Shown: one piece after another, positions 1 through 48,057 of the stretch | Position numbering within the stretch: position 1 is the first letter of the stretch | Layout: each line of letters opens with the position of its first letter | Assembly (NCBI GenBank): GCA_944378225.1 | Contig: CALWGE010000015.1 | Coordinates: 1-48,057, forward strand | Source of the DNA: an uncultured Merdimonas sp. | GTDB taxonomy: Bacteria; Bacillota; Clostridia; Lachnospirales; Lachnospiraceae | Direction: 5' to 3' | Length of the DNA: 48,057 nucleotides | Notes under the pieces: model-generated | The model's input: the letters and a program-made list of their open reading frames with translations, nothing else | Databases searched by the model: none | What the model was told of the DNA's origin: nothing | Made by a program: the position numbers and the translations under genes

Positions 1-866
1 ATATAGAAAATGAGATCCAGTAAGAAACCGGAAGTCACACCATCTTGTGTAAACAACAGTCCTCCGGCGATCAGTGTAGCAAAAACTCCGTTGATCGCTG
101 CCGTGTAAAACATCATCGGTGTCCGAAGCTGCCTGGTATATGCGATCACCCATACTTTATATCGGTCGATGGAGTCTTTAAATTTCTTAAAGGAAAAGAT
201 GGTCTGGCCAAAGGTTTTTACCACCGGAATACCGCGGACATACTCTACCGCTTCGTTGGACATATCATCCAGCGCATTCTGATATTCTTTCATCTTTTCC
301 TGCATCTGCTTTCCGGTCATTGTCATCATGATCAGAAATCCCAGCACAACCGGAACAAGGCTCAACAGGCCCAGCCTCCAGTCAAACGCCAACAAAAGCA
401 CCAAAAGACCGCAAGGAGTTGCAATGGCATTAGCTCTGTCGGGAAGCTGATGAGCAAGATAAGTTTCAGTCGCTGCGCTGGACTCGTTAACGATCTTGCG
501 CAACTTTCCGCTGCCAAAACTTTCGGCAAATCCAAGAGGCAACTTAACGATATGCTCCATGACCTGTATACGCAAGTTTGTAGCGATACGAAATGCCCCT
601 AAATGGGAACACATAAGTCCTGCTATGTAGACAAGCACCGCTATAACTGCAAACAATACTGCCATCCAGCCGTTTTGTGTCAGGTTCTGTGCCTGGCTGA
701 AATCCGGTGCCGCCTCCAGTACTTCCTTTATCATTTTCCAGATGTAATAGAAGGGTACCAGAGCAATCAGGGCACTGATGGCAGAAAGCACCCAGGAAGC
801 ATAGGTCAGGTACTTATAGCTGCCTGCAATTTCCAGCAGGCGTGATAAATTAGACTGTTCTTTCAA
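1..866 (-). CDS. ABC exporter-type transporter, permease part (3' end outside window)
   Basis: The minus strand stays open from a TTG start at 866 to the window edge. An AAAGGAGG ribosome binding site lies 7 bases before the TTG, and no ATG fits as well. The ~288 visible residues form an exporter-type transmembrane domain: several hydrophobic helices, a cytosolic loop with the EYVRGIPVVKTFGQ coupling-helix signature, and helices again. The ATPase domain would lie beyond position 1. The family includes multidrug half-transporters and the siderophore importers YbtP/YbtQ and IrtA/IrtB, which share this fold. A TetR gene lies just upstream, and a RTTAG-N6-CTAAC site at 936-951 is shared with the heme operon. 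The site favours an iron- or heme-linked role, but the substrate cannot be told from the sequence. Confidence 0.88.
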   Translation of the reverse strand, partial: MKEQSNLSRLLEIAGSYKYLTYASWVLSAISALIALVPFYYIWKMIKEVLEAAPDFSQAQNLTQNGWMAVLFAVIAVLVYIAGLMCSHLGAFRIATNLRIQVMEHIVKLPLGFAESFGSGKLRKIVNESSAATETYLAHQLPDRANAIATPCGLLVLLLAFDWRLGLLSLVPVVLGFLIMMTMTGKQMQEKMKEYQNALDDMSNEAVEYVRGIPVVKTFGQTIFSFKKFKDSIDRYKVWVIAYTRQLRTPMMFYTAAINGVFATLIAGGLLFTQDGVTSGFLLDLIFY

Positions 867-935
867 GGAAATTCCTCCTTTACCTTTTATTTATGATACA
901 GAGGACCATGGTTCGTCCTTCTTCTATCCAATTTT

Positions 936-961
936 GTTAGTTTATACTAACCACAAGTCAA
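936..961 (-). promoter_or_regulatory. Palindromic operator GTTAGTTTATACTAAC with possible promoter
   Basis: A perfect dyad, GTTAG-N6-CTAAC, occupies 936-951 between the TetR gene and the ABC gene. A TTGACT candidate -35 box (956-961, minus strand) lies directly upstream, and a weak -10 (TAACAA) would overlap the dyad. A repressor bound here would therefore cover the promoter. The same dyad type precedes the two operons further right. Confidence 0.65.
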
Positions 962-992
962 AAATTATAGGGCGCTATTGCCCCATAATTTT
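961..992 (-). terminator. Intrinsic terminator overlapping the tetR stop codon
   Basis: AAAATTAT-a-GGGC (961-973) pairs with GCCC-c-ATAATTTT (980-992). Read on the minus strand, the GC core is followed by TATAATTTTT. The hairpin overlaps the last codons of the TetR gene, so tetR and the downstream ABC gene are probably separate transcription units. Confidence 0.65.
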
Positions 993-1598
993 CATCCATC
1001 CTGCCGTATAAAAGGCGTGCAATTCTTTGACGTAATTTTCAGCATTTTCAATCGGCATTTCATGGATAATCAACTCAAAAAAAGCATGAAACATTCCCGT
1101 AATCAGAATATGCTCCAACGTGGGGTCGATCTGAGGAGAGGGTCTCCCAAGCTGCCTTAAGACATCCTGATAGGCATGGGTTCCATCTGTTTCAAGCTCT
1201 ACCATTTCATCAATAAACTCTGCAAATTTTGTTCCTTCCGAACAGCAGAGGAGCAGTTTACATTCCTCTAAATGTTCGTACGCATAATGAAGAATATCAT
1301 CCATGCAAAGCCCCGAAATATCACTCATAACTTCCGGCTGCTTGGCAGCTGGCAGTTCGGTAAACTCCTGCTGTGCCTTTATAAAACGGTTCAGAATATA
1401 TTCGTAATGCTCCCCAACGATTGCTTCAAAAAGTTCTTCTTTACTTTTATAATATCCGTAAAAGGCTCCAGTGGTCATTCCCACGGATTTCACAATATTC
1501 CGCAGGGAAGCGTCTTTATACCCTTTTTCTAAAAATTCCGTTTTTGCTGCCCGGTGGATATTTTCTAAAGTCGTTCCATTTCCGTTTATTTTGCACAC
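975..1598 (-). CDS. TetR/AcrR family transcriptional regulator
   Basis: A 207-residue protein with an N-terminal helix-turn-helix (about residues 9-55; the pattern ASLRNIVKSVGMTTGAFYGY is typical of TetR) and a helical ligand-binding C-terminal domain. Its ligand is unknown. It sits directly upstream of the ABC gene at the left edge, which is a likely target, and palindromes in its own leader suggest autoregulation. The start is uncertain. The GTG at 1598 touches its AGGAG, which is too close for normal initiation. The first codon at good spacing from AGGAGG is an ATA at 1589-1587. The first ~4 residues are therefore provisional. Confidence 0.9.
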   Translation of the reverse strand: MCKINGNGTTLENIHRAAKTEFLEKGYKDASLRNIVKSVGMTTGAFYGYYKSKEELFEAIVGEHYEYILNRFIKAQQEFTELPAAKQPEVMSDISGLCMDDILHYAYEHLEECKLLLCCSEGTKFAEFIDEMVELETDGTHAYQDVLRQLGRPSPQIDPTLEHILITGMFHAFFELIIHEMPIENAENYVKELHAFYTAGWMKIMGQ

Positions 1599-1603
1599 CT
1601 CCT

Positions 1604-1632
1604 ATATAACATCGCTATATAACACTGTTATA
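1604..1632 (-). promoter_or_regulatory. Two overlapping palindromes in the tetR leader
   Basis: TATAACACTGTTATA (1618-1632) is a perfect dyad centred on 1625. The adjoining ATATAACATCGCTATAT (1604-1620) is an imperfect one. TATATAAC occurs twice, 13 bases apart. Adjacent dyads just before a TetR gene are the usual arrangement for an autorepressor. Confidence 0.6.
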
Positions 1633-1730
1633 ATTTTAGTCTATGAAAGGGATTTTGTCAAGAGAATAGAAAGAGTTATGTAAAAAATTAATTCGCTCAC
1701 TAGCAAACGGATATATGCCTTCACAGACAC

Positions 1731-1769
1731 TGAAAAAACAGAGAACACAATCCTAATCTCTCGTGTTCT
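1731..1769 (-). terminator. Intrinsic terminator at the end of the CydDC-like operon
   Basis: On the minus strand AGAACAC and GTGTTCT (arms 1742-1748 and 1763-1769) form a hairpin followed by CTGTTTTTTC. It lies downstream of the last, broken gene of the leftward operon. The rest of 1633-1897 shows no convincing gene. Confidence 0.6.
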
Positions 1770-1897
1770 TTGCTTTATGGGGGGCAATTTATATCCAATT
1801 CCATGTACACTGCTATTTCAATCTTTCAGAACAATTGTCAATCACTGATAGTGCAATGTAGAAATATATTTTTTGAGCCTTACTTACATTGTCTTGT

Positions 1898-2209
1898 TTA
1901 CATATCAGGCAGTAAATGCTTTTTCACAATCTTCTTTCCAATCATAGCGCCAAAAAATGCGGAAATAATCACACCTGCCAAAAGGGCTGGTGCGCCCCAG
2001 AACTGTAGTATCTCAGCTGATGGTGTAAGCATTGCCGCCAATCTCCCGCTGTAAAGTAAACTCCGGCAACCAGAAAGCCATGTATTTTTACCAGATATTC
2101 TTGTAATTGAGCTTTTAATTGCTTTATACCATCTGAAGAAATGCCGTTGTATATTATAGAACCTTCTACGAGTGTTTTTGGAATAATACTTTTTGTATGG
2201 ATAAAACAT
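1898..2209 (-). pseudogene. Broken gene, C-terminal remnant of an MptD-like ECF transporter S component
   Basis: The last ~50 residues (from LAAMLTPSAEILQFWGAPAL to IGKKIVKKHLLPDM) have a hydrophobic helix and the GKKxxKKH ending seen in MptD-type ECF substrate-binding subunits. The first half in this frame looks non-coding. The -1/+1 alternative frame over about 2060-2190 reads SIIPKTLVEGSIIYNG and onward through VAGVYFTAG, and would join the C-terminal part by a single frameshift near 2055. I infer a decayed gene. MptD assignment rests only on the tail. An AAGGA site lies before the ATG. Confidence 0.42.
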
Positions 2210-2264
2210 ATTATTCCTTCTTAAAACATCGTGTACATCATTTATAAAATGCTGGCTCCGCTGT

Positions 2265-2687
2265 TCAGGCTGCTTTATCCTTACAGCTGTCAGTGTGTTC
2301 CTCTACTTCCGGTTTCCAGGTTTTTACACCTTTCAGGAAATAAATGATGTGAAATATCCATACACCCGCAAGTATTATGCACGGTATATAAAGACTTCTC
2401 CAAAGCATCAGGATAAATCCTAAGGACATCAGAACCGTTACCGTTATCATAACCCGGACTTTTGCCGACCAGGTCATTCCCTTCCCCTTTACATAGCTTT
2501 CCAGATTATTGCGGTACAGTTTTGTGTTTGTAAACCACCGATGCAGCCGATCTGAACTTTTCGCAAAGCTGAAGGCTGCCAGCAGAAGAAAAGGAAATGC
2601 GGGCAGCATGGGAAGAACTGCACCCACTGCGCCAAGTACCACGCCAAAACATCCAAGCATCATCCAGAGTATTCTTTTAATTCTCAT
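2265..2687 (-). CDS. YbaN family membrane protein (DUF454)
   Basis: A 140-residue integral membrane protein. Residues ~5-40 hold a GCFGVVLGAVGAVLPMLPAF glycine-rich hairpin followed by an FPFLLLAAFSFAKSS loop, which is the DUF454/YbaN signature. Two further membrane helices follow (about 75-120) and the tail is charged. The function of the family is unknown. It overlaps the upstream ygbA-like gene by 11 bases and is translated in the same operon as the CydDC-like transporter. In other genomes DUF454 genes often sit by respiratory or redox functions, so a role in the same stress response is plausible but unproven. Confidence 0.85.
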   Translation of the reverse strand: MRIKRILWMMLGCFGVVLGAVGAVLPMLPAFPFLLLAAFSFAKSSDRLHRWFTNTKLYRNNLESYVKGKGMTWSAKVRVMITVTVLMSLGFILMLWRSLYIPCIILAGVWIFHIIYFLKGVKTWKPEVEEHTDSCKDKAA

Positions 2688-3024
2688 ATTCCTTCTCCAA
2701 TCTTCTTTTTTCTTTTCGGCTTTCCATTACATGCCTCACAGCCATAACGGGATGGTGCAGCATCATCCTTGGTCCGGAAAACCGCATCACTTCCTTTATT
2801 TTTTCCCGCATGATCGGTTTATAGCAATGGACGCGGCAATTGGAACAGAACGTTTTTGTCTCCATAAAAGGACACCTGTCGCTTCGCCACACCGAATACT
2901 CTGCCAGCTCCCTGCATTCCGGGCACAGTTCCTTTCGCGTGCCATGATGTTTGCAGCAATACAGACGGATCATCAGCAAAACAATTTCTTTCTCCCGCTC
3001 TCTTTTTCTATCTGTTCTGTTCAA
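2677..3024 (-). CDS. YgbA family nitrous oxide-stimulated promoter protein
   Basis: A 115-residue basic protein. Cysteines cluster in four sets: YCCKHHG (about 22-28), LCPECREL (33-40), CPFMETKTFCSNC (51-63) and HCYKP (66-70). The ETKTFCSNCRVHCYKP block is the hallmark of the NO-induced YgbA family (Pfam nitrous oxide-stimulated promoter). In enterobacteria ygbA belongs to the NsrR nitric-oxide regulon, and the many Cys/His suggest metal or Fe-S binding. Here it overlaps the CydC-like gene by 17 bases, so the two are co-expressed. A redox or nitrosative-stress role is inferred from family and context. Confidence 0.82.
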   Translation of the reverse strand: MNRTDRKREREKEIVLLMIRLYCCKHHGTRKELCPECRELAEYSVWRSDRCPFMETKTFCSNCRVHCYKPIMREKIKEVMRFSGPRMMLHHPVMAVRHVMESRKEKRRLEKEYEN

Positions 3025-4702
3025 TCATTCTTCCTCCCTCCATCCGATATACACAGTCTGCAACAGCCATGGTAGATTCCCGATGAGACACCAGAATAAT
3101 CCCTCTCTCCTTTTTCTGCTGCTTCAGAGCCTGAAGAATGATTCCTTCGTTTATACTGTCTATATTGCTTGTTGGTTCATCCAGAAGAATCAGTTCGCTT
3201 CCTCTTAAAAAGGCCCGTGCCAGGCCAATGCGCTGTTTCTCCCCTGCAGACAGATTGTCACCCAGAGCACCAGCCTGGGTCTGATAGCCATCCGGAAGTC
3301 TCATGATCAAATCGTGAACAGCTGCCTGCCTGCAGGCCGTCTCTATTTCTTCCTGCGTTGCATCAGGCCTGGCAATCCGCAGATTCTCTTCGATTGACTC
3401 ATCAAATAAATAAGTGGTCTGGCTGACCATGGTGACATGCTCTGATAAACTGCCGGTATCGATTTCTTCAATCTCTGTGCCATTGTAAAGGATCATTCCG
3501 CTGTTTTTCTTCCAGAACCGGAGAAGCAGCTTAAGCAGCGTTGATTTTCCACAACCAGAGGCTCCCACGATTCCTACAATCTCACCTTTCTTTGCTCTGA
3601 TACAGATATCAGACAGTACTTCTGTTTCTCCATCATACGAAAAGGACAAATGACTGACATTCAAATTATCCAGTGTGTCCAGCATAATACCGTTTTCCAC
3701 AGGCCTGACTGCAGGTTCTTCCCTGAGAAGATCCAGTACCCGATCTCCGGAAGCAAATGTCTGCGTCAGATTTCCCGGCAATGCCGAAATCGCAATCACG
3801 GGACCAAATGAACTGAACACAGCAGCCACGCCCAGAATCATTCTTCCCATTGTAAGATCATGACAGATAACAAGAACTATTCCCACCGCAAGAGCTGCCA
3901 GAATGAAAACAGATACCAGAAGCTCCGTTGCGGCGGACGCTCCGGAAATATCATGCTTCATCTTTTTTGTTTCCGTCAAAAGTTCATTCGAACGGCGATT
4001 TACTTCCTCCTTGCGTTTTTCGCCCCCATTATGAAGAACAATATCTTTAATGCCTTTGATACTATCCAGAAAATAAGCATTGAAAGAAGCGAATTCTGTA
4101 CGGTAACGGACGCCCGATGCTTTCAGACGGATAGAGACACAAAAAGGAACCAGTATTCCCACCGTAACATAACCGATCACTGCTGTGAGCGACAGCCACC
4201 AGCTGGATACCATTCCCACAAACACAGCCGTACACACAGATACCAGAACCGCAATGCAGACGGGTGAAATCGTATGTGCATAAAAAACTTCCAATGTTTC
4301 AATATCCGAAGTGATCATCGCAATAATGGAGCCCTTCTGTTTGGTCTCCAGCTTTGCCGGACAGAGTACGCGCAAAGCCCTGAAAATCTTATCACGCAAT
4401 ACTGCCAGCAGCCGAAACGCAATATAATGATTGCTGTACTGTTCCAGATACCGCAGTATTCCTCTCAGAATTCCGCATCCAATGGCCAGTACCATCAGCG
4501 CCCCATAGGAAAACGAGATATTCTCTCCCAGAGCTTTTGCTATCCCTGCAGCTCCGGAAAGGGTAACTCCCATGGCACACAGAAATCCAGCCGTACCATT
4601 TAAGACAGCAAGCACCATCACAAAAGACAGACTTCCCAGAAGCAGAATAAGATTTCCCATTATTGTGACTCCGTTCCTGCGCGTTTTCTGTTTTTCGCTC
4701 AT
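3008..4702 (-). CDS. CydC-like ABC transporter half (permease fused to ATPase)
   Basis: A 564-residue half-transporter: six membrane helices in about residues 14-310, then an ATPase domain with Walker A GASGCGKST, signature LSAGEKQR and Walker B LILLDEPT. The family comparison is to CydC, whose heterodimer with CydD exports cysteine/glutathione and is also described as a heme transporter for cytochrome bd assembly. The gene overlaps its partner by 4 bases (ATGA), so the two are translationally coupled and almost certainly form a heterodimer. No cydAB genes are visible in the window. The shared operator with the heme-uptake operon makes heme or thiol traffic the first guess. Another exporter-fold substrate remains possible. 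Confidence 0.85.
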   Translation of the reverse strand: MSEKQKTRRNGVTIMGNLILLLGSLSFVMVLAVLNGTAGFLCAMGVTLSGAAGIAKALGENISFSYGALMVLAIGCGILRGILRYLEQYSNHYIAFRLLAVLRDKIFRALRVLCPAKLETKQKGSIIAMITSDIETLEVFYAHTISPVCIAVLVSVCTAVFVGMVSSWWLSLTAVIGYVTVGILVPFCVSIRLKASGVRYRTEFASFNAYFLDSIKGIKDIVLHNGGEKRKEEVNRRSNELLTETKKMKHDISGASAATELLVSVFILAALAVGIVLVICHDLTMGRMILGVAAVFSSFGPVIAISALPGNLTQTFASGDRVLDLLREEPAVRPVENGIMLDTLDNLNVSHLSFSYDGETEVLSDICIRAKKGEIVGIVGASGCGKSTLLKLLLRFWKKNSGMILYNGTEIEEIDTGSLSEHVTMVSQTTYLFDESIEENLRIARPDATQEEIETACRQAAVHDLIMRLPDGYQTQAGALGDNLSAGEKQRIGLARAFLRGSELILLDEPTSNIDSINEGIILQALKQQKKERGIILVSHRESTMAVADCVYRMEGGRMIEQNR

Positions 4703-6438
4703 TCCTGCACCTCCTTATATCCTTCCTCCAGTCTTTTCTGCGCAGTATACAGTTTTGCATATCCTCCCCGACGCTCCATCAATTCATGATGCGTCCCTTG
4801 TTCCTTCACCTTCCCGGATTCCATATAATAAATTCTGTCTGAAGGAACCACATTGGCAAGACGGTGAGAAATTACAATCACAGCTTTTCGCCTGGCCAGC
4901 TTCCGGATTCGCTCCATAATAATGATCTCACTTTCAATATCAATATTGCTGGATGCCTCGTCAAAAATATAGATTTCTTTCTCTGCAGCCAGATTAACTG
5001 CCAGAGCCAGCCGCTGCTTTTGTCCGCCGGAAATATTTACAGCGTCTTCACTGATAACCTTGTCCAGACCTCCGTTCTCACGCACATACTCAGAGAGATT
5101 TACTTCGCTCAGCGCCTGGTAAATCTCTTCTTCTGTTACCCCCGGCTTTGCCAGCTGAAAGTTACTGCGGATGCTTTCGTTAAAAATGTAGGTATTATAA
5201 CTTACCACAGCCAGACGAGAATAATAGGATTCTCTGGACAGTTCCCCAATGTTTATTCCCCCTGCTGTTACCCGTCCCCGGTGAGGCGAAAGGGCTCCGC
5301 TCAGAAGACCTACAATGGTTGACTTGCCGCATCCCGATTCTCCAACGATAGAAGCCATCCCTGTTTTCGGGAAAACCATAGTCACATCCTGAAGCACTTC
5401 CCGCTTTCCATCATAAGAAAAGCTCACCTGCTCCAGACGAAGCTCCAGCTCCGGCGCTTCCCGGTTTCCCCATACCGGGTCAGGCTGTTCCAAAAGGGAG
5501 AGTATCCTGTTTCCTGCGCTGATACCGTTCATCGCTACGTGAAATGCAGAGCCAAAAGCCCGAAGAGGCAGGAAAAATTCTACCGCTACCAGAATCAGGA
5601 ACAGAGCTGCAAAGGGAGACAGTCCGCGGTTTGCAACTGCAGAAAGTGTGAGGGCAATCCCCAGGCCTGCTCCTCCATAGGCCACCAGATCCATAATAGT
5701 AGCGCTGGCCAGCTGCATCACCAGTACCTTCATTGTAATCTTTCGAAACTCCTCACTGGTTTTATTCATGCGTACCTGCCGGGCACCATCGGCTCTGAAA
5801 ATTTTCAGTTCCTTCAATCCCTGGACGCTGTCCAGAAATGCATCCCCCATAGAAGTGTATTTCCCCCAATATCTGGAGAAAATCCGTTTTGCATACCGGG
5901 AAACTGCCACAATAGAAACCGGGATCAAAGGGACACAGCAAAGCAATACTATAGCCACACGCCAGTCTATCCATACCGTAATTCCAAACAGAAACAAAGG
6001 CGCAAGCATTGCATAGAAAAACTGAGGAATATATGCAGAATAATAAAGATCGAGTTGTTCAACCCCCTCTACCGCAACCTGGGTCAGTCCGGCCATGCTC
6101 ATCCCGTCTGTGGAACGCATCCCCAGGCGGACAATCTTGTCATAAACCTTCTCCCGCAGCTCCTTTTTCACTTTTCTCCCCAGCAAATCCTTCAGATCTC
6201 CGGATATACGTGTGGCAGCACAGCGCACTGCAATTCCAAAACCTGCCAGCAGAGCAGGCGCCAAAAATATCACTATTCTCCTACCATTTTCATCAAAACG
6301 AGCCGCACACCACACAATCCGACAGATACAGGCCGTAACAGTAAGATTTGCCAGAAGTCCAAGAAGCATCAGAGCAACAACACCAACAATATATTTTCTG
6401 CTTTTTCCCAGCAAACAAAAAAGATTCTTATCCAGCAT
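4699..6438 (-). CDS. CydD-like ABC transporter half (permease fused to ATPase)
   Basis: A 579-residue partner of the preceding entry and first gene of the operon. Six membrane helices lie in about residues 10-305. The ATPase domain has Walker A GESGCGKST, signature ISGGQKQR and Walker B IYIFDEASSNID. The aspartate-glutamate of Walker B and the switch histidine (VISHRLA) are both present, so this half looks catalytically competent. The leader of about 95 bases carries a strong promoter and two RTTAG-N6-CTAAC sites. Family and context suggest export or insertion of a heme- or thiol-related substrate; the sequence does not fix it. Confidence 0.86.
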   Translation of the reverse strand: MLDKNLFCLLGKSRKYIVGVVALMLLGLLANLTVTACICRIVWCAARFDENGRRIVIFLAPALLAGFGIAVRCAATRISGDLKDLLGRKVKKELREKVYDKIVRLGMRSTDGMSMAGLTQVAVEGVEQLDLYYSAYIPQFFYAMLAPLFLFGITVWIDWRVAIVLLCCVPLIPVSIVAVSRYAKRIFSRYWGKYTSMGDAFLDSVQGLKELKIFRADGARQVRMNKTSEEFRKITMKVLVMQLASATIMDLVAYGGAGLGIALTLSAVANRGLSPFAALFLILVAVEFFLPLRAFGSAFHVAMNGISAGNRILSLLEQPDPVWGNREAPELELRLEQVSFSYDGKREVLQDVTMVFPKTGMASIVGESGCGKSTIVGLLSGALSPHRGRVTAGGINIGELSRESYYSRLAVVSYNTYIFNESIRSNFQLAKPGVTEEEIYQALSEVNLSEYVRENGGLDKVISEDAVNISGGQKQRLALAVNLAAEKEIYIFDEASSNIDIESEIIIMERIRKLARRKAVIVISHRLANVVPSDRIYYMESGKVKEQGTHHELMERRGGYAKLYTAQKRLEEGYKEVQE

Positions 6439-6470
6439 AAATTCAGTTTCCTTTCCAGTCCTTTCTTCCG

Positions 6471-6568
6471 GTTAGAAATTTCTAACTTCTAAGAATAAGA
6501 AAAAGCGGAGCTTATTAGCATCCGCTAACTCATTTGTTAAATATACTGTACTTTCATCGCAAAGTCAA
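6471..6568 (-). promoter_or_regulatory. Promoter and two RTTAG-N6-CTAAC operators of the CydDC-like operon
   Basis: On the minus strand TTGACT (6563-6568), 17 bases, then TATATT (6540-6545) make a good sigma-A promoter starting near 6533. The dyad ATTAGCATCCGCTAAC (6514-6529) covers the start site. A perfect dyad, GTTAGAAATTTCTAAC (6471-6486), lies 43 bases further downstream centre to centre. Both are placed to block initiation or early elongation. Confidence 0.75.
6503..6530 (-). terminator. Hairpin with T-run, terminator or leader attenuator
   Basis: On the minus strand AGCGGA-t-GC pairs with GCTCCGCT and is followed by TTTTTCTT. It could end the heme operon that stops at 6603. It also lies just after the start site of the CydDC-like promoter and overlaps the operator at 6514-6529, so it may act on that transcript too. 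Confidence 0.55.
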
Positions 6569-6602
6569 CGCCTTTGTATGGCAAAATCTATACTTCCTTG
6601 TT

Positions 6603-7385
6603 TTACACAGTCATCACCATTCTTCTTCCCTCATATTCCATAGTCGATAAATGAATCCCATAAACTTCCTGCAGTGTCTCAGAGGAAATCACTTTTTTCG
6701 GATCGCCCCTGGCAATCAAGGTACCTTCCGGCGACAATGCCACAATCTCATCGCTATAGTAAATCGCCTGATTAATATCATGCAGAACCATCAGAATTGT
6801 AATCCCCAGTTTCTGATTCAGCATCTGCACCAGTTTTAAAATCTGAAGCTGATAACGCACGTCCAGATATGTGGTAGGCTCATCCAGAAGCAGTATTTTT
6901 GTTCCCTGGGCGATCGCCATGGCAATCCATACGCGTTGACGCTGTCCTCCGGACAGCGCGTGTATCTGTTTTTTCCGCAAAGCCAATGTTCCTGTGATTT
7001 TCATTGCCCGTTCAATCATCTGAATATCTTTTTCCTTTGAAACAGAACGCCCCATCTTTGTATAAGGAATACGGCCATAAGACACCAGCTGTTCTACGGT
7101 AATATCTCCCGGAGCCGTGTTGTTCTGATGCACCACAGCTGCTTTTCTAGAAAATTCTTTTAAATCCATTTCCTTTAACGGCTTATTTCCAAGAAAGATC
7201 TCTCCCCTTTCTGGTTCCAGATTTTTAGTCAGCAGCTGAAAGAGCGTCGATTTCCCACAGCCATTGGAGCCCAGAAGAGTAGTAATTTTCCCTTGAGATA
7301 TTTTCAGGCTCAGATTCTGAAGAACCGGCTTCTCTCCGTAAGAGAACATAACATTTTTTAAGGTAAAGCAGGTTTTATTTTCCAT
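6603..7385 (-). CDS. Heme ABC importer ATPase, HtsC/HmuV/FhuC-like
   Basis: A 260-residue ATPase of the FecE/FhuC type. It has Walker A GSNGCGKST near residue 40, signature LSGGQRQR, Walker B ILLLDEPTTYLD and the switch LHDINQA. It energises the permease encoded just upstream, overlapping that gene by 11 bases. I chose the ATG at 7385 (GGGGGA 5 bases before) over the GTG four codons earlier. It is the last gene of the leftward heme-uptake operon. The substrate is taken from context: Shp-like and NEAT proteins are encoded in the same operon. Confidence 0.88.
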   Translation of the reverse strand: MENKTCFTLKNVMFSYGEKPVLQNLSLKISQGKITTLLGSNGCGKSTLFQLLTKNLEPERGEIFLGNKPLKEMDLKEFSRKAAVVHQNNTAPGDITVEQLVSYGRIPYTKMGRSVSKEKDIQMIERAMKITGTLALRKKQIHALSGGQRQRVWIAMAIAQGTKILLLDEPTTYLDVRYQLQILKLVQMLNQKLGITILMVLHDINQAIYYSDEIVALSPEGTLIARGDPKKVISSETLQEVYGIHLSTMEYEGRRMVMTV

Positions 7386-8385
7386 AGATTCCCCCACTCT
7401 TTCGCAAAAGAATTACAAAAACAATTCCTCCTGCAACTGACAGGATAATGCCGGCGCTGATTTCATAAGGATATGCTATCGTGCGCCCCAGAGTGTCTGC
7501 CAGAAGGAAAAGGAAAGCCCCCAGCAGAGCTGAAAACGGCAGCAGCAGCTTATGTTCGCTTCCCACAAAAATCCGTCCGATATGAGGCACCAGCAGACCA
7601 AGAAAGCTCACCGCGCCCACAATGGCAGTACAGCCGCCAACCAGAAAGACTGCTGTCAGACTTACCAGCAGGCGTACCCGATCCACATGAATACCCAGGC
7701 CCCGGATAGTTTTATCCTCCAGTCCCATCAGATTGCACCACCGTGCACAGAACATGGTTAAAACCAGTCCAAGCATCACAAATACACAGAGTATCTTCAC
7801 ATCACTCCAGGTCTTCATTGTAATATTTCCTTCCACAATAGAAGCCACTCCCAAAAGATTCCCGCCGCTCATGGAATTCACACCGCTGGACAATCCTGTA
7901 AACAAGGACTGAATCGCCACACCCATCAGAATAATCCGAAGAGGCGACAAGGTTCCTCTCCATGCCAGAGAATACACCATCCCAAAAGCCAGGAGACCTC
8001 CCAGAAAGCTGAAAACAGGAGCCGCAAGATAGAACTGGGGAAACAGGGCTGCTGCAGCTACTGCCGCAAAGCCTGCACCGCTGGATATGCCCAGAATTCC
8101 AGGGTCTGCCAGAGGATTTTTCAAAACTGCCTGAAACATTACTCCCGCACAGGCAAGCCCTGCACCCGCCATCATGGAAATCAGAATTCTGGGAATGCGC
8201 AGATCATAGACCGATGCCACAGCCTGATCATACTCCACAAACAATCCTCTGAATAACTGAAGGAAACTCAGTTTGATACTTCCCAGGTTTACTGATACAA
8301 AGAACAGTAGAATCAGCGCCGCAATCACCATCAGAAAAGCTGCAAAAACACGTCCTTTCATTCTGCCTTTTTTCAATTGACTCAT
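7375..8385 (-). CDS. Heme ABC importer permease, HtsB/FecCD family
   Basis: A ~336-residue FecCD-type permease with about nine to ten membrane helices. The block NPLADPGILGISSGAGFAAV is the family signature that contacts the ATPase and lipoprotein, and GLLVPHIGR is the second conserved loop. The ATG at 8385 stands 6 bases after AGGAG, while the ATG two codons earlier abuts it, so I prefer 8385. It lies 22 bases after the binding-protein gene. The family moves iron-siderophores, heme or corrinoids; the neighbours point to heme. Confidence 0.9.
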   Translation of the reverse strand: MSQLKKGRMKGRVFAAFLMVIAALILLFFVSVNLGSIKLSFLQLFRGLFVEYDQAVASVYDLRIPRILISMMAGAGLACAGVMFQAVLKNPLADPGILGISSGAGFAAVAAAALFPQFYLAAPVFSFLGGLLAFGMVYSLAWRGTLSPLRIILMGVAIQSLFTGLSSGVNSMSGGNLLGVASIVEGNITMKTWSDVKILCVFVMLGLVLTMFCARWCNLMGLEDKTIRGLGIHVDRVRLLVSLTAVFLVGGCTAIVGAVSFLGLLVPHIGRIFVGSEHKLLLPFSALLGAFLFLLADTLGRTIAYPYEISAGIILSVAGGIVFVILLRKSGGIYGK

Positions 8386-8407
8386 ACTCATCTCCTGTTA
8401 ATTTCTC

Positions 8408-9349
8408 TCATTCACCGCCTGACAGATTCAGACCATCTGCATACAAAATTTCATCCAGCGTTTTTAATGCATTCTGGTAATTAAAGTTGGCACTCATACC
8501 AAATTCCTCATTTGACAAATCGTACACCTGTCCGCACTGCACTGCGCGAAAATGCTTCCAGATATCATTTGTGTCAAATTCCTCCGCAAACATCTGCATA
8601 ACACTTTCCGGCATGGCATGAGCTGTGCGCAGTATCATATCAGGATCTTTCTGAAGCATATCCTCCGTATTGACATTCAAAAACTCATCCTCTGTTCCTC
8701 CATAGACATTTATTCCTCCTGCCATTTCCACCAGACTTCCCACATAGGAATTTTCCGTTGCAACCACATAGGAGCCAGGCAATCCCATCAGTATGAGAAC
8801 TGTGGGCGGTGTGTCATCCTCATGACTTTCCTGATAGTCTGCGTAATAACTCTCAAATTCCCCCACCAGTTTCTGTGCCTCGTCGGTCCTGCCAAACAAT
8901 TCTCCAAGTTCCTGAATGGATTTAAACATTCCCGGTACGCTTTTCAGATTCAGAAATGCATACCGCAGTCCTGCTTCCTCATACTTGGGCTGAAGGTCAT
9001 TTATCAGACTTGCAGGACTCAGAACCCAGTCCGGATCAAGCTGTGAAAGTATTTCCAGATCCGGACTCATAGGGCTGCCTATGGATTCTGCAGTTTCATA
9101 CCGTTCCGGAATATCCGTCAGATCACTGTGCGGCACACCCGCCAAATCCAGATCCAGCTTTTCACAAATCTGCATAACCGCCACGCTGGTAGCCGCAATC
9201 CGCAGCTCTTCTGCAGCCGTTTCCTCTGACTGCCCGCTGCTTCCATCCGTATCTTCTGCGGCCGGATGCTGATTTACGCATCCGGTCACAGAAGACAGCA
9301 GTAACGCACAAAGTATTCCCGCGGCAAATTTTCCGGCTTTACTTCTCAT
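8408..9349 (-). CDS. Heme-binding lipoprotein of the ABC importer, HtsA/IsdE-like
   Basis: A ~313-residue lipoprotein. The signal peptide ends in the lipobox SSVTGC (Cys near residue 24), followed by an acidic Ser-rich linker and a TroA-type two-lobe binding fold (RIAATSVAVMQICEKL at its start; DPDMILRTAHA late). It would accept heme from surface proteins and pass it to HtsB. The start at 9349 has GGGAGGA 8 bases before it and gives a normal signal peptide. A longer frame to 9415 would bury that signal inside the Shp-like gene. The true start overlaps that gene by 11 bases. Met residues fit heme ligation, but the exact ligands were not assigned. Confidence 0.86.
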   Translation of the reverse strand: MRSKAGKFAAGILCALLLSSVTGCVNQHPAAEDTDGSSGQSEETAAEELRIAATSVAVMQICEKLDLDLAGVPHSDLTDIPERYETAESIGSPMSPDLEILSQLDPDWVLSPASLINDLQPKYEEAGLRYAFLNLKSVPGMFKSIQELGELFGRTDEAQKLVGEFESYYADYQESHEDDTPPTVLILMGLPGSYVVATENSYVGSLVEMAGGINVYGGTEDEFLNVNTEDMLQKDPDMILRTAHAMPESVMQMFAEEFDTNDIWKHFRAVQCGQVYDLSNEEFGMSANFNYQNALKTLDEILYADGLNLSGGE

Positions 9350-10274
9350 TCTCCGGTTCCTCCCAATAGTCATCCAGGAGATCCTGTGCGTTAAAATCGT
9401 CTTCTTCTGTTTCATCTTCCACGATTTCTTCTGACAAAATATTTTTCCGCTTCAGCACATGCGCAAGGAACACCTTTCCTGCCAGCAGAACCGCACCTGC
9501 CAGCAGATTTGCGCAAAAGATTACTGTAAAAAGCATCCACCATACGCCGCCGCTTAAATTTAACTGCTGCACGTTATTACTTACCTCCCCTGTTTCAGCA
9601 CTCAATACGGATTCTGCCGTCTCCGTACTTTCTGTTGTTCCCTTATTCCCGGAACCTGTCTGTCCTTCTCCTGTAATCAATCCTGTTGCCTGAGCCAACA
9701 CATCATTTTCAGCACTTCCCGATTCCTTTGCGCCTTCCGCCTCACTGCTGCCCATCTGCACAAATCCTCCCGTATTGCCATCTGTAAAGTCACTCAGAGT
9801 GATATAGAAAATGACACTGCGTCCCATAGCCTCTACATAACACTCTGCCCGGACTATGGTTTCTTCACTTTCAACAGGAAGTCTTAAATCCTTCTGATCT
9901 TCGCCTGACGCTGTTTCCACATAAGAAACTTCTTCCCAGTCACTGTCTCCCGGTTCCTGAACGGACAGAAGAATCTCGGAAAGATTATCTGTCATATGAA
10001 GACGCAGAGACAGATAGTATCCTCCTTCCGGATTTTCCTCCAGCATCGCATTGGTATCCACCACATTTGTAACCATCGACTGCCCCAGCGCCTCACTGGT
10101 TTCTCCGCCGGAGTCTTCAATCGTATCAGTTACCGGATGACGATAAAAACCGGAAGCTTTTGCTGATCGGCAGGGAAGGGTCTCTGCCTGAACGACAATC
10201 GAAAATCCAAAACTCAGCAGCAGGCAGAACAGTATTGCCCTGATCTGTTTGCAGCCTTTTCTTTTCTTTCTCAT
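9339..10274 (-). CDS. Shp-like cell-surface heme-binding protein
   Basis: A 311-residue protein with a signal peptide (1-30), a heme-binding domain of the streptococcal Shp family (about 40-175), a Ser/Gly/Thr-rich linker, a membrane helix near 240-265 and a charged cytosolic tail. Diagnostic blocks are FYRHPVTDTIEDSGGE, LGQSMVTNVV and CYVEAMGRSVIFY. Shp binds heme with two methionines, one in each of the last two blocks. The equivalents here are Met67 and Met150. Streptococcal Shp takes heme from the NEAT protein Shr and hands it to HtsA, and here the gene lies between NEAT genes and an HtsA-like gene. The ATG follows the upstream stop directly, with AGGAG 7 bases before. Confidence 0.9.
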   Translation of the reverse strand: MRKKRKGCKQIRAILFCLLLSFGFSIVVQAETLPCRSAKASGFYRHPVTDTIEDSGGETSEALGQSMVTNVVDTNAMLEENPEGGYYLSLRLHMTDNLSEILLSVQEPGDSDWEEVSYVETASGEDQKDLRLPVESEETIVRAECYVEAMGRSVIFYITLSDFTDGNTGGFVQMGSSEAEGAKESGSAENDVLAQATGLITGEGQTGSGNKGTTESTETAESVLSAETGEVSNNVQQLNLSGGVWWMLFTVIFCANLLAGAVLLAGKVFLAHVLKRKNILSEEIVEDETEEDDFNAQDLLDDYWEEPENEK

Positions 10275-13178
10275 CTAATATCTCCTCTTTCTGTGCCAGT
10301 ATAAAGTGAAAATTCCTGCAGTGGCTGCAGTCGTCAGGAGCAGGATAAAAATTCCCTGTATCCAGGCATCTGTTACCAGCTGATACCCTGCATCCTCAGA
10401 TAAGATACCGCTCTGTTCGTCTTCCTGAGCTGACTGCATATCTGCGTCCTCATTTTGAACCTCGTCTGCTTTCTCTGTTTCCTCCACAGATTCCTCCAGT
10501 GCTTCCTCTGCAGAACCGGTCACAGTTGTCCTGCTGTCAAAATCAAACACAAGGCGCGCATTCACTTCCATCTTCATGGCATTAATCAGCATAGTTACCA
10601 GCATGGGAGAAGGCACTTCACCGCTTACCGTAAATGTGAAGCTGTCATATATCTGACCTCCCAGTTCCACCGCATTCGTTTCTTTCTCAGCTTTTACGCC
10701 ACTGTAGCTCATCCACTCCGGTCCTCCGCCTTCCACTCCGGCAACCGTATGCAGAATATAAACCGTCAGTTCTGAAGTACTTCCATCTACCACCAGCCTG
10801 GCTTTCGGATACATATAATCCGCCATCATACTGGCATCACTGGTCTTTTCTTTTATTGCGGTTACCGGAATCAGATATTCTCCACTGGCCAGACTTCCGC
10901 TTGTAGTTTCCGCCGCAGAGATACCGGTGGCTGCAGCTGCGGTCCCTGAAGAGGCCGCAGACGTGCTCTCATCTATCACCGCAGCATCCCCTGAAGACTG
11001 TGTCTCACCACTTTTCCAATTGCCAAATACCACATAAAATTCCTGCGTACTCTTCATAACCGCATTGACATAAGCCGACATCTTAACTTTGCCGTCTGCG
11101 GAATTTTCAACGGCTGAAGTGGGAATCGTCACCGTAATGGGAGAAGCGTAATAGTTGCCGGCCGTAGGTATAAACTGTTCGTTTGTGGAGAAATAACGGC
11201 TGACTTTATTAACGGTATCAATGCTTCCACTGTAAGTACTGCCATTCACAATAAATTTTATATTTGACAGAGGCGTTCCCTCGCCCGCATAACGCGGTAT
11301 CGGATTAATCACATAAAGTGTCACTTTTGTACTGTTTCCGCTGACTTCCAGATCCGCTCTGGAATAGAATAACGGATTACACATGCTGACAGAATTGATA
11401 TTGTCACTCTTTCTCATGCTTACAGACGCAGTGTATGTGCCATTTTTGTTTTCAGTCGTACCTGCTGTATCTGATCCTGTATCCGACCCTGTATCCGTCA
11501 CCGTTCCGTTTTCTCCGGAACTGCTGTCCTGTATCTGATACAGACTGTATACAGAAAATCTGGATGTATAAAGATATACATAACCATTGGTCCAGTCTGC
11601 ATAATAAGTATTATCTTTATATCCACTCGTCTTTCTGGCAGACAGCGGCTGCATCAGTCCCGCAATCCCGTCATGACACCGGTAAACCGACAGGGTATTC
11701 CCTCTTGACTCATCCAGCGGCAGCCTGATTTCCATGACATAAGAACCTGTATCTGTGATTGCAGTTGTCTCGTTCGTTGTCTCGCACTCCAGGCCAATCT
11801 CATAATAGGCTGCCGTACCACTTGAAGCCCCTGCTGATATCAGAGCGGCAATTGCTGCTATTCCTGCCTGATCCTTTACACTGTCCGCTTCCTTAATATG
11901 GAATTTATAGAAGCCATCCGCAGTGTCCTCAGCATTTACATAATCCTTCAGGCCATTGACTCCCGCATCTAACCCCGGTGTCTTTTCTATGCTGTACTCT
12001 TTTTCTGTTGTATCAGTTTCATTTCCTCCAGTATTTTCCAGATCATCCACATCATCTAATACCAGGAAGAACTGTTTCCACACAGCCATAGGCTTTACAT
12101 AAGCCGTCAGCAGAATGGTTCCGTTCTCACTTTCTTTTACTGCTGGCAAAGGAACGGAAAAACGCACCGGGGCACTTGGATAATCGCCTGCTTCCGGCAC
12201 AAAGACGCCTCCACTTCTGTCCTTCACAAAATATTTGACTGTCTGATTATCATGATCCACTGTCACTGCGGAAGCATAGGAATCATCACTGGGATGCAGT
12301 GTTACCTTGTCGCTCTCACTTCCTGCAGAAGAAGCCAGGCCTTCTGCCGTGATATCAGCCGCGCTTCCCGTCACGTATACGTTTGTAAGAGGCGTTCCGT
12401 ATCTGCTGAAATTCTCTCCCGGAATCGGATCGATAAGGTAAAGCACGATATCTACCATTCCATCCTCCCGCAGAGTCAGGTCTGCATTCTGGTGGAAGAA
12501 AGGCCAGCACATACTCTCCTGCTGTTCCGGATGTATCTGTCCGTTCTGTTCCATCAACAAATGCGCTGCAACAGTTTTCTGTACTGTCTGCTCTCCGGTA
12601 TCCACAGTGCCGGAGCTGTCCGTCTCACCTGTGCCTTCACTTCCATCTGCTGTACTGCCTTCCTCATTAACAAGGCTTGTATAGAACATAATATTTCCTG
12701 TATAGGTGCCTTTTGGAACCCGGGCAATATCCTCCTTGTACAGGGTAAGGCTTCCCTGGGCCGTGCCGCTGGAAGTAAAATACTGAGTCCCAAATGTATT
12801 ATAACCAGTCAGTGTTTTCTCACTATCCTCCGAATTTGCATATGTAATCTCTCGATCAGATGTAATTTTCAACTTAAAATCATTCAAATTTTCCGCTGTA
12901 ATGCCTATCTCGTAATTTTTCGTATAATCACGGGAAGAATCCAGTTCACCCAGTGAAATGGTCTCAGGAAGAGAAATATAGTAGGACGGAACCGCAGACG
13001 GAACAGTAGCTGTAATCTGCATATTCTGTTTATCTTTCTGTCCTGTTTCATCAGACACAGCCTGATTTTCTTCTTTCATTTTCTCCTGCATATCTGGTGA
13101 TGCCGCAGATACAGGAAGAAAATTCTGCAGCGCCAACGCTGCTGCCAGAAACAATGCAACGCATTTTATTCTTTTCAT
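10275..13178 (-). CDS. Membrane-anchored surface protein with three NEAT-like heme domains
   Basis: A ~967-residue protein. The start at 13178 (MKRIKCVALF...) gives a clean signal peptide; a TTG 13 codons earlier would spoil it. In order: a beta-sandwich domain (about 50-165) like that at the C-terminus of the neighbouring NEAT protein; NEAT-like 1 (about 200-385, ESMCWPFFHQNAD); a linker domain (about 395-555); NEAT-like 2 (about 580-735, VSMCNPLFYSRAD); NEAT-like 3 (about 765-890, ASMMADYMYPKAR); an acidic linker; a membrane helix and an RKRRY tail. There is no LPXTG motif. Each NEAT has Met at the strand-8 position where classical domains have the heme Tyr. Likely an Shr-like heme receptor feeding Shp and HtsA. 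Confidence 0.8.
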   Translation of the reverse strand: MKRIKCVALFLAAALALQNFLPVSAASPDMQEKMKEENQAVSDETGQKDKQNMQITATVPSAVPSYYISLPETISLGELDSSRDYTKNYEIGITAENLNDFKLKITSDREITYANSEDSEKTLTGYNTFGTQYFTSSGTAQGSLTLYKEDIARVPKGTYTGNIMFYTSLVNEEGSTADGSEGTGETDSSGTVDTGEQTVQKTVAAHLLMEQNGQIHPEQQESMCWPFFHQNADLTLREDGMVDIVLYLIDPIPGENFSRYGTPLTNVYVTGSAADITAEGLASSAGSESDKVTLHPSDDSYASAVTVDHDNQTVKYFVKDRSGGVFVPEAGDYPSAPVRFSVPLPAVKESENGTILLTAYVKPMAVWKQFFLVLDDVDDLENTGGNETDTTEKEYSIEKTPGLDAGVNGLKDYVNAEDTADGFYKFHIKEADSVKDQAGIAAIAALISAGASSGTAAYYEIGLECETTNETTAITDTGSYVMEIRLPLDESRGNTLSVYRCHDGIAGLMQPLSARKTSGYKDNTYYADWTNGYVYLYTSRFSVYSLYQIQDSSSGENGTVTDTGSDTGSDTAGTTENKNGTYTASVSMRKSDNINSVSMCNPLFYSRADLEVSGNSTKVTLYVINPIPRYAGEGTPLSNIKFIVNGSTYSGSIDTVNKVSRYFSTNEQFIPTAGNYYASPITVTIPTSAVENSADGKVKMSAYVNAVMKSTQEFYVVFGNWKSGETQSSGDAAVIDESTSAASSGTAAAATGISAAETTSGSLASGEYLIPVTAIKEKTSDASMMADYMYPKARLVVDGSTSELTVYILHTVAGVEGGGPEWMSYSGVKAEKETNAVELGGQIYDSFTFTVSGEVPSPMLVTMLINAMKMEVNARLVFDFDSRTTVTGSAEEALEESVEETEKADEVQNEDADMQSAQEDEQSGILSEDAGYQLVTDAWIQGIFILLLTTAATAGIFTLYWHRKRRY

Positions 13179-13283
13179 ATGAAATTCTCTCTTTTTGTGA
13201 AACTCTCGTAATGTCAAAAGTACTTCCCGCCCCTTTTTCAGAGCGGGAAGCTGTAAACTGTATTTTAAACATATGGACAGAAA

Positions 13284-14213
13284 TTACTGTGCAGCGTAAT
13301 AGCTGATGGTGAAATCTGCAGTACCCGTGTAGTTTCCGGCTGCTGCTTTTGCCACATCTGCTGCTGTTACCTTGATATTTCCGTGTAAAGTTGTGGTTTC
13401 AGCAGCCTCCTGTGTACCGAAATCATTGGCAAATGCCAGCGTATTCTCGCCGCTTGTCAGGTTTCCTTTCGCTCCTGTTTCCACTTCCACTTTTCCGCCG
13501 TTCAGATTGGATGCTTCAACCTTTACTTCATATGCCATCGTGTTATCTTCTGATGCGGACAGCGTACCCATTGTAATGCTCTCCGGAATCGTCACCTCAT
13601 AGGATGCTGCCGGCGCTGCCACATCAGCTGTTACCTGGGCAGACTGTGTGGACGTCTCTGTAGGGCCTGCCTGAAGCTCTGTGAGTTTAACAACAAAATT
13701 CTGAGTCGTATTCATCACTACATTCACGTATGCAGAAGTATCAAGACCTGTTTCAAAGGAATCCACCGCATCTCTGGGAAGAGTAACTGTCACAGCCTGT
13801 GTCGGCAGCATATCCCCTGCATTAATTCCGAAAAGAGCACCTGTTGTGTCAAATGTTTTTTCTGCTTTTGTGGTTATATCTGATTCTGCGGTATAGTCCG
13901 TTTCGTTATAAGTTACCACCACATCCTTGATAGTGCCATCCTGTCCCTGATCCGAAAAAGCAGGAACGGGATATGCCACATAAACAGTTACAACTGCCGA
14001 ATCCTCTGTCAGTTTCACATCAGCCTCATGGGCAAAAATGGAATCGCACATACTGTAACTGGACGGATTCGAAGCATTATGAAAATGCACCGTAGCCGTA
14101 TAATCTCCATCCGCAAAATCTGTGGAACCTGCTGCGGATACCGGCATTACACTCATACCTGCAGCCAGTGTCAGCGCCATCGCTGCGGAAGCAGCTCTTT
14201 TTAAAATACTCAT
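13284..14213 (-). CDS. Secreted single-NEAT heme-binding protein
   Basis: A 309-residue exported protein with a signal peptide ending VSAAG near residue 28. One NEAT-like domain covers about 32-182: DGDYTATVHFHNASNPSSYS at the start, YSMCDSIFAHEAD in the lip helix, and SAYVNVVMNTTQNFVVKL as strands 7-8. The usual YxxxY is absent and Met replaces the axial Tyr. Residues ~190-309 form a beta-rich domain (APAASYEVTIPESITMGTL to GNYTGTADFTISYYAAQ) with no anchor, so the protein may be released like a hemophore or be held by its C-terminal domain. The ribosome binding site is AAGGAGGGTG. A role in capturing heme is inferred from family and operon. Confidence 0.8.
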   Translation of the reverse strand: MSILKRAASAAMALTLAAGMSVMPVSAAGSTDFADGDYTATVHFHNASNPSSYSMCDSIFAHEADVKLTEDSAVVTVYVAYPVPAFSDQGQDGTIKDVVVTYNETDYTAESDITTKAEKTFDTTGALFGINAGDMLPTQAVTVTLPRDAVDSFETGLDTSAYVNVVMNTTQNFVVKLTELQAGPTETSTQSAQVTADVAAPAASYEVTIPESITMGTLSASEDNTMAYEVKVEASNLNGGKVEVETGAKGNLTSGENTLAFANDFGTQEAAETTTLHGNIKVTAADVAKAAAGNYTGTADFTISYYAAQ

Positions 14214-14280
14214 AAAAACACCCTCCTTGTTCCTTTGAACATATATTTTTGATCAAACGCATACTGCGTAAAATCCACTC

Positions 14281-14757
14281 TTACTTCACTTCCAGAACAC
14301 AGTTCACAGAAGCCCCGTTACGCGGACTGTAACTCTCGTCCATGGCAAAGGTATCATATTTTATCATCAGATCATACGTACCCGCTTCCAGAGCACGATC
14401 CAGGGTAATTGTGTAAAGGTGATCTCCTGGTTTAATTAATTTAGACTGATAAATCTGCTCCTCTTCCTTGTTCAATATAAAGGTAACCTGAAAATAAACA
14501 TCATTTTCATCAGGATTATACAGATCAATATCCACTTCTGTTTCTCCGGCATTCACGGGAATCGTCGTATATCCAGGGATCTTGATCCCCTTTTCCACGC
14601 TGCCTTCACTGGTGGTCTGAACCTGTCCCTCCTCAAATTCCGGTTTGAAGCTCGTCACTTCTCCTTCCTGTTTCGCAAATTTTGCAGCCACAGCCACAGC
14701 TATTGCTAATCCAATTATAAGCAAAACATATTTCACTCTTTTTTTTACTATTTCCAT
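14281..14757 (-). CDS. Small membrane-anchored beta-sandwich protein of the heme operon
   Basis: A ~158-residue protein with an uncleaved N-terminal membrane helix (about residues 10-28) and an extracellular domain rich in beta strands (PGYTTIPVNAGETEVDIDLY through GASVNCVLEV) that looks like an Ig/FN3 sandwich. I do not recognise the family. It is the first gene of the heme operon, 67 bases before the single-NEAT gene. Similar small anchored proteins accompany surface proteins carrying the beta-sandwich domain seen in both NEAT proteins here, so a part in anchoring or assembling them is a reasonable guess. The ATG at 14757 is preferred over 14766 because of AAGGA spacing. Confidence 0.72.
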   Translation of the reverse strand: MEIVKKRVKYVLLIIGLAIAVAVAAKFAKQEGEVTSFKPEFEEGQVQTTSEGSVEKGIKIPGYTTIPVNAGETEVDIDLYNPDENDVYFQVTFILNKEEEQIYQSKLIKPGDHLYTITLDRALEAGTYDLMIKYDTFAMDESYSPRNGASVNCVLEVK

Positions 14758-14802
14758 ACTCTCCATCCTTAATTAAAGTGTAATACTCACTTCATCCCTT
14801 TC

Positions 14803-14888
14803 ATTAGTTAATTCTAACCTTCGTTCTTTAAAAAGTTAGCTATGACTAACCATCGAAAAGAATATCATCATATTTCCTCTGTAGTCAA
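14803..14888 (-). promoter_or_regulatory. Promoter and two operators of the heme operon
   Basis: On the minus strand TTGACT (14883-14888) is followed after 16-18 bases by a -10 (GATATT or TATTCT, near 14859-14866). Just downstream lie GTTAGCTATGACTAAC (14835-14850) and ATTAGTTAATTCTAAC (14803-14818), 32 bases apart centre to centre. The layout copies that of the CydDC-like operon, with TTGACT, one operator near the start site and a second downstream. Confidence 0.72.
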
Positions 14889-14947
14889 GTGGAAATCAAG
14901 GTTATAAACGATAAAGTTTCTCAGGAATACGCATCACAATAAAAATA

Positions 14948-15154
14948 CTATTTTCCTGCTTTGACTTCTAGTCTCTTAGTCTCAATATCGCTTTCTCTCT
15001 CCATCTCCAGGAACTGCTCCGCATTCTTTTTTACTTTCAATAACTCCCGCATACTGGTAAGCTTTTCCCGGTTTTCAAGCTGCCGGATTTTCTTCTTTCC
15101 GTCCTCAATCTCGGCAGTCAAGTCCTCGCGGATTTTCTCTCTCGGTTTTGTCAT
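14948..15154 (-). CDS. DUF3847-like small protein of a mobilizable element
   Basis: A 68-residue, highly charged coiled-coil protein starting MTKPREKIREDLTAEIEDGK, with an AAGGAG site 9 bases before the ATG. It resembles the DUF3847 proteins encoded beside MobA/MobL relaxases in Bacillota mobilizable elements, but is shorter than the ~90-100 residues usual there, so an internal deletion is likely. A relaxase remnant on the same strand lies at 19.1-19.6 kb, on the other side of the cobalamin cassette. It is probably a leftover of the element that carried or received that cassette. Confidence 0.6.
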   Translation of the reverse strand: MTKPREKIREDLTAEIEDGKKKIRQLENREKLTSMRELLKVKKNAEQFLEMERESDIETKRLEVKAGK

Positions 15155-15295
15155 GGCTGGTCACTCCTTTTTGCCTGTCAAGGGTGTTTTATCACTTTGT
15201 ACACGAAAAATAAATTTTTAGTATTGTAAAAATTCTATTTTTAATGTGCTAATGTTCATAGCATAAAAACGTCCTAAAAATCTAAAAATTTTTCC

Positions 15296-15324
15296 TTTAC
15301 TTCGCTGGTATGAAAGAATATAAT
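15296..15324 (+). promoter_or_regulatory. Promoter of the cobalamin-riboswitch transcript
   Basis: TTTACT (15296-15301), 17 bases, then a perfect TATAAT (15319-15324). The start would be near 15331, about 20 bases before the riboswitch aptamer. Confidence 0.8.
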
Positions 15325-15344
15325 AAAAACATAAGTGAATAAAG

Positions 15345-15530
15345 TGCGATTATGGTTTGTTCACCTTGTAAGAAGGTCGGACAATTAAAAGGGAAACAGG
15401 TGAAAATCCTGTGCAGTCTCGCTACTGTATTTGCGGAGCAGTTTTCATCATGCCATTGAGGATTCCTTGAGAAGGCGAAAACTTGTGTTGATGCATAAGC
15501 CAGGAGACCTACCATAAATCCGGTAATGTA
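15345..15530 (+). ncRNA. Cobalamin riboswitch
   Basis: The leader contains the conserved aptamer core GGGAAACAGGTGAAAATCCT (from 15389), then GCAGTCTCGCTACTGTA, and the B12 box GCCAGGAGACCTACC at 15499-15513. These elements have the order and spacing of an adenosylcobalamin-class riboswitch. An intrinsic terminator follows at 15604, so binding of cobalamin probably stops transcription of the downstream CGGC-BtuFCD genes. Outer limits are approximate. Confidence 0.92.
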
Positions 15531-15603
15531 TTCTGCGATGTACAGAACTGTTACAAATGAAGGAAAATATGCCTGCTTTCTGTGGGGATATTTTGATTTG
15601 TAT

Positions 15604-15640
15604 ACGTGTGCTGCTATCATTGTCGGCACACGTTTTTTGT
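15604..15640 (+). terminator. Expression-platform terminator of the cobalamin riboswitch
   Basis: ACGTGTGC (15604-15611) pairs with GCACACGT (15626-15633), followed directly by TTTTTTGTTTTG. It lies between the aptamer and the first coding region, where a transcription-control riboswitch needs it. Confidence 0.82.
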
Positions 15641-15655
15641 TTTGTCATTCTGGAC

Positions 15656-16057
15656 ATGGAAAAGGAGGAAAACATAACGAAGAAAATTGTAATCTTAACT
15701 TGCTTAAAATCTGTGGATTGTTGTACGGGAGCCGCTTGTTTGGCAGCTTTCAATAATAGGACCGGAGCATTCCAGCGATATCAGGCAGAAGAACTTGAAT
15801 TGTCCGCTTTTTTCCACTGCAATGGCTGTAACAGCGTGTTGGAGCAAGACAATGGTTTGCTGGAAAAATTGGATCGGATTTTAAAAATCCACCCAGATGC
15901 AGTCCATTTAGGAGTTTGTACTCTAAAAAAAGAAACTGGGCGGTGTAAAACCATCGAGCAGTTTATCAAGGTTTTTCAAGATAATGGCATTGCGGTTATC
16001 GATGGTACACATAGTAGCCCACGGCTTCCCAATATCGGAATGCCGATAGCTAAATAG
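15656..16057 (+). CDS. CGGC domain-containing (putative metal-binding) protein
   Basis: About 127-133 residues. The core matches the CGGC domain family: KKIVILTCLKSVDCCTGAAC at the N-terminus, FFHCNGCNSVLEQ (here CNGC, not CGGC), then HPDAVHLGVCTLKKETGRCK. The conserved Cys/His set suggests metal binding; the reaction is unknown. It is the first gene under the cobalamin riboswitch, followed 28 bases later by a BtuF-like lipoprotein, so a role in cobalt or corrinoid handling is inferred. The start is odd. ATG at 15656 has no ribosome binding site. A perfect AAGGAGG at 15662-15668 instead serves ATA (15674) or ACG (15677), giving (M)TKKIVILTC. Confidence 0.75.
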   Translation: MEKEENITKKIVILTCLKSVDCCTGAACLAAFNNRTGAFQRYQAEELELSAFFHCNGCNSVLEQDNGLLEKLDRILKIHPDAVHLGVCTLKKETGRCKTIEQFIKVFQDNGIAVIDGTHSSPRLPNIGMPIAK

Positions 16058-16085
16058 CAATTATATAAAGGAGAAACAAAAAGTC

Positions 16086-17123
16086 ATGAAGAAAAAAATT
16101 TTAGCGTTGATGATGGCTGCCATTATGGCAGTTGGGTTAGCTGGATGCGGGAATGATACCGGTACCAGCAGCGAGACTTCCGGTGAAACAAGCGTAGTTG
16201 ACAGCACCAGCAATACCAATTCTGGTGAAGAAAATGAGGGTTCGAATTATTACCCTGTAACGGTGGAAGTTTACAATACGTCCCAGGAATTAGTTCCGTA
16301 CACCTTTGAAAAATGCCCGGAAAAAACTCTGGTATACGGTCGGAACAATGTGGAAATTATGTTGGCCCTGGGACTCGGTGATAAAATCATGATGATTGCC
16401 GACTGCGGCAGCGTCCTTCCAGAATACCAAGAAGAATTTGAAAAAATTCCGCAGTTGAAAGACCATCAGGACGTAGGCTATTTTGTCAGGGAATACGCCA
16501 TGAGTTTAGAACCGGACATGGTAATTGGCTGGCGTTCTCTGTTTGAAATGGATGACCGGATGGGAGATGTGGAATTCTGGCATGAACGAAATATAGGTAC
16601 CTATACCAGCATCAACAGTGTCTTAAAGGATAACCAGTCTTTGGAAAATGAATACGCAGATATTCGGAATATCGGAAAAATCTATAACAAGGTAGACGAA
16701 GCGGAAGCAATTATTTCAGCTATTGAGGCAGACGTTGCAAAAGGCAAAGAAGCAGCTGCCGGAAATGACCCGCAGCGTATTCTGATTGCAGAAAAATGGG
16801 AGGGTGAATATGATATTTACCATTCTAAAACTGCTGCCGGAGATATTGCAACACAGCTTGGCGCAGAAGTTTTAGGCGAAAAAGGCTGGACGGATGAGCA
16901 GATTGTAGAATCCAATCCAGAAGTAATTTTTGCTGTGCATGTCAGCTCTGTTTCCGATGAAGAAGCTATTGCTTTATATACGGAAAATCCGGCCTTGGCC
17001 AGTGTTGATGCAGTGAAAAATGGTCGTGTATACCCTGTGGTCTACAGTTTGGCCTACACTCCAGGAGTGCGCACTGGCGAAACTGTAAAATTCTTTTTAC
17101 AGACACTGTACGGCATTGAATAA
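16086..17123 (+). CDS. btuF: Corrinoid-type ABC importer binding lipoprotein, BtuF-like
   Basis: A 345-residue lipoprotein with a signal peptide and lipobox VGLAGC (Cys near 21), a Ser/Thr/Glu-rich linker to about 55, then a helical-backbone two-lobe binding fold (TLVYGRNNVEIMLALGLGDK; SLEPDMVIGWRSLF; SNPEVIFAVHVSS). Family members bind siderophores, heme or corrinoids. The upstream cobalamin riboswitch makes a corrinoid the likely ligand. The ribosome binding site is AAGGAG. A terminator follows the stop at once, so this gene is probably transcribed more than the permease genes. The symbol is by function and context only. Confidence 0.82.
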   Translation: MKKKILALMMAAIMAVGLAGCGNDTGTSSETSGETSVVDSTSNTNSGEENEGSNYYPVTVEVYNTSQELVPYTFEKCPEKTLVYGRNNVEIMLALGLGDKIMMIADCGSVLPEYQEEFEKIPQLKDHQDVGYFVREYAMSLEPDMVIGWRSLFEMDDRMGDVEFWHERNIGTYTSINSVLKDNQSLENEYADIRNIGKIYNKVDEAEAIISAIEADVAKGKEAAAGNDPQRILIAEKWEGEYDIYHSKTAAGDIATQLGAEVLGEKGWTDEQIVESNPEVIFAVHVSSVSDEEAIALYTENPALASVDAVKNGRVYPVVYSLAYTPGVRTGETVKFFLQTLYGIE

Positions 17124-17129
17124 CCAGGA

Positions 17130-17178
17130 AAAGACACGCCAGCAGTATCCACTCCTCCCGCTGGCGTGTCTTTTTTTA
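17130..17178 (+). terminator. Strong intrinsic terminator inside the btuF-btuC operon
   Basis: AAAGACACGCCAGC (17130-17143) pairs with GCTGGCGTGTCTTT (17160-17173), a 14 bp stem ending in TTTTTTT. It separates the lipoprotein gene from the permease gene. No second promoter is obvious in the ~20 bases left, so read-through probably supplies the permease and ATPase. Confidence 0.85.
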
Positions 17179-17198
17179 TTGAAACGGAGAACATATAT

Positions 17199-18275
17199 AT
17201 GCAGAAGATTGATTTAAAAGACGGGATTTTTAAAGGTTTGCCCATTTATATTTGCGCATTGATTCTGCTGTCCATTGGTCTAATTTTGTCGATTTTATAT
17301 GCGGTTACCGTTGGTTCCGCTGATCTGTCTGTAGAAGAAGTCTACCGGGTAATTCTGTATGAAATTTTTCACATTGGAAATCCCGAAAAATGGGGCAGCG
17401 GCGCTACGCACGACATTGTATGGCTGATTCGTTTACCTCGGATTATTCTGGCTGTTGGTGTTGGGGCCGGGTTGTCGGTGGTAGGTGTTGTAATGCAGGC
17501 TATCGTGCAGAATCCCCTTGCTGATCCATACATTCTAGGTATTTCTTCCGGCGCCTCTCTTGGAGCAACGCTGACAATCCTGCTCGGAGCAAGCCTGTTC
17601 GGAGCTGCTCAAGTCGGCCTCGGTGCTTTTATTGGAGCCATGACGGTGGCCTTTTTAGTAATTTTAATTTCAAACTTTGGCGGCCGAACCACTTCGGTGA
17701 AGCTGGTTTTGTCCGGTGTGGCCTTAAGTTCCCTATGTTCCGCTTTTTCAAATTTTATTGTCTACATGGCAGATGACCCCGATCGATTCCGTACTGTCAG
17801 CTTCTGGCTGATGGGCAGCCTGGCGGGAGCTGAATGGATTAGTAACGCTTGGATTTTAAGCATCGTTCTCATTTCTGTTGTGTTCTTTATAACACAGTCC
17901 CGCATCTTAAATCTGATGCTTTTAGGTGATGACACCGCCGTTACTCTTGGTACAAATCTGCAACGGTATCGGAGGGTCTATTTGATCGCAGCATCCCTGA
18001 TGGTTGGTTTTATTGTATATGCTTCCGGCGTAATCGGCTTTGTTGGGTTGATTATCCCTCATTTTGTCAGAGGCCTTTTTGGTGTGGATCACAAAAAACT
18101 TCTGCCATTGTCGGTGTTGGTAGGCAGCGTCTTTCTGATTTGGGCTGATGTAGTCGCACGAACCATTCTGCCCAATACAGAACTGCCGATTGGAATTTTG
18201 ATTTCCGTGGTAGGCGCACCTATTTTCATTCTGCTTTTATTTAAAAAGACCTATAGTTTTGGGGGGAAGTCATGA
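17199..18275 (+). CDS. btuC: Corrinoid-type ABC importer permease, BtuC/FecCD family
   Basis: A ~358-residue permease with nine to ten membrane helices, the family block NPLADPYILGISSGASLGAT and the loop GLIIPHFVRGLFG. The ATG at 17199 with GGAGA 8 bases before is preferred; the longer frame from 17166 starts inside the terminator hairpin. It overlaps the ATPase gene by 4 bases. The substrate is assigned from the cobalamin riboswitch. It is a separate system from the heme permease at 7375-8385. Confidence 0.87.
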   Translation: MQKIDLKDGIFKGLPIYICALILLSIGLILSILYAVTVGSADLSVEEVYRVILYEIFHIGNPEKWGSGATHDIVWLIRLPRIILAVGVGAGLSVVGVVMQAIVQNPLADPYILGISSGASLGATLTILLGASLFGAAQVGLGAFIGAMTVAFLVILISNFGGRTTSVKLVLSGVALSSLCSAFSNFIVYMADDPDRFRTVSFWLMGSLAGAEWISNAWILSIVLISVVFFITQSRILNLMLLGDDTAVTLGTNLQRYRRVYLIAASLMVGFIVYASGVIGFVGLIIPHFVRGLFGVDHKKLLPLSVLVGSVFLIWADVVARTILPNTELPIGILISVVGAPIFILLLFKKTYSFGGKS

Positions 18276-19033
18276 ATCAGATCGAAGCACAATCACTTTC
18301 ATTCTCATGGGGAGATACACCTATTCTCCATGATGTATCTCTTTCAGCAGAAGAAGGAAAATTTATTGGCCTGATTGGGCCGAACGGAAGTGGAAAAAGC
18401 ACTTTTTTAAAATGTGTCTACCGTGTCTTAAAACAAAACACAGGGTGCGTCTATTTGGCTGGCAAAGATACTCGCAAAATGAAATATAAGGAAACCGCCT
18501 GCTTGTTGGGAGTTGTGGCACAGCATAACCAATATGACTTTGATTTTTCTGTTAAAGATGTAGTGCTGATGGGACGGTCTCCTCATAAATCGGTAATGGA
18601 GAGAGACAATGCCGAAGATTACCGCATTATGCGGGAGACTTTGGCAGAAGTAGGGCTGAATGATTTTGAGAAGAGATCGTTTGCTTCTTTATCTGGCGGT
18701 GAACAGCAGCGTGTTATATTAGCACGAGCTTTAGTACAGCAAACGCCCATCCTGATTCTGGATGAACCTACCAACCATTTGGATATAAAATATCAGTTAC
18801 AACTTCTGAATACGGTAAAAAAACAGGCAAAAACTGTTTTGGCTGCTTTCCATGATCTGAATATTGCCGCAATGTATTCCGATGAAATTTATGTGATGGA
18901 ACAGGGGCGAGTTTGCGCTCATGGTTCTCCGGCAGAAGTTTTGACGGAAGATTTGATTTATCAGGTATATGGGGTGCATTCGCATATATTTCAGGGAGTG
19001 GAAGGCTATCCCTATATTCAGTTTATAAAATAG
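18272..19033 (+). CDS. btuD: Corrinoid-type ABC importer ATPase, BtuD/FecE-like
   Basis: A 253-residue ATPase with Walker A GPNGSGKST near residue 36, signature LSGGEQQR, Walker B ILILDEPTNHLD and switch FHDLNIA. It starts within the stop codon of the permease gene (ATGA overlap), with a GGGGGGAAG site. It is the last gene of the cassette, and a hairpin terminator follows. Confidence 0.88.
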   Translation: MNQIEAQSLSFSWGDTPILHDVSLSAEEGKFIGLIGPNGSGKSTFLKCVYRVLKQNTGCVYLAGKDTRKMKYKETACLLGVVAQHNQYDFDFSVKDVVLMGRSPHKSVMERDNAEDYRIMRETLAEVGLNDFEKRSFASLSGGEQQRVILARALVQQTPILILDEPTNHLDIKYQLQLLNTVKKQAKTVLAAFHDLNIAAMYSDEIYVMEQGRVCAHGSPAEVLTEDLIYQVYGVHSHIFQGVEGYPYIQFIK

Positions 19034-19046
19034 CAATTTGGGATAA

Positions 19047-19092
19047 GCGAACAGGAACAGCATTGCCGCTCCTGTTCACTCTTTTTCTTTTG
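19047..19092 (+). terminator. Terminator of the cobalamin cassette
   Basis: GAACAGGA (19049-19056) pairs with TCCTGTTC (19070-19077), followed by ACTCTTTTTCTTTT. It lies 15 bases after the btuD stop. Confidence 0.75.
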
Positions 19093-19095
19093 AAA

Positions 19096-19612
19096 AGTCT
19101 TCTGTGCCTGCCGTACTAGTCTCCGCATAGCCTGCTGCTCTGCATCATCATTCAGCATCCGGGAAATCTCCTTTTTGCTGTCAAACATTAAAAGGGGGGT
19201 ATATTTCTCACCGTAAACCTATTGTGCCCAATTCTCCATGGCTCTGGCAGCTATACCCTCAGGGACCGTAGGCCGCTCTAGCAGACCACGCTCGGCACGG
19301 CTGCGGTGGTCGATGCGTTCTTCGCGCCCGGCACGCTCCAGATAACGGTTTGCCACATCTGCCCATGCACTCCTCCACAGAACAAGTTGCTCGTCGCTGT
19401 TCCAGCGTTCCGTGATGGGATTCTGTCTGCCATATTTGGTGCTTTTGGGATTTTTCATCCAGCGGGAGCACTGTCGGCAGGATATGAGTATGGGGATTGT
19501 GTCCGGGAGGATATGGGGCATGGATGGCAGCATCCGCACAATGCACAGCTGCTTTCAACAGGCTAAAGCCCATATACAAAAAGCCTTGTATAATAAATAC
19601 AAGACTTTGCAT
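19096..19612 (-). pseudogene. Remnant of a MobA/MobL family relaxase
   Basis: Two minus-strand pieces match the relaxase in different frames. The first (about 19612-19440) reads PPGHNPHTHILPTVLPLDEK, corresponding to the NPHxH motif region. The second (about 19470-19219) reads NPKSTKYGRQNPITERWNSD, LVLWRSAWADVANRYLERAG and IDHRSRAERGLLERPTVPEG, which are very typical MobQ-type blocks. The join suggests a deletion plus frameshift. The same frame then meets a TAG at 19219-19221 and runs on as VYGEKYTPLLMFDSKKEISR and beyond. The gene is dead. With the DUF3847-like gene it brackets the cobalamin cassette. Confidence 0.75.
19578..19603 (-). terminator. Small hairpin, possible terminator
   Basis: CTTGTAT (19585-19591) and ATACAAG (19597-19603) with a 5-base loop, followed on the minus strand by GCTTTTTGTATA. 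It lies at the 5' end of the relaxase remnant, in decayed DNA, and its use is doubtful. Confidence 0.35.
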
Positions 19613-19676
19613 ACTTAATTTCTGTATATTTTATTTTCCTATAAACTGAATTTAATATGATACTACTAACAAACCA

Positions 19677-19814
19677 TCACATTCTTTGAATTCTATCGCA
19701 CATAAATGCTGCAGCCTCTCCGTCATGGGTAATAAAAAGGTAAGATAATCCATGCTCTGCTTTTAATTCCTTCAATATCCGGAGAATTTGTGCCTGCACT
19801 GAAATGTCCTGAAA
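19677..19814 (-). pseudogene. Fragment of a nickel/peptide ABC transporter ATPase (DppF/NikE type)
   Basis: The minus strand reads [20 protein letters not shown], then [20 protein letters not shown] and RIQRM before a TGA at 19677. This is the segment just after Walker B in DppF/NikE/OppF ATPases (S-V-Q-A-Q-I, then the switch ITHD). Nothing upstream continues the domain in any frame I could follow, so only about 45 residues are left. It is short debris and certainly not functional. Confidence 0.65.
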
Positions 19815-19819
19815 AGAAA

Positions 19820-20040
19820 TCTCTTGCAGTTTCTTCTGATTCCACACAGTTTTTTATACTGATCATACCATAAGGTCCATATCCGAATATGTCAACCTCT
19901 ATTCCATGGCAAAGAGTACGGTATCACTGGCTTGGAAATTTACCGGCTTACATTTTTCAGCGGGGAAGTAATACTCCAATTTCCCGTGATATGTATGCCT
20001 CCTGCGGCAAAATATCCATATGGCTTATATTGAGATATGT
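19820..20040 (-). other. Decayed intergenic DNA with a promoter-like element
   Basis: No intact gene. On the minus strand TTGACA (19890-19895), 17 bases and TATGGT (19867-19872) look like a promoter for the ATPase fragment. Just upstream a short open stretch reads YHGKLEYYFPAEKCKPVNFQ and on to a stop, possibly the end of another lost gene that I cannot identify. Confidence 0.35.
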
Positions 20041-20784
20041 CTACATCTGATAAACCATAGATTCCCCGATTCCTGATATTTCCCGGTAAAAAGCCGCTTC
20101 GGAAGCCTTCTCATAAGGAATCAGCCACAGCAGTCCGATTCCCATCGTCAGACTGCAAAGCAGCCTCCAGCCAATAAAACTAAAATGCAGACAGAAAAGA
20201 CGCCAGCGCCTGCCTGACATCATTTCCTTTGACCGGCGTATCGCTTCGCTGGCAGTCAGCTCCGGATGTTCCGCCAGAATGTACCCTGTCATGGCATAAC
20301 TGTATGCGGCAATGATCCCCGGGATCACCAGCAGAAGGGTCCAGAGCAGTACATAGAGCGTCTGCAGAAACCTTGCTGCAATAGCGGTGCTCCAGACAGA
20401 TATTCCGGAAAACACATCACTGAATACCGGTTCTTTCCGATCTATGAGATTCAGATTAAAACGGGCATAGCCAATTTCTATGATACTGCCCACTATAAAA
20501 TAGATTACTGCCAAAAGCACTGCAGCCAAAATCAGATAAACTGCACTGCCGGCAAGAAACCTGGCTATCGCTGAGTCTGCCGGTCCGTCAAAGGAATAGA
20601 CAGACACACCGCTAAAATCAAAAGTGGCCTGTAATCTGCCTCCGGCTGTATGCAGGCTGAATTCCGGTCCTTCCTCTCCCGTACCGCCAAGCAGAACAGC
20701 TATCAGACCTGTAAGTACCGCCAGCCCCCATTTTCCTCTCAAAGCATCCCTCCCGTCAGCCCGAAAATCCGAAGCATATTTCAT
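20041..20784 (-). CDS. DUF975 family integral membrane protein
   Basis: A 247-residue protein. The N-terminal block FRADGRDALRGKWGLAVLTG is the DUF975 signature. Four to five membrane helices follow (about 20-35, 80-110, 130-160, 190-220) with loops such as GYARFNLNLIDRKEPVFSDV between them. The function of the family is unknown. It appears intact although both sides carry gene debris. The start has a GGGAGGGG site. It is probably monocistronic. Confidence 0.82.
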   Translation of the reverse strand: MKYASDFRADGRDALRGKWGLAVLTGLIAVLLGGTGEEGPEFSLHTAGGRLQATFDFSGVSVYSFDGPADSAIARFLAGSAVYLILAAVLLAVIYFIVGSIIEIGYARFNLNLIDRKEPVFSDVFSGISVWSTAIAARFLQTLYVLLWTLLLVIPGIIAAYSYAMTGYILAEHPELTASEAIRRSKEMMSGRRWRLFCLHFSFIGWRLLCSLTMGIGLLWLIPYEKASEAAFYREISGIGESMVYQM

Positions 20785-21016
20785 AATACCCCTCCCTTTC
20801 TATTCTGTCTGCATTTTCCACAGCTATGTGACTCATTTACATTAAAATAACTCCTGATTCCATAATAAAGAAAATATATGTAAAAGTAAATAAAATACAG
20901 AAGAAAAACCTCTGCTGCGAGTCTATACGGGGCAAAATAAACCGTCTCCATTTTCTTTTGGACGACAACATAGTTTTTGGCTGTTTCCGTACTTCAAATA
21001 GACTACCGGCAAAAAA

Positions 21017-21166
21017 TCAAACAGGGGAAACGTGCTGCAGGGAAAACTTTTGAATCATTGCCGTCTGGTCATATTTCGCAAATTCCAGTTCCATGCGGTC
21101 ACGCATGATATCATAATTGGAATATCGTTTTCCTTCCATATCCGGTTCCCTTTCTTCCTGCTTCAT
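21017..21166 (-). pseudogene. Truncated DUF3786-like gene
   Basis: The minus strand encodes MKQEEREPDMEGKRYSNYDI, then MRDRMELEFAKYDQTAMIQK and FSLQHVSPV before TGA, 49 residues. The NYDIxRD..EFAKYDQ..MIQKFxLxH pattern is the N-terminus of DUF3786 proteins, which are normally ~200 residues. The rest is missing, apart from a doubtful out-of-frame run after 21016. No good ribosome binding site is seen. Beyond it, 20850-21016 and 21167-21240 hold nothing else I can support. Confidence 0.5.
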
Positions 21167-21242
21167 CCCCTATGGCATATGAATTTTCATATTCTGGCAC
21201 CCGTATCTATTATAATTGCAGATATATTTTCGTCAATACTGC

Positions 21243-21271
21243 TTGTTCACACACATCAGACTATGTATACT
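21243..21271 (+). promoter_or_regulatory. Promoter of the three-gene unknown operon
   Basis: TTGTTC (21243-21248), 17 bases, then TATACT (21266-21271). An alternative -10, TATAAT, overlaps just downstream. The start near 21279 leaves a leader of about 75 bases before the first gene. Confidence 0.5.
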
Positions 21272-21355
21272 ATAATTACAAATACAGCTTTCTGACAACT
21301 GCGTTGAGACTAAACTTCAGAAAGTAAAACCGACGGGAGAGACAGGAGAATATTG

Positions 21356-21772
21356 ATGAAAATTTTTGTACAGGTAAAATCCGCAGGAAAAAGAAAACCC
21401 GTTTTTGCGGCAAAGCCCTATGAGATCAGGACGCCAGGAACGCTCCGGGAGCTTCTGCTTGAGATCTGCCGGATGGAAGCGGAGGCCTTCAATCAGAAGA
21501 TCCCTGACCGGCAGCTGCTTCCCTTTCTCACCCAGGAGGAGATTGACGACCGCGCTGTGAGCGGCAAGGTGGGCTTTGGCAATATCTATAACGAGACAAA
21601 GGCAGACGTTTCCAGGGCACAGGAGAATGTGATCATGGCGTTTGAAGACGGACTGGTTCGTGTGTTCATCGGGGACTGCGAACAGGAAAAACTGGATGAT
21701 AACATTGACTTAAAGGAAGGGGATGTCCTCACCTTCATAAGGCTCACCTTTCTTGCGGGACGTATGTGGTAA
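21356..21772 (+). CDS. Hypothetical protein, possible beta-grasp (ubiquitin-like) fold
   Basis: A 138-residue protein that I do not recognise. The ATG at 21356 follows AGGAG by 7 bases. Predicted order: strand MKIFVQVKSAG, strand PVFAAKPYEI, helix TLRELLLEICRMEAEAFNQK, a variable middle, strand DGLVRVFIGD, and a final strand LKEGDVLTFIRLTFLAGRMW. Two strands, a helix and then strands ending in a hydrophobic xGDxLTFxR turn is the pattern of beta-grasp proteins such as MoaD/ThiS, but there is no C-terminal Gly-Gly. The stop lies 14 bases before the start of the giant gene, so the two are co-transcribed. Confidence 0.75.
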   Translation: MKIFVQVKSAGKRKPVFAAKPYEIRTPGTLRELLLEICRMEAEAFNQKIPDRQLLPFLTQEEIDDRAVSGKVGFGNIYNETKADVSRAQENVIMAFEDGLVRVFIGDCEQEKLDDNIDLKEGDVLTFIRLTFLAGRMW

Positions 21773-21786
21773 AGGAGGAAGAAATC

Positions 21787-24700
21787 ATGGAAAAACCGTA
21801 TTACAAACAAGACCCTTCCGTTCGGAAATTTATAGAAAAACTGTCCAAAGAGTCTCCGCTGGCGGATCTTCTGCTGAATTCTTCTTCCTACTGGCTCAGC
21901 AATGACCGTTGTCTGGAGATTCTGGCTGAAATGGGAATCCGCAGCTTAGAGGACCTGAAGAAATATCAGACGCTGGAGGATTTCTGGTCCCCCGGACTCA
22001 AAGAGACTGTGGACAGAATCGTAGGACGGCAGGAACGGAAGAAAATCGAGCAGATTACCTCTCTCGTGATGAACTGCCAGTACTCCACCTCTCTGGTCCG
22101 CCGCAGCTTTCACTCAGCCTTTGTCTTCAACAATATGGACAATCTCCTGTTTGCTGTGATCCGTGCCATCAGTTTCTCCCTGTATGGCCTGACCATTCAG
22201 GAGAGCTATCAGTATTCCAACCGCTTCTGCGGCAGGGAGCTTTACCTGATGCTGGCGCTTTGGGAAGACCGGCAGGATGTGACAGAGTTTGTGCGCACCG
22301 CCGTCACCGGCGACAATACGGAAGCCCTGCTTGATACGGATATCATCTGGGCCATCGTCATGAGCGGGCATCCTGCCCTTGTGGATCTTCTGTGCAGCAC
22401 CCTTACAGCCGCCAGACTTCAGGAAGGGCTGCGCCAGGTCATTCTGGAGAGCGCGGACCGGGGAAGCCTTGCCGTATTTATAAAAATCTTTCAGACCTGT
22501 ATCGATCAGAATCTGTTCCGGTACAGCAGCTTTGTGCGCGCCATGGGCACCTGGACAGGCTTCAGCTATGAGAACGTCTCCGCTTCCCATGTGAAGAATT
22601 ATGCCATGAAAGCCTTTCGCTGCCTGACCGAAGACGAATATCGCAGAGAAGCCATGGAAAGCGACAACGTCATGGACGCCTATTTCGGTCTCTGGGCAGC
22701 CGGGGCCCACGAGGCTTCGGACTGTCACAGGTATGTGGAAAATCTGCTGACTGACAGCCGTAAATATCGGCGCATTCTGGGCTGGTACTTTGTCTCCAAT
22801 CTGGATCATCCTCTGCTCCAGTCTGAGATTGCCAAAAACCACCTGGAGGAGAGGGATGATGAGACACTTGCCTGGGTAACCGCCAATCTTCCGGTCACGT
22901 CCCGGGCTGACTCATGCTGGGGAACAGAACAGGATAATCCTCCAAAACCCAATCCCGTCATTTTCCCCGGCAGTATCGAAGAACGGCGGGATCTGTTTGC
23001 GCGTATGCGGGAAATCGTCCTTTACATTGGTAACCGCAAACCTGCCTTTCACGGTACGCCTTTTCCTTTCAGTCAGATACAGCTGGAGAATACACGGGTG
23101 ATCGCGTGCATGCTGAGTCTTGCCTATTATGACTTTGACCGGGAGCTGATCCTTGCGCTGGCTGATCTGGTTCCCTATATGAATGTTGACCAGAAGACCG
23201 CTTATTACCGGAAATACTGTCATGCCGATGAATGGGAAGAAGGAAAGCAGATTGTGCGAAAAGGACTGGAAGACAGGGCTGTTTCTGTCAAAGAGGCCTG
23301 CGTGTCAATTCTGAAAACCTGCAGTCTGGAGAACAGCGAAATCAACTCTCTCGGAGACGCGCTGAAGACCAAAAGCAGCAGTCTTCGAAAAGCAATCCTC
23401 CAGGTACTTGCAGCTCAGGAGGCTTCTGCACGGGAACAGACGGCGCTGCGCCTTCTGAAATCCGCCAATGAAAACCTGATTCAGGGCGGCATTGAACTGC
23501 TGCTGGAGAACAAAGAGGACGCAAAAAACAGCCAGGCGGTTCAAAGCGCCCTGGAGAACCTCCGCGGTCAAAAGCTCTCCACCCAGACCCGGATTCTCCT
23601 GTCACAGCTGACAGAGGAAGGAGAAGAGGCCAGAGAAACCTATACCCCGGAAAACGGCTTCGGCCTGTATGACAGAGCCGCTCTGGACGAGGTAATGGCT
23701 CCTGCCCCCGGCCAGCTGGCTCCGGAACGCGATATTCTGTCCTTTAAAGATCTGAAGAAATACTTTGCCGTTTCCGAGAAAGAGTTCAAGGCTCTTTTTG
23801 ACAGCCTGAATCAGGTCTTTACGGAAAATGCCTCCTACGCATACGACACCATTACCTATATGGGCAGCAAGGAAAAAGTGATTCTCGGTTCTCTTGGGCA
23901 CTTTAGCCTTCCTCTGACCCAGGAGGCTCCCTTCCGGTTCGGAAGCCAGCGTCCGGGGACCGTGTTCTCCCGGACCAGCAACCGGTTCCTGTATTTCCCC
24001 CTGGCAGACCGGTTCCGGCAGGCACTTGGAAATTGCGCGGAGCGTCCGGCGGATTATGTGCGCCTCTCCCTGGCTCTTATCCGCGAACCGGCAGACCAGT
24101 CGCGGCAGAACAGAGACAGTCTGGAGCCCTGGTTTGGGAAGCTCTATACCCCGCTGTGCAATCCGGACGCAGATCCCCTTTCCTCTTACGGAAGCCCCCG
24201 GTGTTATCAGCTCCGGGACGTTTTCCGCTCCTATCTGCCCTGCCACGACCCACACGCCGTGTTTGAGGAAGCGTTCCGGATATACCGCAGTCTCATTGCC
24301 TGCATCGGCGAAGAGAATCTTGGAAAAGCGGCAAAAACCGCCCGACCCCTGTATTCCCGGCAGGAAACGAAAATCACTGCTTTTAATATGCCACTTTTCA
24401 CCGGAGTCCGTCAGTTCATCAACAGCCTGGATCTGAACGCCGAAGATAAGGATGTCTGGCTTCGTTATGAGGCCCGTCTGGAATATTTTGCTTCCCCTAC
24501 GCTGACTATCAACGCTCCGGTGGCTCTGGAGCAGTATCTCGAAAGGATAGACCAGAGAATCCTTCCCCGGGAATGGCTCGCCTACGTGCTGCTGACAGAG
24601 GGTTACAACCGGTGGATCAGCAGCTTCTACACTCCTGCAAACAAACCGCTTCTGGACAGATTCCACTGGCTTTCAGATGAGCTTCAGAAGATTTTCTCCA

Positions 24701-26805
24701 GAATCGCCCAGGTGGAAGAAATGCGTGGAGAACAGGAAACCGAGCTGACCCACGCAGCCTGCAAAATCCAGAGACTGTACGGTGCCGAACATTTTGTAAA
24801 CCTGCTGGCCGCCCTGGGAAAAGAAAATTTCTTCCGCGGCTACTACTTCTTCAACAATGGCACCAAACAGGCTGTACTCAGTCTGCTTTTGAAGGCCTCC
24901 CGGCCCCGCAGGGAGGATACAGCTGAGAAGCTGAAAGGGCTTCTTAAGGCCACCGACATCCGGGACTCCCGTCTGGTGGAAGCGGCGGTTTACGCGCCCC
25001 AGTGGGCAAGTCTTGTGGAGAAGGTCATCGGCTGGAAGGGGCTGAAAAAGGCAGTCTGGTTTTTCCACGCCCATATCAACGAGCGTTTCTCTGCCGAAAA
25101 AGAGACCGAAGTGGCTGTCTACTCTCCCATCTCCCCCACGCAGTTTAATGACGGCGCTTTTGATAAGAACTGGTTCTGGGACGCCTATGAAACTCTGGGC
25201 GAGGAACGTTTCAACCAGCTCTACAAAGCCGCCAAATACATTACGGAAGGCAGCAACCGGCACCGGCGCTCACAGCTCTATGCGGACGCTGTCAGAGGAA
25301 AACTGAACGCAGAGGAACTGAAAGCTGAAATCTGTGAAAAGCGCAATCAGGAAAAACTTCGCGCCTACCCGCTGATCCCTCTGGGAGACAAGGGGAAAGC
25401 AGAAGCGCTGGAACGTTATGAATTTTTGCAGAAATTTCTGAAAGAAAGCCGCCAGTTTGGTTCCGCCCGCAGGGAAAGCGAGAAGAAAGCCGTGACCACC
25501 GCCCTGGAAAATCTTGCGATTACCATGGGCTATTCCGACGTCAACCGCATGATCTGGTTCCTGGAGGGAGAAAAGCTGGAGGAACTTAAACCTCTCATGG
25601 AGTCCTTCACAGAAGGAGACGTCACCTTCTGGCTGGAAATCTCCGATCTGGGAGATCCGAAAATTGTATTTGAGAAAAATGGAAAGCTGTTGAAGAGCGC
25701 GCCTGCCTCCATCAAAAAGCATCCCCATATGGCAGAACTGAAAGAGGCACTGACTCAGCTGAAAGATCAGAAATCGCGGGCGAAAAAGACACTGGAAGCT
25801 GCCATGGCAGACGGGGAACTTTTCCCCGGCGACGAGCTTCGGAAGTTTGCAGATCACCTGATCCTCTGGCCGCTGGCAGACAAACTGGTCTGGATCGAGG
25901 AAACTTCAGGAAAGATCGGCTTTCTCATCAGAAATGACAACGCCATCTGCCTGGAAGAACTGGACGGCACCCCGGCATCTATTTCCGACAGTGCAAATTA
26001 CCGGCTGGCTCATCCTCATGATCTCGCCAGCAAGAAGCTCTGGCCGGCTTACATGCAGAAGCTTTACACACAGGAAATCGTTCAGCCCTTTAAACAGGTA
26101 TTCCGGGAATATTATCCCATTACAGAAGACGAGCGCGAATCGAAAACCGTATCCCGACGTTATGCAGGATATCAGGTTCAGCCGGCAAAAACTGTGGCTC
26201 TTCTGAAGGGACGCGGCTGGACTGTGGACTATGAAGAGGGCCTGCAGAAGGTCTGCTACAAAGAAAATGTCATTGTCCGGATGTACGCACTGGCGGACTG
26301 GTTCTCGCCGGCAGACATCGAACCTCCCACACTGGAGCAGATAATGTTTTTCGATCGGAATACCGGAGAGCCAAGGGCCTTTGACACTATTTCCCCTGTC
26401 CTCTTTTCCGAAGCCATGCGTGATATAGACCTGGCTGTCAGCACTGCCCACGCCGGCGGCATCGATCCGGAAGCCAGCCTTTCCACCATAGAGCTGCGCA
26501 GCGCCATCGCCGGTGAACTCTGCCGCCTGATGAAGCTCAAAAACGTCCGCTTCGTTGGTTCTCATGCTCTTATCGATGGAAAACTTGCCAGATATGACGT
26601 TCATCTGGGATCCGGTGTGGTCCACGCCGAGGCAAAGGGCATGATTGCTATCCTGCCGGTACACAGCCAGCAGCGAGGAAGGATTTTCCTTCCCTTTGCC
26701 GATGACGACCCAAAAACAGCAGAAATCATGTCAAAGATTATCCTTCTCTGCGATGACCAGAAGATCAAGGACCCCAATATTCTGCGGCAGCTGCAGGGAA
26801 ACTGA
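21787..26805 (+). CDS. Giant DUF5724/DUF4132-like protein
   Basis: A ~1672-residue soluble protein. The ATG at 21787 has AAAGGAGG before it and is preferred over a GTG seven codons earlier. The N-terminal ~650 residues are helical and look like HEAT-type repeats (for example VSVKEACVSILKTCSLENSE, LRKAILQVLAAQEASAREQT). A central region follows. The last ~250 residues, from LKGRGWTVDYEEGLQKVCYK through LARYDVHLGSGVVHAEAKGM, resemble the C-terminal domain of DUF4132/MolR-like proteins (DUF7737 type). No membrane helix and no recognised catalytic motif. In other bacteria DUF4132/MolR proteins occur with MoxR ATPases and VWA proteins in proposed conflict systems; neither is encoded next to it here. 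Confidence 0.82.
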   Translation: MEKPYYKQDPSVRKFIEKLSKESPLADLLLNSSSYWLSNDRCLEILAEMGIRSLEDLKKYQTLEDFWSPGLKETVDRIVGRQERKKIEQITSLVMNCQYSTSLVRRSFHSAFVFNNMDNLLFAVIRAISFSLYGLTIQESYQYSNRFCGRELYLMLALWEDRQDVTEFVRTAVTGDNTEALLDTDIIWAIVMSGHPALVDLLCSTLTAARLQEGLRQVILESADRGSLAVFIKIFQTCIDQNLFRYSSFVRAMGTWTGFSYENVSASHVKNYAMKAFRCLTEDEYRREAMESDNVMDAYFGLWAAGAHEASDCHRYVENLLTDSRKYRRILGWYFVSNLDHPLLQSEIAKNHLEERDDETLAWVTANLPVTSRADSCWGTEQDNPPKPNPVIFPGSIEERRDLFARMREIVLYIGNRKPAFHGTPFPFSQIQLENTRVIACMLSLAYYDFDRELILALADLVPYMNVDQKTAYYRKYCHADEWEEGKQIVRKGLEDRAVSVKEACVSILKTCSLENSEINSLGDALKTKSSSLRKAILQVLAAQEASAREQTALRLLKSANENLIQGGIELLLENKEDAKNSQAVQSALENLRGQKLSTQTRILLSQLTEEGEEARETYTPENGFGLYDRAALDEVMAPAPGQLAPERDILSFKDLKKYFAVSEKEFKALFDSLNQVFTENASYAYDTITYMGSKEKVILGSLGHFSLPLTQEAPFRFGSQRPGTVFSRTSNRFLYFPLADRFRQALGNCAERPADYVRLSLALIREPADQSRQNRDSLEPWFGKLYTPLCNPDADPLSSYGSPRCYQLRDVFRSYLPCHDPHAVFEEAFRIYRSLIACIGEENLGKAAKTARPLYSRQETKITAFNMPLFTGVRQFINSLDLNAEDKDVWLRYEARLEYFASPTLTINAPVALEQYLERIDQRILPREWLAYVLLTEGYNRWISSFYTPANKPLLDRFHWLSDELQKIFSRIAQVEEMRGEQETELTHAACKIQRLYGAEHFVNLLAALGKENFFRGYYFFNNGTKQAVLSLLLKASRPRREDTAEKLKGLLKATDIRDSRLVEAAVYAPQWASLVEKVIGWKGLKKAVWFFHAHINERFSAEKETEVAVYSPISPTQFNDGAFDKNWFWDAYETLGEERFNQLYKAAKYITEGSNRHRRSQLYADAVRGKLNAEELKAEICEKRNQEKLRAYPLIPLGDKGKAEALERYEFLQKFLKESRQFGSARRESEKKAVTTALENLAITMGYSDVNRMIWFLEGEKLEELKPLMESFTEGDVTFWLEISDLGDPKIVFEKNGKLLKSAPASIKKHPHMAELKEALTQLKDQKSRAKKTLEAAMADGELFPGDELRKFADHLILWPLADKLVWIEETSGKIGFLIRNDNAICLEELDGTPASISDSANYRLAHPHDLASKKLWPAYMQKLYTQEIVQPFKQVFREYYPITEDERESKTVSRRYAGYQVQPAKTVALLKGRGWTVDYEEGLQKVCYKENVIVRMYALADWFSPADIEPPTLEQIMFFDRNTGEPRAFDTISPVLFSEAMRDIDLAVSTAHAGGIDPEASLSTIELRSAIAGELCRLMKLKNVRFVGSHALIDGKLARYDVHLGSGVVHAEAKGMIAILPVHSQQRGRIFLPFADDDPKTAEIMSKIILLCDDQKIKDPNILRQLQGN

Positions 26806-26823
26806 AGAAAGGAATCGTAATCC

Positions 26824-27765
26824 ATGAAGTGTTATGATGAACAACTGCACCAGCTGCAAATGCAGTGCGCAAGAAAGAAAAAACTGGAGGCATCCATCGC
26901 CGAGCTTAATACTCAGCGGGATGCCTACGCCGCCCGGACAGAAGAGCTCCGGCAGCTTCTGTCTGACGAGCAGGCGGATGTCGAACGGCTTGAGGGACGC
27001 AGTCTTTCTGCATTCTTTTACAATGTCATCGGGAAAATGGACGAGAAACTGAACAAAGAACGACAGGAAGCCTATGCTGCCCGGGTGAAATACGATACCG
27101 CCGCCATTGAACTTCTTGGAGTGGAGGAAGATTTGAAACGCTGTGAAGCAGAACTCAGCACGCTTCAGGGCGTCGAGGAGCGCTATGCTGCTGCTCTGCA
27201 GAAAAAAACGGAGGCTCTGAAAGCAGCCGGAGGTATTACTGCCGAAAACCTTTTTCAATTGGAGGAGCGCAAAGGCTACCTGATGAATCAGTTACAGGAA
27301 TTGCAGGAAGCTCTGGATGCCGGAAGCGCCGCATTGGCTTCCGCAGATCTGATTCTTTCCAGATTAAACAAGGCAGAAGATTGGGGAACTCTCGATATCT
27401 TTGGCGGCGGCCTGATTACAGATATGATGAAGCATAACCATCTGGACGCCGCCCAGTCATCTGTGGAAGCCCTGCAGACACAGCTTCGCCATTTTAAAAC
27501 AGAACTGGCTGATATCACGATTGATGCAGATATTCAGGTCAGTATAGACGGATTCCTCCGGGTCGCCGATTACTTTTTTGACGGCATTTTCGCTGACTGG
27601 GCCATACTGAATCATATCCAACAGTCTCAGGAACATGTACAGCATACCAGACGCCAGATCTTCAGTGTATTGGAGCATCTGAAAGCTTTAATGAAACAGG
27701 CGGAAGAAGAATGCTCCCGTATTTCGCTGGAAGCGGAGCAGCTGGTAAACAGTGTATCTGTTTAA
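26824..27765 (+). CDS. Coiled-coil protein, third gene of the unknown operon
   Basis: A 313-residue protein, mostly long amphipathic helices: residues 1-150 form an antiparallel-looking coiled coil (LHQLQMQCARKKKLEASIAE; ERQEAYAARVKYDTAAIELL; AELSTLQGVEERYAAALQKK). A Gly-rich turn, WGTLDIFGGGLITDMMKHNH, is followed by a second helical part to the end. No signal peptide or membrane helix, and no family recognised. It begins 18 bases after the giant gene with AAAGGA in its leader, so it shares the transcript. The shape suggests a structural partner. Confidence 0.78.
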   Translation: MKCYDEQLHQLQMQCARKKKLEASIAELNTQRDAYAARTEELRQLLSDEQADVERLEGRSLSAFFYNVIGKMDEKLNKERQEAYAARVKYDTAAIELLGVEEDLKRCEAELSTLQGVEERYAAALQKKTEALKAAGGITAENLFQLEERKGYLMNQLQELQEALDAGSAALASADLILSRLNKAEDWGTLDIFGGGLITDMMKHNHLDAAQSSVEALQTQLRHFKTELADITIDADIQVSIDGFLRVADYFFDGIFADWAILNHIQQSQEHVQHTRRQIFSVLEHLKALMKQAEEECSRISLEAEQLVNSVSV

Positions 27766-27780
27766 AATACAACATCTGCC

Positions 27781-28164
27781 CTAACCTTCCTTTTTCATGG
27801 CAAAGTATCCAATCAGAACCGTCCATACATATGCACAGGTCTTGGGAATCATCAGCATTCCAATCACAGGAACGGTATCTGCCCACAACACCACCGGGAT
27901 ATAGAAACCAAAGCTCAGTACAATGGTCAGCCACATCCATCGAAAAGCCTGATCTCCATGTTCCTTTGCGCTGCGACAGAACAGCACGATCACCAGGATT
28001 CCCAGCAGAGCGAAGGGAATGTTGCGATAGATCCCCCAGGACAAGGGTGATTCAGTGCTGAGCCACTGGTTCTGCGGCATCATGCACAGAGCAATCCGCG
28101 CACCGATGGTAATAACGGAAATCAGATATACCGCATCAAACAAGGTTTCTACAATTGCCTGCAT
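27781..28164 (-). CDS. Hypothetical four-helix membrane protein
   Basis: A 127-residue protein with four hydrophobic segments (about 8-27, 47-65, 75-95, 103-122) joined by short loops, a typical small integral membrane protein. I do not recognise the family. The ATG has an AAGGAG site (aaaggagaataaact). It follows the 56-residue membrane protein gene by 30 bases on the same strand, and the pair lies downstream of two TGAAC-N3-GTTCA operators. It converges on the coiled-coil gene with only 15 bases between stops. Confidence 0.7.
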   Translation of the reverse strand: MQAIVETLFDAVYLISVITIGARIALCMMPQNQWLSTESPLSWGIYRNIPFALLGILVIVLFCRSAKEHGDQAFRWMWLTIVLSFGFYIPVVLWADTVPVIGMLMIPKTCAYVWTVLIGYFAMKKEG

Positions 28165-28194
28165 AGTTTATTCTCCTTTATACTCAGCTTTATT

Positions 28195-28365
28195 TTAAAC
28201 TCTGGAATCAGCCAGCACCGCTTTCCCAAAGTTGCATCCAAACAATAATCCGGCCAGCAAAAGGGACGCACCCAGACCAATCAGTCCTATGCGGAGAATG
28301 TTAAAACCCGCCGCGCTCCACACCAGACAGGCGAGAAGCAGCAGAGTGTTTCGTTTTACTTTCAT
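28195..28365 (-). CDS. Hypothetical 56-residue membrane protein
   Basis: The ATG at 28365 has AAAGGAGG 7 bases before it. The product is MKVKRNTLLLLACLVWSAAG followed by a second hydrophobic segment and a short polar tail: two membrane helices with a basic N-terminus. Longer relatives of such proteins exist in Clostridia, so this one may be shortened, but I cannot show it. A longer frame upstream to 28422 runs over the operator and the ribosome binding site and is unlikely. Confidence 0.62.
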   Translation of the reverse strand: MKVKRNTLLLLACLVWSAAGFNILRIGLIGLGASLLLAGLLFGCNFGKAVLADSRV

Positions 28366-28383
28366 AAAACCGCCTCCTTTAAT

Positions 28384-28488
28384 TGAACATCGTTCATTTT
28401 CCGGGATAAAAAATTCCCACACCTCAGTGGAATTTCAATAAAGAGAGCTGCTGACAATATTCAGCGCCTTAATATGAACATTGTTCAT
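28384..28488 (-). promoter_or_regulatory. Twin palindromic operators TGAAC-N3-GTTCA
   Basis: TGAACATCGTTCA (28384-28396) and ATGAACATTGTTCAT (28474-28488) are near-identical dyads 91 bases apart, both upstream of the two small membrane protein genes. This half-site spacing is typical of TetR-family operators. No matching regulator gene lies next to them. Confidence 0.6.
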
Positions 28489-28581
28489 TATATGATGTAA
28501 TATATGGTTTGTCAATTAAATTTTCTGCCGCATATATTTTCTTCCAAAACAAATTTCGGGAACTGAGTCTCCGGTTATCGT

Positions 28582-30195
28582 TTACATTCTCAGCTTAAAC
28601 GTCTTTGGGGCCAGTCGATACACGGCTACACAGGCAATTACGCTGTATACCACGCAGAACACAATTGTCATTCCCCCAAATATCAGCGTAGGCATCTGTA
28701 CACGCATCAGAAACCAGCAGACGAGATACGTAGCAGCCATCACAATACGATAAGTGCCGCTTTTCAGTTCAGCTCCCACTGTATAGGGCTGCAGCAGATA
28801 ATAAATCATCAGATAATGCACGGAAAAGAAAATACTCATACAGAGTATCGATACCACAATGACAGCGTAATGGCTCGGAGCATCCGTTCCTCCCGAAGCA
28901 AAAAGCAGCACTGCCAGTCCGACACCTATTACAAACGCCGGCAGCAGATTAATCCTGATAATCTCCCGGAGTCTGATCCGGAACAGTTTCAGAAGATCTC
29001 CCGGTTTCTTGTAAAACGCATAGGTCAGAAGACTGTTGTCGCAGTTCATGAATAAGGCCTGCGTAAAGCTGGTTCCCCGGTTGATGGCATACATAATGAA
29101 CACAAAGTAAGGCAGAAACTGAAGAGTCATCTGGTTAATCACCACGCCTACTTCAGGAAAAAACGGAATAGCCGCCAGCGCTGCCAGAACCAGAAGCAGA
29201 CAGACTGCCGCAATGTTCCGGGATGCCTTCCACAGAATCCGCTGATGTCTCCTGATGAAAAGTTCGTTCAGGTATTCAAAACCCTTCCGGCTGCTGGTTA
29301 TTCCTGCATCTGCTGAAATCGCCTTTTCGCTCTGTTTTCTCGCCGCTGCTGCCGCTTTTGACACACCTTTTTTATCCATCTGATTCATCCAGTCTGCAAA
29401 CAGCTCCTGGTACAGCTGCCTGTAGGCCGGAAAATGCAGAATCGCAGGAAGTGAAAAAGCTCCGGCCAGTACAAAGCCTGCCATAATAATCAGGCTGATT
29501 ATTCCCGGCCAGAAAATCTCAAGTATCGGGAGACCAAAGGCTGCCGAAAGTCCCAGCAGAAGGATCAGCCAGTAAAGCGCTCCGGCCTTGTTTTCATTGG
29601 GAGCCTTCCCCTTGTTTTTATAATCACGAAGAAGACTGGCTGCCGAAAAGAGCTTTACCCCCACTGCAAAAAACGGCAGAAGCAGCCTCTGCCAGATTTG
29701 CAGATCTGCCAGTCCGCCCAGAAGCAGACCAAAGAGCAGATAAGCGACGAACAGTTTTCCCAGCTCATATCCGTAATTGACCAGCGTATATGCCCCTGCT
29801 TCCATGCGAAGCAGAATCAGCGCGTAATATTTATCCTTTGAAGGATTAAACATATAGGTATTCACAAAACCGCCGATAAGCGTGCAGACAGTCATCAGAT
29901 ACAGAAACAATCCCTGCCTGTCCGGAGAAGGATAAAGAAATACTGCCCCTGTCAGAATGAGAAAGTAGATACTTTTTCCGCTGAACGCCGCAATAATTTC
30001 CCAGAAAACAGAGACCACATTGGCAAAAATCTTCAGCCCCCGTTCCCCATACAGTGTCTCAGGCAGAAGGCGTCCGATGAGCGGAATCTGCTTCAGAGCA
30101 TACAGAATACTGTTAACCCGATAGGTATTGCGCAGGGCGAAGGTCAGACGCAGCGTCTTCCACACAGCAGCGCCTCCCGCCTCCACCCTACCCAT
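28582..30195 (-). CDS. ABC transporter permease-like membrane protein
   Basis: A 537-residue protein with roughly twelve membrane segments and a long cytosolic loop near residues 265-315 rich in Lys/Ala. No conserved enzymatic motif. It overlaps the ATPase gene by 8 bases, so it is the membrane partner of an ABC-2-like exporter. The substrate is unknown; it could be a peptide, lipid or drug. The unusual length suggests a fused or full-length permease rather than a half-unit. Confidence 0.78.
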   Translation of the reverse strand: MGRVEAGGAAVWKTLRLTFALRNTYRVNSILYALKQIPLIGRLLPETLYGERGLKIFANVVSVFWEIIAAFSGKSIYFLILTGAVFLYPSPDRQGLFLYLMTVCTLIGGFVNTYMFNPSKDKYYALILLRMEAGAYTLVNYGYELGKLFVAYLLFGLLLGGLADLQIWQRLLLPFFAVGVKLFSAASLLRDYKNKGKAPNENKAGALYWLILLLGLSAAFGLPILEIFWPGIISLIIMAGFVLAGAFSLPAILHFPAYRQLYQELFADWMNQMDKKGVSKAAAAARKQSEKAISADAGITSSRKGFEYLNELFIRRHQRILWKASRNIAAVCLLLVLAALAAIPFFPEVGVVINQMTLQFLPYFVFIMYAINRGTSFTQALFMNCDNSLLTYAFYKKPGDLLKLFRIRLREIIRINLLPAFVIGVGLAVLLFASGGTDAPSHYAVIVVSILCMSIFFSVHYLMIYYLLQPYTVGAELKSGTYRIVMAATYLVCWFLMRVQMPTLIFGGMTIVFCVVYSVIACVAVYRLAPKTFKLRM

Positions 30196-30895
30196 GGGAT
30201 TCCTCCCTCAGGGCTTCGATAATCTTTTCCTTAAATTCCTGATCATCCAGATTGGACTTATCCACAGCCTCCAGCTGTCCATGAGAGAGGAGCACTATCT
30301 CATCGCAAAGGTCCACGGCCAGATCCAGAAGATGCGTGGAAAAAATCGTCACGCGTCCTGCTTTCAGAGAACGCAAAAGCCTTTTCATCTCTTCTGCCGT
30401 CACCACGTCCAGAGATGTCAGCGGCTCATCCATCAGCAGAATATTGGGCCGGGCAATAAGGTTAATCAGCATCTGCATCTTGTTTTTCATGCCATGAGAA
30501 TAATTTTTCATCAGCTTGTCCCGATCCGCCGGTTCAATGTTCATTTCATCAAAATACACATCCAGCGGCCTGGGATCCTCAATTGTTCCCTCATGAATAT
30601 CCATAAAAAACTTCAGGAACTCCCTGCCTGTAAGAAATTCCGGAACCGTAGGCGTGGAAAGCACATACCCGATATCATCCGGAAGTACCTCCCGCTGTTC
30701 CCCGTTCACCTCCAGCCGGAATTCTCCGCCATCCGTCCTGATATCTTTGTTCAGGCAGTTAAACAGCGTAGTTTTTCCTGCGCCGTTTCTCCCCAGAAGT
30801 CCATAAATCTTTCCGCTCTCAAAGGTAAAATCCACATCCCGCAGAACCGTCTTTGTTTCATAACTTTTCTGAAGATGTTCAATCACAAAACGCAT
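30188..30895 (-). CDS. ABC exporter ATPase
   Basis: A 235-residue ATPase with Walker A GRNGAGKTT near residue 35, a Q-loop region at YVLSTPTVPEF, Walker B ILLMDEPLTSLD and switch FSTHLLD. The signature motif is weak (YSHGMKNKMQ in place of LSGGQ), as in ABC-2 exporters of the CcmA/BcrA kind. It drives the permease encoded immediately downstream. A GntR-like palindrome lies just before the start. Confidence 0.86.
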   Translation of the reverse strand: MRFVIEHLQKSYETKTVLRDVDFTFESGKIYGLLGRNGAGKTTLFNCLNKDIRTDGGEFRLEVNGEQREVLPDDIGYVLSTPTVPEFLTGREFLKFFMDIHEGTIEDPRPLDVYFDEMNIEPADRDKLMKNYSHGMKNKMQMLINLIARPNILLMDEPLTSLDVVTAEEMKRLLRSLKAGRVTIFSTHLLDLAVDLCDEIVLLSHGQLEAVDKSNLDDQEFKEKIIEALREESHG

Positions 30896-30916
30896 TTCTC
30901 TTCCTCCCCTCCCTCA

Positions 30917-30938
30917 TTGTATTAATGTAATAATACAA
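30917..30938 (-). promoter_or_regulatory. Palindrome TTGTATT-N8-AATACAA before the ABC exporter genes
   Basis: A perfect 7 + 7 dyad 22 bases upstream of the ATPase start. The shape resembles operators of YtrA-type GntR regulators, which often control ABC-2 exporters. No GntR gene is present in the window. Confidence 0.5.
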
Positions 30939-31074
30939 CAGGTTTATTGAGAATTTCCACTGGAAAATTCTTAATTCTTTTTGAATAAAAAACTTTTTCT
31001 GTACCGGTTTCTTGCTTTTTCTCTCAGGAAGCACTAAACTGACAGAAAAAGAAACTGATTTTTCGGAGAGGAAA

Positions 31075-31380
31075 ATGGATTATATTTCTCTTTTGGTATT
31101 TGGGATGCTGCTTTCTGTTCTTGGCTGGTTTAATTATAAAGGAAATATTTCCAGTATTCACTGGTATAACCGCCGGAGAGTTCTTCCTGAGGATGTCCCT
31201 GCATATGGGAAAGCCATGGGAACGGGAACCATGATTATAGGGGCAGCCCTGCTGCTCACGGCTGTCCTGCAGATGATTTTTAACAAAGAAGCGCTGTATT
31301 TCATCACTGTGGCCGGTATTCTTATCGGACTGGCCATGATGCTTTACGCACAAATCAGATACAATCACGGTATCTTTTAA
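31075..31380 (+). CDS. Hypothetical three-helix membrane protein
   Basis: A 101-residue protein. The ATG at 31075 follows GGAGAGG by 4 bases, and a longer frame from 31012 lacks a site. Three membrane helices (about 4-20, 48-66, 76-95) surround a short basic loop, IHWYNRRRVLPEDVPAYGKA. It resembles the DUF3784 kind of small Bacillota membrane proteins, but I am not sure. It lies 100 bases before the XRE regulator gene on the same strand. Confidence 0.65.
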   Translation: MDYISLLVFGMLLSVLGWFNYKGNISSIHWYNRRRVLPEDVPAYGKAMGTGTMIIGAALLLTAVLQMIFNKEALYFITVAGILIGLAMMLYAQIRYNHGIF

Positions 31381-31480
31381 ACTGTTGGGAAAACGGGCAG
31401 ATCTGCTCTGAAAACTGCTGGATTCTTTCCCTTGTTTCCGGTATCCTGATTACACTGATATTTTTATGGAGGTACACGTT

Positions 31481-31942
31481 ATGAGTCTTGGAAACTGCCT
31501 GTTTAACGCGCGAAAAAAAAGCGGTCTGTCTCAGGAGGAGGTCGCGGGGAAACTGGGTGTCAGCCGTCAGACTATTTCCAAATGGGAGACGGATGAGACA
31601 TTGCCGGATATCCGCCAGGCAAAAAAACTTGCTGTCCTTTACCATCTCTCTCTGGACGAACTGATCGATTTCGACGCAGAGGTGGATGAAATCCGCAATG
31701 TAATCGCCAATACCAGCGAAGAAACTCAGCAAAAAGTTGACTGGACGAAGCTCTGGGCTGAAAAATATCCTGTCCTTGCCTCTTATCCGGAAACAGTGAA
31801 TGTGGACACCTATGCATGTGAGCTGAAAAAGCTTCTCACACGCCTGAAGGCAGAATATGGATACAACGACATGGATGCTCTTCTGGTCCTGAAAGATATT
31901 CTGGGACATGTATGGAATACTTCAGGAGACGGCGCGCATTAA
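31481..31942 (+). CDS. XRE family transcriptional regulator
   Basis: A 153-residue protein. Residues 5-60 form a Cro/CI-type helix-turn-helix (ARKKSGLSQEEVAGKLGVSR, QTISKWETDETLPDI), followed by a helical C-terminal region with a Trp/Glu-rich segment of unknown role. The ATG at 31481 stands 8 bases after GGAGG. Its targets are unknown; the preceding membrane protein gene is a candidate. A strong hairpin follows 37 bases after the stop. Confidence 0.85.
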   Translation: MSLGNCLFNARKKSGLSQEEVAGKLGVSRQTISKWETDETLPDIRQAKKLAVLYHLSLDELIDFDAEVDEIRNVIANTSEETQQKVDWTKLWAEKYPVLASYPETVNVDTYACELKKLLTRLKAEYGYNDMDALLVLKDILGHVWNTSGDGAH

Positions 31943-31979
31943 AAATGTCTCCGTCCCGGAAGAAAAAATGCAAAAGTCA

Positions 31980-32018
31980 AAAGCAGCTGCATTCGCTTAA
32001 AAGCGCTGCAGCTGCTTT
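31980..32018. terminator. Bidirectional terminator between convergent genes
   Basis: AAAGCAGCTGCA (31980-31991) pairs with TGCAGCTGCTTT (32007-32018), with an inner CGCTT/AAGCG helix, giving a near-continuous 17 bp stem. On the minus strand TTTTGACTTTTGCATTTTTT follows, ending the HAD gene; on the plus strand it ends the XRE gene. Confidence 0.8.
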
Positions 32019-32049
32019 AATACTCTTTCCAGGTTCTTTTTATTTCCGT

Positions 32050-32709
32050 TTATTTATTTCCCAGTCTTTCGATACATCTGCGTACATCTTCCACCGTCTC
32101 CGCCAACTGCAGTGCTCCTGCCTCCTCAAGCTCTTCCCGGCTTCCGTAACCGTATAATACGCCTATAGAGGAAGGACCGTTCTCCTTTGCTCCCTGTATG
32201 TCATTTTCCCGGTCTCCGATCATCACCGTACCGGCTGTGTCCCGGATGCCGGCCCGATCCAGAGCGTACTGAATGACATCACTTTTTTCGACCCGGGTCC
32301 TGTCCATGGTAGCTCCGGCGATAATGTCAAAATACCGGGCAATTCCAAAATGCTCCAGTACGTGAATGGCAGACGGCTCCGGCTTGGAGGTCGCCACGAT
32401 AGCGCGCCGGCCTGAAGCCTTCAGCCATTTCAGAAGGTTTTCAATTCCGTCATAAACCCTGTTTTCATAGATCCCTTTCGTAAGATAATATTCCCGGTAA
32501 TATAAAATTGCCTGGTGACACTGCTCCTGCGAAAAACCATAATATTTCGCAAAGGATGTGTCCAGGGGAGGCCCTACAAATTTCCGCAGTATCCCCATAT
32601 CCTTCTCTTCAATATTCCACTTTCGCAAAGCATAGGCTACGGAATTGGTTATACCTGGACCGGAATCCGTCAGCGTGCCGTCCAGATCAAACAAAATCGT
32701 ATGATACAT
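32050..32709 (-). CDS. HAD family phosphatase, phosphoglycolate phosphatase-like
   Basis: A 219-residue HAD subfamily IA hydrolase: motif I DLDGTLTDS (Asp near residue 8, nucleophile), a helical cap, motif II ATSKP, motif III Lys in the RVEKSD region and motif IV GDRENDIQGA. It hydrolyses a small phosphate ester. Family members act on phosphoglycolate, pyrophosphate or nucleotides, and the sequence does not decide which. The ATG has GGAGG 8 bases before. It lies 63 bases downstream of the EAL-domain gene and may share its transcript. Confidence 0.87.
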   Translation of the reverse strand: MYHTILFDLDGTLTDSGPGITNSVAYALRKWNIEEKDMGILRKFVGPPLDTSFAKYYGFSQEQCHQAILYYREYYLTKGIYENRVYDGIENLLKWLKASGRRAIVATSKPEPSAIHVLEHFGIARYFDIIAGATMDRTRVEKSDVIQYALDRAGIRDTAGTVMIGDRENDIQGAKENGPSSIGVLYGYGSREELEEAGALQLAETVEDVRRCIERLGNK

Positions 32710-32772
32710 GTCTTTTTCCTCCGTGCGGGTTTTATTATAAATGCTGAAAAATGCCTGTCTCTCCTGTTTCCC

Positions 32773-35046
32773 TCATTCCTGATTCAGCCAGGAAGCAAAA
32801 AATTCATCCGCAGAAACGGGACGGCTGTAATAATATCCCTGACCATAGTCACAGTGCAGTTCCCTTATCATGTCATGATCCTCCAGGGTCTCAACTCCTT
32901 CCACTACTGTGGGAATATTAAGTTTGTGTGCAAGTTCTATAATCTGTTCCATTATTACTTTAACATTTTTCTTTCCCTCAGCTACATCTTTCAGGAACCA
33001 TCTGTCCAGTTTAAGTTCATTAATCCGTATCTTTCCCAGGGTATTCATGGAAGAATATTCACTTCCAAAATCATCCAGTGAAACCCTGAACCCTTTCTCC
33101 TGCAGACCTTCTATCTTTCTGTTGACCTCCTCCACATTTTCGAAAGCAAATCCTTCCAGAATCTCCAGAGTAATCAGCTCCGCAGGAATCCGGTATTTGT
33201 CAGTGATTTTTATCAGCCAGGAAATGTAATCTTTTTCATAGAATGTTCTCTTGGACTGGTTCACTGATACAGGAAATGGCTCTGCACCCTGATCAATCCA
33301 CTCCCTGAGCTTTCTGCATACAGACTCTACCATATACATATCAAACTGAACACAGAAACCGTTCGCCTCAAATAAGGGAATAAACTGATCCGGATAGATC
33401 ATTCCTCCGTCCGACTTAAACCAGCGGACTAAAGCCTCTGCACCTGCCGTTTTCCCTGAGTTGAGGGATATTTTAGGCTGCAGATACAGCTGAAATTCAC
33501 GGTCCTCCAACGCCTGATTCATATGGGACTCCACATAATTGCCAAGGATTTCTTTCTGGTGCAGTTCCTTATCAAAAAACATGACGTTGTTCTGGTGCAC
33601 TTCCTTGGCCCGTTCCAGCGCCAGCATCACATGTGTCATAATCTCATCCAGAGTCTGGGATTTCTCATTTTCCTCTACGACAGCAGCTCCGCAGCACAGA
33701 AGAAGCTGATAATCCCCTTTTGCATCCGAAGCAACTCTGGTGACGCTGTCCATCAGTATTTTCAGCCTCTTCTCCAGCCGTTCTTTGTCTGTCTCCGTTG
33801 TATAGATATAGAAAATGTCCGCAGTCTCTCTGCAGAATATTTCTCCGGGCTCCAGATTTTTTTCTATCTGATCTTTTATGAAGCGCAGTACTCTGTCTCC
33901 CTGCTCTCTTCCATAGATTTCATTGATAAATTTAAACTGGTAAACATTCAGAGCCAGGATACTGTACTTCCTGTCTGTCCTGAGATTCTCTTCCACGTTC
34001 TGGCGGAAACAAAGCATATTGCAGGCGCCAGTCAGTGAATCGTAATAGGCAATCTGCCGAAGTTTGATTCCGTTTTTCCATACAAGACGGCAGCCGTAAG
34101 ACAAAAGTCCCAGCATCAGGAAAAGCATCATTCCCAAAAGCACACCCGCTGCATGAATTAACACATAAATTTCCCGGCTTCCCATACGGGTATTAATCAC
34201 ACTGAACAGACACCCTTCATGAATTCCCACTGACTGAATAAGTCCCTTGTATCTTTCACCGTTGTATGAGAAAGAAAATTCGAATTTGCCCGTATCCTGA
34301 AGCTGCTGCTTTGCCGCCTGAGTATCAGCCTCATCAAAATAAGGAGAAGAAAAGACATTTGTCAGCTGTCCGCTTATATCATCCTTTCCGGAACGCACAA
34401 CATAATTTCCATCCAGATCAATCATGTTAACATAACTGGTTCCGCCAGCAGAAACGTCTGCGCTTAAAATTTCACGAAAAATATCAATTCTGCTGCTGGC
34501 CGCAAGTGCCCCCACAATCTCGTTTCCATCGTATACCGGAGTGCCGTATATAATAACTTCTTCCTTCGACAATGCTCCCTGAATAATCCGGGAAATACTC
34601 TGATTTCCTTCCATAGCTTCCAGCAATACTTTTTGTGCCTCTTCGCTCACACCGGAAATATCTTTTTCCGTCACTCCCTGGTCCAGCACTGCTGCAGCTA
34701 AAGTTCCTGAATCATCCATATATATCATTGTAAGAAAATCATTTTTGTAATTCGCCAGATCAAGAAGCTCCGGAAAATCCGTTCTTTCCGCCAGCCCTGA
34801 ACTGCCAATGACACTTGCAACGGTATCTATAATCTGAAAATCTGAATGAATTTGATCATAAAGCCGTTTGCAGTATCCTTCTGTCTCTTCCTGCAGCTGC
34901 TTTGCAACCGAACGATCCATCATATCCACCAGAATAGCGGCAAAAATGACACCACCTGTGAGGAGCAATATTCCTGCTCCAATAACTGTTCTGATGATTC
35001 TTTTCAGCTGTTTTTCCGTCCGCTTTTCATTCATTTCCCGATACAT
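32773..35046 (-). CDS. Cyclic-di-GMP phosphodiesterase with degenerate GGDEF and EAL domains
   Basis: About 757 residues: a membrane helix (15-35), an extracellular dCache-type sensor (about 40-280), a second helix (about 290-315), a GGDEF-like domain (about 330-480) and a C-terminal EAL domain (about 495-755). The GGDEF active-site motif is replaced by CRETADIF near residue 400, so cyclase activity is unlikely. The EAL domain keeps EALVRW, DDFGSEYSS, LKLD, VVEGVET and QGYYYSRP, so it should break down c-di-GMP. It probably senses an external signal and lowers c-di-GMP. The ATG at 35046 is preferred over a GTG two codons earlier. Confidence 0.9.
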   Translation of the reverse strand: MYREMNEKRTEKQLKRIIRTVIGAGILLLTGGVIFAAILVDMMDRSVAKQLQEETEGYCKRLYDQIHSDFQIIDTVASVIGSSGLAERTDFPELLDLANYKNDFLTMIYMDDSGTLAAAVLDQGVTEKDISGVSEEAQKVLLEAMEGNQSISRIIQGALSKEEVIIYGTPVYDGNEIVGALAASSRIDIFREILSADVSAGGTSYVNMIDLDGNYVVRSGKDDISGQLTNVFSSPYFDEADTQAAKQQLQDTGKFEFSFSYNGERYKGLIQSVGIHEGCLFSVINTRMGSREIYVLIHAAGVLLGMMLFLMLGLLSYGCRLVWKNGIKLRQIAYYDSLTGACNMLCFRQNVEENLRTDRKYSILALNVYQFKFINEIYGREQGDRVLRFIKDQIEKNLEPGEIFCRETADIFYIYTTETDKERLEKRLKILMDSVTRVASDAKGDYQLLLCCGAAVVEENEKSQTLDEIMTHVMLALERAKEVHQNNVMFFDKELHQKEILGNYVESHMNQALEDREFQLYLQPKISLNSGKTAGAEALVRWFKSDGGMIYPDQFIPLFEANGFCVQFDMYMVESVCRKLREWIDQGAEPFPVSVNQSKRTFYEKDYISWLIKITDKYRIPAELITLEILEGFAFENVEEVNRKIEGLQEKGFRVSLDDFGSEYSSMNTLGKIRINELKLDRWFLKDVAEGKKNVKVIMEQIIELAHKLNIPTVVEGVETLEDHDMIRELHCDYGQGYYYSRPVSADEFFASWLNQE

Positions 35047-35135
35047 CTGCACACAGCCTCCACAATCTCCGGTATCTGTACAGCTCTGGTTCTGTCTTTA
35101 TTTTACACGGAAAAACAGCGAATAACAAGATTCCT

Positions 35136-36320
35136 TTATTTTTCGGCTACATATCCGTTTTCCAGGGTTATCACACACTGATAATGCGGATCCATACGGC
35201 TTATTCTTTCTTTAATATCCATACACAGCTGATTTTTTTCTTTTTCATTGTAAGAGTACGGAACTACCACATCAAAAATCAGATTAATCTGCTGTTCGCC
35301 TGCCACCAGCCGAAAATCATGAATAGACAGACGTTCGTCTATTTCTTTAACAGCAGACTCTACCTGTTCCTTCAGCTCCGCTACCCGTTCGTTTCTCACT
35401 TCTACCGGATCCATATGAATTACCAGAAACAGCCCCAGCTTTTTCACCGCGTCCCTTTCAATCCGGTCAATAATCTCATGAGATGTTTCCACATCCACAT
35501 CATTAGGCACTTCTGCATGAACAGAAGCCAGACTCCGGGTAGGACCATAATTATGAACAATTAAATCATGACTCCCCAGAATGCCGTCATAGCTCTCCAC
35601 AAAATCCGTAATTTTTTTATACAGTTCCCGATCCACCGGCTGCCCAATCAAGGGTTCCAGTGTATCCCGGGCAATTCCGATTCCGGCCCACATTACTACA
35701 AGCGACACAAGCAGACCCACAAATCCGTCAATGTTAATCCCGGTAAAGTGAAAGAACAGAATTGACGCAACAGTGGCCAGCGTTGTAATCACATCTCCAA
35801 GAGCATCCGTTGCCGTAGCCTGCATCACACTGGAATTGATTCTTTTTCCCAGCACTTTATTGAAGTAACCCAGCCAGAGCTTTACACACACAGATGCAAG
35901 AAGAATCAGCACAGGGATCAGATCAAAGCTCAAATCCTCCGGATGCCGTATTTTTTCTATAGAATTCTTAAAGAATGTAAAACCTACCTGAAGAACCAGA
36001 AATGATACCGCCAAAGCTGCAATGTATTCGATTCTGCCATGACCGAAGGGATGTTCACTGTCTGCCGGTTTTCCCGCCATTTTTACCCCTACAAAGCCAA
36101 TAACCGAAGATGCCGCATCCGACAGATTATTAAAGGCATCTGCCATAACAGCAACGCTTCGCACTGCCGCTCCTACTGCCAGTTTTCCTGCAAACAGCAG
36201 CACATTGCAGATAATTCCCACAATACTGGAAAGAATACCGTAATCTGTGCGTACCTTTGCGTCATCTGTATCCTCATAATTTTTCACAAATTTTCTGACC
36301 AGCAGATTAACCACTATCAT
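35136..36320 (-). CDS. Cation diffusion facilitator transporter
   Basis: A 394-residue metal exporter. Six membrane helices lie in about 28-215. The metal-site residues are visible as DAFNNLSDAASS, HPFGHGRIEY and TDALGDV. A cytosolic ferredoxin-like domain (about 215-300) follows, with a further ~90-residue C-terminal part. The family exchanges Zn, Fe, Mn or Co for protons; which metal is used here is not evident. AAGGAG lies just before the ATG. It is single in orientation between the EAL gene and the PBP gene. Confidence 0.88.
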   Translation of the reverse strand: MIVVNLLVRKFVKNYEDTDDAKVRTDYGILSSIVGIICNVLLFAGKLAVGAAVRSVAVMADAFNNLSDAASSVIGFVGVKMAGKPADSEHPFGHGRIEYIAALAVSFLVLQVGFTFFKNSIEKIRHPEDLSFDLIPVLILLASVCVKLWLGYFNKVLGKRINSSVMQATATDALGDVITTLATVASILFFHFTGINIDGFVGLLVSLVVMWAGIGIARDTLEPLIGQPVDRELYKKITDFVESYDGILGSHDLIVHNYGPTRSLASVHAEVPNDVDVETSHEIIDRIERDAVKKLGLFLVIHMDPVEVRNERVAELKEQVESAVKEIDERLSIHDFRLVAGEQQINLIFDVVVPYSYNEKEKNQLCMDIKERISRMDPHYQCVITLENGYVAEK

Positions 36321-36379
36321 TCACTCCTTCGTTTTTCTGTATTCTGCTTCTTTGATATATTTCCGGATAACAGGAAAAG

Positions 36380-36419
36380 AAGGAACCTCCGGAAATCTTA
36401 TTTTATCCGTAGGTTCCTT
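36380..36419. terminator. Terminator after the penicillin-binding protein gene
   Basis: AAGGAACCT (36380-36388) pairs with AGGTTCCTT (36411-36419), with an inner CGGA/TCCG helix. On the minus strand CTTTTCCTG follows. It lies between the PBP stop and the CDF start. Confidence 0.7.
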
Positions 36420-36454
36420 ATTTTGTTTCATATTATATCCGCAATTTCTTTTGG

Positions 36455-39064
36455 CTATTGTCCTGTATCAATCTGAGCCCCCGGATCTGTTTCCACTACT
36501 GCTGTTCCATCTCCGCTGTTCTGCGCAGCCCCATTCGAAAGCGGGCTGGTAGCTGTTCCTATCACATTGCCGGGATGAAGGCTGCAGGGTTTGGCCACCA
36601 GAGGCGAGCCGGAAACATTATTGTCTTCCGGAATCAGTGTAATAATGCGGAATTCGTGAACCGGACACATATCTGTCGCCAGTGCGCCGCTTTCCACACA
36701 GGCCTCTCCGGTCACATGCACATCGCAGTATTCTGTAGGCTGAGTACCTTCGGCAAAATACTCTGTTTTCATCATGCCGTCACAGATGCCGGGAATAGGC
36801 AGCTTGCCGGAAGCAGAGCAGACAGTAGCGCTTGTGATGTTATCCGGCATCTCAAAGCTCTTGTTTTCCAGATTCTCATGAATCCGGGACATTACCTCAC
36901 GCCAGATATTCAGGTGATACCGGGTCTCTCCCGCACCGCTGTTCAGCTTGTGATTATTGTCGTACCCGGCCCATACGCCTGCTGTATAGTAGGGAGTAAA
37001 TCCTACAAACCATACATCGTTGTTATCGGTCGTAGTACCTGTCTTTCCGGCAATATTCATACCGGAGAAATTCGCTCTCGTACCCGTTCCGGAACGTACC
37101 ACGTCCTGCATGGCGCTGGTCAGCAGCCAGGCTGTGCTGTCTTTCAGAACAGTTCTGGTATAGGATTCTGTATTGTCAATCAGGACGTTTCCGTCATGAT
37201 CCAGAATTCTGGTATAAAATACAGGCTTTGTATAAACGCCTCCGTTGGCAATCGTTGCATAGGAAGCCGTCAGCTCAACGTTCTTAACGCCATTTGTCAG
37301 GCCGCCCAGCGCAAGAGTCTGTCCGTAATCGTTATGGCCGCTCTCAGTAGTCTCTGTCTGAATCGTCGTAAATCCGAAGTTCTCCAGATAGGAAACACCC
37401 AGCTGCGTCGTAATATCCGTCAGTGTCTTAACCGCCACAATATTAATGGAGTTCATAATACCGGTCCGCAAAGAAGTCCAGCCGCTGTAGCTTCTGTTAG
37501 CGTTCCTTACTTCGCGTCCCTTTCCGTTTTCATACCGGTAAGGCGCGTCATACTGCGTAGTAGCCAGAGTCATTCCTGACGCGTCAAGCGCAGGCGCATA
37601 AGTAGATACGATCTTGAAAGTAGAACCTGGCTGACGCATAGTATCTGTAGCCCTGTTCAGAGACAGACTGGCTGTCTTCTCTCCTCGTCCTCCTACGATT
37701 CCCTTCACGTAACCGGTGGTCTGATCCATAACTACCATGGAAATCTGAGGCTGCACTGTAATATCAATATTCTCGTAGACCGTATCGCCTTCTTCCACCA
37801 GAGCCTCTTTATAAGTCTCTATATGAGCCAGAGCGTCCTCCTCGGTGTCAAACAGCAGTTCGAAATCGGCATACTCATTTTCCTGGAAATATTTTTGCAT
37901 CATTTCCTTACTGTAGTTAATCTGCTCACCGTCCGGCTTCACTATGGTCAGCGCGTACTCCAGACCATATTTAACCGTGTCCGGATAATTCTCCGGATCT
38001 GAGGTTTCTTCATCCATAATGGCCTGAATCTCCGGATCCTGTGCCGTCTCAATAGTAAGACCGCCGTTGTAAACCAGATTGTAAGCCTGCTGAGACGTAT
38101 AACCCTTGATCTCCTGCAGGTCTTTAACCACCTCTTCAATGGTTGCATCCACATAATAGGAATAAACGGTCGAAGTGCCTGTGCTTTCATTGGTCGTCTG
38201 AATCCGTTCATAGACGTTGTCCGCCATGGCTTCATTATATTCGTCCTCAGTGATATGCTCATGCCTGAGCATGGAATCCAGAACCAGTTCCCGACGCTTT
38301 GCATTTTCCTCCGGATGGCTGATCGGATTATATTTGCTGGGATTCTGAGTAATTGCAGCAATGGCTGCCGCCTCAGAAACCGTCAGATCACTTACACTCT
38401 TATTAAAATAGCGGTTTGCCGCTGCCTGAACTCCCAGAGTATTCTGTCCCAGGTTAATGGTGTTCAGATAGGCCTCCAGAATTTCTTCCTTGGTCATAAT
38501 CTTTTCCAGTTCCAAAGCCAGATACTGTTCCTGAAGCTTGCGCTCTACTTTTTCGGCAAACGTATCCTCGCTCATGAAGTCAAACACGCTGTTTTTCAAA
38601 AGCTGCTGAGTAAGGGTGCTGGCTCCCTGAGTTTCTTTAAATCCGCTGGCTATCATCGTTACGCCCGCACGCAGAATACCACGCAGGTCGATACCATTAT
38701 GTTCATAAAAACGTTCATCTTCGATATCGATAAAGGCCCAGCGGACGTTCTCAGGAATATTTTCTATATCCACCCATACGCGGTTGGAGCCTGCCGTAAC
38801 GAGCTCTGCCATCGTATTGCCTTCCGAATCCAGCATGACAGACTTATATCCCCGCGGGATAACCGTCGTATTATCAATATCCGGCGCATTGTCAACAACG
38901 CCCTTCACGATCCCGATGCCCGCACAGATACCGACAACGCCTACGACCAGGATACAAATCAGAAATGCTTTTATGAATATGACACTTGCTTTTTTCTTTA
39001 CTTTTGTAGCCTTGGAGTGCATGGACTTCTGCTTTTTAGAAGTTCCGCGTTTTCCATAATTCAT
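36455..39064 (-). CDS. Class A penicillin-binding protein (PBP1A type)
   Basis: About 869 residues. A short basic cytosolic tail and one membrane helix (about 28-50) are followed by a glycosyltransferase GT51 domain (catalytic Glu in EDERFYEHNG near 116; GASTLTQQL) and a transpeptidase domain with SxxK (GSTFK, Ser near 480), SxN (SIN, near 538) and KTG (KTGTT, near 672). The C-terminus is Cys-containing and Ser/Gly/Asn-rich. It polymerises and cross-links peptidoglycan outside the membrane. The ATG at 39064 with GAGGAGG 6 bases before is preferred over an upstream GTG or ATG. It reads away from the DUF6514 operon. Confidence 0.93.
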   Translation of the reverse strand: MNYGKRGTSKKQKSMHSKATKVKKKASVIFIKAFLICILVVGVVGICAGIGIVKGVVDNAPDIDNTTVIPRGYKSVMLDSEGNTMAELVTAGSNRVWVDIENIPENVRWAFIDIEDERFYEHNGIDLRGILRAGVTMIASGFKETQGASTLTQQLLKNSVFDFMSEDTFAEKVERKLQEQYLALELEKIMTKEEILEAYLNTINLGQNTLGVQAAANRYFNKSVSDLTVSEAAAIAAITQNPSKYNPISHPEENAKRRELVLDSMLRHEHITEDEYNEAMADNVYERIQTTNESTGTSTVYSYYVDATIEEVVKDLQEIKGYTSQQAYNLVYNGGLTIETAQDPEIQAIMDEETSDPENYPDTVKYGLEYALTIVKPDGEQINYSKEMMQKYFQENEYADFELLFDTEEDALAHIETYKEALVEEGDTVYENIDITVQPQISMVVMDQTTGYVKGIVGGRGEKTASLSLNRATDTMRQPGSTFKIVSTYAPALDASGMTLATTQYDAPYRYENGKGREVRNANRSYSGWTSLRTGIMNSINIVAVKTLTDITTQLGVSYLENFGFTTIQTETTESGHNDYGQTLALGGLTNGVKNVELTASYATIANGGVYTKPVFYTRILDHDGNVLIDNTESYTRTVLKDSTAWLLTSAMQDVVRSGTGTRANFSGMNIAGKTGTTTDNNDVWFVGFTPYYTAGVWAGYDNNHKLNSGAGETRYHLNIWREVMSRIHENLENKSFEMPDNITSATVCSASGKLPIPGICDGMMKTEYFAEGTQPTEYCDVHVTGEACVESGALATDMCPVHEFRIITLIPEDNNVSGSPLVAKPCSLHPGNVIGTATSPLSNGAAQNSGDGTAVVETDPGAQIDTGQ

Positions 39065-39179
39065 CTTCGTTCCTCCTCTACATCGTTTCATTATAACAAA
39101 AGTTTCCCCAGGAATAAAGGGAAATTTAAAATTTCACAGTTTTATCAGCATTTCTTAAGGTTTTTACGTCCGTTATCAG

Positions 39180-39209
39180 TTGACAAAAAGAAGCGGTTCA
39201 TTCTATACT
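39180..39209 (+). promoter_or_regulatory. Promoter of the DUF6514-yigZ-cotH unit
   Basis: TTGACA (39180-39185), 18 bases, then TATACT (39204-39209). Start near 39216 gives a ~140-base leader. A second -10-like TATAAT lies at 39286-39291. Confidence 0.65.
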
Positions 39210-39355
39210 GACCCTGTATACAAAGGATTTTCCGGAAATTTTCAGACCCTGACAGCTTTCGACAGTCTTTGCATCTTTCATAAGCTATAATATTCCTGAA
39301 CCGGGATTTTCCCCGCAAACCGCGGAAAAACAAAACCGGTTAAAGGAGAATTAGG

Positions 39356-39664
39356 ATGCAAAGGGAATTTTTAATTGAAACGCGGGCTGTCTCGGACGAA
39401 AAAGGAAACCTGCTGAATCTGAAATACTATCTGATCGAAGAGGATGCTCCTGATTTGGCTGCCCCTCTCTATCGAATCTGCATAAAAAAATCTCTGTCAG
39501 GGCAGTCCTGTGTGGAGGAAACACAAAGCACTCCTCCTGTCTCAGACTCAGAAGCGCATGCGCGCCGGATGCTCCGTCAGCTGATTACAAATGCAGTAAC
39601 ACCCGTATGTCTTCTGGAGATCGTGGATGACATGATAACAAAGGAAGATATCACGGTCACCTGA
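39356..39664 (+). CDS. DUF6514 family protein
   Basis: A 102-residue soluble protein: LIETRAVSDEKGNLLNLKYY at the N-terminus, then LAAPLYRICIKKSLSG, and an acidic helical end, VTPVCLLEIVDDMITKEDIT. This matches the small Clostridia family DUF6514, whose function is unknown. AAAGGAG lies 8 bases before the ATG. It is followed by yigZ after 11 bases, so they are co-transcribed. Confidence 0.8.
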   Translation: MQREFLIETRAVSDEKGNLLNLKYYLIEEDAPDLAAPLYRICIKKSLSGQSCVEETQSTPPVSDSEAHARRMLRQLITNAVTPVCLLEIVDDMITKEDITVT

Positions 39665-39675
39665 AAGGATTACAA

Positions 39676-40338
39676 ATGACTGAAACATACCGTTTTACCT
39701 GGCAGGGCGGTTCCGGCGAGCTCACGGAAAAAAAATCCCGTTTTATCGCCACCCTTGCTCCTGTCAAATCTGAAGAACAAGCTCTGCAGTTTATTGAGCA
39801 GATAAAAAAACAATACTGGGATGCCCGGCACAACTGCACGGCCTTTACTATCGGAAACCGTCATCAACTGACTCGCTGCAGCGATGACGGAGAACCTGCC
39901 GGTACTGCAGGACGTCCCATGCTGGACGTGCTCCTGGGCGAAGACATCCATGATACCTGCGTGGTAGTGACACGCTATTTCGGCGGTACGCTGCTGGGAA
40001 CCGGCGGGCTGGTACGCGCTTATTCAGGAGCAGTGCGTGAAGCCATCAGACAATCTGTCATTCTGGAAAGACAGAAAGGGATACGCCTTGGCATCCACAC
40101 TGATTACGGCGACATAGGAAAAATACAGTATCTGATTGGGCAGAACCAGATACCGGTTCTCTCCTCATCCTATACAGATTCTGTTCTTCTTCAGACTCTC
40201 GTTCCCGAGACTTTCTTTGACTCCTTTGTTTCAGCTCTTATCGAAGGTACCTCCGGAAAAGCACGTCTGATCAAAGGGGAATCCGTCTGGTATGCGCTTG
40301 AAAACGGTCAGCCCCTGCTTTTTGACAAGGAGGCCTGA
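39676..40338 (+). CDS. YigZ family protein (IMPACT family)
   Basis: A 220-residue protein with the UPF0029/IMPACT N-terminal domain: EKKSRFIATLAPV, NCTAFTIGNRHQLTRCSDDG, EPAGTAGRPMLDVLL, VVVTRYFGGTLLGTGGLVRA. A C-terminal ferredoxin-like domain (about 140-210) follows. The family has a role near translation control in eukaryotes; the bacterial role is not settled. The ATG follows AAAGG by 7 bases, and its stop is 2 bases before the next gene. Confidence 0.9.
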   Translation: MTETYRFTWQGGSGELTEKKSRFIATLAPVKSEEQALQFIEQIKKQYWDARHNCTAFTIGNRHQLTRCSDDGEPAGTAGRPMLDVLLGEDIHDTCVVVTRYFGGTLLGTGGLVRAYSGAVREAIRQSVILERQKGIRLGIHTDYGDIGKIQYLIGQNQIPVLSSSYTDSVLLQTLVPETFFDSFVSALIEGTSGKARLIKGESVWYALENGQPLLFDKEA

Positions 40339-40340
40339 AT

Positions 40341-42827
40341 ATGGATTTTTTTTCCGCAAGAAAGCTTACCAGATTCTGGGTCTGCCTTTTTACGGCAGCT
40401 CTGTTTCTCCTGTTCCTCGTCTTTTTTCTCTGGGAGTATAAAAATGGTCTTTTCACCAATCCGGCTCTCTCCCTGCGCATAAATGAAATCTGTACTATCA
40501 ATCCCGGAACGCAGGAAAGCGGGAATACAACCTACGAAGATTATATAGAGCTTTATAATCCCACAGACCAGCCTGTGTCCCTGAATGGCATGTATCTGTC
40601 TGATGACCCCGGAGAGCCTCTGCTTGCCGCACTTCCGGATGAGGAAATTGCTCCGGGTGAGTATTATGTAATCTATGCAGTCGGGGAAGGAGACTCTGCA
40701 CCGGAAGGCTGCCCTTCCGTTTCCTTTGGACTGACAGAAGAGGAAACGATCCTTCTGACCTGGGTAACGGAAACTGATACCGGAATTACCAGCACACATA
40801 CCCTGGATTCCGTTTACATTCCTTCATCCATCGCTTCCGGAGCTGTCTATGCTGCTTCCGGGGACGGCAGCAGTGATTTTACAGAATCCCGCCCCTCTCC
40901 GGGCGTCTCAAACAGTACCTCTTCCCGTGTTCTGGAAGAACCTGTCTTTCAGTCCCAGGGCGGATTTTATGAGGACAGCGCTGAAGTCGCCCTGGCCGCC
41001 GCAGACGGGCTGACCATCCGTTATACCCTGGACGGAAGTGAACCCACGGAAGAATCCCCGCTCTATACAGAACCTCTGCTTCTTACAGATCCCAGTGAGC
41101 AGAATAATGTATATTCCTCCAGAGAAGATATTACCTCCCTGGATCGCAATTACCAGGCGCCGGAAAACCCTGTGGACAAGGCTGTCATTGTGCGTGCTGC
41201 TGCTTTTGATGACGAGGGAAACCGCAGCAATACAGTGACATCTACCTTTTTTATTGACTTTGACGAAAAGGAAGGGTATGAAAACGCCGTAATTCTTTCT
41301 CTGGTCACAGAGCCGGACAATCTTTTTTCCGATGAAACCGGAATCTATGTACGCGGTTCTCTCTATGAGGACGCTCTGGAAACAGGAGAAATATATGAAG
41401 AATTTCCCTGGATAGAGTTAATGGATTATACTCGCTATTATCTGGAAGGAATGGATTCCGAAAGGCCTGTTCATTTGGAACTGTATTCCATTTACGGAGA
41501 TGCACTTATTGATCAGTCCTGTGGTATCCGCATCCGCGGCAACGAATCCAGGAGCTTTCCTCAGAAGAGTTTTACTCTCTATGCTCGGAAACGCTATGAA
41601 AAGGACTCCTTTGACTGCAGACTTTTCAGCGATGACTTCTCCCTTACAAGTCTGATTCTGAATAACAGCAAGACTCTGAAAAAAGTTTTCTTCTTTTCTC
41701 TGGTAGAGGATCGGAACGCAGCTGTCCAGAAATACAGCCCATGCCAGGTTTTCCTGAACGGAGAATACTGGGGCATGTATTATCTCATGGAACGCTATTC
41801 CTCTGAATATCTGGAGGGACGCTACGGGGCTGATCCGGAAAATTCCACTCTGATTAAAGATACCCGCTATGTAGACGACGGGGATGAAGAAGGCATCGAG
41901 AGTTTTCGCGCCCTGAGAGACTATCTGGATCGGGACGATCTGGACGACCCGGAAGTATACTCCGGTCTTCTGGAACAGATGGACATGCAAAGCTTTATCG
42001 ACTGGATGTGCACCAATATTTATATTGCCAACACAGACAGCAAACCTCTGGAAAACAATGTCTACACATGGAAATCCGAACAGGCCGCAGAAGGAGCGTC
42101 AGCTGACACCCTGAAATACAGTGACGGAAAATGGCGCTGGATGCTCTACGATCTGGACGATTCGCTCGCTGTAGGCACTGCCATGGAGAATACGGAAGCT
42201 TACACCATGGACTCCTTTACTGATCATGCCGGCTATGCGCCCTGCGGCTATCTGTATGATAAACCTATTCCTGCTCTGATGAAGAACGAGGATTTCCGCA
42301 AACAGTTCGTTCTTACTTTTATGGACATGGCCAATGAAAATTTCCGGGCTGATCGTATTATGACTCTTCTGGATGAAATTGAGGATCAGTATTCATCCTG
42401 GGCTGATATCAGCTGGGAACGCTGGAATACGAATCCCCAGGATAAAACCTTTGCCGAGCAGGTGCAGGAGCTCCGCATTTTCCTTCAAAACCGCTTTGAA
42501 TATATCGTCCCCTGTCTGGCAGAGCATTTTGCTCTGACAGGAGAACTGGTGACGCTGACCCTTTCTGCAGAAGCAGATGGCAAAGACATTCCCGATGATT
42601 GCGAAACAGTTTCTCTGAATACTCTGAATCTGGGTTTGTCCAAAAGCAGCTGGCAGGGGCAGTATTATACCGACTATCCCATAACTCTGACAGCCCGGGA
42701 ACTCCCCGGTCTGGAATTTGTCCGTTGGGAAATGGAAGGCGGTGAATTTACAGAAGGCGATGCAGAAAGCCCTTGTATTCAAGTACAGCTGAACAGCAAC
42801 ACTCAGATCTGCGCCATATATGAATAA
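40341..42827 (+). CDS. CotH kinase family protein with lamin-tail domain
   Basis: An 828-residue, membrane-anchored extracellular protein. An N-terminal helix (about 12-34) is followed by a lamin-tail domain (about 45-190; INEICTINPG, DYIELYNPTDQPVSLNGMYL), a chitobiase-type C-terminal domain (about 200-310; LTIRYTLDGSEPTEESPLYT), and a CotH kinase-like domain (about 315-720) with GIRIRGNESRSFPQKSFTLY, an Arg/Tyr-rich region and YDLDDS near 601, the metal-binding motif of CotH kinases. A short beta-rich end follows. CotH phosphorylates spore-coat proteins; this larger form is more likely a surface enzyme. It starts 2 bases after yigZ. Confidence 0.88.
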   Translation: MDFFSARKLTRFWVCLFTAALFLLFLVFFLWEYKNGLFTNPALSLRINEICTINPGTQESGNTTYEDYIELYNPTDQPVSLNGMYLSDDPGEPLLAALPDEEIAPGEYYVIYAVGEGDSAPEGCPSVSFGLTEEETILLTWVTETDTGITSTHTLDSVYIPSSIASGAVYAASGDGSSDFTESRPSPGVSNSTSSRVLEEPVFQSQGGFYEDSAEVALAAADGLTIRYTLDGSEPTEESPLYTEPLLLTDPSEQNNVYSSREDITSLDRNYQAPENPVDKAVIVRAAAFDDEGNRSNTVTSTFFIDFDEKEGYENAVILSLVTEPDNLFSDETGIYVRGSLYEDALETGEIYEEFPWIELMDYTRYYLEGMDSERPVHLELYSIYGDALIDQSCGIRIRGNESRSFPQKSFTLYARKRYEKDSFDCRLFSDDFSLTSLILNNSKTLKKVFFFSLVEDRNAAVQKYSPCQVFLNGEYWGMYYLMERYSSEYLEGRYGADPENSTLIKDTRYVDDGDEEGIESFRALRDYLDRDDLDDPEVYSGLLEQMDMQSFIDWMCTNIYIANTDSKPLENNVYTWKSEQAAEGASADTLKYSDGKWRWMLYDLDDSLAVGTAMENTEAYTMDSFTDHAGYAPCGYLYDKPIPALMKNEDFRKQFVLTFMDMANENFRADRIMTLLDEIEDQYSSWADISWERWNTNPQDKTFAEQVQELRIFLQNRFEYIVPCLAEHFALTGELVTLTLSAEADGKDIPDDCETVSLNTLNLGLSKSSWQGQYYTDYPITLTARELPGLEFVRWEMEGGEFTEGDAESPCIQVQLNSNTQICAIYE

Positions 42828-42849
42828 CCTTTTCTTTTACAAAATTTTC

Positions 42850-42886
42850 AAAAGACGCTCCGGAAGAATCAGCCGGGGCGCTTTTT
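42850..42886 (+). terminator. Terminator after the cotH-like gene
   Basis: AAAAGACGCTCCGG pairs with CCGGGGCGCTTTTT, with one G-T wobble and one mismatch, followed by G and AT-rich sequence. Confidence 0.7.
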
Positions 42887-42915
42887 GAATTTACTGCAAA
42901 TTCTTCCGCTTATGA

Positions 42916-44307
<1,392 letters not shown>

Positions 44308-44328
44308 TTCCGCCTGATAACAAAAAAT

Positions 44329-44394
44329 CCCTGCAGGTTTCTGTTGTCCAGACGTCCGGATTTTGCCGGACACAGGATACAGAAACCTGCAGGG
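44329..44394. terminator. Large bidirectional terminator between eno and araD
   Basis: CCCTGCAGGTTTCTGT (44329-44344) is perfectly complementary to ACAGAAACCTGCAGGG (44379-44394), a 16 bp stem. The 34-base loop holds a further hairpin, GTCCGG...CCGGAC. It serves two convergent genes. Confidence 0.75.
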
Positions 44395-44405
44395 CCTATT
44401 TCTGA

Positions 44406-45101
44406 TTATCTTTTAATCTGTCCGTAATAAGCATTTGCCCCATGCTTTCTCAGGAAATGCTTATCCTGGATTACCTGCGGAGCCGGAGCCACGCCGGGCT
44501 TCAGAGCTTCGGTACGGTAAGCCATCTTTGCCACCTCTTCCAGTACAACTGCGTTATGTACTGCGTTGGCGGCATCTGTACCCCAGGTGAACGGTCCATG
44601 GTTTGTGCAGAGCACGCCCGGGATATGCATAGGATCTTTGTCCCGGAAGGTCTCAATAATAACAAGACCTGTATTCTTCTCATACTCGCCGTTAATCTCT
44701 TCAGCTGTCAGGCTTCTCGCACAGGGAATCTCTCCGTAGAAATAATCTGCATGAGTAGTTCCGTAGCAGGGAATGCTGCGTCCGGCCTGCGCCCAGGATG
44801 TCGCCCAGGGAGAGTGAGTATGTACCACGCCGCCGATCTTCGGGAACGCCTTATAAAGCTCAAGATGGGTCGGTGTGTCAGAAGACGGATTATAATCTCC
44901 CTCAACCTTATTTCCGTTCAGGTCAATAACTACCATGTCTTCCGGTCTCAGCTCATCATATTCCACACCGCTGGGTTTGATAACAAAAAGTCCGCTCTCA
45001 CGGTCTATACCGCTGACATTTCCCCAGGTGTAAGTGATGAGTCCTCTTCTGGGAAGCTCCATATTGGCTTCATATACCTGTTTTTTCAGTTCTTCTAACA
45101 T
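44406..45101 (-). CDS. araD: L-ribulose-5-phosphate 4-epimerase (AraD/UlaF family)
   Basis: A 231-residue class II aldolase-family epimerase that interconverts L-ribulose-5-phosphate and D-xylulose-5-phosphate. Zinc ligands are visible in [16 protein letters not shown] and in [15 protein letters not shown] and TTHADYF are also conserved. It is the last gene of the leftward sugar operon. With UlaE and a PTS IIB the pathway looks like L-ascorbate/L-xylulose-5-phosphate breakdown rather than arabinose, but AraD and UlaF cannot be told apart by sequence alone. Confidence 0.93.
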
Positions 45102-45132
45102 TTATTTTCTCCTTCCTTTTAAATTATCCCGT

Positions 45133-45981
45133 TTAATCATCTGTCTTCTGATCCAGAAGCTTTCTCATGGCACTGCAGGCAAAATGGAGATCACTCTTCC
45201 AGTCCTCCTTGCCCAGATACCAGAATTCTGTTACGAAACGGCGCACGCCGATCTCCCAGGCTGTGTCAATCATAGCGGGGAAATCCACCTGACCCTCTCC
45301 GTACATCATATCGCGGAATTTTCCCGGTACAGTCTCCTTCAGGTGCATGGCAACCACATGTCCGTCGCAGCTGCGCAGATCCTCCAGAACGTCTGTGCCA
45401 TAGGTAATGGCTGCGTTGTTGATATTTCCGCAGTCCGGATAAACATTCAGATAAGTAGAGTCAACCGCATCCACGTACTTCATGGATTTTGCACAGGTAT
45501 TCATAAATTCTGTTTCCATGGTTTCAAAGCCCAGAAGTACTCCGGCCTTTGCCGCCATACGGACAGCCTTCTTCAGATTCCTGCCAAAACGGGCCACAGT
45601 TTCAGGAGTAGACTCATCATAATAAACATCATAGCCTGCCAGCTGAATAATACGGACACCCAGATCATCTGCCAGCTGAATAGCTTTCTCCATGATCTCC
45701 ATGCCTCTCGCCTCTGTCGCCGGATCGCTGCTGCCCAGGGGGTATTTGCGATGGCCGGACAGACACATGGTACGTACAGGAATTCCTACCTCATACATAG
45801 TCTTCACCAGCTCCAGGCGTTCTTCCTTCGTCCACTCCAGACGCGCCAGTTTGGCATCCGTCTCGTCAATACTGATTTCCACAAAATCATATCCCGCCTC
45901 TTTGGCCGCCTCCAGCTTTTCCTTCCAGCTCAGAGTGTTGGGCATGGCTTTTTCGTATAATCCGATGGTATATGCTTTCAT
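45133..45981 (-). CDS. ulaE: L-xylulose/L-ribulose-5-phosphate 3-epimerase (UlaE family)
   Basis: A 282-residue TIM-barrel epimerase. The N-terminus MKAYTIGLYEKAMPN, TMCLSGHRKYPLGS, GYDVYYDES, ETMETEFMN and YPDCGNINN are typical of UlaE/SgaU, with the metal-binding Glu, Asp, His and Glu in place. I chose the ATG at 45981 (AAAGGAAA site); a longer frame begins inside the upstream gene. It works with the 4-epimerase 31 bases downstream to bring L-xylulose-5-phosphate into the pentose phosphate pathway. Confidence 0.93.
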   Translation of the reverse strand: MKAYTIGLYEKAMPNTLSWKEKLEAAKEAGYDFVEISIDETDAKLARLEWTKEERLELVKTMYEVGIPVRTMCLSGHRKYPLGSSDPATEARGMEIMEKAIQLADDLGVRIIQLAGYDVYYDESTPETVARFGRNLKKAVRMAAKAGVLLGFETMETEFMNTCAKSMKYVDAVDSTYLNVYPDCGNINNAAITYGTDVLEDLRSCDGHVVAMHLKETVPGKFRDMMYGEGQVDFPAMIDTAWEIGVRRFVTEFWYLGKEDWKSDLHFACSAMRKLLDQKTDD

Positions 45982-46009
45982 CCTGTTTCCTTTCTGTCTG
46001 CTTCCCTGT

Positions 46010-47056
46010 TTACAGGCTTTCAATCTCATAGAAAGCAATCTGATCAATCTCACGGTTTGTAGATACGAGGCCTGTTTTTCCGGCCTTATCATAAACACGC
46101 ACATTAGCCGGTCCTACATCGTGATCCAGAACTTCCATCACATAATCATTTCCGTCATAGAAGCATGCCAGCAGATCGCGCTCTCCCTTGCGGTGTCCTA
46201 CAATAGCCACGCCTTTTCCGAGTACCTCTGCTCCCCAGATACCATGGGAAAACTCATAAGGCTTCTCAAAGGTCTTGATGCAGGTATATTTTCCGTCTTT
46301 CTTCTTATAAATCTTGATAATCTCGCCATGGAACGGAGTCATTACCAGCATCTCCAGCTCTCCGTCTCCGTCAAAATCGGCAAAAGTCATATCGCTGGCT
46401 GCATCCTCTGTCAATGTCTCTACAGTCCATTCTCCGCCTTTTTCCGCAGGAGGAACTACCTTAAAGATTCCGTTATCTGCAGCTACAGCTGCCCATACGC
46501 TTCCATTCTCTTCCACGCGGCAGTAACCATGGTTCTTCAGAAGACCCTCCTTCAGAACTGTCAGCTCAATCTGATGCTCCTCATCCACGCCGCTTAAATC
46601 CTCAGGCAGTACGCCTACCCAGATCTTGCCCGGGAATCTCCAGTCATCCTTGTACTCATGGTCAGACTTCAGCGCACAGGCGATCAGGTAGTTTACGCCG
46701 CCGCTTGTCAGAATATCGAAACGGTGTACAAAAGGCAGATCCACCAGAGTCTTTACTTCCCAGTCATTCTTTGCCTTCGGTGTAACCAGAACAATTTTGG
46801 CATCCTTGGAATCATTAGGAGAATAGAATTTATGAGTTGCCAGAAACTGTCCGTTGCTTCCCGGTACCTGCACCATGCTCATGGTTCCGCCCGGCTCATC
46901 CCATACGGTTTCTTCCAGATTTCCATCCAGATCAAACAGAAGGCATTTATTCACCTTTTCTGCTGCGATCAGAATGTGCTCTGCTCCGTTATAGTTCAGC
47001 GGACTGATTGCATAGCACTTCTCCAGTTCATGTGTCTTTATCTTATTTACTTTCAT
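46010..47056 (-). CDS. Cytosolic beta-propeller-like (VCBS/FG-GAP) protein
   Basis: A 348-residue soluble protein without signal peptide. Repeating blocks (LLFDLDGNLEETVWDE, FDILTSGGVNYLIACALKSD, MTFADFDGDGELEMLVMTPF, VAIVGHRKGERDLLACFYDG) suggest about seven beta-propeller blades. ADFDGDGELE is an FG-GAP-type calcium-binding loop. The function is unknown; being inside a sugar operon it may bind or open a sugar lactone, but no catalytic residue set is recognised. AGGAG precedes the ATG. It lies between the regulator and ulaE. Confidence 0.75.
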   Translation of the reverse strand: MKVNKIKTHELEKCYAISPLNYNGAEHILIAAEKVNKCLLFDLDGNLEETVWDEPGGTMSMVQVPGSNGQFLATHKFYSPNDSKDAKIVLVTPKAKNDWEVKTLVDLPFVHRFDILTSGGVNYLIACALKSDHEYKDDWRFPGKIWVGVLPEDLSGVDEEHQIELTVLKEGLLKNHGYCRVEENGSVWAAVAADNGIFKVVPPAEKGGEWTVETLTEDAASDMTFADFDGDGELEMLVMTPFHGEIIKIYKKKDGKYTCIKTFEKPYEFSHGIWGAEVLGKGVAIVGHRKGERDLLACFYDGNDYVMEVLDHDVGPANVRVYDKAGKTGLVSTNREIDQIAFYEIESL

Positions 47057-47065
47057 TGTCGTCTC

Positions 47066-47824
47066 CTAATCTACCTGGTATACCCAGGTCCCGATTTCCC
47101 GGAACTGCCGGACCATTTCGGCCGGAGCATCGGCATCGGTTATAATGTTTTCTATTTTTTCCGGCGGACAGGATACGCTTCCTATCTTCTCGCCAAACTT
47201 GGTGCTGTCTGCAAGAATATAAGCAGAACCGGTCACTCTCTGAAACATCAGCTGATTCAGCGTCACTTCGCTCACCATCTCCGTGGTCATTCCAATATCC
47301 GGGCTTAGACCGCTGCACCCCATAAAGCTCTTCTTGGCCGTGACCTGTGCCAGATTATTTCTTGTAAAATCCCCGACCATGGCCCCTTTCATGTAGCGCA
47401 GCTCACCTCCCAGCAGAATAATCGTTGCCTGGGAAGGATTCTCCTCATTCATAATATTTCCATTATTGGTGATAATCGTCACCCGGCGGCTGGTAATGTA
47501 TTTTACCATCGCAAGAGCCGTGGAGCTGGTATTAATAAAAATACTGTCCCTGTCCTCCACCAGACTGGCCGCATAACGGGCGATCTTTTCCTTGCGAAGT
47601 TCCCGGCTGTTCTTTCTGGCTGCTTCAGCGCCTCCGTTCCTCGCCCCTCCGTAAAACCGTTCCAGAAGTTTATGCTCTTCCAGATACTGCAGATCTCTGC
47701 GAATCGTCAGCGGCGACACCTGAAGCTGTTCGGCAAGTGCTGTGACTGTCACGTCGCCTTCACCGCGGACAGTCTCCAGAATCTTCTCCCGTCGGCTGTT
47801 TACAATCGAACGGCTTGCTTTCAT
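47066..47824 (-). CDS. DeoR/GlpR family transcriptional regulator
   Basis: A 252-residue regulator. N-terminal winged helix (about 5-60; VTVTALAEQLQVSPLTIRRD) then a DeoR sugar-phosphate sensor domain (about 75-250; INTSSTALAMVKYI, TNNGNIMNE, GMTTEMVSEVTLN). It likely represses or activates the sugar operon in response to a phosphorylated intermediate. The start has an AAGGAG site. It sits after the PTS IIB gene and a hairpin. Confidence 0.92.
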   Translation of the reverse strand: MKASRSIVNSRREKILETVRGEGDVTVTALAEQLQVSPLTIRRDLQYLEEHKLLERFYGGARNGGAEAARKNSRELRKEKIARYAASLVEDRDSIFINTSSTALAMVKYITSRRVTIITNNGNIMNEENPSQATIILLGGELRYMKGAMVGDFTRNNLAQVTAKKSFMGCSGLSPDIGMTTEMVSEVTLNQLMFQRVTGSAYILADSTKFGEKIGSVSCPPEKIENIITDADAPAEMVRQFREIGTWVYQVD

Positions 47825-47857
47825 GTCGCTCCTTTCTTCTCCTCAAACAGAAGAAGA

Positions 47858-47890
47858 TTCTTCCCCAGGCCTTCCGGTCCTGAGGAAGAA
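47858..47890 (-). terminator. Hairpin between PTS IIB and the DeoR gene
   Basis: TTCTTCC-c-CAGG pairs with CCTG-a-GGAAGAA, 33 bases in all. On the minus strand TCTTCTTCTGTTTG follows. It may lower expression of the downstream regulator and epimerase genes relative to the PTS genes. Confidence 0.55.
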
Positions 47891-47913
47891 CCTTCCCAAA
47901 TTCACTTCATTAT

Positions 47914-48057
47914 TTACTGAAGCTGTACACCAGACTCTTTCAGTTTTTCTTCCATCTCAGCCTGAGACATTACATTCTTAAGACCGATTACGTGAACACC
48001 CTTTGCCTCAGCCTCCTTAAACATGGAGATGAAGTTCAGCGGGCAGAACACTACGTC
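47914..48057 (-). CDS. PTS sugar transporter subunit IIB, C-terminal part (5' end outside window)
   Basis: The minus strand encodes DVVFCPLNFISMFKEAEAKG, then VHVIGLKNVMSQAEMEEKLK and ESGVQLQ before a TAA at 47914. The V-I-G-L-K-N end is typical of lactose/ascorbate-type IIB proteins. With the epimerases downstream an ascorbate-type (UlaB) role is likely. The phosphorylated Cys would lie beyond the edge. Confidence 0.75.
   Translation of the reverse strand, partial: DVVFCPLNFISMFKEAEAKGVHVIGLKNVMSQAEMEEKLKESGVQLQ

Follow-up and report, generated by a model that had tools for sequence, protein, structure and literature searches.

Gene organization of the locus

The stretch of DNA analysed here in full, termed the window, comprises 48,057 nucleotides from the genome of an uncultured Merdimonas species. 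Its minus strand carries a run of open reading frames, from 14766 down to 3008, that overlap or are separated by short gaps. Read leftward, these encode a 161-residue protein, two NEAT proteins (the first with one NEAT domain, the second with three), a Shp-type protein, an IsdE/HtsA-type lipoprotein, a FecCD permease, an ATPase and CydD-like and CydC-like proteins; the gene of a DUF454 protein comes next (Table 1). The initial annotation had described two NEAT proteins, a Shp-family protein and an HtsA/B/C-like importer in one leftward operon, and both the domain profiles and the gene order bear this out. The genes lie where it had placed them (6603 to 14757), but the cluster continues beyond these limits to the CydDC-like pair and DUF454. 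The DUF454 gene is counted as a member because in a related locus, L086, it lies inside the cluster, between the ATPase gene and the CydD-like gene.

Table 1. Features of the heme locus and its upstream DNA (window coordinates)
Feature	Position	Strand	Remarks
Palindrome GTTAG-N6-CTAAC, exact	14835..14850	.	upstream of operon; proposed operator
Palindrome, second copy	14803..14818	.	one mismatch; upstream of operon
161-residue protein	14281..14766	-	N-terminal TM helix, conserved flexible stretch (about residues 33-60), Ig-like domain; alternative start possible at 14757
309-residue secreted protein	13284..14213	-	signal peptide, NEAT-fold domain, pilin-like module
NEAT-fold domain, 309-residue protein	13671..14120	-	residues 32-181; candidate ligands M55 and M167
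Pilin-like module, 309-residue protein	13287..13637	-	residues 193-309
980-residue protein	10275..13217	-	signal peptide, pilin-like module, three NEAT blocks, C-terminal TM tail; TTG start in ORF list, ATG at 13178 likelier
Pilin-like module, 980-residue protein	12672..13028	-	homologous to module of 309-residue protein
NEAT block A	12048..12569	-	about residues 217-390 of 980-residue protein
NEAT block B	11013..11453	-	about residues 589-735 of 980-residue protein
NEAT block C	10533..10895	-	about residues 775-895 of 980-residue protein; best Pfam NEAT match
Shp-type heme protein	9339..10274	-	C-terminal TM segment; candidate ligands M67 and M150
IsdE/HtsA-type heme-binding lipoprotein (predicted)	8408..9415	-	start likely 9349; M116 and H266
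FecCD permease	7375..8391	-	profile match
Importer ATPase	6603..7397	-	ABC ATPase profile match
Palindrome, exact	6471..6486	.	before CydD-like gene; one-mismatch copy at 6514-6529
CydD-like permease/ATPase fusion	4699..6438	-	occupies chtC2 position
CydC-like permease/ATPase fusion	3008..4702	-	occupies chtC3 position
DUF454 protein	2265..2687	-	downstream end of cluster

The proposed heme relay and its importer

Searches with HemeBinding_Shp and NEAT profiles had been proposed in the initial annotation, and both gave scores over cut-off. HemeBinding_Shp (PF11545) scored 148 bits on the Shp-type protein (cut-off 26.4), and Pfam NEAT scored 44 bits on the whole 980-residue protein (cut-off 32.8). 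In an alignment with the crystal structure of Shp (2q7a; E 4.9e-18), M67 and M150 of the Shp-type protein fall on the two ligand methionines, and both residues are invariant in 19 of 19 aligned rows, confirming the earlier statement that the two Shp ligands are present. The gene of this protein overlaps that of the IsdE/HtsA-type protein, which scores 378 bits with the IsdE equivalog profile (cut-off 298.65). M116 of the latter, kept in 19 of 19 rows, and H266, kept in all 18 ungapped rows, align with a methionine and a histidine of IsdE 2q8p that we take to be its heme ligands.

We propose that the 309- and 980-residue NEAT proteins would capture heme outside the cell and hand it to the membrane-anchored Shp-type protein, from which it would reach the FecCD/ATPase importer by way of the IsdE/HtsA-type lipoprotein. 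A surface-to-cytosol relay of this type, including the Shp step, is well supported by profile matches and ligand conservation, from which we also infer heme binding and the direction of transfer.

A cobalamin riboswitch and, behind it, a second binding-protein-dependent importer occupy the plus strand at 15336-19033 and diverge from the heme cluster. This neighbourhood might suggest that the locus transports some other ligand, for example a corrinoid or a siderophore. We regard this as highly improbable, given that the riboswitch is on the opposite strand in front of the other importer, that the IsdE equivalog score is over cut-off with the Shp ligands intact, and that a one-mismatch form of the operon's palindrome also precedes feoB. 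Farther along, a 1679-residue protein with DUF5724, DUF4132 and DUF7737 is encoded at 21766-26805.

Among described systems, the cht locus of Clostridium perfringens comes closest; its reported order is chtD-chtE-srt-chtA-chtB-chtC1-chtC2-chtC3, with a Shp-like bis-methionine NEAT protein and two terminal permease/ATPase fusions (PMC5026354). The two loci have in common, in the same order, a NEAT receptor, a Shp-like single-NEAT protein with methionine ligands, a substrate-binding protein, a permease, an ATPase and the two fusions. The initial annotation had taken the streptococcal Shr-Shp-Hts relay as the nearest parallel, but the gene order matches cht better, and since cht has a Shp-like step, a precedent for it in clostridia already exists. 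The heme locus is real and conserved, with a cht-type importer as judged by sequence, and the heme relay as such is of an already known kind. The cht locus includes a sortase gene and an LPQTG-type anchor, whereas no sortase is found among the ORFs of the window cluster, which has pilin-like modules in place of the anchor and opens with the 161-residue protein and an additional NEAT protein that bears a module.

The two fusions score below the NCBIfam cut-offs (CydD, 365 bits against 435; CydC, 306 against 329), and no cytochrome bd subunit I was found in the source genome (94% complete); hence the pair is unlikely to be a true CydDC for cytochrome bd. A search for HutW-type heme-breakdown enzymes gave three matches, each below cut-off, and the control was also positive in 11 of 14 genomes.

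NEAT receptors with paired methionines

Both proteins described as NEAT receptors in the initial annotation stand, on different evidence. The 980-residue protein is recognized by the Pfam profile; the 309-residue protein gives no match to Pfam NEAT at E 1, and a NEAT fold was found for its N-terminal domain despite the absent profile match. A very weak NEAT match (E 0.16) lies elsewhere in the genome, in a 300-residue frame (L004, G000:C6:52395-52640). The NEAT domains carry methionine at both places that match the Shp ligands, and in the profile alignment M55 and M167 of the 309-residue protein pair with M67 and M150 of Shp. An alignment for block C of the 980-residue protein contained a wrong stretch, from L076, and was set aside. 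All five surface heme domains of the locus are predicted to hold heme through two methionines, which would replace the NEAT tyrosine. The heme tyrosines of the YxxxY motif are not present in these NEAT domains, which have methionine at the matching place, and YxxxY is missing from all the clostridial-group NEAT domains reported in PMC4143258; its absence marks a NEAT subgroup and not the whole family. By sequence, the bis-methionine type of NEAT domain is thus extended beyond streptococci.

Streptococcal Shr has hemoglobin-binding and leucine-rich parts besides NEAT. Because NEAT is the only domain matched at E 1 in the 980-residue protein, it is ruled out as a Shr orthologue. The Shr-Shp-HtsABC system of Streptococcus pyogenes shares with the window a Shp with two methionine ligands, an HtsA/IsdE-type lipoprotein and bis-methionine NEAT (PMC12796733), but the window has no Shr-type protein and its receptor is split over two module-bearing proteins.

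A pilin-like module in both receptors

The C-terminal half of the 309-residue protein is homologous to a module within the 980-residue protein, and the source genome holds only these two copies. The module fold is a pilin-type beta-sandwich that resembles Csu/SCPU pilin domains. When the module profile was compared with others, the top four matches were Csu pilins, with weak similarity, and the SCPU profile matches 3 of 25 related module proteins (best E 1.4e-4). The likeness to these chaperone-usher pilins is thus one of fold and, weakly, of profile; here, unlike there, an outer membrane is lacking and no usher was recognized among the annotated neighbours, and the 309-residue protein gives no SCPU match at E 1. 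Searching the PDB with a single module sequence gave no meaningful match.

The initial annotation had split the receptor into a released single-NEAT protein and an anchored triple-NEAT protein. The division into two proteins holds, but the 309-residue protein is probably retained and not freely secreted, because its module is homologous to one in the 980-residue protein, which has a C-terminal membrane segment.

Linkage of the module to the 161-residue family

The extra small anchored protein that had been noted as first in the operon is present and has a transmembrane helix; it can now be recast as a member of a family often encoded directly before a module-bearing secreted protein. The protein matches no Pfam or NCBIfam family over cut-off. 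In scans of 23 family members, Pfam gave scattered weak matches, none common to more than 2 of the 23, and FliL models of NCBIfam matched 6 of the 23 (best E 4.6e-4). Matches of the family profile in the PDB were likewise scattered, among them sodium channel beta-4 (E 0.0012) and FliL (E 0.0039). Comparison of the module profile with the family profile showed no relation.

A first module profile, built from three heme-locus modules and applied to 20 loci around the 161-residue family, gave a match nearby (E <1e-3) in seven loci, of which three are heme-type; several other downstream genes in this set encode secreted proteins with a last strand that is similar by eye. A second profile, trained on the 20-locus set, was tested on 34 further loci, where it found 11 module ORFs among 899. 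Spread over 10 loci, these ORFs without exception have the orientation of the partner gene, and nine are within 70 bp of it. The remaining 24 test loci have no module, and the next gene there is often another kind of secreted protein.

Of 397 genomes from the host's own family (Lachnospiraceae), 58 encode a member of the 161-residue family, and a module search of all 397 gave 54 places in 34 genomes, 45 of them on the same strand as a partner place and less than 3 kb from it. Both members occur in 30 genomes, the module only in 4, the partner only in 28 and neither in 335 (Fisher p 9e-25), and a module is nearby at 33 of 96 partner places (31 of 40 among the best), although these pairing statistics are partly circular as most profile rows were drawn from partner neighbours. 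The cleanest test is the phylum sample outside the family. Nine of 398 genomes, including the source genome, have the partner family; in five of the other eight a module ORF follows at a distance of 3-58 bp, in two the partner gene is interrupted, and one has a secreted protein of a different kind. Distant relatives of the 161-residue protein (L112, L116-L119, L121-L125 and others) precede secreted proteins, often of 330-390 residues, with no detectable module, which perhaps represent a second class of partner.

Proposed mode of surface attachment

We propose that the pilin-like module of the 309-residue protein docks on the membrane-tethered Ig-like 161-residue protein, most likely through the latter's conserved flexible stretch (about residues 33-60), as in TapA-TasA or WxLIP-WxL, and that the 980-residue protein would join the same assembly through its own copy of the module. 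Docking and strand donation are suggested here by analogy. WxL/WxLIP systems also combine small and large secreted proteins that have a common module with a membrane-anchored Ig-like partner, a strand of which is proposed to insert into the WxL module (PMC10599100). The window partner differs in having an N-terminal TM helix and one Ig-like domain rather than two; the module (residues 193-309) contains no tryptophan, and the 309-residue protein has no WxL match at E 1. TapA/TasA offers a second Gram-positive parallel: there, an Ig-fold protein with a flexible stretch at its N-terminus is proposed, or has been shown, to complete a beta-sandwich protein that is secreted (PMC10151520). TasA forms filaments, however, and the window partner carries a TM helix; the likeness is one of architecture. 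We consider it reasonably probable that the window encodes a cht-like heme-import locus in which the pilin-like module holds the outer receptors.

Alternatively, the 309-residue protein might be a free hemophore like IsdX1, with a C-terminal domain that serves as a spacer or binds wall or host ligands, and the 161-residue protein might have another job in the envelope. This appears unlikely, given that the membrane-anchored 980-residue protein has the same module and that module proteins without any NEAT domain also adjoin the 161-residue family. The occurrence of modules with and without NEAT next to this family indicates that the module has a role with that partner.

A pilin domain joined to a receptor domain is also the two-domain layout of tip adhesins. 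Together with the pilin-like fold and the Csu pilins as best profile matches, this layout would fit module proteins that polymerize by mutual strand exchange, with the 161-residue protein as chaperone or base and NEAT domains carried on the shaft or the tip of a thin pilus; TasA strands, indeed, are exchanged along its filament (PMC10151520). We think such a pilus improbable, as no usher or assembly gene was recognized among the annotated neighbours and the two module copies are the only ones in the source genome.

Returning to attachment through the partner, we infer, by analogy with WxL/WxLIP or TapA/TasA, that the two genes form a general unit for surface attachment, which was recruited here for NEAT receptors. 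More tentatively, Bacillota may possess a widespread undescribed display unit, a one-membrane counterpart of chaperone-pilin systems, in which an Ig-like tether holds or completes pilin modules by strand donation; gut Lachnospiraceae and Oscillospiraceae would have plugged bis-methionine NEAT domains into it, and a subtype with FMN_bind (below) would reduce heme before import. No description of a NEAT-pilin fusion or of the two-gene pair was found in titles and abstract beginnings of the open-licence PMC literature, and within that literature the pilin-like attachment of receptors and the partner family seem undescribed. The proposal could explain how the cell surface retains heme receptors that lack a sorting motif, and it names a testable pair of partners, the membrane member of which belongs to no Pfam or NCBIfam family at cut-off.

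Palindromes upstream of the cluster

The genome contains five exact GTTAG-N6-CTAAC sites, of which three are inside the window (14835, 6471 and 936). The one at 936 precedes the gene of another ABC transporter membrane protein, which runs out of the window; at this end (3-1598) there is also a TetR-type regulator, encoded at 975-1598. About 1 kb separates the remaining two exact sites from a flavodoxin gene that they precede. A site with a single mismatch is found 47 bp ahead of feoB, next to a DtxR-family gene. With one mismatch allowed there are 13 sites in the genome against 38 for the reversed control, so the case for the palindrome rests on position and not on number. Of 23 loci, 20 (all but L079, L086 and L088) have a looser form, TTAG-N4-9-CTAA, ahead of the partner gene, compared with means of 1.6 in shuffles and 1.1 in random stretches (500 each; largest value 6). 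The motif was picked post hoc, after reading the upstream DNA, and the loci are related and hence not independent. The position of these sites suggests that iron may repress the cluster through them. A Fur box is reported for cht; the window has the palindromes instead, the CydD-like gene having its own.

Relatives of the locus and an FMN_bind subtype

A pattern scan of one genome per species (84,980 species) gave 25 loci, the named hosts of which include Blautia, Mediterraneibacter, Gemmiger, Fournierella and Falcatimonas. The full order partner-module-module-Shp-IsdE-FecCD-ATPase is found in 14 of the 25. Three others are cut by contig ends (L082, L090, L098), in L093 FecCD is short and an ATPase match is missing, L100 is without the second module and L099 is unlike the rest. 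In L083 (near a contig end), L085, L091, L094 and L096, no Shp or importer follows the receptors. No Shp match was obtained in the 15 other genomes of the same genus listed. The IsdE tree places the window in a group of 7 rows (86/90, not starred) together with Oscillospiraceae rows, L078 and Falcatimonas; a 15-row set, mainly Lachnospiraceae, is separate (97/96). Horizontal spread of the locus is possible.

The multi-NEAT protein is fused to an FMN_bind domain in 17 of 23 rows (the window and 22 of the 25 loci), and a second search agrees. The carriers (L079-L083 and L085-L096) have NEAT blocks and the pilin-like module as well; FMN_bind is absent from the window, L076, L078, L084, L097 and L100, all in the window's group of the IsdE tree. 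The fusion points to a role in surface electron transfer, possibly as a surface heme reductase, and makes surface heme reduction in anaerobes directly testable in these relatives. No NEAT-FMN_bind fusion was found described in titles and abstract beginnings of the open-licence PMC literature, and a term search of the main text of two flavinylation papers (PMC8238504, PMC11334425) gave no occurrence of the word NEAT.

In L085 (9291-16693) the partner, NEAT and module genes are followed by an OmpR-type regulator, a histidine kinase and an ABC ATPase in place of Shp and the importer. L091 and L094 have ORFs of sizes similar to those of L085, the locus on which the domain scan was made.
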